Positions 1-64,000 of a stretch of 64,000 nucleotides of DNA are shown one piece after another. Under the pieces are notes generated by a model that saw nothing but the letters and a program-made list of their open reading frames with translations, searched no databases and was not told where the DNA came from. A program made the translations under genes and the position numbers. This stretch comes from Thermoproteota archaeon. GTDB taxonomy: Archaea > Thermoproteota > Korarchaeia > Korarchaeales > Korarchaeaceae. The stretch covers positions 34,919 to 98,918 of the forward strand of contig JAOZGN010000006.1 in NCBI GenBank assembly GCA_027491555.1, given 5' to 3'. Within the stretch, counting starts at the first letter, position 1, and each line of letters starts with the position of its first letter.

Positions 1-2
1 TC

Positions 3-965
3 GGGCTGACCGAGGGAGACCTCCTTCGGATGTACAGGAAGCTGGTCGAACTTCGCCTCTTCGAAAACAGGGTGGAGCAGCTGTACCTCTATGAGGCCAG
101 GATCCAGGGAACCGCCCACCTCTATACGGGAGAGGAGGCAATTGCCGTAGGCGTGGCCCGGGCAATAGAGGGGTTTGGATACATAGTAAGCCACCACAGG
201 GGCCACGGGCACGCGCTGGCCATGGGCATCCCGCCGAAGGAGGTCATGGCCGAGCTATTCGGCAAGGAGACCGGCGTGGTCAAGGGACTCGGCGGGTCCA
301 TGCACGTGGCCATAGACCCCAAGCGGGGCGCCCTCTGGGCCTCGGCGATCGTGGGGAGCGGGATACCCATAGCGGCAGGGGCCGCGCTGGCCCTGAGGTA
401 CAGAGGAGAAAGGGGCGTCGTCGTCGGGTTCTTCAGCGACGGCGCCGCGAACACCGGCGCGTTCCACGAAGGGCTCAACCTCGCCTCCTTCTGGAAGCTC
501 CCGGTCATCTTCGCCTGCGAGAACAACCAGTGGGGCATGTCCATGCCGGCGAGAAAGTCGATAACGTGCGGCCGGGTTGCCTACCGGGCCGCTGCCTACG
601 GCATGCCCGGCGTGATTGCCGACGGAAACGACGTCCTCAGCGTCTACAAGGCCACCAAAGAGGCCGCCGATCGGGCGCTCCGCGGAGAGGGTCCAACCCT
701 CATAGAGTTCATCACCTACCGGCTCAAGGGGCACGGCGTCTACGACAAGGCCACGTACAGGCCCAAGGGGGAGGTCGAGGAATGGGAGAAGAAGGATCCG
801 CTCCCCAGGTTCGAGCAGAAATTAATTGAGGCTGGAATTACCACAGAAGGTCGCCTGAAGGAGATCAGAGAAGAGGTGGCCAAAGAGATCGAGGAGGCGG
901 TGAAGTTCGCCGAGGAGAGCGAGGTCCTCGAGTTCGACAAGCTCTGGGAGGTGATCTACGCGTGA
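3..965 (+). CDS. 2-oxoacid (pyruvate-type) dehydrogenase E1 component, alpha subunit; 5' end outside window
   Basis: Thiamine-diphosphate-dependent subunit that, with the beta subunit encoded next, decarboxylates a 2-oxoacid and acylates the E2 lipoyl group. The TPP/Mg motif is visible as SDGAANTG, about 22 residues before ENNQWGMS, and the family segment SHHRGHGHALA precedes it. The reading frame stays open to the left edge (GLTEGDLLR before the ATG at 30), and those residues match the usual N-terminus of the family, so the true start lies upstream of the window. The stop overlaps the next start (GTGA). Substrate (pyruvate, acetoin or branched-chain oxoacid) cannot be told from sequence. Confidence 0.93.
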   Translation, partial: GLTEGDLLRMYRKLVELRLFENRVEQLYLYEARIQGTAHLYTGEEAIAVGVARAIEGFGYIVSHHRGHGHALAMGIPPKEVMAELFGKETGVVKGLGGSMHVAIDPKRGALWASAIVGSGIPIAAGAALALRYRGERGVVVGFFSDGAANTGAFHEGLNLASFWKLPVIFACENNQWGMSMPARKSITCGRVAYRAAAYGMPGVIADGNDVLSVYKATKEAADRALRGEGPTLIEFITYRLKGHGVYDKATYRPKGEVEEWEKKDPLPRFEQKLIEAGITTEGRLKEIREEVAKEIEEAVKFAEESEVLEFDKLWEVIYA

Positions 966-1951
966 GCACAGGTGAGGAGAGGATCCTGACCTACGCCGAG
1001 GCCATCAGGGAGGGCCTCAGGCAGGAGATGCAGAGAGACGAGAGCGTCGTCCTGATGGGAGAGGACATAGGCGCTTACGGGGGCGCCTTCAAGGTCACCA
1101 AGGGCCTCCTTGAGGAGTTCGGCCCGGAGAGGGTCAGAGACACCCCCATCTCAGAGATCGCGATTGTGGGCGCCGCCATAGGGGCCGCAATAATGGGTCT
1201 CAGGCCCGTGGCCGAGATCATGTACATGGACTTCCTGCCCATAGCGACCGAGCAGCTGGTCATCCAGGCCGCGAAGATGAGGTTCTCATCCGGGGGGAAG
1301 CTGAGGATCCCCCTCGTGGTGAGGACCCAGTACAGCCTGGGGAGGGCGCACGCCGCCCAGCACTCCAACTTCTTCCCGGCCTGGTACATGAACGTCCCGG
1401 GCCTGAAGGTGGTGACTCCCTCAACCCCCTACGACGCGAAGGGGCTGATAATCGGCTCCATAAGGGACGACAATCCAGTGCTGTTCGTTGAGTGCGCCGT
1501 CCTCTACTACGGGGTAAAGGGCCCCGTGCCGGAGGAGCCCTACGAGATCCCCCTGGGCGTGGCAGATGTTAAGAGAGAGGGGAGCGACGTCACCATAGTG
1601 GCGGTGTCCAGGATGGTTCACGAGGCCCTGAAGGCCGCTGAAGAGCTCGAAAAGAAGGGGATAAGCGCGGAGGTTATTGATCCAAGGACCCTCAACCCCC
1701 TGGACAGGCAGACGATAGTGGAGTCCGTGAAGAAGACGGGGAGGGCCGTCGTGGCGGCGGACGACTGCAAGACCGGCGGCGTCACCGCCGAGCTGGCGGC
1801 CACGATCGTCGAGGGAGCTTTCGACTATCTAGACGCCCCGATCGTGAGGGTGGCGTCGCCCGACATGCCCATCCCGTTCTCCCCTTCGCTCGAGAACCGG
1901 TACATGCGCTGGGCAAAGGACATAGTTGAGGCGGTGGAAGGCATAGTGTAA
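962..1951 (+). CDS. 2-oxoacid dehydrogenase E1 component, beta subunit
   Basis: Transketolase-like partner of the preceding alpha subunit, 329 aa, the normal size. It carries GEDIGAYGGAFKVTKGL near the N-terminus, the VVRTQYSLGRAHAAQHSNFF segment and the C-terminal transketolase domain (VIDPRTLNPLD, then a swivelling domain ending in PFSPSLENRYM). It starts with GTG inside the stop codon of the alpha gene, so the two are translationally coupled. The E2 gene follows after 18 bp. Confidence 0.94.
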   Translation: MSTGEERILTYAEAIREGLRQEMQRDESVVLMGEDIGAYGGAFKVTKGLLEEFGPERVRDTPISEIAIVGAAIGAAIMGLRPVAEIMYMDFLPIATEQLVIQAAKMRFSSGGKLRIPLVVRTQYSLGRAHAAQHSNFFPAWYMNVPGLKVVTPSTPYDAKGLIIGSIRDDNPVLFVECAVLYYGVKGPVPEEPYEIPLGVADVKREGSDVTIVAVSRMVHEALKAAEELEKKGISAEVIDPRTLNPLDRQTIVESVKKTGRAVVAADDCKTGGVTAELAATIVEGAFDYLDAPIVRVASPDMPIPFSPSLENRYMRWAKDIVEAVEGIV

Positions 1952-1969
1952 CCAGTCGGGAGGATCGCG

Positions 1970-3100
1970 ATGCCGTGGAAGGTCGTGATGCCCCGCCTCG
2001 ACCCGGGAATGAAGACGGGAAAGCTGGTCAGGTGGCTGAAGAGGGAGGGTGAGCCCGTCAAGAGGGGCGAGGAGATAGCGACCGCAGAGGGGGAGAAGAC
2101 CACCTTTCCGATCGAATCGCCCGCCGACGGCGTGCTCGTCAAGATCCTCGTACAGGAGGGAGAGGAAGTTCCAGTGCTCACGGCGCTGGCCATCATCGCG
2201 GCTCCTGGGGAACAGATCTCGGAGGAGGAGCTCAGGCGGGAGGCCCCCCGCGAGGTGTTGGAGGTGAGGGCCAGCCCGGCCGCCAGGCGGCTGGCCAGGG
2301 AGTACGGGATCGACCTCAGGGAGGTGCGGGGTACAGGCCCCGGCGGGAGGATAACCAGAGAGGACATCCTCAGGTACGTGGAATCCACCGGGCTCAGGGC
2401 TGAGCTTGGCGAGGAGGGGCCGAGAGTCCTGAAGGAGATCGAGCTGACTGGCAAGAGGGGAACGATAGCCAGAAGGCTGACGGAGAGTCATAGAGAGATC
2501 CCGAGCGTCACGATAGTCATGAGGGCGGACATGTCGAGAGCTCTAGAACTCAGGAGGCGCGAAGCTGCCCGGGGGAGAAAGTTCTCGATAACAGCCCTCG
2601 TGGTGAAGGCGGTGGCCAAGGCCCTCGAGGAGAACAGAGAACTTAACTCGAGCGTTGTGGGAGACAAAATTGTCGTTTACGACGATATCAACGTGGGCGT
2701 CGCGGTGAGCATTCCAGACGGGCTCGTGGTGCCCGTCGTCCGAGACGCCAACAAGAAGGACTTGATGCAGATAACCAGGGAAATAGAGGAGCTTGCAAGC
2801 AGGGCTCGGAGCGAGGAGGGGCTCAGCCCCAGGGACTTCTCCGGGGGCACATTCACGGTCTCGAACCTGGGCTCCGAGGGAGTGGAGATATTCACGCCGA
2901 TCATCAATCCGCCTCAGTCTGCCATACTCGGCGTGGGCGCGATCACCCAGACGCCGGTCGTAACTGGAGGGGAGATCGAGGTCAGGCCCCAGATGGCCCT
3001 CTGTCTGGTCTTCGACCACAGGGTCGTGGACGGCGTGCCCGCCTCCAGGTTCCTCAGGCGGGTGGTCGAACTCTTGGAGAACCCGGAGGAGCTGGTTTAA
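1970..3100 (+). CDS. Dihydrolipoamide acyltransferase (E2) of the 2-oxoacid dehydrogenase complex
   Basis: 376 aa. An N-terminal lipoyl domain (residues 1-80, probable lipoyl lysine K43 in EGEKTT) is followed by a peripheral subunit-binding domain (about 100-137, ASPAARRLAREYGIDL) and the acyltransferase core (about 150-376) with catalytic H350 and D354 in DHRVVDG. An SD-like GGGAGG precedes the ATG. The gene closes an E1a-E1b-E2 operon; no E3 (dihydrolipoamide dehydrogenase) or lipoate ligase is found downstream, so they must lie upstream of the window or elsewhere. Confidence 0.94.
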   Translation: MPWKVVMPRLDPGMKTGKLVRWLKREGEPVKRGEEIATAEGEKTTFPIESPADGVLVKILVQEGEEVPVLTALAIIAAPGEQISEEELRREAPREVLEVRASPAARRLAREYGIDLREVRGTGPGGRITREDILRYVESTGLRAELGEEGPRVLKEIELTGKRGTIARRLTESHREIPSVTIVMRADMSRALELRRREAARGRKFSITALVVKAVAKALEENRELNSSVVGDKIVVYDDINVGVAVSIPDGLVVPVVRDANKKDLMQITREIEELASRARSEEGLSPRDFSGGTFTVSNLGSEGVEIFTPIINPPQSAILGVGAITQTPVVTGGEIEVRPQMALCLVFDHRVVDGVPASRFLRRVVELLENPEELV

Positions 3101-3113
3101 GCTCCTCCCCGAG

Positions 3114-3124
3114 TCCCTTTTTTG
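3114..3124 (+). terminator. T-run terminator after the E2 gene
   Basis: A C-rich stretch runs into six consecutive T 18 bases after the E2 stop codon. U-rich tracts of this kind end transcription in archaea. The site lies in a 51-bp convergent gap. Confidence 0.4.
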
Positions 3125-3151
3125 GCGTTTCTCTCACAGAGATCAGTTCTA

Positions 3152-3640
3152 TCACCCCCTCCACGTCTCGTTCAGCACGGGAGCGACGAGCTCCTTGTGA
3201 AGAGGCACGCGAATGCCGGGCAGCCAAAACAGCTTGGCCTCGTAGTAGCTCACCACGTCGACCTCGATCCTCGGGGGGAGGTGCTCGATCGTCTGGGGCG
3301 GCAGCGGGAGCAGGAGTACCCTGTAGCCGTCGCTGCGACCCTTGACCAGTCCCAGTGAAGCAGAGAAGTTCTCGATCACGTCCCCCGTCTCCGGGTCTCT
3401 CAGGCTCATGCCCGCAGAAACGAAGAGTGGGTAGAATCCGTCGTTCTTTAGTGTGAAGTTCAACGCAAGGCCGGTGAAGTCTCCGCTAACGTAGGGTTGG
3501 GCGTACACGAGCCTGAGGTTGGAGTGAACGCTGAAGGCCGAGTGGAGCCACATTACGGTCAGCACCAGAACAACCATAGTCACCGCGATCTCTCTCTTGT
3601 ACGAGAGAAGGACGGCCTTGCCTCTGTTAGACTCGTCCAA
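3152..3640 (-). CDS. Membrane-anchored protein of unknown function
   Basis: 162 aa. One N-terminal membrane segment (about residues 17-36, IAVTMVVLVLTVMW) is followed by a roughly 120-residue extracytoplasmic beta-rich domain (LALNFTLKNDGFYPLFVSAGMSL), reminiscent of LEA14-like or CARDB-like folds. The start is TTG at 3640: AAGGAGGGAC lies 7 bases upstream, and a TATA-like CTTTTTATTA lies on the minus strand near 3683-3692. It is downstream of, and possibly independent from, the PTS genes. I do not recognise a family. Confidence 0.7.
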   Translation of the reverse strand: MDESNRGKAVLLSYKREIAVTMVVLVLTVMWLHSAFSVHSNLRLVYAQPYVSGDFTGLALNFTLKNDGFYPLFVSAGMSLRDPETGDVIENFSASLGLVKGRSDGYRVLLLPLPPQTIEHLPPRIEVDVVSYYEAKLFWLPGIRVPLHKELVAPVLNETWRG

Positions 3641-3713
3641 TATGGAGTCCCTCCTTCTGACGAACCTTTAGAGGAGGCCAGCCGTAATAAAAAGAGGGGA
3701 AGAGGGGTGGGGG

Positions 3714-4982
3714 TCACTTCTTCCCGAAGAGGAGGTAAAACGGCAAGAAGAGGACGAAGGTCAGCGGATTGGTCCCGTCGCAGATGCTGGAGATCAGGGT
3801 CGCCCCCTCAGGGGCCTCAAAGCCGGCCGTGATGGCGGCCTGGGTCACGTACGGCGCCAAGAAGGTGCCGATGTACATGGCCGGGATTAGGACTATGGCC
3901 CCGATGATCACGGTGTGAACCACGTTGCCCTTCACGATCGGCACCAGCATGCAGACCATGAAGGGCAACACGGCCAGGTCGGCAAGGGGCAGGAACTTGT
4001 TGCCGGGCAGGATGAACGCCAGGCCTATGGTTATGGGCACCAGTATCAAGGCCGCGGCGATGGCGGTCGGGTGACCGATGGCGATAGCAGAGTCCAGACC
4101 TATGTACATCTCCCTTCCGCCGTACTTCTCCTCCAGGATCTTCTTGCCAGCTTCAGAGATCGGGACCAGACCCTCCATCAGTATCGCTACGACCTTTGGC
4201 ATCAGGTACATGACGCCGGCCAGGGTGACGCCCGTGTTCAAGATGCCGGCTACGTCCTGGCCGGCAGCGATGGCCAGCAGAATGCCAATTACGAAGCCTA
4301 TGACCATGGGCTCTCCCAGTACCCCTAGTCTCTCCCGGATGGCCTCTGGGTCGGCCCTGACGTCTCGCAGAGGTGGTATGGCGTCGATCGCCTTCTTGAT
4401 GGGAATGCCTATTGGGACGTAGGCGGCGGAGAAGCCGTGAGGCAGCGAGATGCCGGGGATCCCGAGCATCTCTTGGACTCCCTCAGCCGTCCAATCTCCC
4501 AGTTTGAACACGATGATCGCGTTTATTGCCGAGGCGATCAGGCCGAGTGGGACGCTGTCGGTGGCCATGGTGACCAGGGAGCCGGTGAAGGCGAAGTGCC
4601 AGTAGTTCCAGAAGTCGATGTCCATGGTCTTGGTCAGACCCAGGGCCAGCATGATGATGTTGATGATGAAGTCTATGGGAATCGTCAGGGCTCCCACGAT
4701 CGTGCCCCAGGCGATGGCGGCCGCTGCTGGCCAGCCCACGTCGATGACGGTTAGCTCTATGCCAGTCCTCTGCACCATCGCCTGGGCGACGTCGCTCATG
4801 GTACCCCACAGCAGGCCGATAACCAGGTTGATACCCACGAAGCCGCAGGCGATGGTCAGCGCCGCCCTGAAGGCCTTGCTCGCTGGGATCTTGAAGGCGA
4901 GACCCACTATGAAGAGGATTATCGGTATGGCGACGGTGGCCCCCAGCCCCAAGAACCATTGGACTGCTCCGACGATGTCCAT
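3714..4982 (-). CDS. gatC: PTS galactitol-family membrane component IIC
   Basis: 422 aa with about 10-12 membrane segments and family features of GatC-type sugar permeases (IACGFVGINLVIGLL near the N-terminus, DSAIAIGHPTAIAAALILVPIT in the middle). It would carry the sugar across the membrane while IIB phosphorylates it. I use ATG 4982 rather than the upstream in-frame GTG at 5024, because GGTGAGTGTGAG immediately precedes 4982 and a TATA box (5038-5047) predicts a transcript start near 5018. It therefore has its own promoter in the 173-bp gap after IIB. The exact sugar is not deducible. Confidence 0.9.
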   Translation of the reverse strand: MDIVGAVQWFLGLGATVAIPIILFIVGLAFKIPASKAFRAALTIACGFVGINLVIGLLWGTMSDVAQAMVQRTGIELTVIDVGWPAAAAIAWGTIVGALTIPIDFIINIIMLALGLTKTMDIDFWNYWHFAFTGSLVTMATDSVPLGLIASAINAIIVFKLGDWTAEGVQEMLGIPGISLPHGFSAAYVPIGIPIKKAIDAIPPLRDVRADPEAIRERLGVLGEPMVIGFVIGILLAIAAGQDVAGILNTGVTLAGVMYLMPKVVAILMEGLVPISEAGKKILEEKYGGREMYIGLDSAIAIGHPTAIAAALILVPITIGLAFILPGNKFLPLADLAVLPFMVCMLVPIVKGNVVHTVIIGAIVLIPAMYIGTFLAPYVTQAAITAGFEAPEGATLISSICDGTNPLTFVLFLPFYLLFGKK

Positions 4983-5037
4983 CTCACACTCACCAGCCGT
5001 CTGCGCTCGACGGCTGACTACCACGACTTCGACTCTT

Positions 5038-5047
5038 ACTAATAAAG
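5038..5047 (-). promoter_or_regulatory. TATA box of the PTS IIC gene
   Basis: On the minus strand the sequence reads CTTTATTAGT, centred about 61 bp before ATG 4982. The predicted transcript start near 5018 leaves a leader of about 36 nt that includes the GGTGAG ribosome site. Confidence 0.45.
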
Positions 5048-5155
5048 TTAGCGATTGTTACAAAAAAGAAAGAGAAGCTCCTCGGCTTGCTGCCCCAAGA
5101 TGGACCCACGAGAGCGGTTTGGGCTGATTTGGGCAACTCTAAGCCTGTAAATTTT

Positions 5156-5482
5156 TCATAGATCTGCGGGAGGAGTTATCCCCACCGCCTCGAATATCTT
5201 CTTCAGGGCCTCCTTCTCCCCTATGCCCGTAAGGAAAGGAACCCCATTAATCACGGGCTTACCCTTGGCCGCCTTCTCGGAGATTGGGGTGTTGGCGACT
5301 ATCACGTCTGGATCGAAGACCTCGATCTTCCCCTGGACCTCGGAGGCCTTACACTGAACTATCGTGACGGGAATCTTCAGCTTGTCAAAGGCTTGCTTGA
5401 TCTTTCCCGCCACGACCGTGGCGGTAGCTATTGCTGTCCCACAAGCGACGAGGATCTTGATGTCCCGGGGCTTCGTGCCCAT
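5156..5482 (-). CDS. gatB: PTS galactitol-family phosphocarrier IIB
   Basis: 108 aa, the usual length. The phospho-accepting cysteine is C14 in the loop VACGTAIATAT, which matches the GatB-type P-loop (CGTGIATS). IIB receives phosphate from the IIA histidine and passes it to sugar bound to IIC. It lies 36 bp downstream of IIA in the same direction. The 173 bp between its stop and the IIC start hold only the IIC promoter and an AT-rich stretch. Confidence 0.9.
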   Translation of the reverse strand: MGTKPRDIKILVACGTAIATATVVAGKIKQAFDKLKIPVTIVQCKASEVQGKIEVFDPDVIVANTPISEKAAKGKPVINGVPFLTGIGEKEALKKIFEAVGITPPADL

Positions 5483-5518
5483 AGACTCCCCCCGACGGTC
5501 CGGTAAGGACTACCATAC

Positions 5519-6010
5519 TTAATAACCTTCCTGAGACTCTCCCTGCCCCTCTCGGGTCGATAGCCTTTCCCTCAGAATCTGCTCGACTTCTTGCTCGGTA
5601 CGCGCTTTCACTAGAGATTCCATTACCTGGGGATCCTTGAACACGTCAACGAGCTTCATCAGGGTCTGGATGTACGAGCTCGGATCCTTTATGGCGGGCA
5701 TGAACACCATCCGAACCGGCACCTCAGAGTCCGGATCGTCCATTCTCCTGAAGGTGACGGGCTTCTTGAGCCTGGCTACTGCCAGTGCTGGCTTGTTCAC
5801 GTGCTCGACGCCAGCATGAGGGAGCGCAGCGTTGACCCCGCCAGCGAGTTCCAGTCCCGTGGGTACGCTCTTTTCTCTCTGGATGGTGGCCTCAACGAAC
5901 GTATCTTTAACATAACTCCCCTCTTGGAGGAGATTTCCCAGATAGCGGATGACTTCTTCAGCCGATGAGACCTCCACATCTAGGACTACCAGTATATCCA
6001 TTTCCTGCAT
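5519..6010 (-). CDS. gatA: PTS IIA component (fructose/mannitol/galactitol type)
   Basis: About 163 aa. The probable active-site histidine lies in NAALPHAGVEHV, matching the ALPH..xEHV signature of EIIA-Fru/GatA domains. The C-terminal 25 residues are a charged tail. An in-frame GTG at 6040 would add ten residues, but the minus strand has GAAA-CTTAAAG (BRE/TATA) at 6044-6054. This places the transcript start near 6021, downstream of that GTG, so ATG 6010 is preferred. IIA, IIB and IIC are transcribed in that order; no EI or HPr gene is present in the window. Confidence 0.87.
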   Translation of the reverse strand: MQEMDILVVLDVEVSSAEEVIRYLGNLLQEGSYVKDTFVEATIQREKSVPTGLELAGGVNAALPHAGVEHVNKPALAVARLKKPVTFRRMDDPDSEVPVRMVFMPAIKDPSSYIQTLMKLVDVFKDPQVMESLVKARTEQEVEQILRERLSTREGQGESQEGY

Positions 6011-6043
6011 CGGAGGGAGACCGAAGAGTTGGGCGTGCACATT

Positions 6044-6054
6044 CTTTAAGTTTC
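6044..6054 (-). promoter_or_regulatory. BRE/TATA promoter of the PTS IIA-IIB genes
   Basis: The minus strand reads GAAACTTAAAG. A start about 25 bp downstream falls near 6021, which decides for the ATG at 6010 over the GTG at 6040. Confidence 0.45.
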
Positions 6055-6071
6055 TGTATCCTGGGCGTGCG

Positions 6072-6078
6072 GGTGATC
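6072..6078 (+). promoter_or_regulatory. Ribosome binding site deciding the OsmC start
   Basis: GGTGATC is a 7-base match to the complement of the archaeal 16S 3' end, spaced 8 bases from GTG 6087. Confidence 0.6.
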
Positions 6079-6086
6079 CCTTGGCG

Positions 6087-6524
6087 GTGAAGAAGCCGGA
6101 CGGGCCGATAGTGTGTGAGGCTGAGGCGCGGTGGAACGGCCGAACAGGAGGCGCTGTCAGGCTACCTCGGGGCGATCAGCTTCAGATAGACATGGCTGTA
6201 GAGTTTGGCGGCCTCAACGAGGCCCCCTCCCCGGATGACCTGTTCGCCGCCAGCCTGAGCGGGTGCCTCCTGACGACGGCCGTATGGTTCGCCAAGAAGA
6301 TGGAACTCAGTGTAGCCAATCTGGCCGTCAAGGTCAAAACGAAAACTGAGTTGAGGGAAGGCGGATTCAGAATAACCAAGATCTGGGCGACGATCAGGAT
6401 CGACGGTCTTTCGAAAGAAGAGGCGGAGAGGTTGGCCGATCTAGCGGAGAGGTACTGTCACCTCGCAAGGACCTTGAGGGACTGCGTGGACATCGAGTTC
6501 AACCTGGAGTGGGGAGGAGCGTGA
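6087..6524 (+). CDS. OsmC/Ohr-family protein
   Basis: 145 aa. OsmC-type enzymes are thiol peroxidases that reduce organic hydroperoxides. Both conserved cysteines are present: one in LSGCLLTTAV at the start of the central helix and one in RYCHLART near the C-terminus. The reading frame extends upstream to 5949 across the divergent promoter, but a strong ribosome site GGTGATC at 6072-6078, 8 bases from GTG 6087, fixes the start. The stop overlaps the start of the cupin gene (TGATG), suggesting a two-gene operon. Confidence 0.9.
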   Translation: MKKPDGPIVCEAEARWNGRTGGAVRLPRGDQLQIDMAVEFGGLNEAPSPDDLFAASLSGCLLTTAVWFAKKMELSVANLAVKVKTKTELREGGFRITKIWATIRIDGLSKEEAERLADLAERYCHLARTLRDCVDIEFNLEWGGA

Positions 6525-6880
6525 TGCGGCCCAAGGTCGGGCACTGGAGAGAGATCCCGGAGGAGACGGTCTCGTCGGCGAAGGGTCTCTACAGGAGGTG
6601 GCTCATAACCCCGAGGGACGGGGCCCCGAACTTCGCCATGAGGCTCTTTAGGATGGTTCCGGGAGGGGAGACTCCACCGCACTCGCACGACTGGGAGCAC
6701 GAGGTCTTCATTCTCTCCGGTGGGGGGAGGGCCATCTTGGATGGAGAGGAGTATGAGCTGACTCCGGGCACGTTTCTGTTCATTCCTGGAGGAGTCGAAC
6801 ACTCATTCCAAAACAGCGGCGGGGGAGACCTGGTGTTCCTCTGTCTGATTCCGGCGAGCGCGGTCCCGCCAGGCAAGTGA
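6524..6880 (+). CDS. Small cupin-domain protein
   Basis: 118 aa forming one cupin barrel. Motif 1 supplies metal ligands in PPHSHDWEHEVFILSG (two His, Glu, likely further His) and motif 2 is PGGVEHSFQNSG. The ATG at 6524 overlaps the OsmC stop and is preceded by GGGGAGGAG, so I trim the longer in-frame start at 6509. Cupins of this size have varied roles (sugar isomerases, dioxygenases, metal-binding stress proteins). Coupling to OsmC hints at a stress or detoxification role, which is inference. Confidence 0.85.
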   Translation: MRPKVGHWREIPEETVSSAKGLYRRWLITPRDGAPNFAMRLFRMVPGGETPPHSHDWEHEVFILSGGGRAILDGEEYELTPGTFLFIPGGVEHSFQNSGGGDLVFLCLIPASAVPPGK

Positions 6881-6892
6881 ACAGAACACCCC

Positions 6893-8071
6893 TCATGGTC
6901 GGGAGTAGACCAGGATCGAGGCGTCCACGCCGCCGTACCTCACGGCCCTCCTCTCCTCGAGCCTGAGCCCGCTCATGGCCCTCTCGAACTTAGGCAAGGC
7001 GGGGCCGCCGAGTATGGCTGAGGCCTTCAGCTCGAGCTTTTCCGCCAGCGCCCTGGCCAGCCCCCTGAACGCTGCGTCGATGTCCCTCCTCCGCCCGGTC
7101 CTGAGTTCGTAGGGCGGGTTGGTTGACAGGGCGCCAATTCTATCCACCCGCTCAGGAAGGAACTCCGCGCTGAACACGGAGAACGTTATGGAGTCCTGCA
7201 CCCCTGCCGAGACCGCGTTTCTCGCGGCGCCCGCGACGTGCTTCGGGCTCACGTCGGATGCGAAGATTGCCGGTCGAAGGTACGGCCTCGCCCCGGCGTC
7301 CACTCGGTCTAGTATCTCTTCGACCGGGAGGTCGCGGAACGGCTTTAGGAGTCTGAAGGGCCAGCCCTCTGCCCTCCTCCACGTGCCTGGAGGGATTCTC
7401 TTGGCCGCCAGAGCCGCCTCTATCGGGATGGTCCCACCTCCACACATCGGGTCGACGAGGGGCGACGACGGATCCCTCTCCACCCCGGCGAGCCAGCCGG
7501 TCAACCTAACCAGGGAGTACGCGACCACCGGGCTGAGGGAGGCGGGGTGCTGGTACACCCTGTACCTGCGCTTGTGAAGACTCTCCCCGACGAGGTCTAT
7601 ACCGAGCAAGAGCACGCTGCCGGAGACGTAGGCCCTGACGGTGACATCTGGGCTCTTCAGGTTGGCCCTTATTCTCTCCCCGCTACGCCGGAGGAAGTGC
7701 TCCACCACGGCGGCCCCAACCTCTGCGGCTACCTCCGGGCTACTGTATGCGTGTTTCCCCGCCCGCTCCGCCCTGACCGCGAACGTCACGTTGGGGTCGA
7801 AGTAGTCAAACCACTCCACCTCTCTGGCCATCTCGCCGACCGACGCCAGGTCGCTCGGGTCAACCTCCCCCTCCCTAACCAGGAGGAGTATCCTGTTGGC
7901 CGATCGTATACCGTACACCAGTTCAACCGCCTTCTCGGGTTCTGCGAGGAACCGCACCTTTCCGGGAACGACCGGCCGCGCCGCCTCGCCTATCAGCTCC
8001 TCGATCTCCCCACTCACCACATCCTCGAGGCCCGGAAGGGTGACGGCAAGATACTCGTGCTGGCGTCCCAC
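6893..8071 (-). CDS. THUMP-domain class I RNA methyltransferase (Trm14/TrmN-like)
   Basis: 392 aa with an N-terminal THUMP-type RNA-binding region (about 1-165) and a Rossmann methyltransferase domain. The SAM motif is DPMCGGGTIPIEAAL (about residue 207) and the amino-methylating motif IV is NPPYELRTGRR (about 320). Proteins with this architecture form N2-methylguanosine in tRNA (position 6 in Trm14). The start is GTG at 8071, 24 bp after the ClC stop on the same strand, so co-transcription is likely. Confidence 0.88.
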   Translation of the reverse strand: MGRQHEYLAVTLPGLEDVVSGEIEELIGEAARPVVPGKVRFLAEPEKAVELVYGIRSANRILLLVREGEVDPSDLASVGEMAREVEWFDYFDPNVTFAVRAERAGKHAYSSPEVAAEVGAAVVEHFLRRSGERIRANLKSPDVTVRAYVSGSVLLLGIDLVGESLHKRRYRVYQHPASLSPVVAYSLVRLTGWLAGVERDPSSPLVDPMCGGGTIPIEAALAAKRIPPGTWRRAEGWPFRLLKPFRDLPVEEILDRVDAGARPYLRPAIFASDVSPKHVAGAARNAVSAGVQDSITFSVFSAEFLPERVDRIGALSTNPPYELRTGRRRDIDAAFRGLARALAEKLELKASAILGGPALPKFERAMSGLRLEERRAVRYGGVDASILVYSRP

Positions 8072-8095
8072 GCGACAACCCCCGCCGTCCGGCCG

Positions 8096-9856
8096 CTACA
8101 TCCTGGCGGCCTCCTCGAGGTCCTTCATGAGGACGGCCCTCTCGTAGGCCTTGACGACATCGGTCCTCGTCAGTATGCCCACGAGCCTCCCGTCCTCGAC
8201 GACGGGAAGCCTCCCCACGTCGCACCTCAGCATCTTCAGGAGCGCGTCGTGCACGGACGTGCCCGGGGTGACGGTGACCGGCTGCCTGTTCATCACGTCC
8301 CTCACCCTGACGCGATCCCACTGGCTCGGGTGAATCCTCCTCAAGTCGGCGAAGGCCACCATGCCCACGAGCTTACCCTCCGGGTCCACGACCGGGAACC
8401 CCATGTGGTGGGTCCTGAGCATGATCTCGTGAAGTTCCCCCAGCGTTATGTCCGGTTGTACGGTCACGACCTCCCTGACCATGGCGTCGGAGACCCTCAG
8501 CCTGTCCAGCACATCGAGGCCGACTACGGGAACTCGCTTTCCCCTCTCTTCGATGCGTCTAGTGTAGATCGTGCTCTCCATCAGAATGAGGGAGAGGAAG
8601 TAAGCAGTCGAGCATGAGGCGAGGAGAGATGGAATCAGCTTGTAGTTCCTCCCCAGCTCGGTTATGATAACCACGGCCGTGAGCGGAGCCCTGGCGGCGG
8701 CGGCAAAGGTGGCGGCCATCCCGGCGAGTGCGAACATCTCGGGGGTGCGGAAAACCCCTGGAGAGATCGCGTGGAGTACCTTACCAACCACCGCCCCGGA
8801 GGTAGCTCCAATGAAGAGCGTTGGGGTGAATATCCCGCCCGACCCGCCTGATCCCACGGAAAAAGAGGTTGCGAGTATCTTGATGGCCGTGAGCGTGAGC
8901 AGGAGGTGGAGGGCCCCCTCTCCGGCGAGGATCCTGTTCAGGCCGTCGAACCCCGGCCCCATGATACCCCATCCCAGACTCCAGAAGGCGAGCAAGCCAC
9001 TTAGCAGACCACCTAGGGCTGGTTTCAGCCACGCGGGGGCGGTCCACGCCTCAAACCGATCCTCAACCTCATAGAGTGTGTCAACCCATACCCTGGCCAC
9101 GGCGGCCGAGAGGGCCCCGAGTGCCAGCAGGGCGACTACCTCCACAGGGTGCGGAAACGGGATGTGCGCCGGTATCAGGATCACCGGCATGGACTTTCTC
9201 AGCGTCCAGGAGACTGACACCGCAGATATCGACGCTACAAACGCTGGAATGAGTTCAACGGAGTATACTGCCCCCAGGAGTATCTCCAGGCCGAAGAGAA
9301 CCCCTCCCAGAGGAGCGTCGAAGGCGGCCGCTATCCCGGCGGAGAGCCCGGCGATCAGGAGGAGCTTCCTCGGCCTGGCCGGCACCTTGAGGACCTCGGC
9401 CGTAAAGGAACCCAGACCCGCCCCGACCTGGCCTATCGGGCCCTCCCTTCCCGCGCTTCCCCCGAGACCGATCAGGGCCCCGGACGCAAGTATCCTCGCC
9501 ACCGGAACCCTGGGGGGTATCCTGCCCTCCTTGAACAGGAAGGCCTCGAGGACGTTTGGAATCCCGTGACCCCTGACGTCGGGCGCGATCTTCCACGCGA
9601 TCACGCCGGAGACCAGCCCGCCCACCGCGGGGGCGAGAATCAACCCCAGGTCGATGAACCCCAGGGTCAACCTCCCCTCAATCACTTCCAAGAATTCTCT
9701 GAAGATCTCGATGGACTTGTCCAGCGCCACGGCGGAGAGGCCGGCTATCGCTCCGATCGCAACGGCGGAGAGTTCCAGTTTCCCGTAGCGCCTGGTGAGT
9801 CCAGCGATTCGCCGCCAGAACACCTGCCTCCTTATCTCCCTGTGGGGCTCTAACAT
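8096..9856 (-). CDS. ClC-family chloride channel/transporter with C-terminal CBS pair
   Basis: 586 aa. The membrane domain (about 1-430) shows the ClC signatures GHGIP (in place of GSGIP), GREGPIG with the gating glutamate, and GGIFTPTLF. FGLEILLG keeps the glutamate at the proton-pathway position, so H+/Cl- exchange is possible. Two CBS motifs follow (about 455-575: DAMVREVVTV..., DVMNRQPVTV...), which in this family bind adenine nucleotides and regulate transport. It diverges from the DegT gene across an 83-bp gap. Confidence 0.92.
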   Translation of the reverse strand: MLEPHREIRRQVFWRRIAGLTRRYGKLELSAVAIGAIAGLSAVALDKSIEIFREFLEVIEGRLTLGFIDLGLILAPAVGGLVSGVIAWKIAPDVRGHGIPNVLEAFLFKEGRIPPRVPVARILASGALIGLGGSAGREGPIGQVGAGLGSFTAEVLKVPARPRKLLLIAGLSAGIAAAFDAPLGGVLFGLEILLGAVYSVELIPAFVASISAVSVSWTLRKSMPVILIPAHIPFPHPVEVVALLALGALSAAVARVWVDTLYEVEDRFEAWTAPAWLKPALGGLLSGLLAFWSLGWGIMGPGFDGLNRILAGEGALHLLLTLTAIKILATSFSVGSGGSGGIFTPTLFIGATSGAVVGKVLHAISPGVFRTPEMFALAGMAATFAAAARAPLTAVVIITELGRNYKLIPSLLASCSTAYFLSLILMESTIYTRRIEERGKRVPVVGLDVLDRLRVSDAMVREVVTVQPDITLGELHEIMLRTHHMGFPVVDPEGKLVGMVAFADLRRIHPSQWDRVRVRDVMNRQPVTVTPGTSVHDALLKMLRCDVGRLPVVEDGRLVGILTRTDVVKAYERAVLMKDLEEAARM

Positions 9857-9907
9857 CGACCGCGTCCCTCTCTCCTCGACAGACCTGTCGGCTTTCGCCT
9901 GTCAGGC

Positions 9908-9918
9908 CCTTAATTATT
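9908..9918 (+). promoter_or_regulatory. TATA box of the DegT aminotransferase gene
   Basis: CCTTAATTATT is centred about 27 bp before ATG 9940, so the message is probably leaderless. Confidence 0.4.
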
Positions 9919-9939
9919 GCTCCCCCACTCAACGACCTG

Positions 9940-11091
9940 ATGGGCGTCAGAGTCCCGATCTCAAGGCCGCTGCTCGGAGCGGAAGAAGTGGAGGAGGTGG
10001 AGCTTGTCCTCAAGAGCGGAATGCTAGCGCAAGGGAAGAGGGTGAAAGAGCTGGAAGATGGGTTTGCCGAGTACGTGGGAGCTAAGCACGGCATCGCAGT
10101 GTCCAACGGGACGCTCGCCCTCCTGGTGGCCCTTCAGGCCATGGGGATTGGGCCGGGGGACGAGGTCATCACGACCCCCCTCTCGTTCTTCGCGACGGCC
10201 TCTACCATCCTCATGACGGGCGCCGTCCCCGTATTCGTTGACGTTGACCCGGAGACCTATAACCTCGATCCCGGGCGGGTGGAGGAGGTCCTGTCGGATC
10301 GCACCCGGGCGATAGTTCCGGTCCACCTCTTCGGTCACCCCGTCGACATGGACCCCCTGCTGAAGATAGCTCGGGAGAGGGATCTGCTGATTCTCGAGGA
10401 CGCCGCGCAGGCTCACGGAGCTGAGTACAGGGGAAGGAAGGTCGGATCCATCGGCCACGCGGCCGCGTTCAGCTTCTACCCGACGAAGAACATGACGACC
10501 GCCGAGGGTGGGATGATAACGACGAGCGACGACCGGCTGGCAGGGAGGTGTAGGCTCCTCAGAGACCACGGGCAGGAGTCAAAGTACGTTCACATAATGC
10601 TCGGAATGAACTGCAGGATGACGGATCTCCAGGCGGCCATAGGGGTAGTGCAGCTGAAAAAGCTGGATAGCATGAATGAGAGAAGGCGGGAGATAGCCAG
10701 AACGTACGTAGACGAGCTCGGTGGACTCGAAGGGATCGAAATGCCGATTGAACGCCCCTGGGCGAGGCACTCCTGGCACCTCTTTGCGGTCAAGGTCACC
10801 GGCCCGTCGAGGGACAGGCTGGTGGGAGCGCTCCGCGATCGGGGAGTGGATGCCAGGCCGAGTTATCCCATGCCGATATACGACCAGCCGGTGATGAAGA
10901 AGCTGGGGATCAGGGAGTTCGACCCACTGTGGTTCGCGAGGTCGGGGAAGGGGTTCAAGAGGGCGGAGTGCCCGAACGCGGAGAGGCTCGTCGATCAGCT
11001 CCTTCTCCTCCCCATCCATCCCGGAATGAGCGACGAGGACGTCCAATTCGTCACGAGAGCGGTTAAGGAGGCCCTGAGGGAGGTCAGCTGA
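9940..11091 (+). CDS. DegT/DnrJ/EryC1/StrS-family PLP aminotransferase
   Basis: 383 aa, typical of sugar aminotransferases that act on nucleotide-linked keto sugars. The PLP lysine lies in FSFYPTKNMTTAEGGM and the PLP-binding aspartate in LEDAAQAHGAEY. The N-terminal SRPLLGAEEVEEVELVLKSG and the nucleotide/PLP loop VSNGTLALLVAL fit the family. No sugar-nucleotide genes adjoin it, so the substrate is unknown. A role in glycans for cell-surface or secreted glycoproteins is plausible, given the many sequons in surface proteins of this window. Confidence 0.9.
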   Translation: MGVRVPISRPLLGAEEVEEVELVLKSGMLAQGKRVKELEDGFAEYVGAKHGIAVSNGTLALLVALQAMGIGPGDEVITTPLSFFATASTILMTGAVPVFVDVDPETYNLDPGRVEEVLSDRTRAIVPVHLFGHPVDMDPLLKIARERDLLILEDAAQAHGAEYRGRKVGSIGHAAAFSFYPTKNMTTAEGGMITTSDDRLAGRCRLLRDHGQESKYVHIMLGMNCRMTDLQAAIGVVQLKKLDSMNERRREIARTYVDELGGLEGIEMPIERPWARHSWHLFAVKVTGPSRDRLVGALRDRGVDARPSYPMPIYDQPVMKKLGIREFDPLWFARSGKGFKRAECPNAERLVDQLLLLPIHPGMSDEDVQFVTRAVKEALREVS

Positions 11092-11584
11092 CCCACCTGC
11101 TCAGGGCCGCCCTGAGAACTTTGGACAAGGGGACGCCGACCAGAACTCCAGCAGCCGCCTGAAAGAGGTTCCCGGGCAGTTCCGCGACCGCCGCCCCCGG
11201 TCCCAGCAGAATGGCCTCCACGGTGAAGTAGCCCAGCACCATCTCGGCTACCGCGACGGTCGCGCCTGCGATCTCCGCCAACCTCCCCCGGCCCGAGACC
11301 AAGCCGGCTAGGGCGCCCTCAACTCCCTTGATGGCCAGAGTGTAGGGGGCGTAGTGAGCGTATCCAGACAGCAGGTCGGCGAGGGCCGAGCCGACTCCTC
11401 CGCAGAACGCCCCCACCGTGGGACCGAGAGCCAGTCCCAGGGTGATCACCACGATGTCGCCCAAGTTTATGTATCCCTGAGTCGCCGGAACCGGGATCTG
11501 CACTACCAAAGTGGTTGCTGCCACGAGGGCGGCGCCCATACCTGCGAAGGCGGCCCAGACGGACCCGTTCCTCGGCCCGGCCAT
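11084..11584 (-). CDS. ECF-transporter-type S component (vitamin/cofactor uptake), membrane protein
   Basis: 166 aa with about five to six hydrophobic segments. The sequence QGYINLGDIVVITLGLALGPTVGAFCGGVGSALADLLSGY has the S-component hallmarks (a G-D-x-V loop, then GPxxGAxxGGxGxxLxDLLxGY). S components bind a vitamin or metal and dock on a shared energising module, which is not encoded nearby. The frame is open much further upstream, but that stretch is antisense to the next gene. ATG 11584 fits a TATA at 11614-11622. The 3' end overlaps the convergent DegT gene by 8 bp. Substrate unknown. Confidence 0.82.
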   Translation of the reverse strand: MAGPRNGSVWAAFAGMGAALVAATTLVVQIPVPATQGYINLGDIVVITLGLALGPTVGAFCGGVGSALADLLSGYAHYAPYTLAIKGVEGALAGLVSGRGRLAEIAGATVAVAEMVLGYFTVEAILLGPGAAVAELPGNLFQAAAGVLVGVPLSKVLRAALSRWVS

Positions 11585-11600
11585 CGCGAGCACCGAAGAT

Positions 11601-11631
11601 GTATAAGTCAGCATTCTTATATTTGAGTCAG
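11601..11631. promoter_or_regulatory. Divergent promoter pair with AGTCAG direct repeats
   Basis: In the 54-bp gap, GTATAAG (11601-11607, plus strand) lies 35 bp before ATG 11639, and ATATAAGAA (minus strand, 11614-11622) lies about 34 bp before ATG 11584. AGTCAG occurs at 11606-11611 and again at 11626-11631, exactly 20 bp (two helical turns) apart, flanking the minus-strand TATA box. This is a candidate operator for the regulator-like protein encoded to the right. Confidence 0.5.
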
Positions 11632-11638
11632 AAAGCTT

Positions 11639-13024
11639 ATGTATCGGACTATGACGAAGTGGCTGGCCCGCTGCCCCAAGTGTGGGCTGAGCCGCGAGCT
11701 GATTCAGGTGACGCCTACCTGCCCCATATGCGGTACCCCCCTCCTTCTCCTGCCAGACCTCCAGGAGCTGCGGGGCAGGGTGACCCCCGACGTCTTGGCC
11801 AGCAGGGTTGCGGGAGTCTGGAGATACAGGGAACTCCTGCCGGTCTCTCGGGATCCCGTCACGCTCGGAGAGGGTGGAACCAGGCTCCACGCGTGCAGGA
11901 GACTCGGGAGGGAGGCGGATCTGCGCGGCCTCCTGGTGAAGGATGAGACGAAGAACCCCACAGGCTGCTTCATAGACAGGGGATCCACGGTGCTGGTGTC
12001 TCGAATAGTTGAAGAGGGATACCAGGGCGTCTACGGAACTGTCAAGGGAAACCTTGGGGCCTCTCTCGCTGCCTACTCGGCTAGGGCGGGGGTGGGGTGC
12101 GCGGTGAGGGTGGACGGGCCGACCGACCCGGCGAAGCTCTATCAGATGATTGCCTACGGGGCTGCAGTCTCCCCACCAGACGGCCGAATGGAGGCTCCAG
12201 AGCGATACTACAACGTCTTGAACTCTGATCCCCTCCTCGTGGAGGGCGAGAAGACGATATCGCTGGAGGTGCTGGAGTCTCTGGGGTGGGAGGAGCCTGA
12301 CGCGATCGTCGTGCCCGTGGGTAGCGGCTCCCTCATGACCGCGGTCTGGAAGGGAATCACGGAGGCCAGGGAGCTGGGACTCGTGCGGTCGGAGGGCGTC
12401 CGACTCTACGGGGTGAGACCGGGTGAGGAGAGCGCCGTCGCCCTGGATCTCCACTTTCCTGAGCCAGACCGCTTGGACCAGGCTAGTGAGGCTGTCAGGG
12501 AGAGCGGCGGGGACTTGATCACGGTCGGAGACGAGGAGATGCTGGAGGCCTCGAGGAAGCTCGCCCGCGCCGAGGGGATATTCGCCGAACCCGCCGCGGC
12601 CTCCACGCTGGCGGCCGCGGAGAGGCTGAGGGTAGAGGGGGAGATCTCTCCCTCAGACACAGTCGTCCTCATAGTGACCGGGTCCGGGCTGAAGGACCCC
12701 ACCGCCGCCGTCAGGGAACTTGAGAGGCTCCATTTAACCGACGCCTACGTGAAGGGGGAGCGCGTTGGCAGGCCGCTCGGGAGGACGAAGACGGCGATCC
12801 TGAGGATACTGACCTCTGGTAAGATGCACGGGTACGAGGTCTGGAGGAGGTTGAAGGGATCCGGCGTGGAGATCTCGCTTCCGGCAGTTTACCAGCACCT
12901 CAAGTCGCTGGAGGAGATGGGCGCGATTGCCAGGGTCCAGACGGTGTCAAAGAATGGGAGGTCTCGCGTAGTCTACTCCATAACCCCGAGAGGCAGGCTC
13001 CTCCTGTCGACCGTGGAGGGATGA
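11639..13024 (+). CDS. Threonine-synthase-fold protein lacking the PLP lysine, fused to a PadR-like winged helix
   Basis: 461 aa. Residues 1-40 form a zinc ribbon (CPKC...CPIC). Residues about 60-370 follow threonine synthase (NPTGCFIDRGS, GNLGASLAAYSARAG, VVPVGSGSL, VTGSGLKDPTAA). The Schiff-base lysine of the family motif (SFKDRG) is isoleucine here (codon ATA), so ordinary PLP catalysis is unlikely. Residues about 378-461 are a PadR-type winged helix (MHGYEVWRRLKGSG, PAVYQHLKSLEEMGAI). The best reading is a transcription regulator whose sensor is a dead PLP-enzyme fold, by analogy to MocR proteins (another PLP fold plus a winged helix). It is divergent from the S component, a possible target. 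The alternative is an enzyme of altered chemistry. Confidence 0.82.
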   Translation: MYRTMTKWLARCPKCGLSRELIQVTPTCPICGTPLLLLPDLQELRGRVTPDVLASRVAGVWRYRELLPVSRDPVTLGEGGTRLHACRRLGREADLRGLLVKDETKNPTGCFIDRGSTVLVSRIVEEGYQGVYGTVKGNLGASLAAYSARAGVGCAVRVDGPTDPAKLYQMIAYGAAVSPPDGRMEAPERYYNVLNSDPLLVEGEKTISLEVLESLGWEEPDAIVVPVGSGSLMTAVWKGITEARELGLVRSEGVRLYGVRPGEESAVALDLHFPEPDRLDQASEAVRESGGDLITVGDEEMLEASRKLARAEGIFAEPAAASTLAAAERLRVEGEISPSDTVVLIVTGSGLKDPTAAVRELERLHLTDAYVKGERVGRPLGRTKTAILRILTSGKMHGYEVWRRLKGSGVEISLPAVYQHLKSLEEMGAIARVQTVSKNGRSRVVYSITPRGRLLLSTVEG

Positions 13025-13028
13025 GGTC

Positions 13029-13042
13029 GCGTTAATTAACGC
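13029..13042. promoter_or_regulatory. Perfect 14-bp palindrome over a TATA element
   Basis: GCGTTAATTAACGC is fully self-complementary. Its AT core lies about 25 bp before a transcript start expected near 13060, just ahead of the DUF59 gene, so it can act as both TATA box and operator. Confidence 0.45.
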
Positions 13043-13074
13043 CCACCCATCGAGAGCGCCCGGTGGGTGATTCC

Positions 13075-13485
13075 GTGAGCTCGGAGGAGAAGAGGCTGAG
13101 GATCCTCACGGCCCTGAGGGGGGTCTATGACCCTGAGATACCCATCAACGTCGTCGATCTCGGTCTGATCAGGGAGGTCACCGTCGAAGAGAAGGAGGGA
13201 CCCACTACTGTGAGGGTCAGGTACACTCTCACGGCCCCCGGGTGTCCGCTGGCCCAGATGCTCTCTTCCCTCATCAAGAGGACCGTCGAGGCCGCAGTCG
13301 GCAGCGACGTCAACGTTGAGCTGATCTACGAGGACTTCCCGCCCTGGACCCCGGCCGACATGACCGAGGAGGGCAGAGAGGAGTTCAAGAGGAGGTACGG
13401 CTACGACATAATGGACTCCTTCCTCAAGCAGTGGGGTAGCATCGAGAACTACATCGAGGCGGTCAGGAAGGCCCTCGGGAAGTGA
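13075..13485 (+). CDS. MIP18/DUF59 family protein (SufT/PaaD-like, iron-sulfur assembly)
   Basis: 136 aa. The N-terminal half is a DUF59 domain (GVYDPEIPINVVDLGLI, TLTAPGCPLAQMLSSL with the conserved cysteine). Members help mature iron-sulfur proteins or assemble other metal sites. The C-terminal 45 residues (EEGREEFKRRYGYDIMDSFLKQW) are an unannotated helical tail. The GTG at 13075 is preferred over GTG 13063 because GGTGATT lies just ahead of it. Confidence 0.87.
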   Translation: MSSEEKRLRILTALRGVYDPEIPINVVDLGLIREVTVEEKEGPTTVRVRYTLTAPGCPLAQMLSSLIKRTVEAAVGSDVNVELIYEDFPPWTPADMTEEGREEFKRRYGYDIMDSFLKQWGSIENYIEAVRKALGK

Positions 13486-13498
13486 AGGTGGCGGGGAC

Positions 13499-14398
13499 TC
13501 ACCCCTGCTCCGACCTAGTGACGGCCAGCGTCACCCCAGCCAAGAGAACCGCGCCGCCAATCACGACCCTTAGGGACGGGACCTCGCCCAGCACGACCCA
13601 GGCCAGGACCGTCGCTCCTATGGGCTCCATCAAGATCGCCAGCGAGACCACGTGCGCCTTGACGTACTTCAGGGCGTAGTTGTAGAGGGTGTGACCCACG
13701 CATGAGGGTCCCAGGGCCAGGGCCAGAAAGATCGCGTACTCCCTGAACGGGTAGCCAGTTAGGGGGCTCCCTATCGAGAGCGCGCCGGCAGCCAGCGCGA
13801 GCCCAGAGACCCCGTAAACGGACGCCGCGTAAGACAGGGTGTCGAGGCTCCTCCTCAGCGCCCTGCCCGCCACCAAGTAGAGTGCCAGAGCCACTGCGCC
13901 CGCGAGGGCGAGGGTTGCTCCCAAGAGGTCACGCTCGGTGAGGGTCCAGGCCTCACCAACGATCGCGGCGGCGCCCAGCATTCCCAGAGCGATTCCGGCG
14001 GCCTCTCGAAGGGTTATCCTGTCTCCAAGGAGGGCCCACCCCAAGACGGCGGCAAACATCGGGGCAGAGTCGACCAGCACAACGCTCACCGCGACGGAGG
14101 TGTACTTGAGGGAGGTCACCCAAGTCGCGAAGTGAACGGCCAGAGCGATCCCCGAGGCCGCTAGCTGTGGGAGCAGACCCTCAATGACCTCTACAGATCT
14201 CAGTAGAGATGGGAGTGAGACGAGCGACATAATCGCGGCCGCTATCAGAAGTCTGTTGGCCGCTATCACCATGGCCGGCGCGCTGCTCAGCTTGATCAGG
14301 ACGCTGGCGGAGGACACGGAAGAGACCCCTATCGCCAGCGCCAGCCTCGGGTCGAGCCCGCGTTGACCCCGCGCCACGGCCGAGCGCTCCCCCCTCAC
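13499..14398 (-). CDS. EamA/DMT-superfamily transporter
   Basis: 299 aa with ten predicted membrane segments in two EamA repeats (second repeat about residues 155-290, ending SLRVVIGGAVLLAGVTLAV; motif LMEPIGATVLAWVVLGE). The family exports or imports small metabolites such as amino acids or nucleotide sugars; the substrate is not predictable. The start is GTG 14398; a start a few codons further in is possible. It is convergent with the DUF59 gene (13 bp gap). Confidence 0.85.
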   Translation of the reverse strand: MRGERSAVARGQRGLDPRLALAIGVSSVSSASVLIKLSSAPAMVIAANRLLIAAAIMSLVSLPSLLRSVEVIEGLLPQLAASGIALAVHFATWVTSLKYTSVAVSVVLVDSAPMFAAVLGWALLGDRITLREAAGIALGMLGAAAIVGEAWTLTERDLLGATLALAGAVALALYLVAGRALRRSLDTLSYAASVYGVSGLALAAGALSIGSPLTGYPFREYAIFLALALGPSCVGHTLYNYALKYVKAHVVSLAILMEPIGATVLAWVVLGEVPSLRVVIGGAVLLAGVTLAVTRSEQG

Positions 14399-14868
14399 GG
14401 TATTAAGGAGATCGGGCGCAGGCGACCAGAGTGGGTACCTGGAGGCGGATCATCTGCCAGAGGGACTGTCCAAGACGCGTGCGGCCTCCTTGTCAGGGTC
14501 GAGGGAGGCCCCGGAGGAATTCCCGATAAGGCTCCTCACGAGTTCAGTTCCCCTCGATACGAGCACTCAGGACGAACTCGACTCGCTAGATGAGGTTCAC
14601 GTGAGTCCTGAAGACGCCGGGGAGCTTGGACTCACGGACGGGGCCCTGACAGTCCTCGAGTCCTCGGCGGGTGGGAGGGCCGCGGCTGAGGTTAGGTTGA
14701 CGGGTCGCTTCCAGCGGCGGTGGCGTGGGTCAGGAGGTCAGGCAGGCTGGCGAAGGGGTTTGTTAACGATCTCGTCAGTCCCGAGAAGCAGGCCGTCGGG
14801 GGCGGCAACACGTTCAACTCTACCTGCGTTAGGCTGAGGCCCCTCCGCGTGAGGCGAGGTCGGACGGC
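14397..14868 (+). pseudogene. Relic of the C-terminal domain of a molybdopterin oxidoreductase
   Basis: Two plus-strand frames together read like the C-terminus of a formate dehydrogenase/nitrate reductase-type molybdoenzyme. Frame A (to about 14705) gives SGYLEADHLPEGLSKT, then EEFPIRLLTSSVPLDTST and VHVSPEDAGELGLTDGALTV, the molybdopterin-dinucleotide-binding beta barrel. Frame B (from about 14700) gives GRLAKGFVNDLVSPEKQAV and GNTFNSTCVRLRP, the usual last strand. The join needs a frameshift near 14700-14708. The first two thirds of such an enzyme are absent: the EamA gene occupies the DNA to the left on the other strand. There is no start or ribosome site, so I call it a pseudogene. Confidence 0.65.
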
Positions 14869-14916
14869 ACCTTTTTTGAGTGGCGAGCGGGAACTCAAAC
14901 TGAGAGGCTGTCCATC

Positions 14917-15807
14917 ATGATCCTGCGGGAGGCAGATGAAGGCGACGTGGGCGACATCGTCGCCGTCTACACCTACGGAGAGCGAATAGACGACCGGCTG
15001 GAGAGGGTCCGGAGGTTCGGCTGGTGGGGAGACGAGGAGGCGCTCGCCTGGTACCTGAAGTCGCTGAAGAGGAGTGGGGGTATCTCGATAGTCGCGGTGG
15101 AAGGGGAGAAGGTCGTTGGAGAGGCCGAGATAGCCCCCGACAGTGGCCCCAGTCTCGTCGGAGAGCACGCATTTCTGCTGAGCCTTTGGACGCACCCCAA
15201 GTACCGGGGGAAGGGGGTGGGGAAGGCCCTCCTGGACAGGTGCCTCGAGATAGCCAAGAAGTGGGGCTTCCAAGTGGTCGACACGATCCCGATACCGGGG
15301 AGCGAGAGGTTCTTCTCCGCCACGGGGTTCTCCAAGGTGGCCAGGCAGGTCGTCGCCGAGGCCAGCAGCAGGCCGACCCCTGGGTTGGCAGGGTTAGTCA
15401 GCTTGGGGCCGGGGGACTTCCCCGAGAACCTCTGTCTCCTTGCAGGACACGTGAGGCCTGGAAGGCTCAGCTGGGAACTCCTCTGGGGTCAGGCGGAAGT
15501 AGGTCTTGGGCTACCCTCTCCTAAGGCGTTCAGGCTCAGGGTGGGATCGTGGAACTTCGCGCTTCTCCTCTACGCCATTCCTTCAAAGAATGGGCCAAAG
15601 GCGGCTGCCCTGCTGTGGGGAGAACCCCGAGTGGGAGTTGGCCAGGTTTTCGACGCCGTCGAGGTCAGCCTCAGAATTGCGTCTGAGGCGGGGTTTAAGA
15701 GGGTAAGGGCCCAGCTCTGGGAGAAGTTCCTGCCCTCCTTCTCGGCCGCGGGATTCGATGAGGTGAAGAAGGTGCCCTGGGTGCGGAAGCAGATCAGGCC
15801 CAGATGA
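14917..15807 (+). CDS. GNAT-family N-acetyltransferase with a C-terminal extension
   Basis: 296 aa. Residues 1-150 are a GNAT domain with the acetyl-CoA pyrophosphate loop in HPKYRGKGVGKALLDRC, followed by PIPGSERFFSATGF. Residues about 165-296 look like a second, diverged alpha/beta domain without the CoA loop, possibly a degenerate GNAT repeat (RVRAQLWEKFLPSFSAAGF resembles the last GNAT helix and strand). A T-rich TATA at 14872-14879 and GAGAGG support ATG 14917. The substrate is unknown. Confidence 0.83.
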   Translation: MILREADEGDVGDIVAVYTYGERIDDRLERVRRFGWWGDEEALAWYLKSLKRSGGISIVAVEGEKVVGEAEIAPDSGPSLVGEHAFLLSLWTHPKYRGKGVGKALLDRCLEIAKKWGFQVVDTIPIPGSERFFSATGFSKVARQVVAEASSRPTPGLAGLVSLGPGDFPENLCLLAGHVRPGRLSWELLWGQAEVGLGLPSPKAFRLRVGSWNFALLLYAIPSKNGPKAAALLWGEPRVGVGQVFDAVEVSLRIASEAGFKRVRAQLWEKFLPSFSAAGFDEVKKVPWVRKQIRPR

Positions 15808-15870
15808 CCAGTGGGGACCCTGTGAGATTAATTAACCCCCTCGTAGCCGCGCCCGCGGAGGAGTGGGGAA

Positions 15871-16902
15871 ATGGCTGGAGCTTCAGTCGGAGACGGGAAG
15901 TACGACGCCATCGTTGTTGGAGGCGGCATAGCGGGCCTCACGGCGGCCCTCTATCTGGCCAGGCAGAATCTGAGGACCTTGGTGGTCACGATGGACGTCG
16001 GCGGACAGCTGCTCTTGGCCACTGAGATTCAGAACTACCCGGGGTTCAAGTCGATAGACGGATTCAGCCTCTCCAAGAAGGTCGAAGAGCAGGCCAAGCT
16101 ATTTGGCGCTGAGTTCAAGTACGATGAGGTCGTGGAGATCGTCAGAGACGGAGACCTCTTCGCAGTCAGGACCGTGACTGGAGGTGAGCATAAGGCAGAC
16201 ACTCTAATCCTCGCGTTTGGGAAGAAGCCGAGGGAGCTGGGGGTTCCAGGGGAGGAGAAATTCAAGGGGAGAGGTGTGAGCTACTGCGCGACGTGCGACG
16301 CCCCCCTGTTCAAGGGAAAGAGGGTTGTTCTCGCGGGGGTCGGGCCGCACGGGATCGAGGCCGCCAGCATGCTCTCTGACCTAGTCAGCGAACTGTACTG
16401 GGTGTTCCCGGGGGACACTCCCGGGGGAGAGGAGGAGGTGCTCAAATCGGTGACCTCGCGACCCAACGTGCGGGTGCTCGCCAAGTCCAAGATAGTGGAG
16501 ATCCGGGGGCGTTCCAAGGTGGAGGCGGTCCTTGTGGAGACCCCGGACGGCAGGGTGGAGCTCGAGGTCGACGGGGTGTTCGTAGAGATGGGATACGTGC
16601 CCGAGACGGGCATAGTCCGCGGGCTGGTCGAGCTCAATGGGAAGGGTGAGATCGTCGTGGACAAGCTCTGCAGGACGTCCGCCCAGGGGGTCTTCGCGGC
16701 CGGAGACGTGACGGACATCCCGTACAAGCAGGCGGTCATCTCCGCAGGGATGGGCGCCACAGCCGCGCTCTCCGCCTACAGCTACCTGATGAGGAAGAGA
16801 GGGAAGGAACTCAAGACCCTATCCGACTGGAAGCACGTCGATGTGGGTGGAGAGAAGGAAGGGCCTGGAGGGGGAGGGCTCTTCTTTGCCCCCCCATCCT
16901 AA
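15871..16902 (+). CDS. Thioredoxin-reductase-like FAD disulfide oxidoreductase with an atypical nucleotide site
   Basis: 343 aa. The FAD-binding GGGIAGLTAALYLAR (about residue 16) and FAAGDVTDIPYKQAV near the end match TrxB, and the redox pair is in YCATCDAP. The second nucleotide domain reads LAGVGPHGIEAASML...VFPGD, so the usual GGGNSA and HRRDxxR elements that bind NADPH are missing. Similar changes are known in archaeal reductases that do not use NADPH (Thermoplasma). The last 35 residues end in a Gly/Pro-rich tail. GGAGG and a TATA at 15822-15834 support this start. Confidence 0.87.
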   Translation: MAGASVGDGKYDAIVVGGGIAGLTAALYLARQNLRTLVVTMDVGGQLLLATEIQNYPGFKSIDGFSLSKKVEEQAKLFGAEFKYDEVVEIVRDGDLFAVRTVTGGEHKADTLILAFGKKPRELGVPGEEKFKGRGVSYCATCDAPLFKGKRVVLAGVGPHGIEAASMLSDLVSELYWVFPGDTPGGEEEVLKSVTSRPNVRVLAKSKIVEIRGRSKVEAVLVETPDGRVELEVDGVFVEMGYVPETGIVRGLVELNGKGEIVVDKLCRTSAQGVFAAGDVTDIPYKQAVISAGMGATAALSAYSYLMRKRGKELKTLSDWKHVDVGGEKEGPGGGGLFFAPPS

Positions 16903-17014
16903 AACACTCACGCCGGCATCGGGTGAGTCCCCGCCACCTTGTCGCCCTGCCTGAGCGCGCTGGGATCCTCCCAAACCGGCTTCGCGCTCACCGGCAGGGG
17001 TCGGTTCCATTCAA

Positions 17015-17920
17015 TCATCGACTGGGTTCCAATCCTGAGAGACGCTGTATCATTTGTGCGACGAGTCTGATCTCTCTCTGAGCGTCGGGCGCCGCCCTGA
17101 GCCTGATGAAGTGGGTCCACGCAGAGTCCCTACCGCTAATCAGGATCCTAGTGGTGCACGCCTGTGGGAGGATGTACCTGGCGTCCTCCATCTCCACGCC
17201 TGCGTCAACAAGTCCGTAGTAGGTTTTGAGGGATCTCTCGACTTCCCTCTCCATCCTCCTCCTCAGCTCGGCGTCAAGGTGGCCGGGTAGGTAGTACCCG
17301 GCGACCTGAGACACCCTCTGGCTCTGCTGAGTGAAGCTCAGCGCCCTGTGCCTGACCAGCTGGTGGCTGCAGACCCTGGATATCCCTTCCACCAAGAACG
17401 CGTGGAAGCCGTGCCTGGGATCTGGCCAGGGAGAAGACAGGAGCATGTGGACCCAGATGCCCTCCACCTCCCCGCTCGACAGCTCGACCCGGAAACCGCC
17501 CTCTGGGCCCCCTCCTTTGGAACTCAGTCCCACGGCCCTGGAGAGAATTGGGAAGTGGAGGAGGATCCTCTTGGCAAACGCTCTGACCTCATGGTCGCCG
17601 CGCTCGATCATCTCGACGGCGACGCGGGGGTTCATGGACAGGAGCCCCTCATCCTCGGACAGCTCTACGAACTTCCAGTGAAAGAGCCTCGACTTGACCT
17701 CCTCCGGATCGTCCTCGATCCACACCCGGATGAGGCTGTGCTCGAACACGGAGAGGTGTCCCCAACCCAGGAGCTTTCTGAAGAGTAGCTCCATCCTCTT
17801 GGGCGTCGCCTCCCCGATCATGCCCTCCACAGGCTTGGAACTCCGGGACACCCTCGCGCCCAGATACAGGAGCCAGTCCCCTCCGGCGACCTCAACCCTT
17901 AAGACCCTCAACCTCACCAC
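17015..17920 (-). CDS. thyX: Flavin-dependent thymidylate synthase
   Basis: 301 aa. The ThyX signature RHRALSFTQQSQR is present (RHRx7S), with EHSLIRVWIEDD upstream and SRDSAWTHFIRLRAAPDAQREIR-type C-terminal flavin/substrate residues. The enzyme makes dTMP from dUMP using methylene-tetrahydrofolate and FADH2. The GTG start overlaps the 3' end of the dCTP deaminase gene by 29 bp, so the two form a thymidylate-supply operon. The protein is longer than the 220-250 aa of many ThyX; the extra part lies mid-protein (about residues 120-155). No thyA is seen. Confidence 0.93.
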   Translation of the reverse strand: MVRLRVLRVEVAGGDWLLYLGARVSRSSKPVEGMIGEATPKRMELLFRKLLGWGHLSVFEHSLIRVWIEDDPEEVKSRLFHWKFVELSEDEGLLSMNPRVAVEMIERGDHEVRAFAKRILLHFPILSRAVGLSSKGGGPEGGFRVELSSGEVEGIWVHMLLSSPWPDPRHGFHAFLVEGISRVCSHQLVRHRALSFTQQSQRVSQVAGYYLPGHLDAELRRRMEREVERSLKTYYGLVDAGVEMEDARYILPQACTTRILISGRDSAWTHFIRLRAAPDAQREIRLVAQMIQRLSGLEPSR

Positions 17921-18446
17921 CCAAGCTCTTGGGGAGGCTCACGCCCCTCTGCCCCTGATAGAAGCCGGAGTACGGCCTCGAGGACCTGCCGTCGAGCCTG
18001 AAGAGGACCACGTGAAGGAACCTGACCCCCCTGTAGATCTTCACGGGGGATGGCCTGGTCCAAGCGACCTCTACGGTCAGCTGCCCCTCAAAGCCAGCGT
18101 CTACGAGAGTCGGGGCGGACAGGAACCCCCACCGGGCGAAGGTGCTCCTGAGACCGCAGAGCCCTGCCACGTCCTCCGGGAGCCTAACCCTCTCCTGAGT
18201 GACCAGGAGGAGGCTCGTGTCTCCGGGGACTATGAGCCCCTCATCTGGGATCTCTCTTATCACGAAGTGCTTCTCCGGATCGGCGCTCCTGAGGTCGATC
18301 ACTTCGCCCTCGAAGGATGGAAACGCCACCTCCTCACCGATTCTCAGGTCGACACCGTTTTCTCGAATAGTGTCTGGGTAGAGGGGATCTATCTCAAGTC
18401 TACCCGACTCTAACAGGCCTCTTATGGCCCTGTCGCTCAGTAGCAT
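17892..18446 (-). CDS. dcd: dCTP deaminase
   Basis: 184 aa. Motifs LRIGEEVAFP, LCGLRSTFARWGFL (SSxxR-type active-site segment), TLVDAGFEGQLTVE and GFYQGQRGVSLP define the dCTP deaminase/dUTPase fold, which supplies dUTP (or dUMP, if bifunctional) to the ThyX encoded next. The frame opens upstream to 18527, but ATG 18446 follows a TATA at 18474-18481 and a GGAG ribosome site and matches the family N-terminus MLLSDRAIRGLLESG. Whether the enzyme also hydrolyses dUTP cannot be settled here. Confidence 0.92.
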   Translation of the reverse strand: MLLSDRAIRGLLESGRLEIDPLYPDTIRENGVDLRIGEEVAFPSFEGEVIDLRSADPEKHFVIREIPDEGLIVPGDTSLLLVTQERVRLPEDVAGLCGLRSTFARWGFLSAPTLVDAGFEGQLTVEVAWTRPSPVKIYRGVRFLHVVLFRLDGRSSRPYSGFYQGQRGVSLPKSLGGEVEGLKG

Positions 18447-18473
18447 GTCTCCGCCCACCCTCGTGGGCCCAGG

Positions 18474-18481
18474 ATTTAATG
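18474..18481 (-). promoter_or_regulatory. TATA box of the dcd-thyX operon
   Basis: The minus strand reads CATTAAATC about 31 bp before ATG 18446, which supports the shorter dcd start. Confidence 0.45.
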
Positions 18482-18523
18482 CCGCGTTGGCCGCCTGTCC
18501 AAGCACGTTCCCAGGCAGTCCCC

Positions 18524-18946
18524 TCAAATTGCGTACTCCAGCGAGCCCGATCCCTGCTGGCCTCTCTGCTGCCTCGATATCACGGGTGCGGGGAGCGGCG
18601 GGGGGACGCCGATGGATCGGCTGGCCACCACGGCGTCGGCCATCGCGGATGAGAACACCGCCTGGACCACGGCGTCGGGGGGCTTACCAGAGCTGGACCT
18701 CTGAACGGCTTCCTTAACCTCCTTTTCGCTCCCCTGGATCAGGACTATCCCTCTGATCGTTATCTGGGCCACCGCCGGATTGTAAGTTGCCGAGACGACG
18801 AACGATCCCTTTGCCTTTCCCTGGCCAGCTGGCTCAAGCTTGTGAACGGTCACGTTAAGCTGTATCTGAACAGGAGCAGGTAAAGGAGTCTCTACGTCCC
18901 AGAGACGCTCTGCGGAGATGCTTGTGGTCCTCACGCTCACCATCAT
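18524..18946 (-). CDS. Small beta-rich protein of unknown function, possibly SecB-like
   Basis: About 140 aa. It alternates beta strands (IQLNVTVHKLEP, GSFVVSATYNPAVAQITIRGIVLIQG) with a helix (EKEVKEAVQ) and a C-terminal helix ending in IGVPPPLPAP. The layout and the IGxPPPLP motif recall small archaeal proteins that have been compared with SecB (for example MJ0357), but this is from memory and weak. A disordered Gln/Gly tail follows. The start is next to a TATA shared with the divergent CBS gene. Confidence 0.65.
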   Translation of the reverse strand: MMVSVRTTSISAERLWDVETPLPAPVQIQLNVTVHKLEPAGQGKAKGSFVVSATYNPAVAQITIRGIVLIQGSEKEVKEAVQRSSSGKPPDAVVQAVFSSAMADAVVASRSIGVPPPLPAPVISRQQRGQQGSGSLEYAI

Positions 18947-18972
18947 GGCGGTACTTGCGCACTCCCTCGGGG

Positions 18973-18985
18973 CCTATTTTTAATG
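18973..18985. promoter_or_regulatory. Shared AT-rich core for two divergent promoters
   Basis: CCTATTTTTAATG reads as a TATA element on both strands. It lies about 20-25 bp before ATG 18999 (plus) and about 33 bp before ATG 18946 (minus). Confidence 0.4.
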
Positions 18986-18998
18986 ATCTTGTGGCCCT

Positions 18999-19922
18999 AT
19001 GGCCAGACGTGCACACTCTCCTGTCCAGGGAGGTCTAAGATTGGGCGCCCTGATCGGCTTGATAGGGAGATACCCGCCCCCCGTTGTCGTAGAGCCCCAG
19101 ACGCCTCTAGTAAACGTCCTAAGGGGGTTGAAGAACAGGGCGGTTAGGCACGCGCTCGTGCAGGAGGAGAGGCGGCTTGTCGGGATAATATCTGCCAAGG
19201 ACATCCTCCGCGATCTCGTCAGGGCCGAGGATAGAACCCTCTCACAACTGAACGAGAGACTCGCAAGGGATGTGATGACCCGGGACGTCGTAACGGTCGG
19301 CTTCGAGGAGGGCTTCGCGAGGCTGGTGGAGAAGTTCCTTGAGCACGACTTTGGGACAATCCCCGTTGTCGGCGCCAAAGGCAAGGCTGTGGGCGTTGTA
19401 TCAGAGCGCCACATCGTGGACGCGCTTTCCGGACACGTGACTTATGTTCGCGTCGGTGAGATAGCCAGCTCCCCGTTGATCACGGCGGACGCCGGATCCA
19501 CGCTCTACGACGCGATCGCCAAGATGGTCGAGTTCAACATACGGAGGGTTCCGTTCATCGGAGAGACCGGAAGCCTGACGGGGATCATCACGCTGAAGGA
19601 TGTCGTCTCTCTCTTGGGATCTTGGAGGACGGTGGAGGCAATTGAGGTGGGGAGAGGGGGCGAGATCTCCGATACTCCGCTCGACCCAACGTGGAGGTGC
19701 TCTATCGCCTCGATCGACTCCAAGGTCGACGTCAGTGAGGCCCTCAAGAAGATGAGGTCGCTGGGGGTCGGAAGCCTGCTGGTGAGAGACGGTGACCAGA
19801 TAGTGGGGATAGTGACGGAGAGGGACGTGGTCAGGAAACTACCCAAGGTCATGGGCGCTGACGTCTTCGTCGACGCTGTCAGGCAGGAGATCTTCGTGGG
19901 CAGGATATCCAAGTACGGATGA
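18999..19922 (+). CDS. Protein of four CBS domains
   Basis: 307 aa made of four CBS motifs in two Bateman pairs: about 25-80 (VRHALVQEERRLVGIISAKDILRDL), 90-145 (DVMTRDVVTVGFEEG), 150-210 (ITADAGSTLYDAIAKMVEFNIRRVP) and 230-290 (KVDVSEALKKMRSLGVGSLLV). Stand-alone CBS proteins sense adenine nucleotides or SAM and regulate partners; none is identifiable here. The message is probably leaderless. It is convergent with the AIR-synthase-like gene, one base apart. Confidence 0.88.
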   Translation: MARRAHSPVQGGLRLGALIGLIGRYPPPVVVEPQTPLVNVLRGLKNRAVRHALVQEERRLVGIISAKDILRDLVRAEDRTLSQLNERLARDVMTRDVVTVGFEEGFARLVEKFLEHDFGTIPVVGAKGKAVGVVSERHIVDALSGHVTYVRVGEIASSPLITADAGSTLYDAIAKMVEFNIRRVPFIGETGSLTGIITLKDVVSLLGSWRTVEAIEVGRGGEISDTPLDPTWRCSIASIDSKVDVSEALKKMRSLGVGSLLVRDGDQIVGIVTERDVVRKLPKVMGADVFVDAVRQEIFVGRISKYG

Positions 19923-19923
19923 G

Positions 19924-20919
19924 CTACCCTGAGAGGACCCTCCAGAGTTCCTCAGAAACGGGTCTGTTGAGGTCGAGCTTCGACCCGTCCAACCTCTCCA
20001 AGACGCGGACGGAGGGATCAGAGACGAACTCTCCCACCACCGCCGCAGCGATGCCGTTCGCCCTGAGTTCGCGGACGATCTCCTCGGCCGAGTCCACTGG
20101 GGCCGCTATGAGCAGGGAGCCCGAACTCACGAGTCGAAGGGGGTCAGCCCCCAGGGCCTCGCACACTACCTGGGTCTCCGGCCTGATCGGGATATCCTCC
20201 TCGCGGACAACGACCCCGACGCCGGACGCCATGGCGACCTCCTGAATTCCGGCGGCTATTCCCCCCTCGGTGGGGTCGTGGAGCGCGTGCGCCCCTAAGT
20301 CGGCGGCGATCCTCGCGTCCCTGACCACGCTTATCTCTCGGATGAACTCCGCAGCCCTGTCTAAAACGCCCTCGTCGACCTTTTCGGCGAGTCTCCCCCT
20401 CAGGTCGGTCGCCAAGATGGCCGTCCCCTCGAGGGCAGCCGCCTTGGTCACTATGGCCAGGTCACCGGGCTTCGCTCCGGAACTCCTGATGAGCCTGTCG
20501 GGGCTCGTGAATCCTATGGCCGTCGTGACAATTATGTCTCGGTCGAGCCAGGGTGTAACCTCCGTGTGGCCGCCGACCACGCTCGCCCCGACCTCGTCGG
20601 CGGCGGACCGTATCTGATCGGCCAGCTCCTCGAGCCTCTCGAACGTGGTGCCGCCGCTGGCCAGGAGGGTCACGACGAGCCACCTCGGGTCTGCCCCCGA
20701 AGTGGCGACGTCGTTGCACGCCACATGGACAGACAGCCATCCCGCGTTCCTACCGGCCCCGGTGATGGGGTCCGAGTGAACCACCACCGCGACCCCGTCG
20801 GCCAAGAGGGCCGCGTAGTCCTCGCCCAACCCTGGACCCAAGAGGACATCGTCCCTTGGCTCGTAGATTCTGCTCAGGAATTCCCTCAGCTGATCGGGTG
20901 GGAGCTTCCCAGCCAGCAC
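19924..20919 (-). CDS. AIR-synthase-related ATP-binding protein (HypE/ThiL/PurM superfamily)
   Basis: 331 aa with the superfamily layout: an acidic metal/ATP motif GEDYAALLADGVAVVVHSDP, HVACNDVATSGADPRW, VVGGHTEVTPW and DPTEGGIAAGIQEVA. It resembles HypE but ends ELWRVLSG, without the C-terminal cysteine (PRxC) that HypE carbamoylates, and no hyp genes adjoin it. It is therefore an orphan subgroup whose substrate is unknown. The start is GTG 20919, preceded by GAGTGATC. Confidence 0.85.
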   Translation of the reverse strand: MLAGKLPPDQLREFLSRIYEPRDDVLLGPGLGEDYAALLADGVAVVVHSDPITGAGRNAGWLSVHVACNDVATSGADPRWLVVTLLASGGTTFERLEELADQIRSAADEVGASVVGGHTEVTPWLDRDIIVTTAIGFTSPDRLIRSSGAKPGDLAIVTKAAALEGTAILATDLRGRLAEKVDEGVLDRAAEFIREISVVRDARIAADLGAHALHDPTEGGIAAGIQEVAMASGVGVVVREEDIPIRPETQVVCEALGADPLRLVSSGSLLIAAPVDSAEEIVRELRANGIAAAVVGEFVSDPSVRVLERLDGSKLDLNRPVSEELWRVLSG

Positions 20920-20942
20920 GGGCCGATCACTCGGACGCAGTG

Positions 20943-20992
20943 AAAAAAGTTGACTGAATGGGGGACCCGACCCGGACTCGGGCCGGGACCCC
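20943..20992 (-). terminator. Strong hairpin plus T6 run (terminator or end of a small RNA)
   Basis: Arms 20961-20974 and 20979-20992 pair as GGGGA/ACCCC outside CCCGACCCG/CGGGCCGGG, with one A-A and one A-C mismatch and a 4-base loop. On the minus strand a run of six T (20943-20948) follows about 12 bases later. It lies between two minus-strand genes, about 100 bp after the adenosine-specific kinase stop. A TATA-like CCATAAAG (minus, about 21027-21034) could also drive a separate RNA of about 60 nt ending here. Confidence 0.5.
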
Positions 20993-21093
20993 TTGGAGGG
21001 TGGCCCACGTATCCTAAAGCCCCGAGGCTTTATGGATTTCGATTAGAACCGTCGGCGGACCATTGACAACGTTTTGAAACGGTCATCCACGCG

Positions 21094-21588
21094 TCAAAGC
21101 TTGTAGCCGAACCTCCTCAGAAGCTCCTTGCGCTCTCTTACGTCCTCGTCGCCCTCGACGCCAAGCGGCGTGAGGCCGTCAACGACCCCAAGCAGCCCCC
21201 TCCCCTGGCTGGTCTCCGCCACTATGGCCTGAAGCGGGTTTGCCGTGGCGGCGAAGATGTTGGCGATCTCGCTCACGGTCTTCAGTCTGTTCAGGACGTT
21301 GATCGGCCACGCGTCGCGAATCAGGATGACGAGAGTGTGGCCCGCGGCGAGCCTCTTCGCCCTCTCGATGGCCTCCTTCTCGAGCTCGGGGTCGTTTCCA
21401 ACGTGCCTGATCAGCCTCTTCCCCGACGACTCGCAGAAGGCTATCCCGAACTTTATCGAAGGGCACGATTCGATCAGGGCCTCGTAGACATCCTCTACTG
21501 TCTTGATGAAGTGGGACTGAGCCACGATTATGTTGGTCCCCTCTGGAGGGGAGATGTCCACCACATGGATCTTCACGCCCTCACACAT
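21094..21588 (-). CDS. Adenosine-specific kinase-family protein (PF04008)
   Basis: 164 aa, full family length. The conserved segments are [59 protein letters not shown] and [23 protein letters not shown]. Family members (for example PAE2307 of Pyrobaculum) bind adenosine and AMP and were proposed to be adenosine-specific kinases. ATG 21588 ([12 protein letters not shown]) is preferred over GTG 21597 because GGGGTGG precedes it. It appears to be a single-gene unit ending at the hairpin downstream. Confidence 0.9.
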
Positions 21589-21725
21589 TCCATCCACCCC
21601 GCGCCGCTATCGTAACATCTGGGGAAAAATACGTAAAGTTGACGGCCCCTCGGGCACTACGAGCTAATGGCTTCTGTCGTCAGGCGAGCTGCCAGGCGGA
21701 TGAGCCCCGCATGTGTCGAAATACC

Positions 21726-21733
21726 TATCTATA
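21726..21733 (+). promoter_or_regulatory. TATA box of the CARDB surface-protein gene
   Basis: TATCTATA is centred about 34 bp before TTG 21764. This favours that start over the in-frame GTG 21713, which would lie upstream of the transcript start. Confidence 0.45.
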
Positions 21734-21763
21734 CCCGTCGGGGAGGGTGGTCCGGAGGGTGGC

Positions 21764-23380
21764 TTGAGGAAAAGCGGCCTCGTGTTGCTGATCCTGCTCT
21801 CGGCCCTCATGGCGGCGCCAAGCGGGGCGGGTACTTCTAGTGAGGGATTGGCCAGGCTCCCGACAGGTGCGTGCACGCTATTCTGCCCAATATCCAGCTA
21901 CGTCAAGGTGTGGTACGTCGACCTGAACTCGTCCCTTGCCGGGAGTCAGAGGATCGCGAGGGTGGGGGTTGGCGAAGAGTTTGAAGTTTACGTGGAGGTC
22001 TGGCTGAAGAAGACATCTTCCGATGCTCCAATGGCGCTCATACTTGTTGGGTCGTGGTCCAATAAGTGGCCTCCTGTGAGGGGGGCCTTCGTTAAGATAT
22101 ATGAGGGAATCCCCAGCTCCACGGGGTCGAAGTACAGGCTCAGGGCGACCATGAGGGCGCCACAGACCCCTGGAAACTACAGCCTGTGGGTGATGTACGT
22201 CCCGCCGCCGCGAGAGCCCGGCGTCGATCCGGTCGAGAACCTCTTCAAGATCTGGAGTGAGACCGAGAACCTCACGGGCAAGGCCCCCTGGGAGCTGCCG
22301 AACTGCGGTCCCCCCCACGCTCGAGTGGAGGTTGTTGCCAAGCCCAAGATCACCCTCACGAACTTCTGGGTGAGCAAGCGTCAAGTATCGCCGGGAGAGA
22401 CTGTAGAGTTTGGCGTCAGGGTAAACAATGTGGGTACCGCGGAGGGAACCTACGAGGTGGAGGCAAAGCTGGACGGCTCACACCTAGAGACGAAAACGGG
22501 CGTGCTGGCCCCCGGACAGAGCCGAGACCTGACATGGAAGGTCAAGCTAAACCAGCCAGGGGACCACTGGATAGATGTCGGCGGCTCCTTCTCCGCCCAG
22601 ATTCACGTGCTCGAGCCTGGGGAACTTAAGGTAAAGAACCTGAGGGCCAGCTCCTCCGAGCTGATGCCCGGGGATACGCTCAAAGTGTACGTTACCGTTG
22701 AGAACGATGGGGAAATGGAGAGAGACATCCAGCTCGCGCTGATCGTCGACGGAAGGGTTGTCGACAGCAAGACGGTCATGATCGAACCGATGTCTTCAAA
22801 GGACGTGCAATTCGAAGTCACCCTGGAGAAGCCGGGAGTACACGAGGTGAAGGTCAGCAAGCTGGGTCCCCTGGAGGTTCGCGTCCTGTCTCCCGGCGAG
22901 TGCAGGCTGCTCGAAGTAACCGTGGTCAACGGCACGGTCGTTTCCGGCGAGGTCGTTAACTTGACGGCCACGCTAAGCAACGTAGGTGATCTAGAGACGA
23001 CCTGCGTCGTGGAGGTTAATGTGAACGGGACGGTAAAGACGTCAGAAGTCGTCCGCATCCCCGGCAAGGGCACGAAAAACGTCACCCTCTCCTTCCCCAC
23101 ATGGGCCGCCGGGCTTTACTTCGTCGACGTCAACGGCACGGAATTAACGGTGGAGGCCATAAGTCCTCCTAGTCCAGAGGGCGAAGCTAAAAGCGGAAGT
23201 GGGAGGTTGAGGGTCGCAGCGGGGGTCGCATCGCTCGCGGCCGGTGGGGCGGTGGCTGCTTACGTTATGGTAGGGAGACTGAGGTCCTCTAAGTCAAGGC
23301 ACGGCTTGGGCGCCAGGAAGATGCGGAGACACAAGAAGAGAAGGCCCGTGGGAGCCAAGAGGAGGAGCGGTCTGCGATGA
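21764..23380 (+). CDS. Secreted, C-terminally anchored CARDB-repeat surface protein
   Basis: 538 aa. A signal peptide directly follows the TTG start (LRKSGLVLLILLSALMAAPSGAG). Residues about 40-190 are an N-terminal domain with two possible disulfides; about 195-460 hold three CARDB/Ig-like repeats (VSPGETVEFGVRVNNVGTAEGTYEV, LMPGDTLKVYVTVENDGEMERDI, VVSGEVVNLTATLSNVGDLETT). One membrane segment follows (about 480-500), then a strongly basic cytoplasmic tail (KMRRHKKRRPVGAKRR). Several N-x-S/T sites suggest glycosylation. The function is probably structural or adhesive. Confidence 0.83.
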   Translation: MRKSGLVLLILLSALMAAPSGAGTSSEGLARLPTGACTLFCPISSYVKVWYVDLNSSLAGSQRIARVGVGEEFEVYVEVWLKKTSSDAPMALILVGSWSNKWPPVRGAFVKIYEGIPSSTGSKYRLRATMRAPQTPGNYSLWVMYVPPPREPGVDPVENLFKIWSETENLTGKAPWELPNCGPPHARVEVVAKPKITLTNFWVSKRQVSPGETVEFGVRVNNVGTAEGTYEVEAKLDGSHLETKTGVLAPGQSRDLTWKVKLNQPGDHWIDVGGSFSAQIHVLEPGELKVKNLRASSSELMPGDTLKVYVTVENDGEMERDIQLALIVDGRVVDSKTVMIEPMSSKDVQFEVTLEKPGVHEVKVSKLGPLEVRVLSPGECRLLEVTVVNGTVVSGEVVNLTATLSNVGDLETTCVVEVNVNGTVKTSEVVRIPGKGTKNVTLSFPTWAAGLYFVDVNGTELTVEAISPPSPEGEAKSGSGRLRVAAGVASLAAGGAVAAYVMVGRLRSSKSRHGLGARKMRRHKKRRPVGAKRRSGLR

Positions 23381-23433
23381 GGGTAGTCGCCAAATATGCC
23401 ACCCTTTGTGTCCACTAGCGGGGCTTGCGTCGC

Positions 23434-23446
23434 ATCTTTTTATCTA
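23434..23446 (+). promoter_or_regulatory. TATA box upstream of the 143-aa orphan
   Basis: CTTTTTATCTATA lies about 55 bp before TTG 23496. It implies a leader of about 30 nt containing GAGGGGATC. Confidence 0.4.
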
Positions 23447-23495
23447 TAGACCCCAGACAGGGCGTGAAGGTCCCACTGGTTCGAGGGGATCTCTC

Positions 23496-23927
23496 TTGGG
23501 CGCCAGCAATCGGGGTAAGACTGAGGGCGATAAGTTACGAAAGCTCGTCAGAACCCTCAGAAGAAAGAGTTCTAAGATCTCTCTAACGGTTGCTGAGGCA
23601 GGAATGATACAGAGGGCGATCAGGAGGGCTTCAAACAGGCTGCGCGGTAGAAAGGGCACGGTCGTCGTTGGGAGAAAGACCATAGCGTTTGACGGGGAGA
23701 TGGCGTTCGTCTTTCCGGGCCATCCCAAGGTGAGCGCCTTCGTCGAGAGGCTGTGGAAGAGGGGGTTCGTAGAACTCGTCAGCAGCAAGCCGAAGGTCTA
23801 CGTTGGTCCAGGCGTCGTCGTCGCGGCCATTGTGCTGTTCAGAAACGAGATAGTGGCAAAAAGACGGTGGGCGGAGGGAGTAGATGACCTAGTCCTGTCT
23901 CTGCTCATTAAGGAGCTGGGGGAGTGA
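23496..23927 (+). CDS. Basic protein of unknown function
   Basis: 143 aa, rich in Lys/Arg in the first third (KLVRTLRRKSSKISLTVAEA), then KGTVVVGRKTIAFDGEMAFVFPGHPKVSAFVERLWKRGF-type alternating strands and helices. I do not recognise a family. The start TTG 23496 has GAGGGGATC just upstream and sits behind a TATA at 23434-23446; the frame is open further up but crosses that promoter. The TiaS-like gene follows after 4 bp, so the two probably share a message. Confidence 0.6.
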   Translation: MGASNRGKTEGDKLRKLVRTLRRKSSKISLTVAEAGMIQRAIRRASNRLRGRKGTVVVGRKTIAFDGEMAFVFPGHPKVSAFVERLWKRGFVELVSSKPKVYVGPGVVVAAIVLFRNEIVAKRRWAEGVDDLVLSLLIKELGE

Positions 23928-23931
23928 TGTC

Positions 23932-24498
23932 TTGGAGGGTGTTCACGGGAGTGAATCGCGAATATGGGTTGGAAGACCTCCGACCGTCTACATAGGCGCC
24001 GATGACTTGGGAGACGACGACGGAACTGGCGAGATATGTGTGGAGGGGGTCGAACACTTGGAATCCTACTCCCCGACTGGAGTCAGGTTGTTTAGAGTGA
24101 AGCTGGCAGATCCCTCCCTAATCGGCAGGGGCCGTGAGAACATGGCGTGGGCCATTGAAGCCCGTGGAGATCCTTGGCTGCTCTTGGAGGAGTTTGGATC
24201 CATCGTGGCGGATAGAAGTGGGATGGACAGCAACCCGGGGCTGGCCCTCCTACTGGACTCCCCTCCCACCGACGCCCTTGTAGAGTTGGCGGAGAGGATC
24301 TGCAGAGAACGGGTTGCCCTAGAGGAAGTTCACAGGGTAGCTGAAGCTCACGGCGTAGAGCTGTGGGAACTGGGGGGCAGCGGCTTAGGGGTTATCGGGG
24401 CCTTTGCAGCCGCCGTCCTGAGTTCCGCGGGGGTAGCAGAGGAGGTCTCTGTTGAGGGTTTAAATCCGCGGAGAGGACGTCGATACAGGCGCCAATGA
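23932..24498 (+). CDS. TiaS-like catalytic-domain-only protein
   Basis: 188 aa. It aligns by eye with the N-terminal catalytic domain of TiaS, which charges tRNA-Ile2 cytidine 34 with agmatine: VYIGADDLGDDDGTG (TiaS has a DDTDS motif), SLIGRGRENMAWAIE (RGNGAV region), MDSNPGLALLL (TNPG) and GGSGLGVIGAFAAAV (GRGxIGALAA). The C-terminal domains of TiaS (OB fold, zinc ribbon) are absent; the frame ends and 278 bp of non-coding DNA follow. The start is TTG 23932, the only possible one in frame. It may be a domain-only paralogue with a new substrate, or a shortened gene. Confidence 0.68.
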   Translation: MEGVHGSESRIWVGRPPTVYIGADDLGDDDGTGEICVEGVEHLESYSPTGVRLFRVKLADPSLIGRGRENMAWAIEARGDPWLLLEEFGSIVADRSGMDSNPGLALLLDSPPTDALVELAERICRERVALEEVHRVAEAHGVELWELGGSGLGVIGAFAAAVLSSAGVAEEVSVEGLNPRRGRRYRRQ

Positions 24499-24776
24499 GG
24501 TTAATTCCTTCACCTGAGCGGTGAGGACTGATGGGCGGACCGAGGCGCCCAACCAATACCCTCTCCAGCGAGGCGCCAGCTAAGAACTCACTGCGTTGAC
24601 GAACTCGCCGGTCAGCCTCACCTCTCATCCTGCGAGACCCTCCTACGGTGCTACGAGGACGAGATGCGCCCTCCGAAAGCAGAACCACCCGAGTCGCCGG
24701 CGGCCTATCCGGCCGACTCACACGCGGGGTACCTAAACCCTTTAATCGCTCTCTAATTCCGTCGTGTTGATACAAA
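24499..24776. other. 278-bp intergenic stretch, no gene supported
   Basis: I find no tRNA, snoRNA boxes or repeat that convinces. A minus-strand frame is open across it but has no recognisable protein and runs through both neighbours. The only signal is CCTTTAATC at 24739-24747, a TATA that fits the SerRS start. Confidence 0.5.
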
Positions 24777-26147
24777 GTGTGGAGCTTGTTAGAAATCCTC
24801 AGAACCAACCCGAGTTACCTCAAGGAAGACCTAGAACGGAGAGGGATGGATCCCACGGTGGTCGATGAAATCGTCGACTTAGACAGGAGATGGAGGGAGG
24901 CCAAGTTCAAGCTCGACGAGATGAGGAGGTATAGAAACGAGATCACCGCAAGGGTAGCGAGGGCCCCGGGAGACGAGAAAGAAGGCCTCCTGAAGGAAGC
25001 CAAGCGGGCTGCCCAAGAGGTCAAGTTACTGGAAGCCGAGTACTCCAGGCTCACAAAGCTGAGGATGGAGGCCCTGTGGAGACTTCCGGCGGCCCCCCTC
25101 CACCCGGAGGTCCCTACGTGCCCCGAAGGAGAGGAGGGGGTTCCCATAAGGTTCTGGGGCAAGCCGATGGTCTGGGAGGGCCACCTCGAGCAATTCCGCA
25201 AGGAGACAGAGAGGTGGGGTTTCAGGGTGGACTACGAGGTCATTGACTGGAAGCCGAAGGGCCACGCGGACGAGGCGGAGATGGTGCTGGGGCTGGGAGA
25301 CACCAGGAGGGCGGCCAAGGTCTCGGGCGCCAGGTTCTACTACCTATACGAGGACCTGGTCTGGCTCGACATAGCCCTGATGCTCTTTGCGGTGGACAGG
25401 CTGACGGCCAAGGGCTTCCGCCTCGTCATCCCACCCTACATGATGAGGGGAGAGCTCTACAGGGGGGTTACACCCCTCGAGGACTTCATCGACGCGATAT
25501 ACAAGGTCGAGGGGGAGGACCTCTTCCTGATATCCACGTCCGAGCACCCGCTCGTCGCGCAGCACGCGAGGGAGGAGATACAGGACGCGAGCCTACCCCT
25601 CCTGTACGTCGGGGTGAGCCCCTGCTTCCGCAAGGAGGCGGGCGCCCACGGGAGAGACACGAAGGGAATATTCAGGGTGCATCAGTTCCACAAGGTGGAG
25701 CAGGTCGTCTTCAGCATGCCTGAGGAGAGCTGGGAGTGGCACGAGAGGCTCATTCAAAATGCGGAGGAACTCTGGCAGGCCCTCGAAATTCCGTATAGGA
25801 TAGTCGACATATGCGCCACGGAGCTCGGCCCGCAGGCGGCCAGGAAGTTCGACTTGGAGGCCTGGATGCCGGCGCAGGGCAGGTACCGCGAGATGGTTAG
25901 CTGCAGCAACTGTCTGGACTGGCAGGCCTTCAGGCTGGGGATCAGGTACATAAGGGGTGACGGGACGAGAGGTTACGTCCACACCCTCAACAGCACGGCC
26001 ATTGCCACGACCAGGGCAATCACCGCGATCTTGGAGAACTACCAGCGGCCTGACGGAGCCGTGGAGGTCCCAAGGGTCCTGAGACCGTATCTAGAACCGT
26101 TCAGTCGCGCTCCAAAGGAGTTGATCCTTCCAGCCCCCAAGAGGTAG
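24777..26147 (+). CDS. serS: Seryl-tRNA synthetase
   Basis: 456 aa, class II synthetase of the common (not methanogen) type. The N-terminal coiled-coil tRNA-binding arm spans about residues 25-105. Motif 2 is FRKEAGAHGRDTKGIFRVHQFHKVEQ (split here across the arginine and the dimer-facing strand), and motif 3 ends LNSTAIATTRAITAILENYQ. The start is GTG 24777, about 12 nt after the transcript start predicted from the TATA at 24739-24747. Confidence 0.95.
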   Translation: MWSLLEILRTNPSYLKEDLERRGMDPTVVDEIVDLDRRWREAKFKLDEMRRYRNEITARVARAPGDEKEGLLKEAKRAAQEVKLLEAEYSRLTKLRMEALWRLPAAPLHPEVPTCPEGEEGVPIRFWGKPMVWEGHLEQFRKETERWGFRVDYEVIDWKPKGHADEAEMVLGLGDTRRAAKVSGARFYYLYEDLVWLDIALMLFAVDRLTAKGFRLVIPPYMMRGELYRGVTPLEDFIDAIYKVEGEDLFLISTSEHPLVAQHAREEIQDASLPLLYVGVSPCFRKEAGAHGRDTKGIFRVHQFHKVEQVVFSMPEESWEWHERLIQNAEELWQALEIPYRIVDICATELGPQAARKFDLEAWMPAQGRYREMVSCSNCLDWQAFRLGIRYIRGDGTRGYVHTLNSTAIATTRAITAILENYQRPDGAVEVPRVLRPYLEPFSRAPKELILPAPKR

Positions 26148-26215
26148 GACGGGTCCGCCCATCTCGATAACGCTCAATAAGATGCGGATATCGTTCCTAG
26201 TGGGGAGGGTTCGAG

Positions 26216-26656
26216 CTGACCGAGATAACGCGCACCGGCGTATCCATCCCGAGCGGACTCCTCAAGGAGCTCGACAGAATCGTCGAAGCGCTGGATGTGC
26301 CGAGCAGGTCAAAGGCCATAAGCGAGGCCATAGCCGAATACATAGGCGACCGCGCCTGGTTGCTGGAGAGCGGCGAGGACTACGAGGTTGTGGGGTCGGT
26401 GACCGTCCTGTACAGACACGAGGAGACCTCGGAGAGGATCACCGAGATCCAGCACAGGTTCATCGAGATAATCAGGTCGACCTCCCACGTACACCTGGAC
26501 GTAGGCAGGTGTCTAGAGGTCACGATAGTAGCCGGGCCTGTGTCGAAGGCGAGGGAGCTGGTGAAGACGCTCCACTCCATCAGGGGCGTAGAGGCTATAA
26601 GGGCGTCGGTCTTTCCCGTGGGGAGGGCAGGGGAGCATGGCCACCCCCTCGGCTGA
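26216..26656 (+). CDS. nikR: NikR-type nickel-responsive regulator, apparently with a CTG start
   Basis: About 146 aa. It has a ribbon-helix-helix DNA-binding domain (EITRTGVSIPSGLLKELDRIVEALDVPSRSKAI; broken here only for length) and an ACT-like metal domain with all four nickel ligands: His in TEIQHRF, two His in SHVHLD and Cys in GRCLEV. No ATG, GTG or TTG exists in frame between the stop at 26198 and Val 26297, which lies too late to keep the DNA-binding strand. GGAGGG at 26204-26209 is 6 bases ahead of CTG 26216, so CTG is the likely start. The 3' end overlaps the aminopropyltransferase gene by 20 bp. Confidence 0.8.
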   Translation: MTEITRTGVSIPSGLLKELDRIVEALDVPSRSKAISEAIAEYIGDRAWLLESGEDYEVVGSVTVLYRHEETSERITEIQHRFIEIIRSTSHVHLDVGRCLEVTIVAGPVSKARELVKTLHSIRGVEAIRASVFPVGRAGEHGHPLG

Positions 26657-27515
26657 GAGAGAGAGGGCCAACGTGTGGTTCACGGACCACCACACGGAGA
26701 ACCTCACTCTCTCCTTCAGAGTCAAGGGCTTCCTCTGGTCGGAGAAGAGCAAGTACCAGAGGATAGACGTGCTGGACACGTACGAGTACGGCCGAATACT
26801 GGTGTTGGACGGCCTGATCCAGTTAACGGAGCGGGACGAGTTCATCTACCACGAGATGTTGGTCCATCCGGCGATGATGACCCACCCCAGACCCCGGAGC
26901 GTGTTGATCGTGGGGGGAGGAGACGGCGGGGCGGCGAGAGAGATTCTGAAGCACCCCACCGTCCGGAGGGTGGTTCAGGCAGAGCTGGACGAGAGGGTGG
27001 TGGAGGTCTCGAAGAGGTTCTTCCCCCAGCTCGCGGCGTCCTACTCGGACCCTAGGCACGAACTCGTGATAGCGGACGGGTACGAGTTCATGGGCCAGAC
27101 AGAGGAGCGGTTCGATGTGGTCATCGTCGACAGCACCGATCCGGTCGGCGAGGCGAGAAAGCTCTTCACGAGGGACTTCTACTCCAAGGTCAAGGGCGTC
27201 TTGGCTCGGGGCGGCATAGCCGTCGCCCAGGCTGAGACCCCCTTCCTCTACCCGCAGGTCACCAAGGGACTCTACGACGTCTTCAAGTCCGTGTTCGGGC
27301 ACGTTAAGCTCTACCTGGCCTTCACGCCCACCTACCAGAGCGGGATGTGGGGGTTCGTGATGGGCTCCGACTCCCCCCTCGAGGTCGACAGGGACCTCCT
27401 CGAGGAGCGGTATGCGGAGAGGGGATTGAGGGGATCCCTGAAGTTCTACAACCCCGGAGTCCACCTGGGCCTCGCCGAGCTGCCGAACTTCCTGAAGGAC
27501 CTCGTCTCTCGCTAG
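26637..27515 (+). CDS. speE: Spermidine synthase-family aminopropyltransferase
   Basis: 292 aa, normal length. It has the small N-terminal beta domain, then the Rossmann core with VLIVGGGDGGAAREIL (decarboxylated-SAM site) and VIVDSTDPVGEARKLF (catalytic Asp). It transfers aminopropyl groups to putrescine, agmatine or longer polyamines, important in thermophiles; the acceptor is not decided by sequence. It starts inside the nikR 3' end, and its own 3' end overlaps the convergent XPD gene by 4 bp. Confidence 0.93.
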   Translation: MATPSAERERANVWFTDHHTENLTLSFRVKGFLWSEKSKYQRIDVLDTYEYGRILVLDGLIQLTERDEFIYHEMLVHPAMMTHPRPRSVLIVGGGDGGAAREILKHPTVRRVVQAELDERVVEVSKRFFPQLAASYSDPRHELVIADGYEFMGQTEERFDVVIVDSTDPVGEARKLFTRDFYSKVKGVLARGGIAVAQAETPFLYPQVTKGLYDVFKSVFGHVKLYLAFTPTYQSGMWGFVMGSDSPLEVDRDLLEERYAERGLRGSLKFYNPGVHLGLAELPNFLKDLVSR

Positions 27516-29377
27516 CCCCCCTCTAGGTTCTTGGAAGTCCACTGCCGGAGGTAGTGAGGCAGGTCTTCGTGGTACACGACCGTGGCCGTCTCCCTAACGA
27601 AGTCTGGGAGGAGGGAGAAGTAGGCTGGCCTGGCGTACCGACTGTCCCCGAGCACGAACACGCCTGGCTCGTCGTGAGACCTTATGACCCTGCCCAGAGC
27701 CTGGGAGGCCCTTCGGAGAGCGGGAACCACGTAGGCAAGGTACCTTCCCCTCTCCCTTCCGTGCTCCTTCTCTCTGAACTCGAGCAGGAGCCTGGTCCTG
27801 GTGTTCATTCGATCGAAGGGTATCCCAACCAAGTAGACTCCGACCAGCTCCCTACCCGGGAAGTCAGCACCCTCGCTGAACCTCCCGCCCATTGGGGCGA
27901 CCAGGACCGCGGGGCTCTCGGTCTCGGCGGCGCCCTTGAACTCCTCAAGCACCCTCCGGGCCTCGTCCCCGCTCATGTCCTCTCTCTCCACGAAGAGAGG
28001 TCTGCCGAGCCTCGCGCAGGCCTCCGAGACGCCGTCAATTATCTCGCCCTGAATCCTGTAGCTGGCGGTGAACACCGCGACGTTCCCCGGAACGTTCTCC
28101 AAGAAGTCTGAGATGGAATCCACGTAGGCTTCGGCCATGCCGGGCGGTAGCGACTCGCCCCTAGTGGTGAGGTCTCTGGTGATGAAGGACTCCACCCTCT
28201 CTGGATCTACCTCAGAGGGCACGTTGGCGGGGGCGCACGAGTCTAGGCCGACGGCCTCTGCGAAGGCGTCTACCGGGGCGAGGGTGCCGGACATGAATAT
28301 CCTGGCGTAGAACCTGGGCCAGATTTTGGAGAGAAACTCCCTGGCCCGCATGTCCCAGACCTCGAACTCCAGGCGATCCCGCGCCCTCGAGACTATGAAG
28401 GCCACCCCTTCCTCTCCCGCAAGCCTGAGGCACTTCTCGAGGAACTCTCCCAAGTGGTGCAGAGACGACCTGGGCGCCTTCCCTTCGGCGGCCCTCAACC
28501 TCTGGACCTGGTTACCAAGCTTGATGATGCTAGCGACGTCCTCCTCCTCGAGCCCGCCCGCCGCCAGGAGGTCTAGGGGGTAGAAGACCCCGTCCTCATC
28601 TATTTTCTGGCCCACTCTCCTCATCTCGAGCAGGATCGATCCGAGACTCTCGAGCAGGCCCTCCTCCTCGGGGAAGTACTCTCTAACCTCGTCGATCGCC
28701 CTCTCCACCGTGGTGGTAGTCACTTTCTCCGAGTTTATCGACATGGCGGCTCCCTCGATGTTGTGGGCCTCGTCCACCACGAGGATAGACTTGCTGAAGG
28801 GTATGATCCTCCTTATTGCCCAGCCAGCCGGTCCCAAGATGTAGTTGTAGCTTAAGGCCACCAGCGTGGCATCTCTCAGGGCCAAGAACTGCAGGTAGTA
28901 TGGGCACATCCTCCTCTCCGCCGACACCCTCATCAGCTCCGAGAACGTCAGCGGCCTGTCGGTCAGGCCCTCCAGTGGGCGAACCCTCCTGTAGTACACG
29001 CACGTCTCCTTCTTCAGGCGACAGAGGTTTTCGACGGCCCTGTAGTCCCTGACCCCCCTCTCCCTCGCAAGCAGGCACATGTCCCTCTTGCCCCGGAGCG
29101 AGAGTCCGAAGGGCCCCTTACCCCAGCTCTTCCACACGGCCGTCAGCTCCTCTATTGGCCTGTCCGTCTCGTTTCCCGTCCTGACCGCCCAGATGATCCT
29201 CAGGTCGGAGCCCTCCACCTGGTCGAGAAGGGCCGCAAGGACCACCGGGGTCTTGCCGAACCCCGTCGGCGCCTGGATGCATATGTTGGCCCCCCTCCTC
29301 AGGTTGGCCGCTATGAACTCGATCAGTTCGACTTGGCGCTTTCTCGGCCTGTATGGAAAGTATTTGAAGCGGCTCAT
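27512..29377 (-). CDS. XPD/Rad3-like iron-sulfur DNA helicase (superfamily 2)
   Basis: 621 aa. Walker A is APTGFGKT (K42), the DEAH box is VDEAHN, and helicase motif VI lies in RASQALGRVIRS. Four cysteines suited to a 4Fe-4S cluster are at about 101, 119, 126 and 158; the spacing between the second and third (6 residues) is wider than the CxxC of Sulfolobus XPD. The arch domain follows. XPD unwinds DNA 5'-3' in repair. The start overlaps the stop of the upstream 411-aa regulator gene by 4 bp. Confidence 0.92.
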   Translation of the reverse strand: MSRFKYFPYRPRKRQVELIEFIAANLRRGANICIQAPTGFGKTPVVLAALLDQVEGSDLRIIWAVRTGNETDRPIEELTAVWKSWGKGPFGLSLRGKRDMCLLARERGVRDYRAVENLCRLKKETCVYYRRVRPLEGLTDRPLTFSELMRVSAERRMCPYYLQFLALRDATLVALSYNYILGPAGWAIRRIIPFSKSILVVDEAHNIEGAAMSINSEKVTTTTVERAIDEVREYFPEEEGLLESLGSILLEMRRVGQKIDEDGVFYPLDLLAAGGLEEEDVASIIKLGNQVQRLRAAEGKAPRSSLHHLGEFLEKCLRLAGEEGVAFIVSRARDRLEFEVWDMRAREFLSKIWPRFYARIFMSGTLAPVDAFAEAVGLDSCAPANVPSEVDPERVESFITRDLTTRGESLPPGMAEAYVDSISDFLENVPGNVAVFTASYRIQGEIIDGVSEACARLGRPLFVEREDMSGDEARRVLEEFKGAAETESPAVLVAPMGGRFSEGADFPGRELVGVYLVGIPFDRMNTRTRLLLEFREKEHGRERGRYLAYVVPALRRASQALGRVIRSHDEPGVFVLGDSRYARPAYFSLLPDFVRETATVVYHEDLPHYLRQWTSKNLEGG

Positions 29378-30609
29378 TGACCTCTGCGTTCTCCCACGTG
29401 GGTTACGTGATAAATGGTGGGCGACCCAGAAAGGGAGACCAACCTTTTTCCCATAACTCTCCGGGTCTCAACCAGCCCAAGCTCCTCTAATATGTCGACG
29501 TTCCTCTTGACGGTCTCGGTCGAGACGCCAAGCCTGTCCGCTAAGAGCCTTATGGGTTGGGGGCCCTCCCTCTCAAGGAGAACTAAGATGTTCCTCCGAG
29601 TTGAATTGCGCAAGGCCACGCGCACCGCGGCGTCCCTCCTCCTGCCCGGCAGAAAGTAGATCCGCTCCCCCAAGATCTCTTCCGACGTGATCAAACCGGC
29701 CCTTTCCATTACCCCCAAGTGATGCTTGAGCGTGCTGCGTGGGATCTGAAGCTGATCGCTGAGCTCGGACACGCTGGCGGCCCCCACATCGTCCAGGAGG
29801 GAGAGGAGTACTGCCCTGATGGGGTGGGATAAAACACCGGATTTGGGAACCCTCTTGACTCTCTGCGGCTGGTGAACCTGCCTCCGCCTGCTGAACGTTG
29901 CTCTCAGGGAGCCCAAGACTACAAGCCCAGCCAGCGAGACCGCGATGAATTCAGGTGGGATTGCGGCGCCTGGAGAAAGATGGTCGGTCAGGACCGCGAT
30001 CAACGTCAAGAGAGTGCCGGGCTCTTCTAGAGCCCACTCACTGAGGTTAGCCGACACCAGTACGATCGGTGGCTCTTTCTCGATCAGCATGACCGCGGGA
30101 ACTCCATCGTCATATGTGTACACTACCTCCACGCCTGCGGCAGAAACCATCCCCCTCTCAACACCAGGGGGAATTGTCAGCGTCGGAAGTCCCTCGTCTT
30201 GCCTAAATGGTATGAGTTTCGCGCCCCCGTTGGAATCGTAGGTGCCCCTCAGCTGGGCAGGGAGATTTGGAATCTCACCCATCATTTCGATGCCAACGAA
30301 TATTGGGCAGTTTAGGGAGGAAGGAGGGGTCCCGCCGACCAAAATCAGCGCGGCGTCTTGCCTCCCATGTAGAGGAGACCCGGCGTCCAAGACCACTACT
30401 CCAGAAGTCCCGTTTGCAGAGGCGAGACTCTCCAGTACCTCGTCAGCCGCATATACCCAGACGAGCAATTTGCCCTCAGCGCCGGACGAGGCGGCGGTTT
30501 CTGGGATATACGCCAACAGGAAGAGAGTGAGGCTTGTTAGTACAAGCAGCTGGACCCTCCATCGCTGAATTCTGGGAGGAGGCTTCATTCGCTTTTCAGA
30601 TTTGCCCAT
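29374..30609 (-). CDS. Membrane-bound regulator: extracytoplasmic domain, two membrane segments, tandem winged helices
   Basis: 411 aa. Membrane segment 1 spans about residues 20-38 (LLVLTSLTLFLLAYI), followed by an outside domain of about 185 residues with alternating beta strands and helices (LLVWVYAADEVLESLA, VLVSANLSEWAL). Segment 2 is about 225-243 (FIAVSLAGLVVLGSL). Inside are two ArsR-like winged helices: about 262-325 (SVSELSDQLQIPRSTLKHHLGVMERAGLI) and about 333-395 (RLLADRLGVSTETVKRNVDILEELGLV). It looks like a one-component receptor that binds DNA directly. It has a 90-bp leader with a possible promoter of its own and overlaps the XPD gene. Confidence 0.82.
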   Translation of the reverse strand: MGKSEKRMKPPPRIQRWRVQLLVLTSLTLFLLAYIPETAASSGAEGKLLVWVYAADEVLESLASANGTSGVVVLDAGSPLHGRQDAALILVGGTPPSSLNCPIFVGIEMMGEIPNLPAQLRGTYDSNGGAKLIPFRQDEGLPTLTIPPGVERGMVSAAGVEVVYTYDDGVPAVMLIEKEPPIVLVSANLSEWALEEPGTLLTLIAVLTDHLSPGAAIPPEFIAVSLAGLVVLGSLRATFSRRRQVHQPQRVKRVPKSGVLSHPIRAVLLSLLDDVGAASVSELSDQLQIPRSTLKHHLGVMERAGLITSEEILGERIYFLPGRRRDAAVRVALRNSTRRNILVLLEREGPQPIRLLADRLGVSTETVKRNVDILEELGLVETRRVMGKRLVSLSGSPTIYHVTHVGERRGQ

Positions 30610-30699
30610 GGAGGATCTTTGTTATACCTTTTTTGGTGCCGCAGGCCGCTAGGATTGCGCTGAGGAGATCTGGTTCTATGCAAAAGGTTAGCCCTCCGA

Positions 30700-31152
30700 T
30701 TATTCCCAAGTCAGCCCCCGGATTCTCACGTATCCCGACCTCTCCAGCCTCAGCAAAGCTGAGGTTATAGCAAAGGGAGTAACCCCCCACTCCTCCGCCA
30801 GTTCAGCTGGTCTGAGGGCTCCTCGTTCGGCCAAGTAGGCGAGGAGCCTTTTTTCTAGATCTGACAAGCCAGCGGAGTCGACTGCCTCCGGCAGAACCTC
30901 GGCCATGAGGCGGTATCTCGACGGCATGGGGGGGAGTACCTCCGAGTGGTAGTACGAGAGAGAGGTGAGCACACCGGCCAGCACGGCCAAAGAAGCCGCC
31001 AGCGCTTCCTGCTTGGGAGTTAGAATGGGAGACAGGACCGTTATTACGAGGAGCGACACTACCGTTATTGCCAGACCGAGCTCGACGGCGGCCATCGTCC
31101 TCCTTCTCCTTCTCCTATCCAGGGCCTCTTCTAGCCCGATAACGGCGCTCAC
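30700..31152 (-). CDS. Membrane-tethered winged-helix protein
   Basis: 150 aa. A basic N-terminus (RRRRRR) precedes two membrane segments (about 23-43 and 48-66), then a linker and a C-terminal winged helix (about 95-150: LSDLEKRLLAYLAERGALRPAELAEEWGVTPFA is its first half). The start is GTG 31152, overlapping the stop of the giant surface-protein gene (GTGA), so its translation is coupled to that protein. Both termini face the cytoplasm by the positive-inside rule, which places the DNA-binding domain inside. It is probably a partner or regulator of the operon. Confidence 0.78.
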   Translation of the reverse strand: MSAVIGLEEALDRRRRRRTMAAVELGLAITVVSLLVITVLSPILTPKQEALAASLAVLAGVLTSLSYYHSEVLPPMPSRYRLMAEVLPEAVDSAGLSDLEKRLLAYLAERGALRPAELAEEWGVTPFAITSALLRLERSGYVRIRGLTWE

Positions 31153-34100
31153 TTCAGCTCACCCTCCCCTTCGAAGATCGTGGGCGAGAGCAGCAGAACC
31201 TCCAGCCCGAGTTCGCGGGCCACGGAGGCTGCCAGCAAATCAGAGAGGACCACGGCCGTCGCCCCTCGGGTGACCGCCGCTATCAGGTTTGTGGCAGACT
31301 CTAGGCTCATTCCCGTGGTCCTCGCGAGCATGAGGGCCTGAACGAGGGCACCCTCCTCCAAATCGTGCACTTCTACCGTGCCCCTTCTTATGAGGTCGGC
31401 CAGCGTCGGGCCGACCGTTGAGTCGGCCAATAGGTCGTTGGCGGCTGGGCTAGTCACGAGAGCCAGTTCTCTCACGCCTGAGAGGCTCCCGGGGCCCCCC
31501 GTAAGTATCGCAAAGCGAATGGAACGCGAGTCGTAGAGCACGAGCCTCCGCCTCCTAAGTCCCAAAGATATCAAAAGAAAAGCCAGCATGGGGAGGGCGG
31601 AGGCGCCTCCCACGGCGGCCGTGAGGAAGGTGGGAGGCACCCTCACCACGCTTGAGGCCATCAATCCGAACTCTGGTAGCTCTGCCACGTTGATAACGTC
31701 CCCAGCCAAGCCCGGTGGGAGCTTGACCAAGTAGGTGACGGTTGCCGGCGTGCCTGCCCGCGCAGGCCTCAGGGCGATCTTCAGGACATTCTTAGCTGGC
31801 TCCCTCGACGCGTACTCCACCCCGTGTGTTGAGACGCTCTCAGGCAGGAGCGACGCGGCCTCGGGGAGTCTATCGACAACCACGACATCCACCGGCCCAC
31901 CGCGCACGTAGACCGAGACCGTGTACCTGATCGTCTGGTTTCCAAGGTACGTGCCCACCTTGCTGATCACGGGGCCCAGCGTCGGCGGGGGTCGCACGCC
32001 TATCCTGTACGTCGCCGTATAGTTCTGGGTGTACGCCACGTTAATGAGGGACCCTCCCGCCCCCGCCGTCACCACCGCGTGGAAGACCGCGGCGAAAGCC
32101 CTTCCAGGTGGAAGTTCGGACACCTTCCAGACAAGTCGGCCCGGCGCGGTTTGGTGGGGGGGTGGACTGGCCGAACCCTCGACGAAGGTCAGCCCCGCCG
32201 GGAGGACATCTACCAGGGTAAGGTTGGCGGCAGAGCCGTTGCCCACATTTGTCAATACGATCCTGCAGCTGACAACATCTCCTATCGTCACCTCTGCCGG
32301 CGAGCACTCCTTGGATATCGAGAGCCTGGCCAATTCAAGCGGCCTCGCAGGAGACGCCGCGGGCGCCGGTCCCGGAGGCCTGACGATGACTACCGGAGCC
32401 CTGGCAACCACCTCTCCGCCGTAGAGAACGACGTTGTACACGGTGGCGGATCCGACCGGGAGGGAGGAGACTGTTGCGCTGAAAGACAGGGTCCACTCGC
32501 CTCCCGGGGGGAGGGGGGGGAGGGTCCACCTGAGGATCGAACCTAAGATCTCTGGCTCAACGGAGACTCCGCTCACGCTTGAGGAGCCGGGCACATATGT
32601 CAGCTCCTCCGGAAGCTCGTCCTCTAGGATTATGATCCCGCTCTCAGACCCTCCAACGTTCCTCACGGTGATCGTGAAGGTCACCGCGTCTCCCATGGAC
32701 GCGACGCCCGGTTCAGCATACTTGGAGAACGTCAGTTCGGGCGGGGAGGGAGGTCTCGCTCCCTCGCACGAGAGGTTGGGCTCCAGCAGCGTGGCCTTGA
32801 CGAGGTACGTCCCATTCACGGCCTCGATCAGGGGAACCTGGACTCCACCCACCACAGGCACGACTGTGAAGTTAGCCGTGGCGTAGTACTCCGGTACCCC
32901 TTTGGCGAGCGCATCTGGCCTCCATGGGCCGACCCAGATCTCACCGGGTGAGATCGCCTCGCCGGGTGTGTAGCAGAAGACCGGCTCGCCAGCGGGCGGG
33001 GGGGACCCCCTCCACACGCACACCTCCGTCAGGTTGTAGACGAGATCCCTAGCTAGGTTCGTGAAGCTGGCCCTCACAGAGTAGCCCTCCTCGGACAGGT
33101 TTTTCTCCACATTCAGCGCCGCCGCCCCAACGGCGTGGACGCCCCTTATCCGATGGAGAAGCATCGCATCATCTCTCCTGAAGGTGAGGGACCCCTGTGG
33201 AAACTGCTCGGCACCGGTCAGCCTAGCTGATCCGGTTATGACGAGTTCTAGGGTCTCTCCTGAGTTGACATCCCCTATGTCCCACTCGATCGAGTCTGCT
33301 GAGAGGCTCACCGATCCTCCGGTCGAGGTGACCGATCCGGGGGTGAACCAGGCCGGGATAGGCTTCAGCAGGCTCACGTTTCTGAGCCGGTCGGTGAACC
33401 GGAGGGTTATCCGGAGCGTGAGGTTCGTTGACTCGCCGCAGGCTGGGGTGGAGGGCGTGACCGCCTCGAGCGCCGACACCGGCGGAGTTAGAAGACCCGG
33501 ATCCACCTCGTACCTCCATCTCCGATAGTCTCCCGGCCTGAGTTCCGGTACGTGGAGGGGCGGGGAGACTGGCGAGTCGCTTGGGGTAGGGTAGTCGGGG
33601 TAGAACTCCATCCCGACAGAGTCCAGTCGAATCCATATGTCTGAGACGACGTCGCCGGTCGGATTGGAGACCGTCAGAAATCCCCAGACCCTCCTGACCT
33701 CGTAGGTCGAGTCCGGGTAGAGCACGACGTCGACGAACTCAGAGGCCGATATGTTCAGGTAGCTCTCCGTCGGGTCAACTCCCAGGGTAAAGGCCTCGGA
33801 CAGGTTGTAGTCCACCAACCCACAGGCAGACGACCTGAGGGTGTAGGTGATGAGCTGGCTGGAGTCGGGGGACCCAGACGGGCCGAGGTCGACCGACCAC
33901 CAGTACACGCCGCCGGAATTTCCCTGGTATGGGGGCGTGGGAGACTCGATCAGCATGTTCGCCGGAACGACGTCGTACACCCTCACCCCAGGCGCAGGCG
34001 TCGGATTCCGGTTGGTGACGTTCAGCGTGACCTCGTAGTAGCAGGGGGCCGTCGGGGTGAGGGACTTCCTAACGGAGACATTCAGCCTCACCCCTCCTAT

Positions 34101-37100
34101 CCTTGCGCTCGGGCCGAACTCCGAGGTTCCGGCGGCCGAGAGGGTGGTGGTGCCAGTTAGCAGGCTGCCGGCCTCGGGTCTCAGCCTTGCGGGGAGTGAA
34201 GACACAGGGATCCAGCCTGAGAACTCCCCGTTGGCGTCGGTGCTGAGGCTCCCGAGGTAGGCGAACCCCTCCCCGTAGTATCTGGAACCATAGAGGTTGC
34301 CGTCGAAGTTGTCTCCCGCCTGAGAGTTGTTGACCATAAAGATCTCCACGGTCGCGCCGGCGAACTCCGGAGACCCAGACCCGGCCGACTCGGAGTTCAC
34401 GAACCCCTCCACGTACACATGGGTTCCGTTGTAGGCCGCGAAGGTGATCACCGGGTAGTCCACCTTCAGGTTCGGGGCCCCGGGGTTGAGTGCCCCGTCG
34501 TTGACGGTCACATGATCCCCGTTCGGGTTCCCCGCGCCCGCAAGGGTGGTGTTATCGATGTCCACACCCAGCCCGGTGTTGTTGAACATCGAGTTCTGGG
34601 TCAGGTCGTTGTCTAGGGCGTTGCCCGGCGACCCCCAACTGGGTGGAGGTACGGTCCTCGCTACGACGACCCCGCCCCCGTAGTTGGAGTAGATCACGTT
34701 GCGGCTGACTACACTGTGGTTTCCAAACAGCCTCACCCCGCCAGCCTCGCCCTGGTAAGGCTCCCAGCCGTTGAGCGTGATGTTGTTTTCTTCTATTCTC
34801 ATGCCGCCAAGCGCGAACCAGCTGTCAATTCCGTAGCACGTGTTGTTGGCTATGAGGTTTACCCTCACTTCGACCCCGCTGGCCGCGGCCTCCATCGACA
34901 TTCCATCGGGACCTCCCGACGAGGCCGGGTCGAACACCTGCTTCAAGCCGTTGGAGGTTATCAGGCATCCTTGAACCAAGCCGGAGGACACCGTCGATCC
35001 CGTGAAGTGGATTCCGGTTCCCCAGTTGTAGGAGACGACGGAGTAGAGGACCTGGGACGAGTCGCCCTCTACTAAGATCCCCATTCTGGAGTTTCTCCAC
35101 TCTCCCTCCGATCCGGGATCGCGTCCGTCCGGCCTCGCGCCAACGAAGCACCCGTAGATCACCGTCCCCGTCGCCGAAGACTTCACCCTCACGGCTCCGC
35201 CCGATCCATAGCTCGAATAGAATCCGTAGATTGACAGGTTTGCTATCTTCACCGAGCTTGCTCCTTCTACCACCAGTCCCTCGAGGTTCATGCCTTTGCC
35301 GTAGATGGCGACCTCGGGCAGGCTGTAGCGTGGGAGCGAAGGTTCATCCCCGGTCCCCGGAACTCCGTCGGGACCGGTTCCTACCGCACCTGCGGGTCCG
35401 AGCGCCCCCGGGTTGGCGTCGTTGATCGAGAGGGAGGGGGTGAATACGGTTCCGTTAACCTCGGTGCCGCCGTCGGTGATTGTGGGGAGCTGGCCGAGCG
35501 AGGAGTTGACGTCAATCCTCCACCAAGAGTGCGATGGATCGGGCTGGACGTTCGGAGGGGTCATGAACACAAACCAGCTCCTATCACCTCCGGAGATCGC
35601 GTTTGCATTCTGGAGAAACTGTCTCAGGGTTCCCTGCGCCACCCTGGGGTTCAGGGGGTCGTGATCGGCGTCCAACGTGTTGACGATTACGTCGAAGCTG
35701 AAGCCAAAGTCGAGGCTCTCCCCTATGTAGTCGCCAGCGGAGACCAGTGAGACATGCTCACACCTTGTTCCAGGCCTCCAAAGCGTCAGCTCGTCGACGT
35801 AGTACTCATATCCGCCGTGAATGACTATTCTGTCGAAGGATGTGTATGTTGTATCGGTAGCCCTCACTTGCGCCAGAAGGTCGCCGCTCAGATCGTACAC
35901 TTGGAATGCGATTGTACCGTTAGCGAAGAAGATCATCTTCCAAAAGTACCACTCGTCCTCGGGCGGATCCCAAGAGACGCGGGGGGATATCCTGGTCGGC
36001 GCCCCCCCGTCCCTCCTGTCTATCCAGATCCTTCCTCTGCGGTGATCCACCGTGAACGTGTAGCCGTTGAACGAGGAGTCCTCCAGACCAATCCTGTCCC
36101 TGCTCCCCCCAGCCCAGAGGCTCGGCCTGTAGGCGTAGCCTTGGAGGATCACCCCGCGGCCGACAGTTCCGCCGAGGAGCTTGTACCCTCCGTTGGGGTC
36201 GTTCCTCAAGTCCTTCTTCAGGCTGAACGATCCCTCGTAAGCCTGCTCATCGGACTGGTAGACGGTCCCGGCACCGTAGTCCGACCAGCCGGCCCACGTC
36301 TCGAACCCGTCGGAAAAGATGACCTCCAGGCTGCAGGCGTCGCTAACCTCTGGAGCCCTCCCACCGAAGTCTGGGGAGCCAGTGTGGGCGGCGCCGTCCC
36401 AGCTAACGACGTACGTTCCCTCCGCCCAGGTCTCGGTCCAGTCTCTGCCAGCGTTGAGGCCCCTCGGCGAGGTGACGGTCCTGGAGTCGACGGCTATCCA
36501 GTAGGTGTCGTTTCTGGCTAGGAAGCTGTAGCCTCCAGCTGAGCTCGTCTCCGTCACTCGGACGAGTGAGTCGGTCAGGGGATCAAAGCTTCCGTCCCCG
36601 TTGTCCAAGAACAGCCCTAATCTGGCGCCAGAAACCGGTAGATCTACTCCCGGAGAGAACCCGCTGGCCAGAGGCCATTCATCTTCAAAGACTATTCCGG
36701 ACAGGTTCGCCCTGACCTCAAAGGTCAGCTCGTCCACGTTGAAGAAGTCGGTGTAGTTCACCTCGTCCGGCCTCCCGGGTATGTGAATCAGGCCGTCGTA
36801 CGAGGGGGAGAGGATCGACGCGGAGGAGTCGTTCGCGAGGACGACTATTCTCCAGTCTCCGAGGCGATCTCCGGGAGATATCGAATAGACGTTGTCGTTC
36901 GTAAAGATCCCGTCTCCAGCGACGGCGTCACCGTGAGTTCCGTCGTCGTACAGCGCCGCAGACGAGACGAGAGCGCCTGAAGGGTCATACACGCGCGCCA
37001 ATATGCCGCCGGTGGGCGCCGCGTCAACGCGTGCGACGACCTTGAGCGGCCCAAAAGTCTGCAGCTCCCGGGGCTCGGTCAGGTTGACCCCGAAGCCCTC

Positions 37101-40100
37101 CACCATGTCCGCCTGAACCGTCGCAGAGAGGTTGCACCAGATCAGGTTGTCGATGTAGGCCCAAGTCTTGTACCAGTCGTCCGAGTAGGTGTGCACGGTA
37201 AAGTTGACGCGGATCGTCTGCCCCGCGTAGGGCGTGAGATCGTAGTCCGTCGCTATCCACCAGCCAGAGTCTGCGAAGGTCCCGTAGGAATAACCCACAT
37301 TGGGGTTGTATACCAATATCGTGTCCAGCGTGTTACCGGCTAGGTCTCTGATAGTCACGACGAGGTAGTCGAAATACGACGAGTCCCAAGACTCAACCCT
37401 GAACCAGAAGGTAAGGTTTCCTCCCCCGCTCGGGACGGTTATCTCATATGCAGCCCACGTGTCCTCGCCGCTGGATGTGTAGTCCTCAGGCACGTCGACC
37501 CTGTACCCGAGGACAAGAGAGTAGTCCCCCACGGCGGGCAGGCCGTCGTCCACGATGAAGCGAGGGTTCGGAGGGGGGGATCCGAGGGTTCCGCCGTCGA
37601 TCGTGTAGGGTCCCCTGGGGCTAGCCTGTATGATCGACGAGATCCCGGCTGGGGATTGCCCGTAGAGCCAGTAAGACAGATCCCCTAGGTCCACCCCAGT
37701 GTTCAGCGTGTTGTAGACGGGCTTGGCGCCGTTCTCCAAGATGTCGAAGTAGACGTAGAAGGTCTCCTGCGCGGTCAGGTCGTTTGGGAGCAGGAACTTG
37801 ATTGTCCCGGTTCCCCGGCCGGTCGGGATGTACTCCTGCTTTGGAACCAGGCTCCCGCTCGGGTCGACCACCCTCACCGAGTTGTTGTCGAAGGTCCCCG
37901 AGACGTTAAGGTCGGTCAGGAGGTCCGTGAAGTTGACCTCCACGACGACCATCTGATACTGGTAGCCCGCGGGCACCGTGATGGGAACCCTGTAGTGCCA
38001 GTCGTCGCCGGAGTTGGGACCGTCGGGGTCCCACCACTCGGGGACGCCGTAGAGAACGTAGTAGTACCTGTTAGGGTCGTCGTAGAATACGAGAGTGGAG
38101 CCCCTCTGGTACCAGATCTCTACCTTGCGAGTCTCGTTTCCCAGGGCCAGAACCTCCTTCACTACAGCCCCAGGCGGCAGATCGACCGTGATCCGCCTCC
38201 ACTCTCCGTCACTCTTGTTGGCCAGCTCCACAAGGATCTTGCCCGGGGAGAGGAGGATCTGCCTGGAGGGCGGCGCGGCCGGGGCACCGTTCAGGAGGGC
38301 CTCCACTATCGCCATGCCCGCGGAGTCAAACCAGAACTCCCCGCCGGAGACCTCGAAGTCGGCGCCCCTCCAGTGAACCGTGACGTGCCTGGCCTTGAGG
38401 CCAATCCTATGAGACCCCGGCCGCCTAACCTCCAGCCAGCGGACCAGCCACGTGCCGTCCTCCCCCTTGGCCTCGAACTCGGACAGGACCCTCACCAGGG
38501 CAGGCTTCTTTGGCTGCTTAGGCGCCTTCTCGGGGGCGGGAATCCCGGAGACGCCAACGCCCCCCCTCCCGGGGGGACCGCGCTCCTGGGAGGGTGGAAG
38601 CTCCACAACGATGATCAGTGAGACCTTCCCGTCGCTCCGGCCGTCGGGGTCCCCTGGGCCTCCGTCGTTCAGGGAGATCGTCCTTCCCTCCACCCCGTAC
38701 CGCGCTCTGAGGGGCGCCCCGTTCGGCCCCACTACAACGAGGACCCCCTCCACGCCGGAAAGTCTGAGTTCGGCGGAGAAGCCGGGCTCTCCCTCGAGAT
38801 TGAGCAGCAGACCGACCACGTTGTCGCGCCCTCCCCAGAGACCCTCCGGCGGTTCGACGACCCGCGCGTCAGAGATGCAGGCTCCCTCAGCCGCCAGCGT
38901 GACCCCTCCAACCGACGCCACCGGCGCGCACGGCCCAGGCGGCTGCCTCACCGCGATGGCGCATGATTCGAAAGCGCGAAGGCCACCCAGGGTGGCGCTT
39001 ACCTCCAGCGTGTAGTTCCCGGGCTCCAGCGGGCCGAGGGATAGGGTGAAGTTGCCCGGCGCGGGCGCCGAGAGGGCCCCACGGAGAGCCTCCTCACCGC
39101 CACGACCGCTGAGCGCGTACTCAACAGACGCGTTGCCGGGCGGGGCGCCGGAAAGGAGCAGACCGACCTCGACCGAGACCTCCTCGCCGGATAGGAACTC
39201 GAGCACCTCAGGGAGTCGGATCTCGAGGGTGGCGTTCAGAGAGGGCGCGCCGGGCGGGAGGACTACGAACCCCTCGACTCTGGCCGAGAGGCCGCGCCAG
39301 GTGGCCAGCACCGAGAAGGAGTAGTTCCCGGGCGGGAGATCCGGCAGCGTCAGCGCGGCCAGCCCGTCCTCTGTCGTCCCTGAGGCGGAGAAGTTCGCGG
39401 GGCCCGTGAGGGTGAGATTCACGCCCGCTCCAGACAGAGGTCCAGCAGCGACGGCCTTGACGCTCACCACGGCCAGCCCGACCGACGCGTTCAACCCCAC
39501 GTTCAGAACGTCAACCCACAGCGGGACTTCCGCAATCCCGACGGACCCCGCCCTCCACCCACGGGCGAGGAGGTCGTACCTCCCGAGCTCGACGACGCTC
39601 GTCAGGGGGTACTCCGCCAGCCAGGTTGACTCGTTCACCTGGACTGGGTCCAGCCGGATGACCCTCCCTCCGGGCGTGACCAGGGACACGTTGACACCCT
39701 CGAGGGACATGTTCGCGGTTATCCAAGCTGAGATGGACTCACCGGGAGCGTATGCGTCCCTCTGGAGGTGTATCCTGAGCTCAACCTTGGGTGAGGGGAC
39801 CGTCGCCAGCAGCTCTGTGCTCCCGACTATGCCCCTGGAGTCGACGGCCCGAAGATCCAAGCTGTACGTCCCAGGCATCCAGGGCTCGAAGCTGACGTTG
39901 GCGGATCCAGAGACCGGAACATCCGTCAGCGCCATAGACGCGTTGTCTGGGCCGACGACGACGAGCGAAACGTTGGCCTCTACGGGCCTCCCGGTCCGGG
40001 CGCTCTCGACACTCACGGCGACCGTGCAGACGTCCCACCCGCACGACCAGTCCGCTGAGAGGAGGATCGAGTCGACCGTGAAGTTGGCGACGGCCTCCAG

Positions 40101-40475
40101 CTCTCCGACCTCGGCCCTCAGGTAGTAGACCCCAAGGGGGATTGGCGAGATCAGGGGGAGTGGAAAGCTGAGGGTCCAGGTCCCGTCTACCTCGCGCAGG
40201 TAGGCCGAGAGGTTGATCGTACGGTTGTCGGGTGTTATCAGCAGCACGGTGGGGCTGGGGGCCCCCTGGAGAGAGAGGTTGGCCGTCACGTTCTCCCAGG
40301 GGTTGAGGTAGTCCCTAGCCAGCACAATCGAGATGCCCCCGCCTCGGGCCGCGGTCGGGGTCGGAGGGCTGAACTCCTGGGCTCTCGCGGCCTCGGCCGA
40401 GCGCAGGCTCGGATGAGCCGCGGCTATTACGAGAGCCGCCAGCAGCAGACCTGCGAACTCGGCCGACGGCCTCAC
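31149..40475 (-). CDS. Giant modular surface protein with one C-terminal membrane segment and a cytoplasmic domain
   Basis: 3108 aa. By eye: signal peptide 1-33; repeated Ig-like domains to about 510; a Lys/Pro-rich linker near 670; DUF2341-like domain about 820-900; jelly-roll domain about 925-1115; an 'anchor X'-like module about 1140-1230 (DDGTHGDAVAGDGIF); SdrD/Cna-B-like domain about 1250-1375; second jelly roll about 1380-1570; right-handed beta helix about 1605-2000 after TLRQFLQNANAISGG; then DUF11 repeats about 2120-2950 (KYAEPGVASMGDAVTFTITV; ECSPAEVTIGDVVSCRIVL). A membrane segment (about 2949-2970) and an Arg cluster lead to a 130-residue inside domain that looks PIN-like. Paired cysteines and many sequons fit an extracellular stalk or adhesin. 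It is 14 bp behind the 271-aa gene. Confidence 0.85.
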   Translation of the reverse strand: MRPSAEFAGLLLAALVIAAAHPSLRSAEAARAQEFSPPTPTAARGGGISIVLARDYLNPWENVTANLSLQGAPSPTVLLITPDNRTINLSAYLREVDGTWTLSFPLPLISPIPLGVYYLRAEVGELEAVANFTVDSILLSADWSCGWDVCTVAVSVESARTGRPVEANVSLVVVGPDNASMALTDVPVSGSANVSFEPWMPGTYSLDLRAVDSRGIVGSTELLATVPSPKVELRIHLQRDAYAPGESISAWITANMSLEGVNVSLVTPGGRVIRLDPVQVNESTWLAEYPLTSVVELGRYDLLARGWRAGSVGIAEVPLWVDVLNVGLNASVGLAVVSVKAVAAGPLSGAGVNLTLTGPANFSASGTTEDGLAALTLPDLPPGNYSFSVLATWRGLSARVEGFVVLPPGAPSLNATLEIRLPEVLEFLSGEEVSVEVGLLLSGAPPGNASVEYALSGRGGEEALRGALSAPAPGNFTLSLGPLEPGNYTLEVSATLGGLRAFESCAIAVRQPPGPCAPVASVGGVTLAAEGACISDARVVEPPEGLWGGRDNVVGLLLNLEGEPGFSAELRLSGVEGVLVVVGPNGAPLRARYGVEGRTISLNDGGPGDPDGRSDGKVSLIIVVELPPSQERGPPGRGGVGVSGIPAPEKAPKQPKKPALVRVLSEFEAKGEDGTWLVRWLEVRRPGSHRIGLKARHVTVHWRGADFEVSGGEFWFDSAGMAIVEALLNGAPAAPPSRQILLSPGKILVELANKSDGEWRRITVDLPPGAVVKEVLALGNETRKVEIWYQRGSTLVFYDDPNRYYYVLYGVPEWWDPDGPNSGDDWHYRVPITVPAGYQYQMVVVEVNFTDLLTDLNVSGTFDNNSVRVVDPSGSLVPKQEYIPTGRGTGTIKFLLPNDLTAQETFYVYFDILENGAKPVYNTLNTGVDLGDLSYWLYGQSPAGISSIIQASPRGPYTIDGGTLGSPPPNPRFIVDDGLPAVGDYSLVLGYRVDVPEDYTSSGEDTWAAYEITVPSGGGNLTFWFRVESWDSSYFDYLVVTIRDLAGNTLDTILVYNPNVGYSYGTFADSGWWIATDYDLTPYAGQTIRVNFTVHTYSDDWYKTWAYIDNLIWCNLSATVQADMVEGFGVNLTEPRELQTFGPLKVVARVDAAPTGGILARVYDPSGALVSSAALYDDGTHGDAVAGDGIFTNDNVYSISPGDRLGDWRIVVLANDSSASILSPSYDGLIHIPGRPDEVNYTDFFNVDELTFEVRANLSGIVFEDEWPLASGFSPGVDLPVSGARLGLFLDNGDGSFDPLTDSLVRVTETSSAGGYSFLARNDTYWIAVDSRTVTSPRGLNAGRDWTETWAEGTYVVSWDGAAHTGSPDFGGRAPEVSDACSLEVIFSDGFETWAGWSDYGAGTVYQSDEQAYEGSFSLKKDLRNDPNGGYKLLGGTVGRGVILQGYAYRPSLWAGGSRDRIGLEDSSFNGYTFTVDHRRGRIWIDRRDGGAPTRISPRVSWDPPEDEWYFWKMIFFANGTIAFQVYDLSGDLLAQVRATDTTYTSFDRIVIHGGYEYYVDELTLWRPGTRCEHVSLVSAGDYIGESLDFGFSFDVIVNTLDADHDPLNPRVAQGTLRQFLQNANAISGGDRSWFVFMTPPNVQPDPSHSWWRIDVNSSLGQLPTITDGGTEVNGTVFTPSLSINDANPGALGPAGAVGTGPDGVPGTGDEPSLPRYSLPEVAIYGKGMNLEGLVVEGASSVKIANLSIYGFYSSYGSGGAVRVKSSATGTVIYGCFVGARPDGRDPGSEGEWRNSRMGILVEGDSSQVLYSVVSYNWGTGIHFTGSTVSSGLVQGCLITSNGLKQVFDPASSGGPDGMSMEAAASGVEVRVNLIANNTCYGIDSWFALGGMRIEENNITLNGWEPYQGEAGGVRLFGNHSVVSRNVIYSNYGGGVVVARTVPPPSWGSPGNALDNDLTQNSMFNNTGLGVDIDNTTLAGAGNPNGDHVTVNDGALNPGAPNLKVDYPVITFAAYNGTHVYVEGFVNSESAGSGSPEFAGATVEIFMVNNSQAGDNFDGNLYGSRYYGEGFAYLGSLSTDANGEFSGWIPVSSLPARLRPEAGSLLTGTTTLSAAGTSEFGPSARIGGVRLNVSVRKSLTPTAPCYYEVTLNVTNRNPTPAPGVRVYDVVPANMLIESPTPPYQGNSGGVYWWSVDLGPSGSPDSSQLITYTLRSSACGLVDYNLSEAFTLGVDPTESYLNISASEFVDVVLYPDSTYEVRRVWGFLTVSNPTGDVVSDIWIRLDSVGMEFYPDYPTPSDSPVSPPLHVPELRPGDYRRWRYEVDPGLLTPPVSALEAVTPSTPACGESTNLTLRITLRFTDRLRNVSLLKPIPAWFTPGSVTSTGGSVSLSADSIEWDIGDVNSGETLELVITGSARLTGAEQFPQGSLTFRRDDAMLLHRIRGVHAVGAAALNVEKNLSEEGYSVRASFTNLARDLVYNLTEVCVWRGSPPPAGEPVFCYTPGEAISPGEIWVGPWRPDALAKGVPEYYATANFTVVPVVGGVQVPLIEAVNGTYLVKATLLEPNLSCEGARPPSPPELTFSKYAEPGVASMGDAVTFTITVRNVGGSESGIIILEDELPEELTYVPGSSSVSGVSVEPEILGSILRWTLPPLPPGGEWTLSFSATVSSLPVGSATVYNVVLYGGEVVARAPVVIVRPPGPAPAASPARPLELARLSISKECSPAEVTIGDVVSCRIVLTNVGNGSAANLTLVDVLPAGLTFVEGSASPPPHQTAPGRLVWKVSELPPGRAFAAVFHAVVTAGAGGSLINVAYTQNYTATYRIGVRPPPTLGPVISKVGTYLGNQTIRYTVSVYVRGGPVDVVVVDRLPEAASLLPESVSTHGVEYASREPAKNVLKIALRPARAGTPATVTYLVKLPPGLAGDVINVAELPEFGLMASSVVRVPPTFLTAAVGGASALPMLAFLLISLGLRRRRLVLYDSRSIRFAILTGGPGSLSGVRELALVTSPAANDLLADSTVGPTLADLIRRGTVEVHDLEEGALVQALMLARTTGMSLESATNLIAAVTRGATAVVLSDLLAASVARELGLEVLLLSPTIFEGEGELK

Positions 40476-40489
40476 GGGCTCTTCCCCCC

Positions 40490-41305
40490 TCAGGGTGGCC
40501 TCTCCCTTGGGGCGAGACGAGGCCTTCTACCCTCGGACCTCCTGAGGGCCCGAGAGGCGATTAAGACGAGCATGACCACTATCAAGGCCCCCCAAAAGGC
40601 CAGGTATCCCTTGATGGGGAGCATGGGTAGTGGGAGGGGGCTGAACTCCACCCATACCCTCACCCTCCCGCCCTCGGGCAGCCCCGACAAGTCCCACTCC
40701 ACCGACTCGCCCCCGGACCTAGGGCCGGGTGAGGCGTAGGTCACCCTGGAACCGGACGGAGGGAAGATGACCACCCTCCCCCTCTCGACCCTGTTGGAGA
40801 TCGGCCCTATCCCAAAGGCGAACTCGTCAAACAGCACACCGCGCGCCACCCCGTTCTCTATCCTGAAGGAGAGCTCGAAGGACTCCCTCTGACCCGGTCT
40901 GAGGGGCTGCCACAGGGAGTAGCGGAGGACCAGGGAACCGTTCTCCCAGAGCGGAACGACCTCCATGTCAACGTTCCTGGTCAGGTCCCTCGCCGAGAGG
41001 ACGGTCACCGAGAGGTTGACCCTCCTCTGGCCGGGCAGCGGGAGGCCGCCAGCGCTCCTCTGCCTGATCCCCGAGACGGGCAGCTTCCCGTACCCGGGCA
41101 CCACCGGGACCCGGCCGTCGTTCCGCAGGGTGGCCCTCACCGTGACGGTCACCGTGCCGTCCTCCGAGACCCGCGCCGTCACCTCGAGCCTCTCGTACAC
41201 GAGCGGATTGTACTCCCCCTGCGCGGCGAGGGCGTGCAGGGTGGGGAGGCACAGGGCTATCACGAGCGCTGACGCGAAAAAAGCGTGGAGGGGACGGGAG
41301 GGCAT
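40490..41305 (-). CDS. Secreted membrane-anchored surface protein
   Basis: 271 aa. Signal peptide MPSRPLHAFFASALVIALCLPTLHALA (first residues shown across the h-region), an extracytoplasmic beta-sandwich region (LEVTARVSEDGTVTVTVRATLRNDG; LSFRIENGVARGVLFDEF), one membrane segment (about 235-255, LAFWGALIVVMLVLIAS) and a basic tail. The frame is open upstream to 41476, but those residues are a low-complexity antisense read of the neighbour, and ATG 41305 begins a proper signal peptide. It sits between the 721-aa and 3108-aa genes with gaps of 31 and 14 bp, so it is the small member of a surface-protein trio. No family recognised. Confidence 0.8.
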   Translation of the reverse strand: MPSRPLHAFFASALVIALCLPTLHALAAQGEYNPLVYERLEVTARVSEDGTVTVTVRATLRNDGRVPVVPGYGKLPVSGIRQRSAGGLPLPGQRRVNLSVTVLSARDLTRNVDMEVVPLWENGSLVLRYSLWQPLRPGQRESFELSFRIENGVARGVLFDEFAFGIGPISNRVERGRVVIFPPSGSRVTYASPGPRSGGESVEWDLSGLPEGGRVRVWVEFSPLPLPMLPIKGYLAFWGALIVVMLVLIASRALRRSEGRRPRLAPRERPP

Positions 41306-41336
41306 AGCCCGACGCCCCGCTAGTCGGGAAAAAAGT

Positions 41337-43502
41337 TCACTGGGAGGGGGACTTTCTCCTCCTCTCGAGGAGGACCCCCACGACCACCAGGACGGCGACG
41401 GCGATGACCAGCCACTGCTCGAAGGTGGCCGCGCCGAACTCGACGCCCGCCGAGGGCATGAACACGGCGGTGGCATCCAGCGTGTTCCTGGGATCGACGC
41501 CCACCACGAAGATGTCGGTGAGGTTGTAATCGCCCTTGCCGATCACGCAGTAGTGGACAACCACAGGATTGTACACATCCATGTTGAGGTTCTCATAGGT
41601 CCCCTTGGCGGACACGACCACCTTCCCGGCGCCGGTGTCGAGGGTGTTCTGCACCCACGAGACAAGGAAGTCGGTTCCGCCGGCGGCTATGGTGCTGCCC
41701 TCGGCGTAGTCGGTGCCGTTGACGTTAATCGTGCTGCCGTCGACCGGATAGACGGTCCACTGCCTAGTAGACCCGTCGGCCAGCGTGACCGTGACCGTCT
41801 TAACGTTGGCCGCCCCGGGCCCGTCGAACCACTCCGCGAAACCCATCTGCGGTGCCGGAAGCGGGTAGGTCTTCCACAGGTATCCCTTCTGGTAGCCAGT
41901 GAGGCCGGTCACCACTTGGCTGTAGTCCGGCGGAGAGTTCGAGTCGGCGTCTTGGGCCAGCATCTGGATCGGGAAGAACATCATGCTCTCGTTGCTCGCG
42001 TCACTCTCTTTGGCCATGAAGTTGAGTGGGATTAGGTCATAGAACTCGACGTAGGGCGTCATCCACTCCCCGGCGTTGTAGAGCTCGATCGTTATGCAGG
42101 TCATGTTGTTCACGGGCCCGGGCCTGACCTCCTTCTTCGCCTTGACCAAGTAGCCCCTGACCACCCAGATCATTTCCCTCACGATGAACTTGGACCTCCC
42201 GTCGGGCCCTACACCGACGGTCGTGTTGGTGTAGTTCATCCAGCCGTAGGTCTCGTCCCTCTCTATCCTGGCCTTGAACTCGGCCCAGACCTTCGGAACC
42301 GATCCGGAGGAGAAGCTGAACGGTCCGTACTGATAGGAGGTGCTGGCCTCTCCCGGGCCTATGACGGCTATCGGAGAGCCGACCTGCTCGTTCTCGGAGC
42401 CCGCTATTGGAGTGCCCTCGGGGTTCGCCGTGGTGGTGGCCCACAGCTTGGTGTAGACGATCTCGTAGTCGAAGGTCCCGCTCGTGTCGTACACCACCAA
42501 GGTCTCGTACCAGTTAGACGGGGTTGAGGTGTCCTGCTCCTTCTTAGCCTCGAAGTCGGCGTCACCCACCGCGTACAGATAGCCCACGCGGCTCCCGCTT
42601 ATCGCCCTCGCAAGCTTGAACCTGAGGTAGATCGTTCCCATGTGGACCTTCTGGGTGCTTCCACCGACCTCAGAGAGGTCGGGAGTTCCCCTAACGACGA
42701 CTCCCGTGAGGTTCTCGTTGGAGTTCGCCGCCACGGTGAACCAGCCGTCCGGCCAGCTGCCGTCGCCCGTCCAGTTGAGCTGCTTTCCGTCGGTGGAGAG
42801 TCCAGACCCACCACTCGTGGGAGTGCCCGCTGAGGTGAACACCGGGTTGCCGGCGGCATCCCGCCAGCCGTCACTCGGCCCGTTGTCCGGGGGCAGGATC
42901 TTCCGGAGCTTGACGCTGACGTCCCACGGGAGATCGTTCACTACGGTGATGTTGATCTCGATGTCCTGAGTCTGCCCGTCCACTATCTTCTCGGGGTCTA
43001 TCGTCTCACTCACCCTTATCGGGGGGCAGGTCGAGATGGACGCTCCGTCGATGGAGTATGTTAGAACAACCCTGTCACCCGGCTGAAGTTCGGTTATGTG
43101 GACCCAGTACATGCTGTTCGCATCGCCGAATCCGCTGGAGGGGTAGGAGTTAAGGACCCATGAGGGTATCGAAGCCCCCGGGGCCGACACCTCAACGTAG
43201 GCGTAGGACGGCTTCTCTGACACGGACAGGGGGGTGAGATAGGTCAGGGTCGTGTCGAGCCAGATGGGGAGCCACACGTCGAACACCCTCTCCGTCGCCC
43301 CGTTGTATATCGTGACGTTGCCCGTGACGTTCCACGCCCCGCAGTCGTAGAAGAGGCCGTCGGTCTCCAGGGTGGCGTTCACGATCTCAGTCAGGTACAC
43401 GCTCAGCGGCGCGTCGGGAGTCGCCTGCGAGACTTGAGAGGAGCCTGGGGCCACTAGGAGGGCAACCAAGAGGGCGACTCCGAGTACCCCTCTGCGATTC
43501 AT
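41337..43502 (-). CDS. S-layer-like surface protein, first gene of the giant-protein operon
   Basis: 721 aa. Signal peptide after ATG 43502 (MNRRGVLGVALLVALLVAPG), a long ectodomain rich in beta structure, Thr/Ser and N-x-S/T sites, and a C-terminal membrane anchor (WLVIAVAVLVVVGVLL, then RRRK). Near the end it has a DUF11-like domain plus the segment DYNLTDIFVVGVDPRNTLDA, which closely matches DYNLSEAFTLGVDPTESYLN in the giant protein, so the two share a module. AGGTGG precedes the ATG, and the open frame upstream crosses the palindromic promoter, so it is not coding. Confidence 0.85.
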   Translation of the reverse strand: MNRRGVLGVALLVALLVAPGSSQVSQATPDAPLSVYLTEIVNATLETDGLFYDCGAWNVTGNVTIYNGATERVFDVWLPIWLDTTLTYLTPLSVSEKPSYAYVEVSAPGASIPSWVLNSYPSSGFGDANSMYWVHITELQPGDRVVLTYSIDGASISTCPPIRVSETIDPEKIVDGQTQDIEINITVVNDLPWDVSVKLRKILPPDNGPSDGWRDAAGNPVFTSAGTPTSGGSGLSTDGKQLNWTGDGSWPDGWFTVAANSNENLTGVVVRGTPDLSEVGGSTQKVHMGTIYLRFKLARAISGSRVGYLYAVGDADFEAKKEQDTSTPSNWYETLVVYDTSGTFDYEIVYTKLWATTTANPEGTPIAGSENEQVGSPIAVIGPGEASTSYQYGPFSFSSGSVPKVWAEFKARIERDETYGWMNYTNTTVGVGPDGRSKFIVREMIWVVRGYLVKAKKEVRPGPVNNMTCITIELYNAGEWMTPYVEFYDLIPLNFMAKESDASNESMMFFPIQMLAQDADSNSPPDYSQVVTGLTGYQKGYLWKTYPLPAPQMGFAEWFDGPGAANVKTVTVTLADGSTRQWTVYPVDGSTINVNGTDYAEGSTIAAGGTDFLVSWVQNTLDTGAGKVVVSAKGTYENLNMDVYNPVVVHYCVIGKGDYNLTDIFVVGVDPRNTLDATAVFMPSAGVEFGAATFEQWLVIAVAVLVVVGVLLERRRKSPSQ

Positions 43503-43734
43503 GGTAACCACCTGACCACCACACAATATCAAGCTAAATGCTTGATATTGCACATCTTCCTTGTTATTTTCAGCGATCCGCCACATTAAAACGGTTGTAG
43601 CCGCCGCTCCAAACGACTCAACTAGGAAGCGATGAAACGTTTCCTCGAGGCCCACCTACCCCTCAGGTAAGCGCGTAGCTTAAGTGAAGCCGCCTAGTGA
43701 GTTTAAAAACCGTGGATGGGGGTGAGCGCCGCCC
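43503..43734. other. 232-bp regulatory gap upstream of the surface-protein operon
   Basis: No gene is seen. Besides the inverted repeat at 43524-43550 there is a TATA-like GAAAATAAC (minus, about 43562-43573) and a separate perfect 10-bp palindrome GAAACGTTTC at 43634-43643. Confidence 0.5.
43524..43550. promoter_or_regulatory. Perfect 11-bp inverted repeat, candidate operator of the surface-protein operon
   Basis: CAATATCAAGC (43524-43534) and GCTTGATATTG (43540-43550) are exact reverse complements around a 5-base spacer TAAAT. On the minus strand the centre reads GCATTTAGC, TATA-like, about 35 bp before ATG 43502. If the TATA box is instead the one at 43562-43573, the repeat covers the transcript start. 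In either case a bound dimer would block transcription. Confidence 0.7.
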
Positions 43735-44106
43735 TCATCCCACGAGGGACAGGAGCAGAGATATCCCCAGCACGAGGCCCACAATCGCAGACAGCACTAA
43801 GCCCAGTACGAAGCCCACGACCGCGATCAGCAGGGCGTGACCCCACCCTATGTCAAACCAGACCTTTATCAACCATATCCAGACCACTATGGCCACCAGG
43901 AACCCTATGACCGGGATGAGCTTCACGAGGACCACTTCTAGGACCGCCCCTACCAAGGCCAGCAGAGCCACGGAGAGCAGGCCCTTTTCTTTCTCCTTAG
44001 GGAGGACGAATCTCTGAGACAGCCACAGCGCAATCACATTAGCGACAAACGTAGCCAGCGCGACGGCAGGCGCCCAGGCCACCCCTCCAACCCCGAAAGC
44101 TGGCAT
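43735..44106 (-). CDS. Small integral membrane protein of unknown function
   Basis: 123 aa with four hydrophobic segments (about 10-30, 42-60, 62-82 and 92-120), Gly/Val/Leu-rich and lacking polar motifs. ATG 44106 sits about 25 bp after a TATA (CTTATATC, minus, near 44130-44137), which argues for a leaderless message. The longer open frame to 44421 is antisense to the nitroreductase gene. A 10-bp palindrome TCTCATGAGA (44126-44135) touches this TATA. Family unknown. Confidence 0.72.
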   Translation of the reverse strand: MPAFGVGGVAWAPAVALATFVANVIALWLSQRFVLPKEKEKGLLSVALLALVGAVLEVVLVKLIPVIGFLVAIVVWIWLIKVWFDIGWGHALLIAVVGFVLGLVLSAIVGLVLGISLLLSLVG

Positions 44107-44156
44107 TGTAAGACTCCGCCTCCTCTCATGAGATATAAGCCTACCTGACCTCCCGC

Positions 44157-44753
44157 TCACATGCCGGGCCTCCTCAGCCTCGGGTCGGAAGCGGAGTATG
44201 GAAATGGACGTTCGAGTGTGTCGAGGGTGACGATCTCCTCGACGGGCCTCCTGCCTGTGGTTCTCGGCGAGGCCCGCGGCCTCCCGACAGTAAGCACAGC
44301 AACGGGACGCAGGCCCGCGCCGACAGCCCCGACGGCTCTGAGCACGGCCTCGTCGTTGAAGGCGCCCACCCAGCAGGTCCCGTATCCGAGGGCGTGGGCG
44401 GCGAGCATGGCGAACGTGCACGCTATCGTGGCGTCCTGAAGCGAGTAGAGCTCAGCCCCCCTGGTCCCATACCTCCTCGCCGACACCGCAGGTTCAGCGA
44501 GAAACACCAGGGACACTGGAGCCTCAGCTACGAATCTCTGCCCCCAGCAGGCGTCGGCGAGTCTCCTCCTAGTCTCCGGATCCTTCGCGACTACGATTCT
44601 GTACGCTTGTAGGTTGCCGGCCGACGGCGCGCTGCAGGCCGCCTCTATTATCCTGTTCAGGTCTTCCTCGCCCACCGGATCCGGGAGGTAAGACCTCACC
44701 GACCTCCTGCGGCCCATCACCTCGAACAGGTCGGTGCAGTCCTTCCTCCCCAT
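44157..44753 (-). CDS. Nitroreductase-family flavoprotein
   Basis: 198 aa. FMN-binding elements are RRRSVRSYLPDPV at the N-terminus, CSAPSAGNLQAYRIVV, and LGYGTCWVGAFNDEAV with GLRPVAVLTVGRP near the end. Members reduce quinones, nitro compounds or serve in cofactor metabolism; the substrate is unclear. It begins one base after the aminotransferase stop, so the two are co-transcribed. The C-terminal tail (PFPYSASDPRLRRPGM) is normal for the family. Confidence 0.9.
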   Translation of the reverse strand: MGRKDCTDLFEVMGRRRSVRSYLPDPVGEEDLNRIIEAACSAPSAGNLQAYRIVVAKDPETRRRLADACWGQRFVAEAPVSLVFLAEPAVSARRYGTRGAELYSLQDATIACTFAMLAAHALGYGTCWVGAFNDEAVLRAVGAVGAGLRPVAVLTVGRPRASPRTTGRRPVEEIVTLDTLERPFPYSASDPRLRRPGM

Positions 44754-44754
44754 G

Positions 44755-45864
44755 TCACCCCAGCTCCTTCCTCAGCTCCTTCTCCATGAGCTCGACGTCC
44801 TTCATCGTCAGCTTGCCGTAGCTGATCCTCATCCACTCCGGGGCCGACCCGAAGGCCGCGCCCGGAACCATCCCCACCACGACATCCCTGGACGGGTCGA
44901 GGAGCCTCGAGACCAGTTCAGAGGAGTCCGGGAATTTAGGGTGCCTAGCGAAGACGTAGAACGCCCCCTTAGGCTCGACGAACTCGAATCCGAGCCTCAT
45001 AAGAGCTCCTACCAAGGCGTCTCTCCTGAGCCTGTAGAACTCCCTCACCCCCTCGAAGTAGACCTCGTCGGCGGCCCGCACCTCCTCCGCGAACACCATC
45101 TGGGAGATGTCGCTAGACCCGGCCGTCGTGTGGTAGACGATTCTCCCTATCTTCTGAGCGACCTCCCTGTCCGACGAGTAGATGTAGCCTATCCTTATCC
45201 CCGGGAGGGAGAGGCTCTTCGAGGCAGTGTCCAGTATTAGATCCCCGGGGAATGGTGGCCTGCCCTGGAAGTATATCTCATGGTACACGGCGTCGTTTAT
45301 CAGGGCAACTCCCCGCCTGCTCAGCTCCTCCCAGAGCTCCTCGATCTGCCTCGAGGGTGGTACGTGCCCCGTCGGGTTGTTGGGAAAGTTGATCAGCACG
45401 CCCCTGACATCGTCCGAGAGCTTGGACAGGATCTCCTCAACGAGGTCCCCGGACAGGGGGTCGTACGTGTCGTACTTGACGCCAGCAGTCTCTGCCTGTG
45501 GATAGTAGAGCGGAAAGCCGGGCTTCGGTAGAAGTAACTTCCCCCCTCGGAACAGGGCCATGGACACGAAGCAGGCATGTGCCCCGCTGGCGGTTATGAC
45601 AATCCTCTCAGGATCTTCGGGCAGGCCGAGCGTCCTCGCCGCGAACTCCGCGGCCGCCTTCCGCGTGGATTTCGTCCCCACAAAGGGTGTGTAGGACCTC
45701 CCCACCCCCTTGGCTCTCCGTAGAACGTCCTCCACGGGTAAGGGGGGATCGTGAGAGGGGGCTCCTATGTGAGCGTCGACCACGACTTTCCCCTGGCCTC
45801 TCAGGCTATCGCACCGAGCGAAAACGTCTCTAATGGACAGTACCTGAGTCCGCGAACCCGACAA
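44755..45864 (-). CDS. Class I/II PLP aminotransferase
   Basis: 369 aa, fold type I. The PLP lysine is in DTASKSLSLPGIRIGY; the N-P motif is INFPNNPTGHVPP; the aspartate is in ALINDAVYHEIYF; and the C-terminal arginine is in WMRISYGK. It resembles aspartate/aromatic aminotransferases of archaea, but the amino acid is not predictable. It is the first gene of a two-gene unit with the nitroreductase. An AT-rich element near 45895-45908 probably serves both as its TATA and as the end signal for the gene to the right. Confidence 0.9.
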   Translation of the reverse strand: MSGSRTQVLSIRDVFARCDSLRGQGKVVVDAHIGAPSHDPPLPVEDVLRRAKGVGRSYTPFVGTKSTRKAAAEFAARTLGLPEDPERIVITASGAHACFVSMALFRGGKLLLPKPGFPLYYPQAETAGVKYDTYDPLSGDLVEEILSKLSDDVRGVLINFPNNPTGHVPPSRQIEELWEELSRRGVALINDAVYHEIYFQGRPPFPGDLILDTASKSLSLPGIRIGYIYSSDREVAQKIGRIVYHTTAGSSDISQMVFAEEVRAADEVYFEGVREFYRLRRDALVGALMRLGFEFVEPKGAFYVFARHPKFPDSSELVSRLLDPSRDVVVGMVPGAAFGSAPEWMRISYGKLTMKDVELMEKELRKELG

Positions 45865-45943
45865 CTAGTCTCCCCTTGCCCCCAGTCAGGTATTGGAAAA
45901 ACCTTTTTCTCCCGGTGGGGCGGCCCCTTCGAGCGGAGTTCTG

Positions 45944-47320
45944 CTAAACTCTCCCTAGCCCGGACGTCTTGCTGAATTTCTCGCCCAACACCGACTCCAT
46001 TGCGGCCCTCTTCCTAGCGTACTCGGCCATGGACTCGGCGCCCAGCTCCTCGAACAGGCTTGCAGCCTTCAGGTACCACCCGGCTGCCTCCGCATGGGAT
46101 ACCTCCGAGACGAACTCGGCAATCCACAGCGTGGCGCGGGCCTCGACTTCGGCCACACCCGGTAGGTCGATGCCGGCCTCCCTGACACCCGCGGTCGAGA
46201 GCTTGAGCTCAGCCCACGCCCTAAACGCCCGATGCTTCAGCCCAGACTCGGTGAAGGCGAGGGCGGCCCTCTCAAGCGCCTCGTGATACTGAGCGAGGAC
46301 CGGGGCCCCGGAATCGGCGTGGGGTCGTAGGGTCTCGGCGGCCTCTTGAAAAAGAACGCCTGCTAAAGCGCTCTTTCCGGACTTAACGGCCAGGCGTCCA
46401 GCTTTCATCAGCAACCTCCACCTCCTAATGGGATCACGGCCTCTAGAGGACAGGGTTGACAGGATCGCCGCGGCAGCAAGCGGGAACTCGGCCGCCTGAG
46501 CCTCCTCCGCGACCTCCTCCGAGTTCAGCTCCGGGGCGACCCGGATGACGGCAACCGCCTCAGCCCAGAAGCCGGCGTCTATCATGGCGTCCAAGGTCGC
46601 CAGCCGAGCGCGTCGACTAAGCTCGGCCGCCGTTAGGCGGCCGATTAGACTCCACACGAAGGATGGCCAGTTCCCCAGGATGGATACCAGTACATCTCTC
46701 AAAGATCGGGCGGAGATTCTTCCATCCTCAGCCCTCTCATACGACTCCTTCATGACGGATAGCACGACACCGGCGGGCCATCCAACCCTGCTCAGGGCGT
46801 CAACTCCTCTAAGATCTCTCCCAGACCGCTCAAATTCCCTGGCCAGGGACTGCTCGAGCCTCCGAAGTATTGCCGGATGAACATTCGTCAGGGACCCCGT
46901 CGCCAGCCTCACGGCACTTGCAACGGGGCCGTCCACCCGCTTGATCGAGTCGCGTTCAGCCCTATTGTGGTGAAGGGTCGCGGCGGCGAGCGCGCCCATG
47001 AAGAGGGCCTCCGGGTTAACATCCAAGCGATCCAGCGCCTTAAGGATCCGTGGGACTGCGGACGGATCCCGCAGGGTTAGGGCGTAGCCGAACCGGTACC
47101 ACCAGTCGTAGTCGGCGGGAAGGTCTCCTCGGGGGCTAATGCCAAAGAAAGCCGCCCTGCGAAGCAGGGGAAGCCAGAGCACTAGTGACCTGAGCTTTGA
47201 GGCGCTCGCCGCCTTGGCTAAGCTCGAGAGGATCTCATCCGACGAGGAACTCTCGGTCCGACGGTGCGACCGCAAGGCCGCAGAGAACAGCCTGGCCGCC
47301 AATTCGGGCTGAGGGAGCAC
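45944..47320 (-). CDS. Alpha-helical repeat protein of unknown function
   Basis: 458 aa, almost entirely alpha-helical and Ala/Arg/Leu-rich. Helix pairs with TPR-like spacing occur in the second half (WRLLMKAGRLAVKSGKSALAGVLFQEAAETL; AAGWYLKAASLFEELGAESMAEYA). No signal peptide or membrane segment, so it is probably a cytoplasmic scaffold. The start is GTG 47320 behind a weak TATA (GTCTTAACG, minus, 47343-47350). It is monocistronic as far as I can see. I recognise no family. Confidence 0.72.
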   Translation of the reverse strand: MLPQPELAARLFSAALRSHRRTESSSSDEILSSLAKAASASKLRSLVLWLPLLRRAAFFGISPRGDLPADYDWWYRFGYALTLRDPSAVPRILKALDRLDVNPEALFMGALAAATLHHNRAERDSIKRVDGPVASAVRLATGSLTNVHPAILRRLEQSLAREFERSGRDLRGVDALSRVGWPAGVVLSVMKESYERAEDGRISARSLRDVLVSILGNWPSFVWSLIGRLTAAELSRRARLATLDAMIDAGFWAEAVAVIRVAPELNSEEVAEEAQAAEFPLAAAAILSTLSSRGRDPIRRWRLLMKAGRLAVKSGKSALAGVLFQEAAETLRPHADSGAPVLAQYHEALERAALAFTESGLKHRAFRAWAELKLSTAGVREAGIDLPGVAEVEARATLWIAEFVSEVSHAEAAGWYLKAASLFEELGAESMAEYARKRAAMESVLGEKFSKTSGLGRV

Positions 47321-47376
47321 GACGCCGCCGCAGCTCGGTACGTTAAGACTTGGACATTCCGAACGTAATACGCCTG

Positions 47377-48918
47377 TCAGCCGAGGGGTGTTCCTAGCTC
47401 CTCTAGGGGAGCCCCGGCCAGGAACCTCTTGACGGCCTCGACAAGGACGGCCCTGTCTGCCCTCACCTGGGCCATGGTGTCCCTGTCCCTGAGGGTGACG
47501 GTCCCGTCATCGAGCGTCTGATAGTCGACCGTGATGCACAGCGGCGTTCCGACCTCGTCCATGCGCCTGTACCTCCTGCCTATGGAGTCCTTCTCGTCAT
47601 AGTAGACGAAGAACTCGCCCGAGAGCTCCCGAGCTAGCTCCCTCGCGACCTCCGGGAGCCCGTCCTTCGAGACGAGTGGAAACACGGCCACGTCGATCGG
47701 GGCGAGGTGCCTCGGTATCTTGAGCCACTTTCTCTTCTCATCCTCCACGTAGGACATCATGAGCACGTGGAGAACCGTCCGGTCCAGGCCGATGGACGGC
47801 TCGTAGAGGTGCGGCGCCACCTTCCCCCTCGGGGTCTGGACCGAGAGCTCGATACCAGACGCCTTGGAGTGACCCTTCAGGTCGTAGTCGGTTCGGTAGG
47901 CATTGTTGACCAGCTCCACCCAGCCGAGATCCTCGGTGTACACCTCGAGGTCCCAGTGGGCGGAGGCGTAGTGGGCCCTCTCGTCAGGGCCCAGCTCCCG
48001 ATACCTGAGCCTCTCCAGCGGGAGGCCGATTACCTCGTTGAAGAACTTCTGATAGATCACCAGCCAGTAAGTGATGAGCGAGTTTATGGTGTAGCCGCTC
48101 TCCAGGGCCTCGCGGGCCGTAATCTCCGTGATCTCGCCCGTGTCTCTGTCATCCAACCGGAGGAACCTGAGCCTGTAGTCCAGCAGGGGCCTCAGCTTCT
48201 CGTCGTACTGAGATGTGTCCTCCGGATCGAAGAATACGTGGATCTCGAGCTGCTGGAACTCCCTCATCCTCACCAGGGCACGCCTGGGCGCTATCTCGTT
48301 CCTGAACACCCTCCCCCTCTGGGCCATTATGAAGGGGAGCTTCCCCCTCATGGTCAGGAAGGTCCTCCTGAACTCGACCACGCTGCCCTGAGTCGTCTCA
48401 GGCCTCAGAGCGGCGTTAGGCTCCTCTGCCTCGGCCCCGACCGCGATGGTGAACATCAGGTTGAACCTCTTCACCTCGGTCCAGTCGAAGGCCCCGCACT
48501 TGGGGCACCTGACCTCCCCCTCCAGCAGCATGCGGTGCAGCTCCTCGTCTGGGTATCCCTCGAGGTTCTCCTTCACCCCCAGCTTCTCCTCCAAGAGCTT
48601 GTCGATCCTGAACCTCGAGTGGCACCTCTTACACTCCACCAGCCTGTCGAAGAAGTGCTTGAGGTGTCCAGAGGCATCGAAGACCTGTATGGGAAGCATC
48701 AGCGGGGTCTCGAGCTCGAACGCCCCTTCTGGCCTGACGATGTGCCTCCTCCACAGGTCGGCAATCTTTTCCTTAAGCCTGTAGCCCAGGGGCCCGTAGA
48801 CCCAGAAGCCCGCGGGGGCCTGGGGGTACAGGTCCCTGGCGGAGGGCCAGAAGAATCCCCTCCGATTCGCCAGCTCGACGACCTTCTCAAACGTCCCCTT
48901 CACAGCAGGCCCAGCCAT
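47377..48918 (-). CDS. glyS: Glycyl-tRNA synthetase (eukaryotic/archaeal dimeric type)
   Basis: 513 aa, somewhat short for the archaeal enzyme. The N-terminal VELANRRGFFWPSARDLY and GFWVYGPLGYRLKEK (motif 1 region), a zinc-type insertion (CKRCHSRF...CPKCGAFDW), motif 2 (NEIAPRRALVRMREFQQLEI) and motif 3 (EPSIGLDRTVLHVL) are present, followed by the anticodon-binding domain (LAPIDVAVFPLVSKDGL). The ATG overlaps the phosphoribosyltransferase gene by 19 bp. It is the last gene of the sec61-beta operon. Confidence 0.94.
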   Translation of the reverse strand: MAGPAVKGTFEKVVELANRRGFFWPSARDLYPQAPAGFWVYGPLGYRLKEKIADLWRRHIVRPEGAFELETPLMLPIQVFDASGHLKHFFDRLVECKRCHSRFRIDKLLEEKLGVKENLEGYPDEELHRMLLEGEVRCPKCGAFDWTEVKRFNLMFTIAVGAEAEEPNAALRPETTQGSVVEFRRTFLTMRGKLPFIMAQRGRVFRNEIAPRRALVRMREFQQLEIHVFFDPEDTSQYDEKLRPLLDYRLRFLRLDDRDTGEITEITAREALESGYTINSLITYWLVIYQKFFNEVIGLPLERLRYRELGPDERAHYASAHWDLEVYTEDLGWVELVNNAYRTDYDLKGHSKASGIELSVQTPRGKVAPHLYEPSIGLDRTVLHVLMMSYVEDEKRKWLKIPRHLAPIDVAVFPLVSKDGLPEVARELARELSGEFFVYYDEKDSIGRRYRRMDEVGTPLCITVDYQTLDDGTVTLRDRDTMAQVRADRAVLVEAVKRFLAGAPLEELGTPLG

Positions 48919-49469
48919 CGGACCACCTTCTCCGGAATCTTAGCCTCCTCTAGGATCACCCGAAGGGCGTCCTCCTTGCTCGAGCCCTCCTTGGTCAGCA
49001 TCTCCATTAGAAACTTGGCGGTCTCCGCGTACTCCCAGGGGTATATCACCCAGCTCTCGGTCTGCTCCACGTAGTAATCCGGAGTTACCTTGCTCCAAGG
49101 CTTGTAGTGGAGCGTCGCGACGCGGACCTCCGAGGCCCCCATTTCCCTCACGTGCCTGACGGCCTCGGCTAGGCTGTCTCCCGTGTCGGCCACGTCGTCC
49201 ACCACCAGCACCCTCTTTCCGTCCACCCTTTCCCTGAGGGGCTCCACGATCCTAGCACCCTCCCTCTTCTCGAGGGCGGAGTAGTGCTCTATCCTCACGC
49301 TCCTTATCTCCCTAACGTCCAGGAAGTCGCTGAGATAGCGGGCTATGACCATGCCACCCCGGAAGATGGACACGAGGACCTCGGGCCGGTATCCGTCCCT
49401 GGTGATCTTGTCTGCCAGCTTCATGGTCATCTCGAGGATGTCGTTCGGCCTAACGGTCAGAAACTCCAC
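48900..49469 (-). CDS. Phosphoribosyltransferase of the xanthine/hypoxanthine type
   Basis: 189 aa. The PRPP-binding loop is VLVVDDVADTGDSLAEAV, the N-terminal loop is VSIFRGGMVIARYLSD, and VTPDYYVEQTESWVIYPWEY matches the archaeal Gpt-like family that salvages purine bases. The start is GTG 49469, with a strong GGAGGTGGT site 5 bases upstream; it overlaps the MazG gene by 20 bp. Which base it uses (xanthine, guanine or hypoxanthine) is not clear. Confidence 0.9.
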   Translation of the reverse strand: MEFLTVRPNDILEMTMKLADKITRDGYRPEVLVSIFRGGMVIARYLSDFLDVREIRSVRIEHYSALEKREGARIVEPLRERVDGKRVLVVDDVADTGDSLAEAVRHVREMGASEVRVATLHYKPWSKVTPDYYVEQTESWVIYPWEYAETAKFLMEMLTKEGSSKEDALRVILEEAKIPEKVVRWLGLL

Positions 49470-49776
49470 CAGACCACCTCCCGACCTGAAGAGGGGGGCA
49501 GTGACACGGCTTGAAGCCGCACCGGGGACACCCCGAACCGTACCTCTCGACGAACGCCGACTCCAAGTCGACGCCCAGGAGGTCGAGGGTGCTTAGCAGC
49601 CAGGCGAAGACGTCCGCCGCCTCGGCCCTAATGTCCTCCTCAGATCCCCGCCTGATAGCCTCCAACAGCTCACCCAGCTCCTCAACGAGGTGCAGGGCCG
49701 TGAGCGGGGCGCCCCTCTCCGAGTCCCTCTCGTGATAGGTCTCCCGAATGAGCGCCTGGGCCTCGGAGATCCTCAA
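49450..49776 (-). CDS. MazG-like nucleotide pyrophosphohydrolase with a C-terminal Cys motif
   Basis: 108 aa. The metal-binding helix motif EELGELLEAI and EAADVFAWLL fit the MazG/all-alpha NTP pyrophosphatase fold. The C-terminus adds GCPRCGFKPCHCP, a probable zinc knuckle. Such enzymes remove damaged or non-canonical nucleotides, which fits its place between Sec61-beta and a purine phosphoribosyltransferase only loosely. The start is TTG 49776, with GAGGTG 8 bases ahead. Confidence 0.87.
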   Translation of the reverse strand: MRISEAQALIRETYHERDSERGAPLTALHLVEELGELLEAIRRGSEEDIRAEAADVFAWLLSTLDLLGVDLESAFVERYGSGCPRCGFKPCHCPPLQVGRWSGGVSDR

Positions 49777-49788
49777 CTGACAGGCACC

Positions 49789-49953
49789 TCACGCGGCCGC
49801 CCTAAGCACTAGAAGGATCACGGAAGACGCTATGGAGACCGCCACGGGGAACCACTTTGGAACCCTCAGGCCGCCGGACTCCTCCTGGGAGAAGGACAGC
49901 AAGCCGGCGGTCGACATCGGCATGAAGCTCCGCTCCTTCTTTTTCTTGGGCAT
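49789..49953 (-). CDS. Preprotein translocase subunit Sec61-beta (SecG-type)
   Basis: 54 aa. Archaeal Sec61-beta hallmarks: a basic start (MPKKKKERSF), the conserved MSTAGLLSF segment, a short acidic stretch (SQEESGG), the PKWFP turn and a single C-terminal membrane segment (VAVSIASSVILLVL). It is part of the SecYEbeta channel. GGGGAGGAAG is just upstream of ATG 49953 and a TATA lies at 49987-49995. It leads the operon sec61-beta, mazG, phosphoribosyltransferase, glyS. A longer frame on the same strand (49802-50023) is a shadow. Confidence 0.9.
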   Translation of the reverse strand: MPKKKKERSFMPMSTAGLLSFSQEESGGLRVPKWFPVAVSIASSVILLVLRAAA

Positions 49954-49986
49954 ACTTCCTCCCCTTCGCCCACCGAGGGGACGAGG

Positions 49987-49995
49987 GATATAACT
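49987..49995 (-). promoter_or_regulatory. TATA box of the sec61-beta operon
   Basis: The minus strand reads AGTTATATC, centred 38 bp before ATG 49953, leaving a leader of about 13 nt with the GGAGG site. Confidence 0.55.
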
Positions 49996-50063
49996 TTGAC
50001 TCCAACCGCTGTAACTGGGTCATGGGCCGACCAGTGGAAAAATCTTAAGGTCGAGCGGACGGG

Positions 50064-51038
50064 GTGAGCGCCTCGTTGGAGATAAGACTCTCAAACGGCG
50101 TAGAGGTTCGTGAGGGGGACACCAGAATCCTCCTCGACCCGAGGAGGACGGAGCCAGGCGTGCCCACCCTGGTGTCCCACGCACACGCCGATCACGTGCC
50201 GAGGGACCTCAAGACCTCCTCCTCACCGCTCGCCTGCACCCGAGCAACGGCGGACGTGATATGGGCCAGGTACGGGGGTATCAGGAGGCCGGTGATAGTC
50301 GAGTTTGGGGAGCCCATAGAGGTTGGCAGCCTGACGATCACGGCCTATCCAGCCGGGCACATCCTCGGCTCGGCCATGTTCCTCATCGAGGGCAGGGGAC
50401 CTTCCCTCCTGTACACGGGCGACGTTAACCCCCTGGGGGGCCTCACGGTCGAGTCGCCGGCGATCGTCCCGAGGGCGGACGTGATAGTCATGGAGTCCAC
50501 CTACGGCTCCCCGAGGTTCGGGTTTCCCCACCCCCAGAGGGTCAGGGCTGAGCTCGCCCTCTGGGCGGCCAGGGTCATGAGGGAAGGGTCTACGCCCGCC
50601 GTGCTGGCCTACGCCGTTGGAAAGGCCCAAGAGGTCATCGCAGCTCTGAACAGGCTGCTCGACGTCCCGGTTCAGGCCGATCCTGAGATCATGAGGGTGA
50701 CCGAGGCTTACAAAAACCACACTAAGGCAGATCTCTCCGCCTCCCCGCTGGGAGGCCACGAAGGTGGAGTCGCCGTCGTGAGCGCCCGAAGCAGGGCGGT
50801 CGCCAGAAGGCTCTCCTTGGCGACTGGGTGGGTGGTACTGAGGGTTCCCAGGTGGGCTGACGCCGGATTCCCACTGAGCTCTCACGCGGATTACGCGGGG
50901 CTGGTGGAGGTCGCTAGGAGATCAGAAGCAGGTAGGGCATACACGGTTTGGGGACGGACGAGAGAGCTTGCGAGAGGGCTAACCCTAGAGCTGGGCATGG
51001 AGGCCAAGCCACTCAGCTCGAGGTGGGAGTCCCTCTAA
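50064..51038 (+). CDS. Metallo-beta-lactamase/beta-CASP-like hydrolase (RNA 3'-end processing or DNA ligase-associated type)
   Basis: 324 aa. The metal motif is SHAHADH, followed by AGHILGSAMFLIEG, YTGDVNPL, VIVMESTYGSP and a late SSHADY, which are motifs of the beta-CASP nucleases (mRNA 3'-end processing exonuclease family). It is shorter than CPSF-like archaeal enzymes and has no KH domains. It may be a small exonuclease. The start is GTG 50064, about 25 bp after AAAATCTTAA. It diverges from the sec61-beta operon. Confidence 0.85.
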   Translation: MSASLEIRLSNGVEVREGDTRILLDPRRTEPGVPTLVSHAHADHVPRDLKTSSSPLACTRATADVIWARYGGIRRPVIVEFGEPIEVGSLTITAYPAGHILGSAMFLIEGRGPSLLYTGDVNPLGGLTVESPAIVPRADVIVMESTYGSPRFGFPHPQRVRAELALWAARVMREGSTPAVLAYAVGKAQEVIAALNRLLDVPVQADPEIMRVTEAYKNHTKADLSASPLGGHEGGVAVVSARSRAVARRLSLATGWVVLRVPRWADAGFPLSSHADYAGLVEVARRSEAGRAYTVWGRTRELARGLTLELGMEAKPLSSRWESL

Positions 51039-51079
51039 CCGGCCTCCCTGCCCAGCCCTCCTCTACAACCCCCCGAGCC

Positions 51080-51586
51080 TCAGGCCTTAGCGAGGGACCG
51101 GAGGACCTCAGGCGGGATCTCGTCGGGCACTATGGATGCCTGCTCCCTGACGGTCTCCAGCACGAGCGAGGTGTTGGTCTCCCTCACGCCGGGGATGCTA
51201 AGTATCCTCTTCAGGAGCTCGTTGAGCTCGTGCTGATCGCCAGCGATGAGCTTCACGACAATGTCGTACGGGCCCGTTATCTCGTGGACCTCGAGCACGT
51301 TCTGTGGGGCGATCTCGACAACCTTCTTGGCCACCTCTGCGTGCTTCCCGGGCTCTGTCCTCATGAGGATTATGTACTTGTACCCCTTGCCCAGCTTGGC
51401 GTGGTCCACTAGGGCCGTGTACCCCTTGATGATCCCCAGCTCCTCCAGCTTCCTGACCTTCTTCATGACGCCGGCTGGACTCATGCCAAGCTCCCTGGCG
51501 ATCTGGGTGTATGTCACCCTCCCGTCCTCCACGAGCTTCTTCAGTATATTTAACTCCCGGTTGGTTATACCCTTCCTTCTGGGCAT
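51080..51586 (-). CDS. Lrp/AsnC-family transcription regulator
   Basis: 168 aa. An N-terminal helix-turn-helix (YTQIARELGMSPAGVMKKVRKLEELGII) and a C-terminal RAM/ACT domain (YIILMRTEPGKHAEVAKKV; TGPYDIVVKLIAGDQHELNELL). These regulators usually form octamers and sense amino acids. GGGGTGAG precedes the ATG. The promoter contains a perfect inverted repeat (51618-51637), suggesting self-regulation. The divergent neighbour is the DUF2070 gene. Confidence 0.93.
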   Translation of the reverse strand: MPRRKGITNRELNILKKLVEDGRVTYTQIARELGMSPAGVMKKVRKLEELGIIKGYTALVDHAKLGKGYKYIILMRTEPGKHAEVAKKVVEIAPQNVLEVHEITGPYDIVVKLIAGDQHELNELLKRILSIPGVRETNTSLVLETVREQASIVPDEIPPEVLRSLAKA

Positions 51587-51617
51587 TACAAACTCACCCC
51601 TACATCCTCGACTCCGA

Positions 51618-51637
51618 AGGGCGCATTATCGCGCCCT
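51618..51637. promoter_or_regulatory. Inverted repeat at the Lrp promoter
   Basis: AGGGCGC (51618-51624) and GCGCCCT (51631-51637) are exact reverse complements around ATTATC. On the minus strand the spacer GATAAT sits where a TATA box for the Lrp gene is expected, about 41 bp before its ATG. Confidence 0.55.
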
Positions 51638-51658
51638 ACCAACCTTAAACATCAGAAA

Positions 51659-51670
51659 CCTAAATAAAAA
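51659..51670 (+). promoter_or_regulatory. TATA box of the DUF2070 gene
   Basis: CCTAAATAAAAA is centred about 32 bp before ATG 51697, with a leader of a few bases. Confidence 0.5.
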
Positions 51671-51696
51671 GTTTCAAGTTAAGGCCGTGTCTCCCA

Positions 51697-53430
51697 ATGG
51701 CCTTCCCAGTATTTTACAGGGGAATAATCAAAGCCGCTAGAAGGGTCTTCAGATTAGGCAGTTTTCGACTGGCGGTCGGCATAGGAGCCCTTGAGAGCGC
51801 AGCACTATTCTTGGCGTGTTTTTGGGTGTGCGACATCAACGCAACGATTTGGTTAACACTAACATATTCCGCATCTCTCGTAATTGCGTTCACACTGTTG
51901 AGCGGCGTCGGCGGGCCACTCGACTCGAGGAGGGCCGCCTGGCTGGTAACACTCACACAGGCACCTCTTGCCATCGCACCCCTGGCGCTCGCCCCCCTCG
52001 GGGCCAGGGGGATCTACTCGGGGCTGCTGGCTGGCCTCCACGCCTCCATCTATCTGAGGGCCCTCTCGGTCCTGTCAATGACCATGGAGGTTGGGAGGGC
52101 GCTTCCATCCTTTCTTGCGCCTCTTCTCGTGGCTTGGTGGCCGGTTAAGTCCGGTGAGATGGGACTTCCACTGCTCGGCCTCCCACTGCTGACCGCGGCA
52201 CTCACACTCTGGCTGACGCTGGAGACGGAAGACAGGATTTCGAGGAGGCTCGTCGGAGAGAACGCCCTTCAGACGGTGAGGGCAATTGCCAGGCTCCTGC
52301 TTGTGGGCGACCCGGACCCCCTGGAGAGCATCCTCGCCGCGAGGGCCAAGCCGGGGAGGGTGGGGATCCTGGGGGTGAAGTTGGGGAGCGTGGCGGTTGT
52401 GGCCCCCGACTTCCACCCCGGACCGCTTGGAGATGCCGGCAGCTCCAACGGGCCCTACAGGGTCTTATCAAGCTTAGAGGGGGCTGGACTCAAGGCGATA
52501 TTCCTCAGGAGGGTGAGCACTCACGGGAGGAACCTCCCCAGCAGGTGGTGGGTTGACAAGGTGGCCGAGCGCACCCTGGAGATCTTGAATTCTGCCCCCC
52601 CGGTTGAAGTGGGTCCCCCGGTGATCGTCAGATCGGAGACGGAGAGCATCGAGGTGTCCGCCCAGCGATTTGGCGACTACGTGCTGCTAGCAATATCCGG
52701 CTGGCCCAGAGACGCCGAGGACTTCCCTGAGACGGTCGAGCTGAGGCTGAAGGAGCGGGTTTCCGCCTCGGGCGGCGGGCCTATCCCGCTGATCGTTGAC
52801 AGGCACGACTCCCTCGGGGCCGGCGAGCCGTGGAGCGTTGAGCCCTTCAGCGTGGAGGAGGAGCTCATCTTGGAAGCCGCCTGGAGGGCGTATCGGGGGG
52901 CGGTCGGCTCCCCCACCTCCAAGCGAGTGCTCGTGGGATTCGGCTCGGCCCACGGTCTCAAGGATGAACTCTCAAGCGTGGGGCCCGGTGGAGTGAGGGT
53001 CGTAACCTTGAGGGCGGCCGACGGATCCTGGGCCGTCGCCTACGTGTCTGTGGACGGAAACAACATGGTGCCGGAGCTCAGGGCCAGGATATGCGCGAGG
53101 CTCAGGTCGGCCAAATACGAGCCCATAGTCGCCACCACTGACACGCACTACACGCTCTCGCCCGAGACCCCGATCAACCCGGCGGGGTGGGAGGGTGAGG
53201 AGGAGGCCGTCCTTAGGCTGGTAGAGACGGCCCTGGAGGAGGCCGAGTCATCGGAGGCACCAGCGCCCGTGAGCGCAGGCTACGGTGAGTTGGAGGTCAT
53301 GCTGGTCGGTCGAGAAGCCGTCGACTCCATCGCCCTCGCGGCCGTGACGGCAGACCACGCGGCCCCCCTCGTGGCGATGGGGGCCGCGGTGCCGATGCTG
53401 CCTACGGCGCTGGTGGGCCTCCTGTTCTGA
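51697..53430 (+). CDS. DUF2070-family archaeal membrane protein
   Basis: 577 aa. Six or so membrane segments occupy residues about 25-195, followed by a large soluble part. The soluble domain has family-specific motifs: VVAPDFHPGPLGDAGSSNGP, where Asp/His could bind metal, and VATTDTHYTLSPE later on. HDS in VDRHDSLGAG adds another possible metal ligand. This suggests a hydrolase fused to a membrane region; the substrate is unknown. A last hydrophobic stretch (VAMGAAVPMLPTALVGLLF) may be a seventh segment. Confidence 0.85.
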   Translation: MAFPVFYRGIIKAARRVFRLGSFRLAVGIGALESAALFLACFWVCDINATIWLTLTYSASLVIAFTLLSGVGGPLDSRRAAWLVTLTQAPLAIAPLALAPLGARGIYSGLLAGLHASIYLRALSVLSMTMEVGRALPSFLAPLLVAWWPVKSGEMGLPLLGLPLLTAALTLWLTLETEDRISRRLVGENALQTVRAIARLLLVGDPDPLESILAARAKPGRVGILGVKLGSVAVVAPDFHPGPLGDAGSSNGPYRVLSSLEGAGLKAIFLRRVSTHGRNLPSRWWVDKVAERTLEILNSAPPVEVGPPVIVRSETESIEVSAQRFGDYVLLAISGWPRDAEDFPETVELRLKERVSASGGGPIPLIVDRHDSLGAGEPWSVEPFSVEEELILEAAWRAYRGAVGSPTSKRVLVGFGSAHGLKDELSSVGPGGVRVVTLRAADGSWAVAYVSVDGNNMVPELRARICARLRSAKYEPIVATTDTHYTLSPETPINPAGWEGEEEAVLRLVETALEEAESSEAPAPVSAGYGELEVMLVGREAVDSIALAAVTADHAAPLVAMGAAVPMLPTALVGLLF

Positions 53431-53490
53431 GGTGGGTTGGCCTAAGCTGAGGCGCGACAGATTTAATTCAGGAGAGGGGAGATGAAAGAG

Positions 53491-54760
<1,270 letters not shown>

Positions 54761-54764
<4 letters not shown>

Positions 54765-56314
54765 TCCTCACCCCTCGGGGCCCGCGTCGAGAGCCTGCCG
54801 ATCACCAGCCCTATGCCCGCGGCCGCGACGGCCACCACCGCGGTAAAGGTGCTCGAGGCTCCCCCCAGCGGGGCTGACCGGGAGGGCGCGGCCGGGGTTC
54901 GCTCAGGCGAAGCCGACGGAACGCTCACCTCAAAGTCGGAGAACTCCGGCTGTCCGGGCGCGGCCGCGTAGTAGACGCGCAGAGTCGAGGAGGTCTCGTT
55001 TCTGGACGGCTCGCACGATATGGAGAACGTCAGGGTCTCCTCGGGATCCAGCTCGCCGAGGAAAACGCCCTGCCCCTCGCAAGCGCCCTCCACGACCGTG
55101 ACGTTTACGCCCTTCGCTTGCCCGTCGCCGACGTTCGCCAGCAGACCGCGGACGTAGAGCTTGCCGGCCACCCACTCGGCCGAGGCTGAGGTGAGCGTCA
55201 CCCGAGCCCTCTGGCTCCTGTAGAACCCGAGGGTCACGGTCCTCTGGGCTGGCCTGCCCCCGCTCGAGTACGCCAACTCGACCGTCAGGGAGTACGTCTC
55301 CGGGGTCTCGGACGGGAGCACGCGGAGCCTGACCAGCGCAGACTCCCCCGGGGCTATGTCTCCGAGCCTAAGGGAGGAGGGTCCGAGAACCGTGGCCCCC
55401 TGCGAATGCACCGACAGGTGGACGTCCTCGGCCCCCAGCTCCCCCTCATTCGCGACCCTCAGGTCGATCACGTTCTCGACGCCAGGGGTCAGGCCCTCCT
55501 GGGCGACCGAGACCACGAGGTCGGCCTCGCCCTCCGATGACACCAGAACCGGCAGGGAGAACTCGGCCGTCCTCTCACCGGCCTCGAAGGCGTACCTCAC
55601 CTTCAGGGCGATCACTGCCTCGCCCTCAAAGTCCGCCGGGGCGGAGACCGGTATGTCGAGCTCGGCCCACCCTCCGGGGCCTATCACGATCCCCTCGGCC
55701 AGGCTCGTCAGGAGGGGGGTGAGCTCCCTGGAGACCACCTGCACGGAGACTATGCGGGCGTCGACCCCTCCTCTGTTGATGAGGGTCACGCGAAGGGTGC
55801 CGGTGGACCCCTGCCTCAAGGAGAGTGATTGATGGGTTAGAACTAGCTCTGGGGGACCAGCCACCCTCAGGCCGTAGGTTAGGGCGCAAGCCTGGGCTTC
55901 CGCCGAGCGCATCCCCGCCTCCGAGAAGTTCAGCTCGAGCGTGATGAGCGCCGTCCCAGGGCCGGCGGCGGCCGTGACGTACGCGTCGAACTCTAGTGCC
56001 GCGCTCTGGGAGGGGCCTATCACGATGGGAGTCGGGAGTTCGATAGAGGAGGCTCCCGACGCCGACCTGACCCCAGGCGGGAGCCTGACCCTCGCGTCCA
56101 GCACGGTCACCGACCTGGTCCCGTTGTTGCGGACGGCGAGCGAGACATGGACCAGACCCGTGCCCGGGAAGACGGGTCCCTGGTAAGTCGCGGGAGTCCA
56201 CGAGGCCCCGTCCGCCTGGAGGACGCCACCACAGGACTGATCGGCCCCGGCCCGCGCGGGGGCCAAGGGGGCCGAGAGTAGGAGCACTAAGAGGGCCGCC
56301 TCACGGTATCGCAT
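54761..56314 (-). CDS. Secreted CARDB-like protein, partner of the MacB-type transporter
   Basis: 517 aa. Signal peptide (REAALLVLLLSAPLAPARA), then about four Ig/CARDB-like repeats (VHVSLAVRNNGTRSVTVLDARV; GSTGTLRVTLINRGGVDARI; VENVIDLRVANEGELGAEDV; KLYVRGLLANVGDGQAKGV), a Ser/Pro linker and one C-terminal membrane segment (FTAVVAVAAAGIGLVIGRL). Its place between ATPase and permease genes, overlapping both (14 and 4 bp), suggests it takes the position of a MacA-type adaptor or is the ligand-binding subunit. The cargo is unknown. Confidence 0.85.
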
Positions 56315-56996
56315 CCGGGCTCACCTCCCTGAGGACCCTGCCGTCCTTCAGCAGAATCACCCTGTCGGCCCGAGAGGCCATCTCGCGGTCGTGCGTGACC
56401 ATGACGACGGTCCTTCCCTGGCGGGCGAGGTCTGCCAGCATCCGAACGACCTGCTCTCCCGACCTGGAGTCCAGGTTGCCGGTAGGCTCGTCGGCCAGCA
56501 CGATCCTGGGGTCGTTGGCCAAGGCCCTCGCTATGGCCACCCTCTGCTGCTCGCCGCCGCTGAGCTCCCCCGGCCTGTGGTGGGCGCGCTCCCTGAGCCC
56601 CACCTGGTCCAGCAGCTCCATGGCCCTGCGCCTCCTGTCCCCCCTGTGGTCTCCAATGGCGAGCGCCAGCTCCACGTTCTCGACGGCCGTCAGCCAGGGC
56701 ACCAAGTTGAAGGTCTGGAAGACGAACCCTATGGTCCCCCTCCTGAGCCTGGTCGCCTCGGCGTCCCGTACCCTGGTGACGTCGGACCCGAGCAGGCTGA
56801 CCGCCCCCCTGGTGGGCCTCGTCATGAGGCCGAGCATCATGAGGAGGGTCGTCTTCCCAGACCCGGACGGCCCCATCACCGCGACGAACTCTCCGGCGTA
56901 GATCCTGAGGCTGACTCCCCTCAGCGCCGCCACCGCAGAGCTCCCCGCCCCGTAGATCTTCCAGACGTCGCTGAGCTCGTAGACTTCCTTGGGCAT
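56301..56996 (-). CDS. ABC transporter ATP-binding protein (MacB/LolD type)
   Basis: 231 aa. Walker A GPSGSGKTT, Q loop in GFVFQTFNLVPWLTAVENVEL, signature LSGGEQQR, Walker B VLADEPTGNLD and the switch His in VMVTHDREMA are all present, and they place it in the LolD/MacB/FtsE group. It is the first gene of the ATPase-CARDB-permease operon. The message is probably leaderless: a TATA (GTTAATATATC, minus, 57018-57028) lies about 27 bp before ATG 56996. Confidence 0.94.
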   Translation of the reverse strand: MPKEVYELSDVWKIYGAGSSAVAALRGVSLRIYAGEFVAVMGPSGSGKTTLLMMLGLMTRPTRGAVSLLGSDVTRVRDAEATRLRRGTIGFVFQTFNLVPWLTAVENVELALAIGDHRGDRRRRAMELLDQVGLRERAHHRPGELSGGEQQRVAIARALANDPRIVLADEPTGNLDSRSGEQVVRMLADLARQGRTVVMVTHDREMASRADRVILLKDGRVLREVSPDAIP

Positions 56997-57017
56997 CTGC
57001 GGGATTATGGCGGCCCC

Positions 57018-57089
57018 GATATATTAACCTCCGGCCCCCTGCCGCCCCCAGCGACGCCCCAGATCGCCCGGAGAATAAGCCTTTTTATC
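57018..57089. promoter_or_regulatory. Divergent promoters for the ABC operon and leuS
   Basis: GTTAATATATC (minus, 57018-57028) serves the ATPase gene; CCTTTTTATC (plus, 57080-57089) lies about 28 bp before GTG 57113 of leuS. Both predict leaderless messages. Confidence 0.5.
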
Positions 57090-57112
57090 GAGGGGAGGGA
57101 GGCCCGCCCCAG

Positions 57113-60025
57113 GTGATCTACTTCGCTGGCGAGGGGAGAGATGAGTTCAAGGATTGGCTCCGCTCGATAGAGGCCAAGTGGCAGAAGAGGTGGAGAGAGG
57201 CCAGGATCTTCGAGGCGGACCCTGACCCCTCGCGACCAAAGTACTTCCTCACGGTACCGTACCCGTACACCTCGGGGCCGCTTCACATAGGCCACGGCAG
57301 GACCTACACCATCGGGGACGTGCACGCCCGCTACCTGAGGCACAAGGGCTACAACGTGCTCTGGCCGATGGCGTTCCACATCACCGGCACCCCCATAGAG
57401 GCCATCTCGGCCAGGATCAGGATGGGGGACGAGGAGTACATCAGACTCTACCGCTCCTACCTCAAGCTCTACGTGAAGGGCGAGGACGAGATCGACAGGC
57501 TCATTGAGAGGTTCAAGGACCCGTGGGAGGTCATGAAGTTCTTCTCCAGCGTTATCAGCTCAGACTTCGACGCCCTCGGCTACTCCATCGACTGGAGGCG
57601 GAGGTTCACCACCGGAGACCCCGAGTACAACTCCTTCGTGTCCTGGCAGTTCATCAGGCTGAGGGAGAAGGGGTACATAGTCCAAGGGGGCCACCCAGTG
57701 CTCTACGACGTGATGGAGGAGCAGGCGGTCGGCGAGGACGACATACTCGGCGGCGACGAGATCAAGCCCGGGATTGTGGAGTTCACCGCCGTGAAGTTCG
57801 ACGCCGGGGAGGGCAGGTACCTAGTGGCGGCCACGCTGAGGCCGGAGACCCTGCCCGGCGTCACCAACGTCTGGGTGAACCCGGACGCAAGGTACGTGGA
57901 GCTCGAGGCCAAGGGAGAGCGGTGGATAGTCTCGGAGGAGGCAGAGGTCAAGCTCAGGCTCCAGCAGCACCCAGTGAAGAGGGTCGGGGAGCTCAGGGGA
58001 AGGGAGCTCGTCGGGCTCAGGGTCAGGGACCCGCTGGTGGGCAGGTCCGTCCCCGTGCTGCCCGGAACGTTCGTCGACCCGGACGAGGCCACCGGAGTGG
58101 TCTACAGCGTCCCGGCCCACGCCCCCTACGACTACGCCGCCCTCATGGATGTCAAGGCGGACCCTGAGAGGTTCGGCGTCCCGAGGGAACTCGTGGAGGG
58201 CCTGCAGCCCATCCCCATAATCAGGCTTCCGGGGTACGGCGAGCTGCCCGCCAAGGAGGCCTGCGAGCGACACGGGGTCCGGAGCCAGGAGGACAGGGAG
58301 GCCCTGGAGGCGGCCACGGAGGAGATCTACAAGAAGGAGTTCTACGAGGGCGTCATGACCGCCGGTCCCTTCGCCGGGCTCAAGGTGACGGAAGCCAAGG
58401 AGAGGACGAGGGAGTTCCTGTTCGGGCGGGGCCTGGGCTTCACCTTCTACGAGGTGACTGCCCTCAAGAAGCCCGTCGTGAGCAGGTCGGGAGGGAAGGT
58501 CGTCGTCGCCGTGCTGCCAGACCAGTGGTTCCTAGACTTCAACGCGCCCGGCTGGAAGGAGCGCGGCAGGGAGGCCCTCAAGGCAATGGCCATAGTCCCC
58601 GAGAAGTACAGGAAGCTGTTCGAGGACACGATAGAGTGGCTCGACAAGAGGCCCTGCGCCAGGAAGAGGGGCATAGGCACCAGGCTACCGTTCGACCCCC
58701 AGTGGATCATCGAGTCGCTCAGCGATTCCACGATCTACATGGCATTCTACACGGTCATCCACAGGATCAGGGCCCTCGGGATAGGTCCCTCCAAGATGGG
58801 CGTCGAGTTCTGGGACTATGTGTTCTGGGGGAAGGGCGACCCGGACGAGCTGGCCCAGAGGGTGGAGGTCAGTCCTGAGGACCTCAAGGGCCTCAGGGAG
58901 GAGTTCGAGTACTGGTACCCGGTCGACCACAGGCACACCATGATCGCCCACATCACCAACCACCTGACGTTCTTCATCATGCACCACGCGGCCCTGTTCG
59001 ACGAGAGGTACTGGCCCAAGAAGATCACCCTGAACGAGCCCGTCATCAGGGAGGGGACCAAGATGAGCAAGAGCAAGGGGAACGTGATACCGCTGGTGGA
59101 GATCCCGAAGGTGTACTCGGCCGACTGGTTCAGGCTCTACTCCGTCAGCGCCGCGGACCTGGCGACCGTGCTGGACTGGAGGGACAGGGACGTCCAGACC
59201 GTCGGCGGGAGGCTCAGGAGGTTCGTCGAGATATTCCGGATGGTGGCAGAGTCAGAGCCCAGCGGGGAGAGGGACGCCGGGGTGCTGGCGAGGTGGCTGG
59301 AGTCCAGGACGGCCTCCATGCTCCGGCAGGTCGACGAGATGCTGGCCAACCACAGGTACAGGGACGCCGCGATCCGGGCCTTCTTCGACCATCTCAGAGA
59401 CGTGGAGATCTACCTGAGGTACGGCGGGCGGGACTTTGGCCTGCTGAGGAAGATCTTCCGGAGCTGGGCCGTTGCCCTGGAGCCGTTCATCCCTCACCTC
59501 GCCGAGGAGGTCTGGGAGCGGCTGGGAGGGGAGGGGTTCGTCTCCCTCGCGCCGTGGCCGGAGCCCGAGGAGGGGGCCGTGAGGCCGGAGCTCGAGGAGG
59601 CCTTCAGGGTGGTCGAGAGGACCATAGAGGACGTCAACAAGATACTGCGGACGGTGAGGGAGAGGAAGGAGAGGCTGTTCATCTACCTAGCCCCGGACTG
59701 GAAGTACGAGATTATCTCGAGGCTGGAGGCGGAACTCAAGCCCCCCATCAGCCAGAAAGATGCCTTCAGAGTCGCGTCTGAGTTCCTCAGAGCCCACGGG
59801 AAGGAGGCCCAGCACCTGATCAGGGAGTTCGTGGGCGAGCAGGGCGCCATAAGGCACTCCACCCCCGAGGCCGAGAGGGAGATGTTCTCGGCCCTTGTGG
59901 ACATGATCAAGGACAGGACCGGCGTAAGGGAGGTCGTCATAGCCCTGCCGGGAGAGGGAGTCCCAGACCCGATGGGCAAGGCCAAGCTGGCGATTCCGGG
60001 CAGGCCGGCGCTCTACCTAGAGTAG
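57113..60025 (+). CDS. leuS: Leucyl-tRNA synthetase
   Basis: 970 aa, the archaeal/eukaryotic-type class I enzyme. HIGH is at residues 58-61 (GPLHIGHGRTY), KMSKS at about 650-654, and a large editing (CP1) domain lies between them (about 200-420, LVAATLRPETLPGVTNVWVN). It ends with the C-terminal tRNA-binding extension. GTG 57113 sits just behind the promoter; the SD-like GGTGATC overlaps the start itself, so a leaderless message is likely. Confidence 0.96.
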   Translation: MIYFAGEGRDEFKDWLRSIEAKWQKRWREARIFEADPDPSRPKYFLTVPYPYTSGPLHIGHGRTYTIGDVHARYLRHKGYNVLWPMAFHITGTPIEAISARIRMGDEEYIRLYRSYLKLYVKGEDEIDRLIERFKDPWEVMKFFSSVISSDFDALGYSIDWRRRFTTGDPEYNSFVSWQFIRLREKGYIVQGGHPVLYDVMEEQAVGEDDILGGDEIKPGIVEFTAVKFDAGEGRYLVAATLRPETLPGVTNVWVNPDARYVELEAKGERWIVSEEAEVKLRLQQHPVKRVGELRGRELVGLRVRDPLVGRSVPVLPGTFVDPDEATGVVYSVPAHAPYDYAALMDVKADPERFGVPRELVEGLQPIPIIRLPGYGELPAKEACERHGVRSQEDREALEAATEEIYKKEFYEGVMTAGPFAGLKVTEAKERTREFLFGRGLGFTFYEVTALKKPVVSRSGGKVVVAVLPDQWFLDFNAPGWKERGREALKAMAIVPEKYRKLFEDTIEWLDKRPCARKRGIGTRLPFDPQWIIESLSDSTIYMAFYTVIHRIRALGIGPSKMGVEFWDYVFWGKGDPDELAQRVEVSPEDLKGLREEFEYWYPVDHRHTMIAHITNHLTFFIMHHAALFDERYWPKKITLNEPVIREGTKMSKSKGNVIPLVEIPKVYSADWFRLYSVSAADLATVLDWRDRDVQTVGGRLRRFVEIFRMVAESEPSGERDAGVLARWLESRTASMLRQVDEMLANHRYRDAAIRAFFDHLRDVEIYLRYGGRDFGLLRKIFRSWAVALEPFIPHLAEEVWERLGGEGFVSLAPWPEPEEGAVRPELEEAFRVVERTIEDVNKILRTVRERKERLFIYLAPDWKYEIISRLEAELKPPISQKDAFRVASEFLRAHGKEAQHLIREFVGEQGAIRHSTPEAEREMFSALVDMIKDRTGVREVVIALPGEGVPDPMGKAKLAIPGRPALYLE

Positions 60026-60060
60026 TTCGCCTCCACCGCACACTTTTTATTTCACCCTTT

Positions 60061-60083
60061 GTTATACGTTATACCGATATACC
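60061..60083 (+). promoter_or_regulatory. Three tandem TATA-like repeats
   Basis: GTTATAC (60061-60067), GTTATACC (60068-60075) and GATATACC (60076-60083) follow one another without gaps, about 20-40 bp before TTG 60101. They may be a TATA box inside a repeated operator. Confidence 0.45.
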
Positions 60084-60100
60084 GCGGCGTGGGGAGGGCC

Positions 60101-60625
60101 TTGTCGTCGCGCCAGCCTGATGACGCAGAGGACCCCAGGGAGCAGAGCGGACTGCTCGAGAGGCTGATGAAGATCGAGCGTGAGATCAGGGCCGTTGAGA
60201 AGAGGTTGGCGACGATAGAGAAGCTGTTGGAGGGGGATCCCGAGGCGAGGGCCATAGTCCTCCTGTACATGAAGATCGTGGGTCTCCACAGGGCGAGCGT
60301 GGACAGGATCGCCACGGCCCTTCAGGCTCAGAGGGCCCTGACTCAGGCCGGCGTGATAGACGACATAGCGAGGGATGTGATAGAGGCCCTGGCCGTGAGG
60401 GGGCCTATGAACATTTCGGAACTCACGAGAGAACTCAGAAAGGTGAGAGGATCGGCCTCGAGGAGGATAATCGCCCAGAGGCTCAGAATGCTGGAGAACT
60501 TGGGCGTAGTGAGGAGGGTTCCAGGCGGCAAGGGCAGGAGGTACGAGCTGTCGGGCGCGCTCACGGGTGGGCAGGAAGGATATAGTAATGATCCAAACGG
60601 TGATAGCGCAGGTGATTGGGAGTGA
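60101..60625 (+). CDS. Coiled-coil winged-helix protein of unknown function
   Basis: 174 aa. An N-terminal coiled coil (about 17-50, LLERLMKIEREIRAVEKRLATIEKLL), a middle helical part and a C-terminal winged helix (about 95-155, MNISELTRELRKVRGSASRRIIAQRLRMLENLGVV cut here at the wing, then a GGKGRRYEL hairpin). It is probably a DNA-binding regulator. The start is uncertain: TTG 60101 (GGGGAGGG just ahead), GTG 60089, or TTG 60059; the promoter favours 60101. It is first of a run of overlapping genes that includes PAC2 and Hsp20. Confidence 0.75.
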   Translation: MSSRQPDDAEDPREQSGLLERLMKIEREIRAVEKRLATIEKLLEGDPEARAIVLLYMKIVGLHRASVDRIATALQAQRALTQAGVIDDIARDVIEALAVRGPMNISELTRELRKVRGSASRRIIAQRLRMLENLGVVRRVPGGKGRRYELSGALTGGQEGYSNDPNGDSAGDWE

Positions 60626-60966
60626 TAGATGTGGACTGGGAGGAGGACGGGGGGAGCGACGTTGAGGAGCTGAGGGAGGTCCTCTCTGCCGTTTCCGAGT
60701 TCCTCGACAAGCTGCCCGAGCTCGTGAAGAAGGTGCTCGACGCCCTATACTCCAAGGATCTCGGGGAGAGGGTGGGGGACAGCGTGGCCACCTTCTACAG
60801 GAAGCTCAGGGAGTCTGGGATGCCCGAGGACATGGTGAACAAGATGACGATGGAGTTCTTCGACAGGAGCATGATCGTCGACCGCCTGGTGAGGGAGATT
60901 GTAGGGTCCATCAGAAAGGAGCTCGCCGAGGAGAAAGAGAGCGAGGATGAGGAAGAGGAGATATGA
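60622..60966 (+). CDS. Small acidic helical protein of unknown function
   Basis: 114 aa. Acidic first 20 residues, then amphipathic helices (EELREVLSAVSEFLDKLPELVKKVL; GDSVATFYRKLRESG), the segment MPEDMVNKMTMEFFDRSMI and a highly acidic tail (EEKESEDEEEEI). GTG 60622 overlaps the previous stop (GTGA) and has GGTGAT upstream, which I prefer to TTG 60616. Unknown family; the acidic ends suggest a protein-binding role. Confidence 0.75.
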   Translation: MIDVDWEEDGGSDVEELREVLSAVSEFLDKLPELVKKVLDALYSKDLGERVGDSVATFYRKLRESGMPEDMVNKMTMEFFDRSMIVDRLVREIVGSIRKELAEEKESEDEEEEI

Positions 60967-61271
60967 GTAGGGGCTCCGGCCTGAGGGCGGCGTCGAGGGT
61001 TCTGCTGTTCCTGGCTGGAGCACTGGCCCTGATCGCAGTCTACGCCCCCCTGCTCGCCCTCGGCACAGCGTGGCGATACAGGAGAATGAGGTCTGGGTTC
61101 AGCCGCAGACTCAAGCGAGCCGGACTTCCGGCCGAGTTGAGGAGCCAGCTGTCCTCTCGCTTTGGGGAGGCCACCTCCCCCACTGGCCTGATGGACGCCC
61201 TGTCCGAGGGGCTCTCACGGGGGGCGCGCTTTTACAAGTGGCCCGGAGTTGGACCTCGGGGTAGGGAATGA
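60963..61271 (+). CDS. Small membrane protein
   Basis: 102 aa. One long or two short N-terminal membrane segments (about 12-37, VLLFLAGALALIAVYAPLLAL), then a basic cytoplasmic part (RYRRMRSGFSRRLKRAGL) and a helix (TGLMDALSEGLSRGARF). It overlaps both neighbours by 4 bp (ATGA), so it is made together with the acidic protein and PAC2. No known family; it could be the membrane docking partner of the preceding acidic protein. Confidence 0.75.
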   Translation: MSRGSGLRAASRVLLFLAGALALIAVYAPLLALGTAWRYRRMRSGFSRRLKRAGLPAELRSQLSSRFGEATSPTGLMDALSEGLSRGARFYKWPGVGPRGRE

Positions 61272-61996
61272 CCGCGGTCGTGAAGGAATGGGGACCGCGC
61301 CAGAGCAACCCCGTGGTGCTGCTCGGAATTCCGGGCCCTGGGCTCGTCGGGATCATAGCCGCTGACTACCTGATTGAGAAGCTGGGACTCCAGGAGAGCG
61401 GGGTGGTGGAAGTGCCCGCGCTCCCCTCGGTGGCCGCCGTGAGAGACGGCGTCCTCGTCCCCCCGGTCCGGGTGTACTCCGGGGGCGGCGTCTACGTTGT
61501 GAAGTCCGACGTGCCCCTCCTGCCAGACGCCTTCGTGGCGGTCGTGGAGGGAGTGATGAACTGGGCCATGGAGAAGAGGCCAAGGATGGCCGTGTTCATC
61601 GGGGGCGTTCCGGAGCAGTCCAGGATGGACATACAGAAGCCGGAGGTGTTCGTGGTGTTCAACGACCAGGACGCCAGCCATGCGGCGGGGGACGTCAAGG
61701 CCACGAGGCTGGGGGACGGGCTCCTGTCGGGTTACCCGGTGGTCTTCCTCTGGGCAGCCAAGAGAAGGGGAATACCGGCGATGGCCCTGATGGTGCAGTC
61801 CTTCATGAAGTACCCAGACCCGGGGGCCGCTGCCGAGGCGATCAGGTCCATGGAGCCCTTCGTTGGTGAGATCGACCTTGGAGAGCTTGAGGCCAAGTCA
61901 GAGGCCATCAGGCTCAAGCTCAAGGACCTTATGGAGCAGACCAGCCAGGTGATGGCTCAGGGGGAGGAAGCGAAGGCCGTCCCGTACATCGCGTGA
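61268..61996 (+). CDS. PAC2-family protein (proteasome-assembly-chaperone-like)
   Basis: 242 aa. PAC2 features: PVVLLGIPGPGLVGIIAADYLIEKL, VYVVKSDVPLLPD, FIGGVPEQSRM, the middle ATRLGDGLLSGYPVVFLWAAKRRGIP and a C-terminal helix pair. Archaeal homologues of this family (PbaA/PbaB) have been linked to proteasome assembly or chaperoning, though their role is not settled. It sits between the small membrane protein (4-bp overlap) and Hsp20 (6-bp gap). Confidence 0.9.
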   Translation: MTAVVKEWGPRQSNPVVLLGIPGPGLVGIIAADYLIEKLGLQESGVVEVPALPSVAAVRDGVLVPPVRVYSGGGVYVVKSDVPLLPDAFVAVVEGVMNWAMEKRPRMAVFIGGVPEQSRMDIQKPEVFVVFNDQDASHAAGDVKATRLGDGLLSGYPVVFLWAAKRRGIPAMALMVQSFMKYPDPGAAAEAIRSMEPFVGEIDLGELEAKSEAIRLKLKDLMEQTSQVMAQGEEAKAVPYIA

Positions 61997-62002
61997 GGGG
62001 GG

Positions 62003-62347
62003 GTGGTGGGAGTGGGGTGGTACTACAGGGAGGTTAGGTGGGCCGTCTACTCCGTTAGGGGTCCAGTCGAGCCCATATCGGACGTGTTCGTTGAGAGAGA
62101 CAGGGTGAAGGTTATCGTGGACCTGCCGGGGACGAGGAAGGAGGATGTCAACCTGCTGGTCAGGGAAGACGCCGTCTTCCTGGAGGCCAGGGCCAACGTC
62201 GGGGGGAATCCGGTGACGTACAGGAAGCTCATCAGGCTGCCCGTCGAGGTCGACCCCGAGGGGGCCAGGGCGACCATGAGGTCCGGCATGCTCGTCGTCG
62301 AGGCCCCCATCAAGAGGCCCCAGTTCAGGAGGATAGGTGTAGAGTGA
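62003..62347 (+). CDS. Hsp20/alpha-crystallin small heat-shock protein
   Basis: 114 aa. A compact alpha-crystallin domain (about 22-105): VEPISDVFVERDRVKVIVDLPGTRKEDVNLLV, YRKLIRLPVEVDPEGARATMRSGMLVVEAPI (split at the A-x-x-x-G-x-L motif, RSGMLVV). The C-terminal I-x-I-type tail is weak (FRRIGVE). It is a holdase that keeps unfolded proteins soluble. Its place after PAC2 suggests a proteostasis operon. The exact start among several GTG codons is uncertain. Confidence 0.88.
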   Translation: MVGVGWYYREVRWAVYSVRGPVEPISDVFVERDRVKVIVDLPGTRKEDVNLLVREDAVFLEARANVGGNPVTYRKLIRLPVEVDPEGARATMRSGMLVVEAPIKRPQFRRIGVE

Positions 62348-62348
62348 T

Positions 62349-64000
62349 ATGCCCGACGAGCGGGACCTGCCCTTCGGCGTCCTCGCCGAGTGCTACTACA
62401 GGCTGGAGTCGACGTCCGGCCGACTGGACATGATATCCCTCCTGAGGGATCTCCTGAGCAGGACCCCCCCTGACGTCATAGACAAGGTCGTCTACCTGAC
62501 GCTGGGTCGGGTTGCCCCGGAGTTCGTCGACCTTGAGCTGGGGATAGGGGAGAAGCTGGCCCTCAGGGCCATCGCCATGGCCAGCGGCATGGCGGAGAGC
62601 AAGGTGGAGGCCAAGTACAAGGAGCTGGGCGACATCGGCCTAGTCGCGGAGTGGGCGATCCAGAACAGGAGCGTCTTGGCGTTTCTCAAGGAGGAGCTCA
62701 CCGTCAACAGGGTCTTCAACGCCCTCGTCAAGATAGCCAAGACGTCCGGCCCGAGCTCCCAAGACATCAAGCTGAAGACCCTCGCAGGCCTTCTGGCGGA
62801 TGCGGAGTCCCTGGAGGCAAGGTACATCATGAGGATCGTAACGGAGAAGCTCAGGCTGGGCGTCAGGGACATGACGATCCTGGACGCACTGGCAGAGGCC
62901 TTCCTAGGAGGCAGGCAGAGGAGGGAGATACTCGAGAGGAAGTACAACACCTACCCCGACATCGGGAGGATAGCGAGGGTGCTCGCTGAGAAGGGCGAGG
63001 CTGGCCTGGATGAGATAAAGGTCACCCTAGGGGTCCCGATAAGGCCCATGCTCGCCCAGAGGCTCAGAGAGGCGTCGGAAATCCTCGAGAAGATGGGCAG
63101 CAGGTTCCTCGCGGAGATGAAGTACGACGGGGAGAGGATGCAGGTACACGTGTGGCCAGACGGGCGAGTGGAGATATTCTCCAGGAGGCTGGAGAACATC
63201 ACCCACCCGTATCCGGACGTGAGGGAGGGCGTTCGAGAGGCCTTCAAGGGAGAGAGCGCGATACTAGATGGAGAGGGGGTGGCCTTCAACCCCGATACCG
63301 GCGAGCTGTACCCGTTCCAGGAGCTGATGCACCGCAGGCGGAAGTACGGCGTGGAGGAGATGATGGAGAGGTACCCGGTCGTGCTCTTCCTGTTCGATCT
63401 GCTCTACCTCAATGGCGAGGAGCTGATCGACAGGCCGCTGGAGGAAAGGCGGAGGCTTCTAGAGCACGTGATCGAGGAGAGCGACCGGATAAAGCTGGCC
63501 GAGGGCTGGCTCCAGGAGTGGACCACCGAGGAGCTGGAGAAGAGGCTGGAGCTGGCCGTGGAGAGGGGCACAGAGGGGCTGATGATTAAGGACCCGGCCT
63601 CCAGGTACCAGGCGGGCGTTCGGGGCTGGAGCTGGGTGAAGTACAAGAGGAGCTACGTCAGCAAGATGGTCGAGCCCGTCGACCTGGTGGCGGTGGGCGC
63701 GTTCTGGGGCAGGGGCAAGAGGGCGGGAACCTACGGGGCTCTGCTACTGGCGGTATATGACCCAGAGACCGACACGTTCAAGACGGTCTGCAAGATGGGC
63801 ACCGGCTTCACCGACGAGCAGCTCGCCCAGCTCCCGGAGATCTTCAAGGAGTATGTGATAGAGCACAGGCACCCCAGCGTTGTCAGCAACATAGAGGCTG
63901 ACGTTTGGTTCGTCCCGGCCAAGGTCCTGGAGGTCATAGGAGACGAGATCACGCTGAGCCCGGTGCACACCTGCGCCTGGGGGAAGGTGAAACCCGACGC
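62349..64000 (+). CDS. lig: ATP-dependent DNA ligase; 3' end outside window
   Basis: About 550 residues are visible and the frame is open at the right edge. The N-terminal DNA-binding domain spans about 1-225 (LRLGVRDMTILDALAEAF). The adenylation domain follows with the active lysine in EMKYDGERMQVH, IFSRRLENIT, LDGEGVAF, FDLLYLNGE and GTEGLMIKDP, then WVKYKRSYV leading into the OB domain (GAFWGRGKRAGTYGALL). ATG 62349 begins one base after the Hsp20 stop codon. Confidence 0.95.
   Translation, partial: MPDERDLPFGVLAECYYRLESTSGRLDMISLLRDLLSRTPPDVIDKVVYLTLGRVAPEFVDLELGIGEKLALRAIAMASGMAESKVEAKYKELGDIGLVAEWAIQNRSVLAFLKEELTVNRVFNALVKIAKTSGPSSQDIKLKTLAGLLADAESLEARYIMRIVTEKLRLGVRDMTILDALAEAFLGGRQRREILERKYNTYPDIGRIARVLAEKGEAGLDEIKVTLGVPIRPMLAQRLREASEILEKMGSRFLAEMKYDGERMQVHVWPDGRVEIFSRRLENITHPYPDVREGVREAFKGESAILDGEGVAFNPDTGELYPFQELMHRRRKYGVEEMMERYPVVLFLFDLLYLNGEELIDRPLEERRRLLEHVIEESDRIKLAEGWLQEWTTEELEKRLELAVERGTEGLMIKDPASRYQAGVRGWSWVKYKRSYVSKMVEPVDLVAVGAFWGRGKRAGTYGALLLAVYDPETDTFKTVCKMGTGFTDEQLAQLPEIFKEYVIEHRHPSVVSNIEADVWFVPAKVLEVIGDEITLSPVHTCAWGKVKPD

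What the first reader, a model, noticed from the sequence alone, without database searches (positions are those of the whole stretch)
29374..43550. Giant surface-protein operon carrying its own membrane-bound transcription regulators
Seen: on one strand, a palindromic promoter, then secreted anchored proteins of 721, 271 and 3108 aa, then a 150-aa protein with two membrane segments and a winged helix (its GTG start overlaps the giant's stop), then after 90 bp a 411-aa protein with an outside domain, two membrane segments and two winged helices. Known: single-protein membrane-bound winged-helix regulators exist, but I know of no described unit joining them to a 3000-residue surface stalk. Inference: the surface proteins form a structure whose state is relayed through the membrane to DNA-bound regulators, perhaps acting on the operon's own promoter.
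Basis: partly seen in the sequence, partly recalled or inferred. Interest (0 to 1): 0.88.

Follow-up and report, generated by a model that had tools for sequence, protein, structure and literature searches.

The report
Surface-protein operon with membrane-tethered gene regulator
In a heat-loving archaeon, giant cell-surface proteins are encoded together with membrane proteins carrying DNA-binding-type domains, and a similar gene set is kept in methane-making archaea, which hints that these cells read the state of their own surface and adjust its genes.

Summary
The five genes are real, on one strand and tightly spaced. The order is no accident. In Korarchaeota the giant's end is followed by a small two-membrane-segment protein in 16 of 16 genomes where that junction could be read; a 411-type regulator comes next in 4 of the 15 where the following gene is visible, and in the window. 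In a Methanococcales-like order, 8 of 36 genomes have a long membrane double-winged-helix regulator, all 8 beside surface genes, and a promoter element nearly confined to those genes. Where the surface operon was lost (G001, G111) the regulator is decayed or truncated. Against the reading: the 150-aa protein's winged helix is neutral to acidic and lacks a full wing; its cytosolic part differs in other lineages; the palindrome is genus-only; three methanococcal genomes keep the operon without the regulator. Best view: a surface complex with a membrane-tethered regulator (411), the 150-aa protein being an adaptor. Sensing and DNA binding are inferred.

The parts
43524..43550 (.). Perfect palindrome CAATATCAAGC-ATTTA-GCTTGATATTG ending 21 nt before the 721-aa start codon; possible operator or RNA hairpin
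   Evidence: also in G002 with the same arms and inverted loop, in none of the other 12 of 13 genomes searched
41337..43502 (-). 721-aa secreted protein with one C-terminal membrane segment; conserved surface subunit
40490..41305 (-). 271-aa secreted protein with one C-terminal membrane segment (start codon chosen; longest ORF to 41476)
   Evidence: no Pfam match
31149..40475 (-). 3108-aa giant surface protein: beta helix, DUF11 repeats, one membrane segment (about residues 2951-2969), cytosolic tail
31170..31553 (-). PIN-fold cytosolic tail of the giant (residues about 2975-3102), probably non-catalytic
   Evidence: AlphaFold2; Foldseek; VIA-align; acidic residues
30700..31152 (-). 150-aa protein: two-segment membrane hairpin and a C-terminal neutral-to-acidic winged helix with truncated wing
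29374..30609 (-). 411-aa membrane-tethered regulator: signal or membrane segment, outside domain, membrane segment near 214, two winged helices

Best explanation
The unit encodes one membrane-anchored surface complex (721 + 271 + giant) plus its coupling on the inner side. The giant passes through the membrane once and ends in a PIN-fold domain that has most likely lost nuclease activity and works as a docking module. The 150-aa protein, translated directly after it, is a membrane hairpin that pairs with the giant's membrane end and tail. The 411-aa protein is a one-component regulator: its outside domain reads the complex or a ligand, and its two cytosolic winged helices bind DNA, most likely at the operon's own promoter, so production follows the state of the surface. 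Shown: gene content, tight spacing, conserved order, PIN fold by prediction, regulator decay after operon loss, and a nearly operon-specific promoter element in the methanococcal relatives. Inferred: physical contacts, the signal, DNA binding, and which protein reads the promoter element.
For: Small protein directly after the giant's tail in 16 of 16 Korarchaeota genomes where the junction is on a contig, with a winged helix in 15 of 16 by family profile. The gap is -4 to +6 nt in 13 of 14 junctions measured, start codons chosen by me. 411-type gene next in the window and in G002, G005, G018 and G009. In the order of G071 (36 genomes) 8 have the long regulator (in G398 split in two ORFs), all 8 beside surface genes; an anchored protein with a PIN-like tail and a two-segment small protein lie directly before it in 7 of 8, and a giant directly before the anchor in 5 of 8. 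G001 lost about 30.75-43.70 kb of window sequence; its 411 remnant is 82% identical against 97 and 94% in the flanks, with stops. G111 shows no surface genes in the 16 kb viewed and keeps a 157-aa winged-helix piece. Promoter element: 13 exact sites in 9 of 20 genomes, reversed control 0 in all 20; 10 of 13 within about 220 nt upstream of a surface-operon gene, 1 about 0.5 kb upstream of a giant, 2 elsewhere.
Against: 11 of 15 Korarchaeota with a visible next gene lack the 411 gene there. G201, G319 and G091 keep the operon without the regulator; G319 and G201 still have an element, damaged at the main promoter in G201, and G091 has none. So another protein may read it. Seven of the 13 sites were seen before the pattern was written; of the other six, 4 are at surface genes and 2 are not. 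The korarchaeal tail profile gave no hit (E up to 1) to the methanococcal anchors; the link is a moderate profile-profile match. A tree does not group korarchaeal and methanococcal regulators; holding them together is marginally rejected (p-AU 0.0375). A second korarchaeal surface family carries the same tail with no partner-gene hit in 7 of 7 neighbourhoods viewed. No DNA-binding or expression data.
Confidence: 0.5

Rival explanations
1. The cytosolic parts are adaptors for assembly, not transcription: the PIN-like tail and the small membrane protein anchor the surface complex to something inside the cell, and the 411 gene is a later, optional addition.
For: Small winged-helix core net charge -5 to +1 (0 in the window) with 0-6 residues after it, against mostly +1 to +8 for other archaeal winged helices in the same scan (a few are -3 to -1, and the first helix domain of 411 is itself -3). 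Pfam sees no winged helix in 5 of 6 other small orthologues scanned and a weak one in the sixth. The cytosolic part is missing in methanococcal partners, not winged in G007 and PIN-like by eye in G293 and G078. The tail occurs without a partner in another family.
Against: Full-length double-winged-helix regulators recur beside the operon in two lineages, and a promoter element nearly specific to the operon exists.
Confidence: 0.3
2. The PIN tail is an active RNase, so the giant is a surface receptor that triggers RNA cleavage inside the cell, for example as defence or as control of its own long messenger.
For: Fold matches VapC toxins and Nob1; the window tail keeps a first-strand Asp and a Leu-Ser-Asp at the last strand.
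Against: Apart from the first Asp the acidic positions vary among 14 tails, and several orthologues lack the last strand; 3 of 7 methanococcal tails lose even the first Asp. No Pfam PIN match above cut-off.
Confidence: 0.07
3. Ordinary surface-layer or adhesin operon with bystander regulators that hitch-hike in a conserved gene string.
For: The surface genes exist without regulators in several other lineages (L098-L101; f6 genomes and G236).
Against: Decay or truncation of the regulator after operon loss in two lineages, and recurrence of the same type of neighbour.
Confidence: 0.13

Closest known systems
ArnR/ArnR1 of Sulfolobus acidocaldarius (PMC6396743: start of abstract and passages seen)
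   Same: Membrane-bound archaeal one-component regulators that act on promoters of surface-appendage genes
   Different: ArnR has an N-terminal HTH, a putative HAMP and sensing domain and two C-terminal membrane segments; 411 has an outside domain first and two C-terminal winged helices. The passages seen mention no giant surface protein, PIN tail or hairpin partner
Membrane one-component regulators such as ToxR or CadC, and FecR-type cell-surface signalling (recalled; of PMC9249621 only the search listing was seen)
   Same: Outside state relayed through the membrane to gene expression
   Different: Bacterial, other domains and topology; homology not tested
PIN-domain proteins (VapC toxins, Nob1)
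   Same: Fold of the giant's tail
   Different: Attached to a 3000-residue surface protein; acidic residues not conserved; no antitoxin of a known kind among the profile matches listed
TbsP of Haloferax (Pfam TbsP_N PF19138; its paper only as cited in passages of PMC13286277)
   Same: Weak profile match to 3 of 14 tails, best E 0.00099; TbsP also joins this domain to a winged helix (recalled)
   Different: No match over the cut-off in 29 or in 394 genomes; similar weak hits in four unrelated genomes
Archaeal DUF11 / B_ant_repeat surface proteins
   Same: Giant's stalk repeats
   Different: Cytosolic PIN-fold tail and regulator genes in the same unit

Membership tests
Membrane-bound one-component winged-helix regulator (411-aa protein) | Winged-helix DNA-binding domain(s) | tested here: met
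   Pfam HTH_20 2.7e-19, HTH_24 4.6e-14, two stretches each
Membrane-bound one-component winged-helix regulator (411-aa protein) | Membrane anchoring with an outside domain | tested here: met
   Hydropathy segments near 19-21 and 214; layout shared by aligned orthologues; hydropathy only
Membrane-bound one-component winged-helix regulator (411-aa protein) | Binds DNA and changes transcription | not testable with these tools
   No binding or expression data
Membrane-bound one-component winged-helix regulator (150-aa protein) | Winged helix with a complete wing | tested here: not met
   The protein ends 0-6 residues after the core in all orthologues scanned; the core is neutral to acidic. The helix-turn-helix itself is clear by profile
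ArnR | N-terminal HTH, HAMP-like and sensing domain, two C-terminal membrane segments | tested here: not met
   Winged helices are C-terminal in both proteins against the layout given in PMC6396743
PIN-domain superfamily (giant's tail) | PIN fold | tested here: met
PIN-domain superfamily (giant's tail) | Conserved catalytic acidic residues | tested here: not met
   Of the acidic positions only the first Asp is invariant among 14 tails
PIN-domain superfamily (giant's tail) | Match to the curated PIN profile | tested here: not met
   PF01850 in 1 of 14 tails, E 0.18
VapBC toxin-antitoxin | Small antitoxin with AbrB or RHH-type DNA-binding domain paired with the PIN protein | tested here: inconclusive
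   Partner is a membrane hairpin with a winged helix; no antitoxin profile among the matches listed (the list in 73 is capped)
TbsP_N | Match over the Pfam cut-off | tested here: inconclusive
   Sub-threshold matches only

The most novel reading that the evidence does not exclude
An archaeal surface-to-gene signalling system that recurs in two lineages: a giant surface protein (or a split giant plus anchor) acts as receptor, its cytosolic pseudo-PIN tail and a membrane hairpin partner form the relay, and a co-encoded membrane-tethered double-winged-helix factor controls the operon through a nearly dedicated promoter element.
Probability: 0.38. Interest if true: 0.86.

Novelty: new variant of a known kind. 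Interest (0 to 1): 0.74.

Why it matters
How archaea sense and adjust their outer surface is little known (my judgement). This unit gives a testable case in which surface proteins, a membrane partner and a gene regulator are inherited together. Because a related order recurs in methanococci, some of which are grown in the laboratory (recalled), the idea can be tested there rather than in uncultured Korarchaeota. On print: a five-term search with PIN domain, cell surface protein and S-layer returned 0 papers, one on membrane-bound winged-helix regulators with surface proteins 0, and nothing on this operon was seen in the listings. The library holds open-licence papers only.

Tried and rejected
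Palindrome as a conserved operator: not supported beyond the genus. It occurs in G002 alone among the 13 genomes searched at up to 3 mismatches, and in the 9 other upstream regions printed only inverted repeats with arms of 6-8 nt, or none, are seen. In the three methanococcal upstream regions scanned, arms reach 8 nt at most.

TbsP_N as the tail's family: dropped, as matches are below cut-off and similar weak hits occur in unrelated genomes. Outside domain of the 411-aa protein: no fold found; a second structure job failed and the tool was then off. 721-aa family: no solved relative at E up to 1, no Pfam match. VIA-align's list is a second look at Foldseek's matches; families absent from it are not excluded.

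One shared origin of korarchaeal and methanococcal regulators: the tree separates them, weakly. Four rows (three second winged-helix proteins of the glycosyltransferase cluster, and oth_G253) were removed before the test. hhalign links the tails (probability 66) and the small proteins (probability 60) only moderately. A 111-aa regulator-like match in G395 was not viewed.

Papers: searches. Searches returned 0 papers; the list was of unrelated papers. The gene names searched are recalled. PMC5898192 describes another predicted surface and secretion complex in the passages seen. The passage seen in PMC4460559 did not concern this operon.
Full report
What is there. The minus strand carries five close genes: 721 aa (43502-41337), 271 aa (41305-40490), 3108 aa (40475-31149), 150 aa (31152-30700) and 411 aa (30609-29374). 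Gaps are 31, 14, -4 and 90 nt, and the 411 gene overlaps the next ORF (an XPD-like helicase by my reading) by 4 nt. The surface proteins have a C-terminal membrane segment and, by reading, an N-terminal signal. The giant has a right-handed beta helix and DUF11 repeats. The 150-aa protein is a membrane hairpin with one winged helix; the 411-aa protein has an outside domain, a membrane segment near 214 and two winged helices. The organism belongs to the Korarchaeota by inference: a 411 relative carries that name, and named relatives of the operon include Candidatus Methanodesulfokora washburnensis.

Conservation in Korarchaeota. The 721-aa protein is found in 13 of 29 genomes of the phylum held. 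The giant's end with its tail and the next gene were on one contig in 16 genomes (G002, G004, G005, G007, G008, G009, G010, G012, G013, G014, G016, G017, G018, G020, G023, G027). In all 16 a protein with two membrane segments follows on the same strand. In 15 it ends in a winged helix by the family profile, in G007 it does not; most of these rows built that profile, and Pfam alone sees no winged helix in 5 of 6 small orthologues scanned and a weak one in the sixth. In 13 of the 14 junctions measured, window included, the gap is -4 to +6 nt with start codons chosen by me; in G027 it is 276 nt. The 411-type gene follows in the window and in 4 of the 15 genomes where the next gene is visible (G002, G005, G018, G009; in G023 the contig ends). 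G002 has a second giant with a similar tail and no such partner.

Two different winged-helix proteins. In the small protein the winged-helix core has a net charge of -5 to +1 (0 in the window) and the protein stops 0-6 residues later, so the wing is incomplete. Other archaeal winged helices in the same scan are mostly +1 to +8 with more sequence after the core, though a few are -3 to -1. The first helix domain of 411 is itself -3, its second +4. I expect the small protein to be an adaptor and the 411 protein to be the DNA binder; charge alone does not prove it. Between the window and G002 the five genes are under purifying selection (dN/dS 0.08-0.34).

A natural experiment. G001, a near relative, lacks window sequence from about 30.75 to 43.70 kb, that is the promoter to most of the 150 gene. 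Its 411 remnant is 82% identical over the part facing the deletion against 97 and 94% in the flanks, and has stops.

The same kind of unit elsewhere. Scanning for the regulator led to G071, where a giant homologue, an anchored 512-aa protein with a PIN-like tail, a small two-segment protein and a 385-aa membrane double-winged-helix protein lie in a row. In the order of G071 (36 genomes) 8 genomes have the long regulator (G071, G235, G218, G252, G303, G384, G406, and G398 where it is split in two ORFs), and all 8 have it beside 721-like and 271-like genes (in G235 the 271-like gene reads as two ORFs). In 7 of 8 the anchor and small protein lie directly before it (not G384); in 5 of 8 the giant directly precedes the anchor. 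G111 shows no surface genes in the 16 kb viewed, is not listed for the 721 profile, and keeps only a 157-aa winged-helix ORF. The korarchaeal tail profile gave no hit to the methanococcal anchors; profile-profile comparison supports kinship of tails (E 5.5e-5, probability 66) and of small proteins (E 8.7e-5, probability 60) only moderately. In these genomes the small protein has no winged helix. In G293 and G078 its cytosolic part looks PIN-like to me (no profile match). The surface genes alone are found more widely (721 profile in 30 of 391 genomes at E up to 1e-10; neighbourhoods).

A promoter element. Upstream of the methanococcal surface units I saw TGTCYAAAAA(A)TGTYCNATAA next to a TATA-like stretch in six genomes, in G303 before both of its separate units. 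An exact scan of 20 genomes found 13 sites in 9 genomes, none for the reversed pattern. Ten lie within about 220 nt upstream of a surface-operon gene, one (G406) about 0.5 kb upstream of a giant with a small ORF between, two (both G303) at other genes. Seven of the 13 were seen before the pattern was written; of the six others four are at surface genes. Of the 11 genomes with sites none, G398 (operon cut by the contig end) and G091 have surface genes; of the other 9 only G111 was viewed. G201, G319 and G091 have the operon without the regulator gene; the main promoter copy has 2 mismatches in G319 and is damaged in G201. The window has no such element (best 9 mismatches in its upstream region). 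Its own candidate is the palindrome, which is unique in G002 and, with loop inverted, keeps both arms.

A wider regulator family. Proteins like 411 also occur in another cluster with a second membrane winged-helix protein and a gene that is a family 2 glycosyltransferase by Pfam in G001 and similar in place and length in G154, G341, G291, G257 and G134 (in G341 it reads as two ORFs). A tree does not place the korarchaeal and methanococcal operon regulators in one clade; holding them together is marginally rejected (p-AU 0.0375). So the pairing with the surface operon may have arisen twice, or the tree may suffer from long branches.

Judgement. That surface state is relayed to the regulator, and that it acts on the operon's own promoter, is the best-supported reading but rests on inference. 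The closest described case in the papers seen is ArnR, a membrane-bound archaeal regulator of surface appendages with a different layout (PMC6396743, passages).

Noticed in passing
window 43535-43539: The 5-nt loop of the palindrome is inverted in G002 (ATTTA against TAAAT) while both 11-nt arms are identical, as if the centre had flipped.
   Followed up: partly
window 34501-36500: The giant is a mosaic against G002: identity falls to 0.71 at 35001-35500 (beta-helix part; synonymous divergence about 0.55 over residues 1700-2100), while the genes on either side are about 0.97-0.99, suggesting recombination or diversifying pressure.
   Followed up: partly
L120-L125, L132: Second korarchaeal surface family of about 1260-1320 aa, mostly beside a topoisomerase-like gene by my reading, with the same PIN-like cytosolic tail but no winged-helix partner hit.
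   Followed up: partly
L062 7867-16461: A second giant of 2864 aa in G002 with a similar tail, without the other operon genes.
   Followed up: no
L201-L205, L061: Cluster of two membrane winged-helix proteins around a glycosyltransferase or similar-sized gene in several archaea.
   Followed up: partly
L207 6989-8991, L208 7120-11772, L209 5946-8951: Further 411-like membrane winged-helix proteins of 416-808 aa lie next to single anchored secreted proteins.
   Followed up: no
L251 6431-6973, L255 3085-3618: Small membrane-hairpin partners whose cytosolic part looks PIN-like instead of winged-helix.
   Followed up: partly
L163 12757-13230: In G111 no surface genes are seen and the regulator is reduced to a 157-aa winged-helix ORF.
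   Followed up: partly
window 53568-56314: A MacB/FtsX-type permease gene next to a CARDB-containing anchored surface protein.
   Followed up: no
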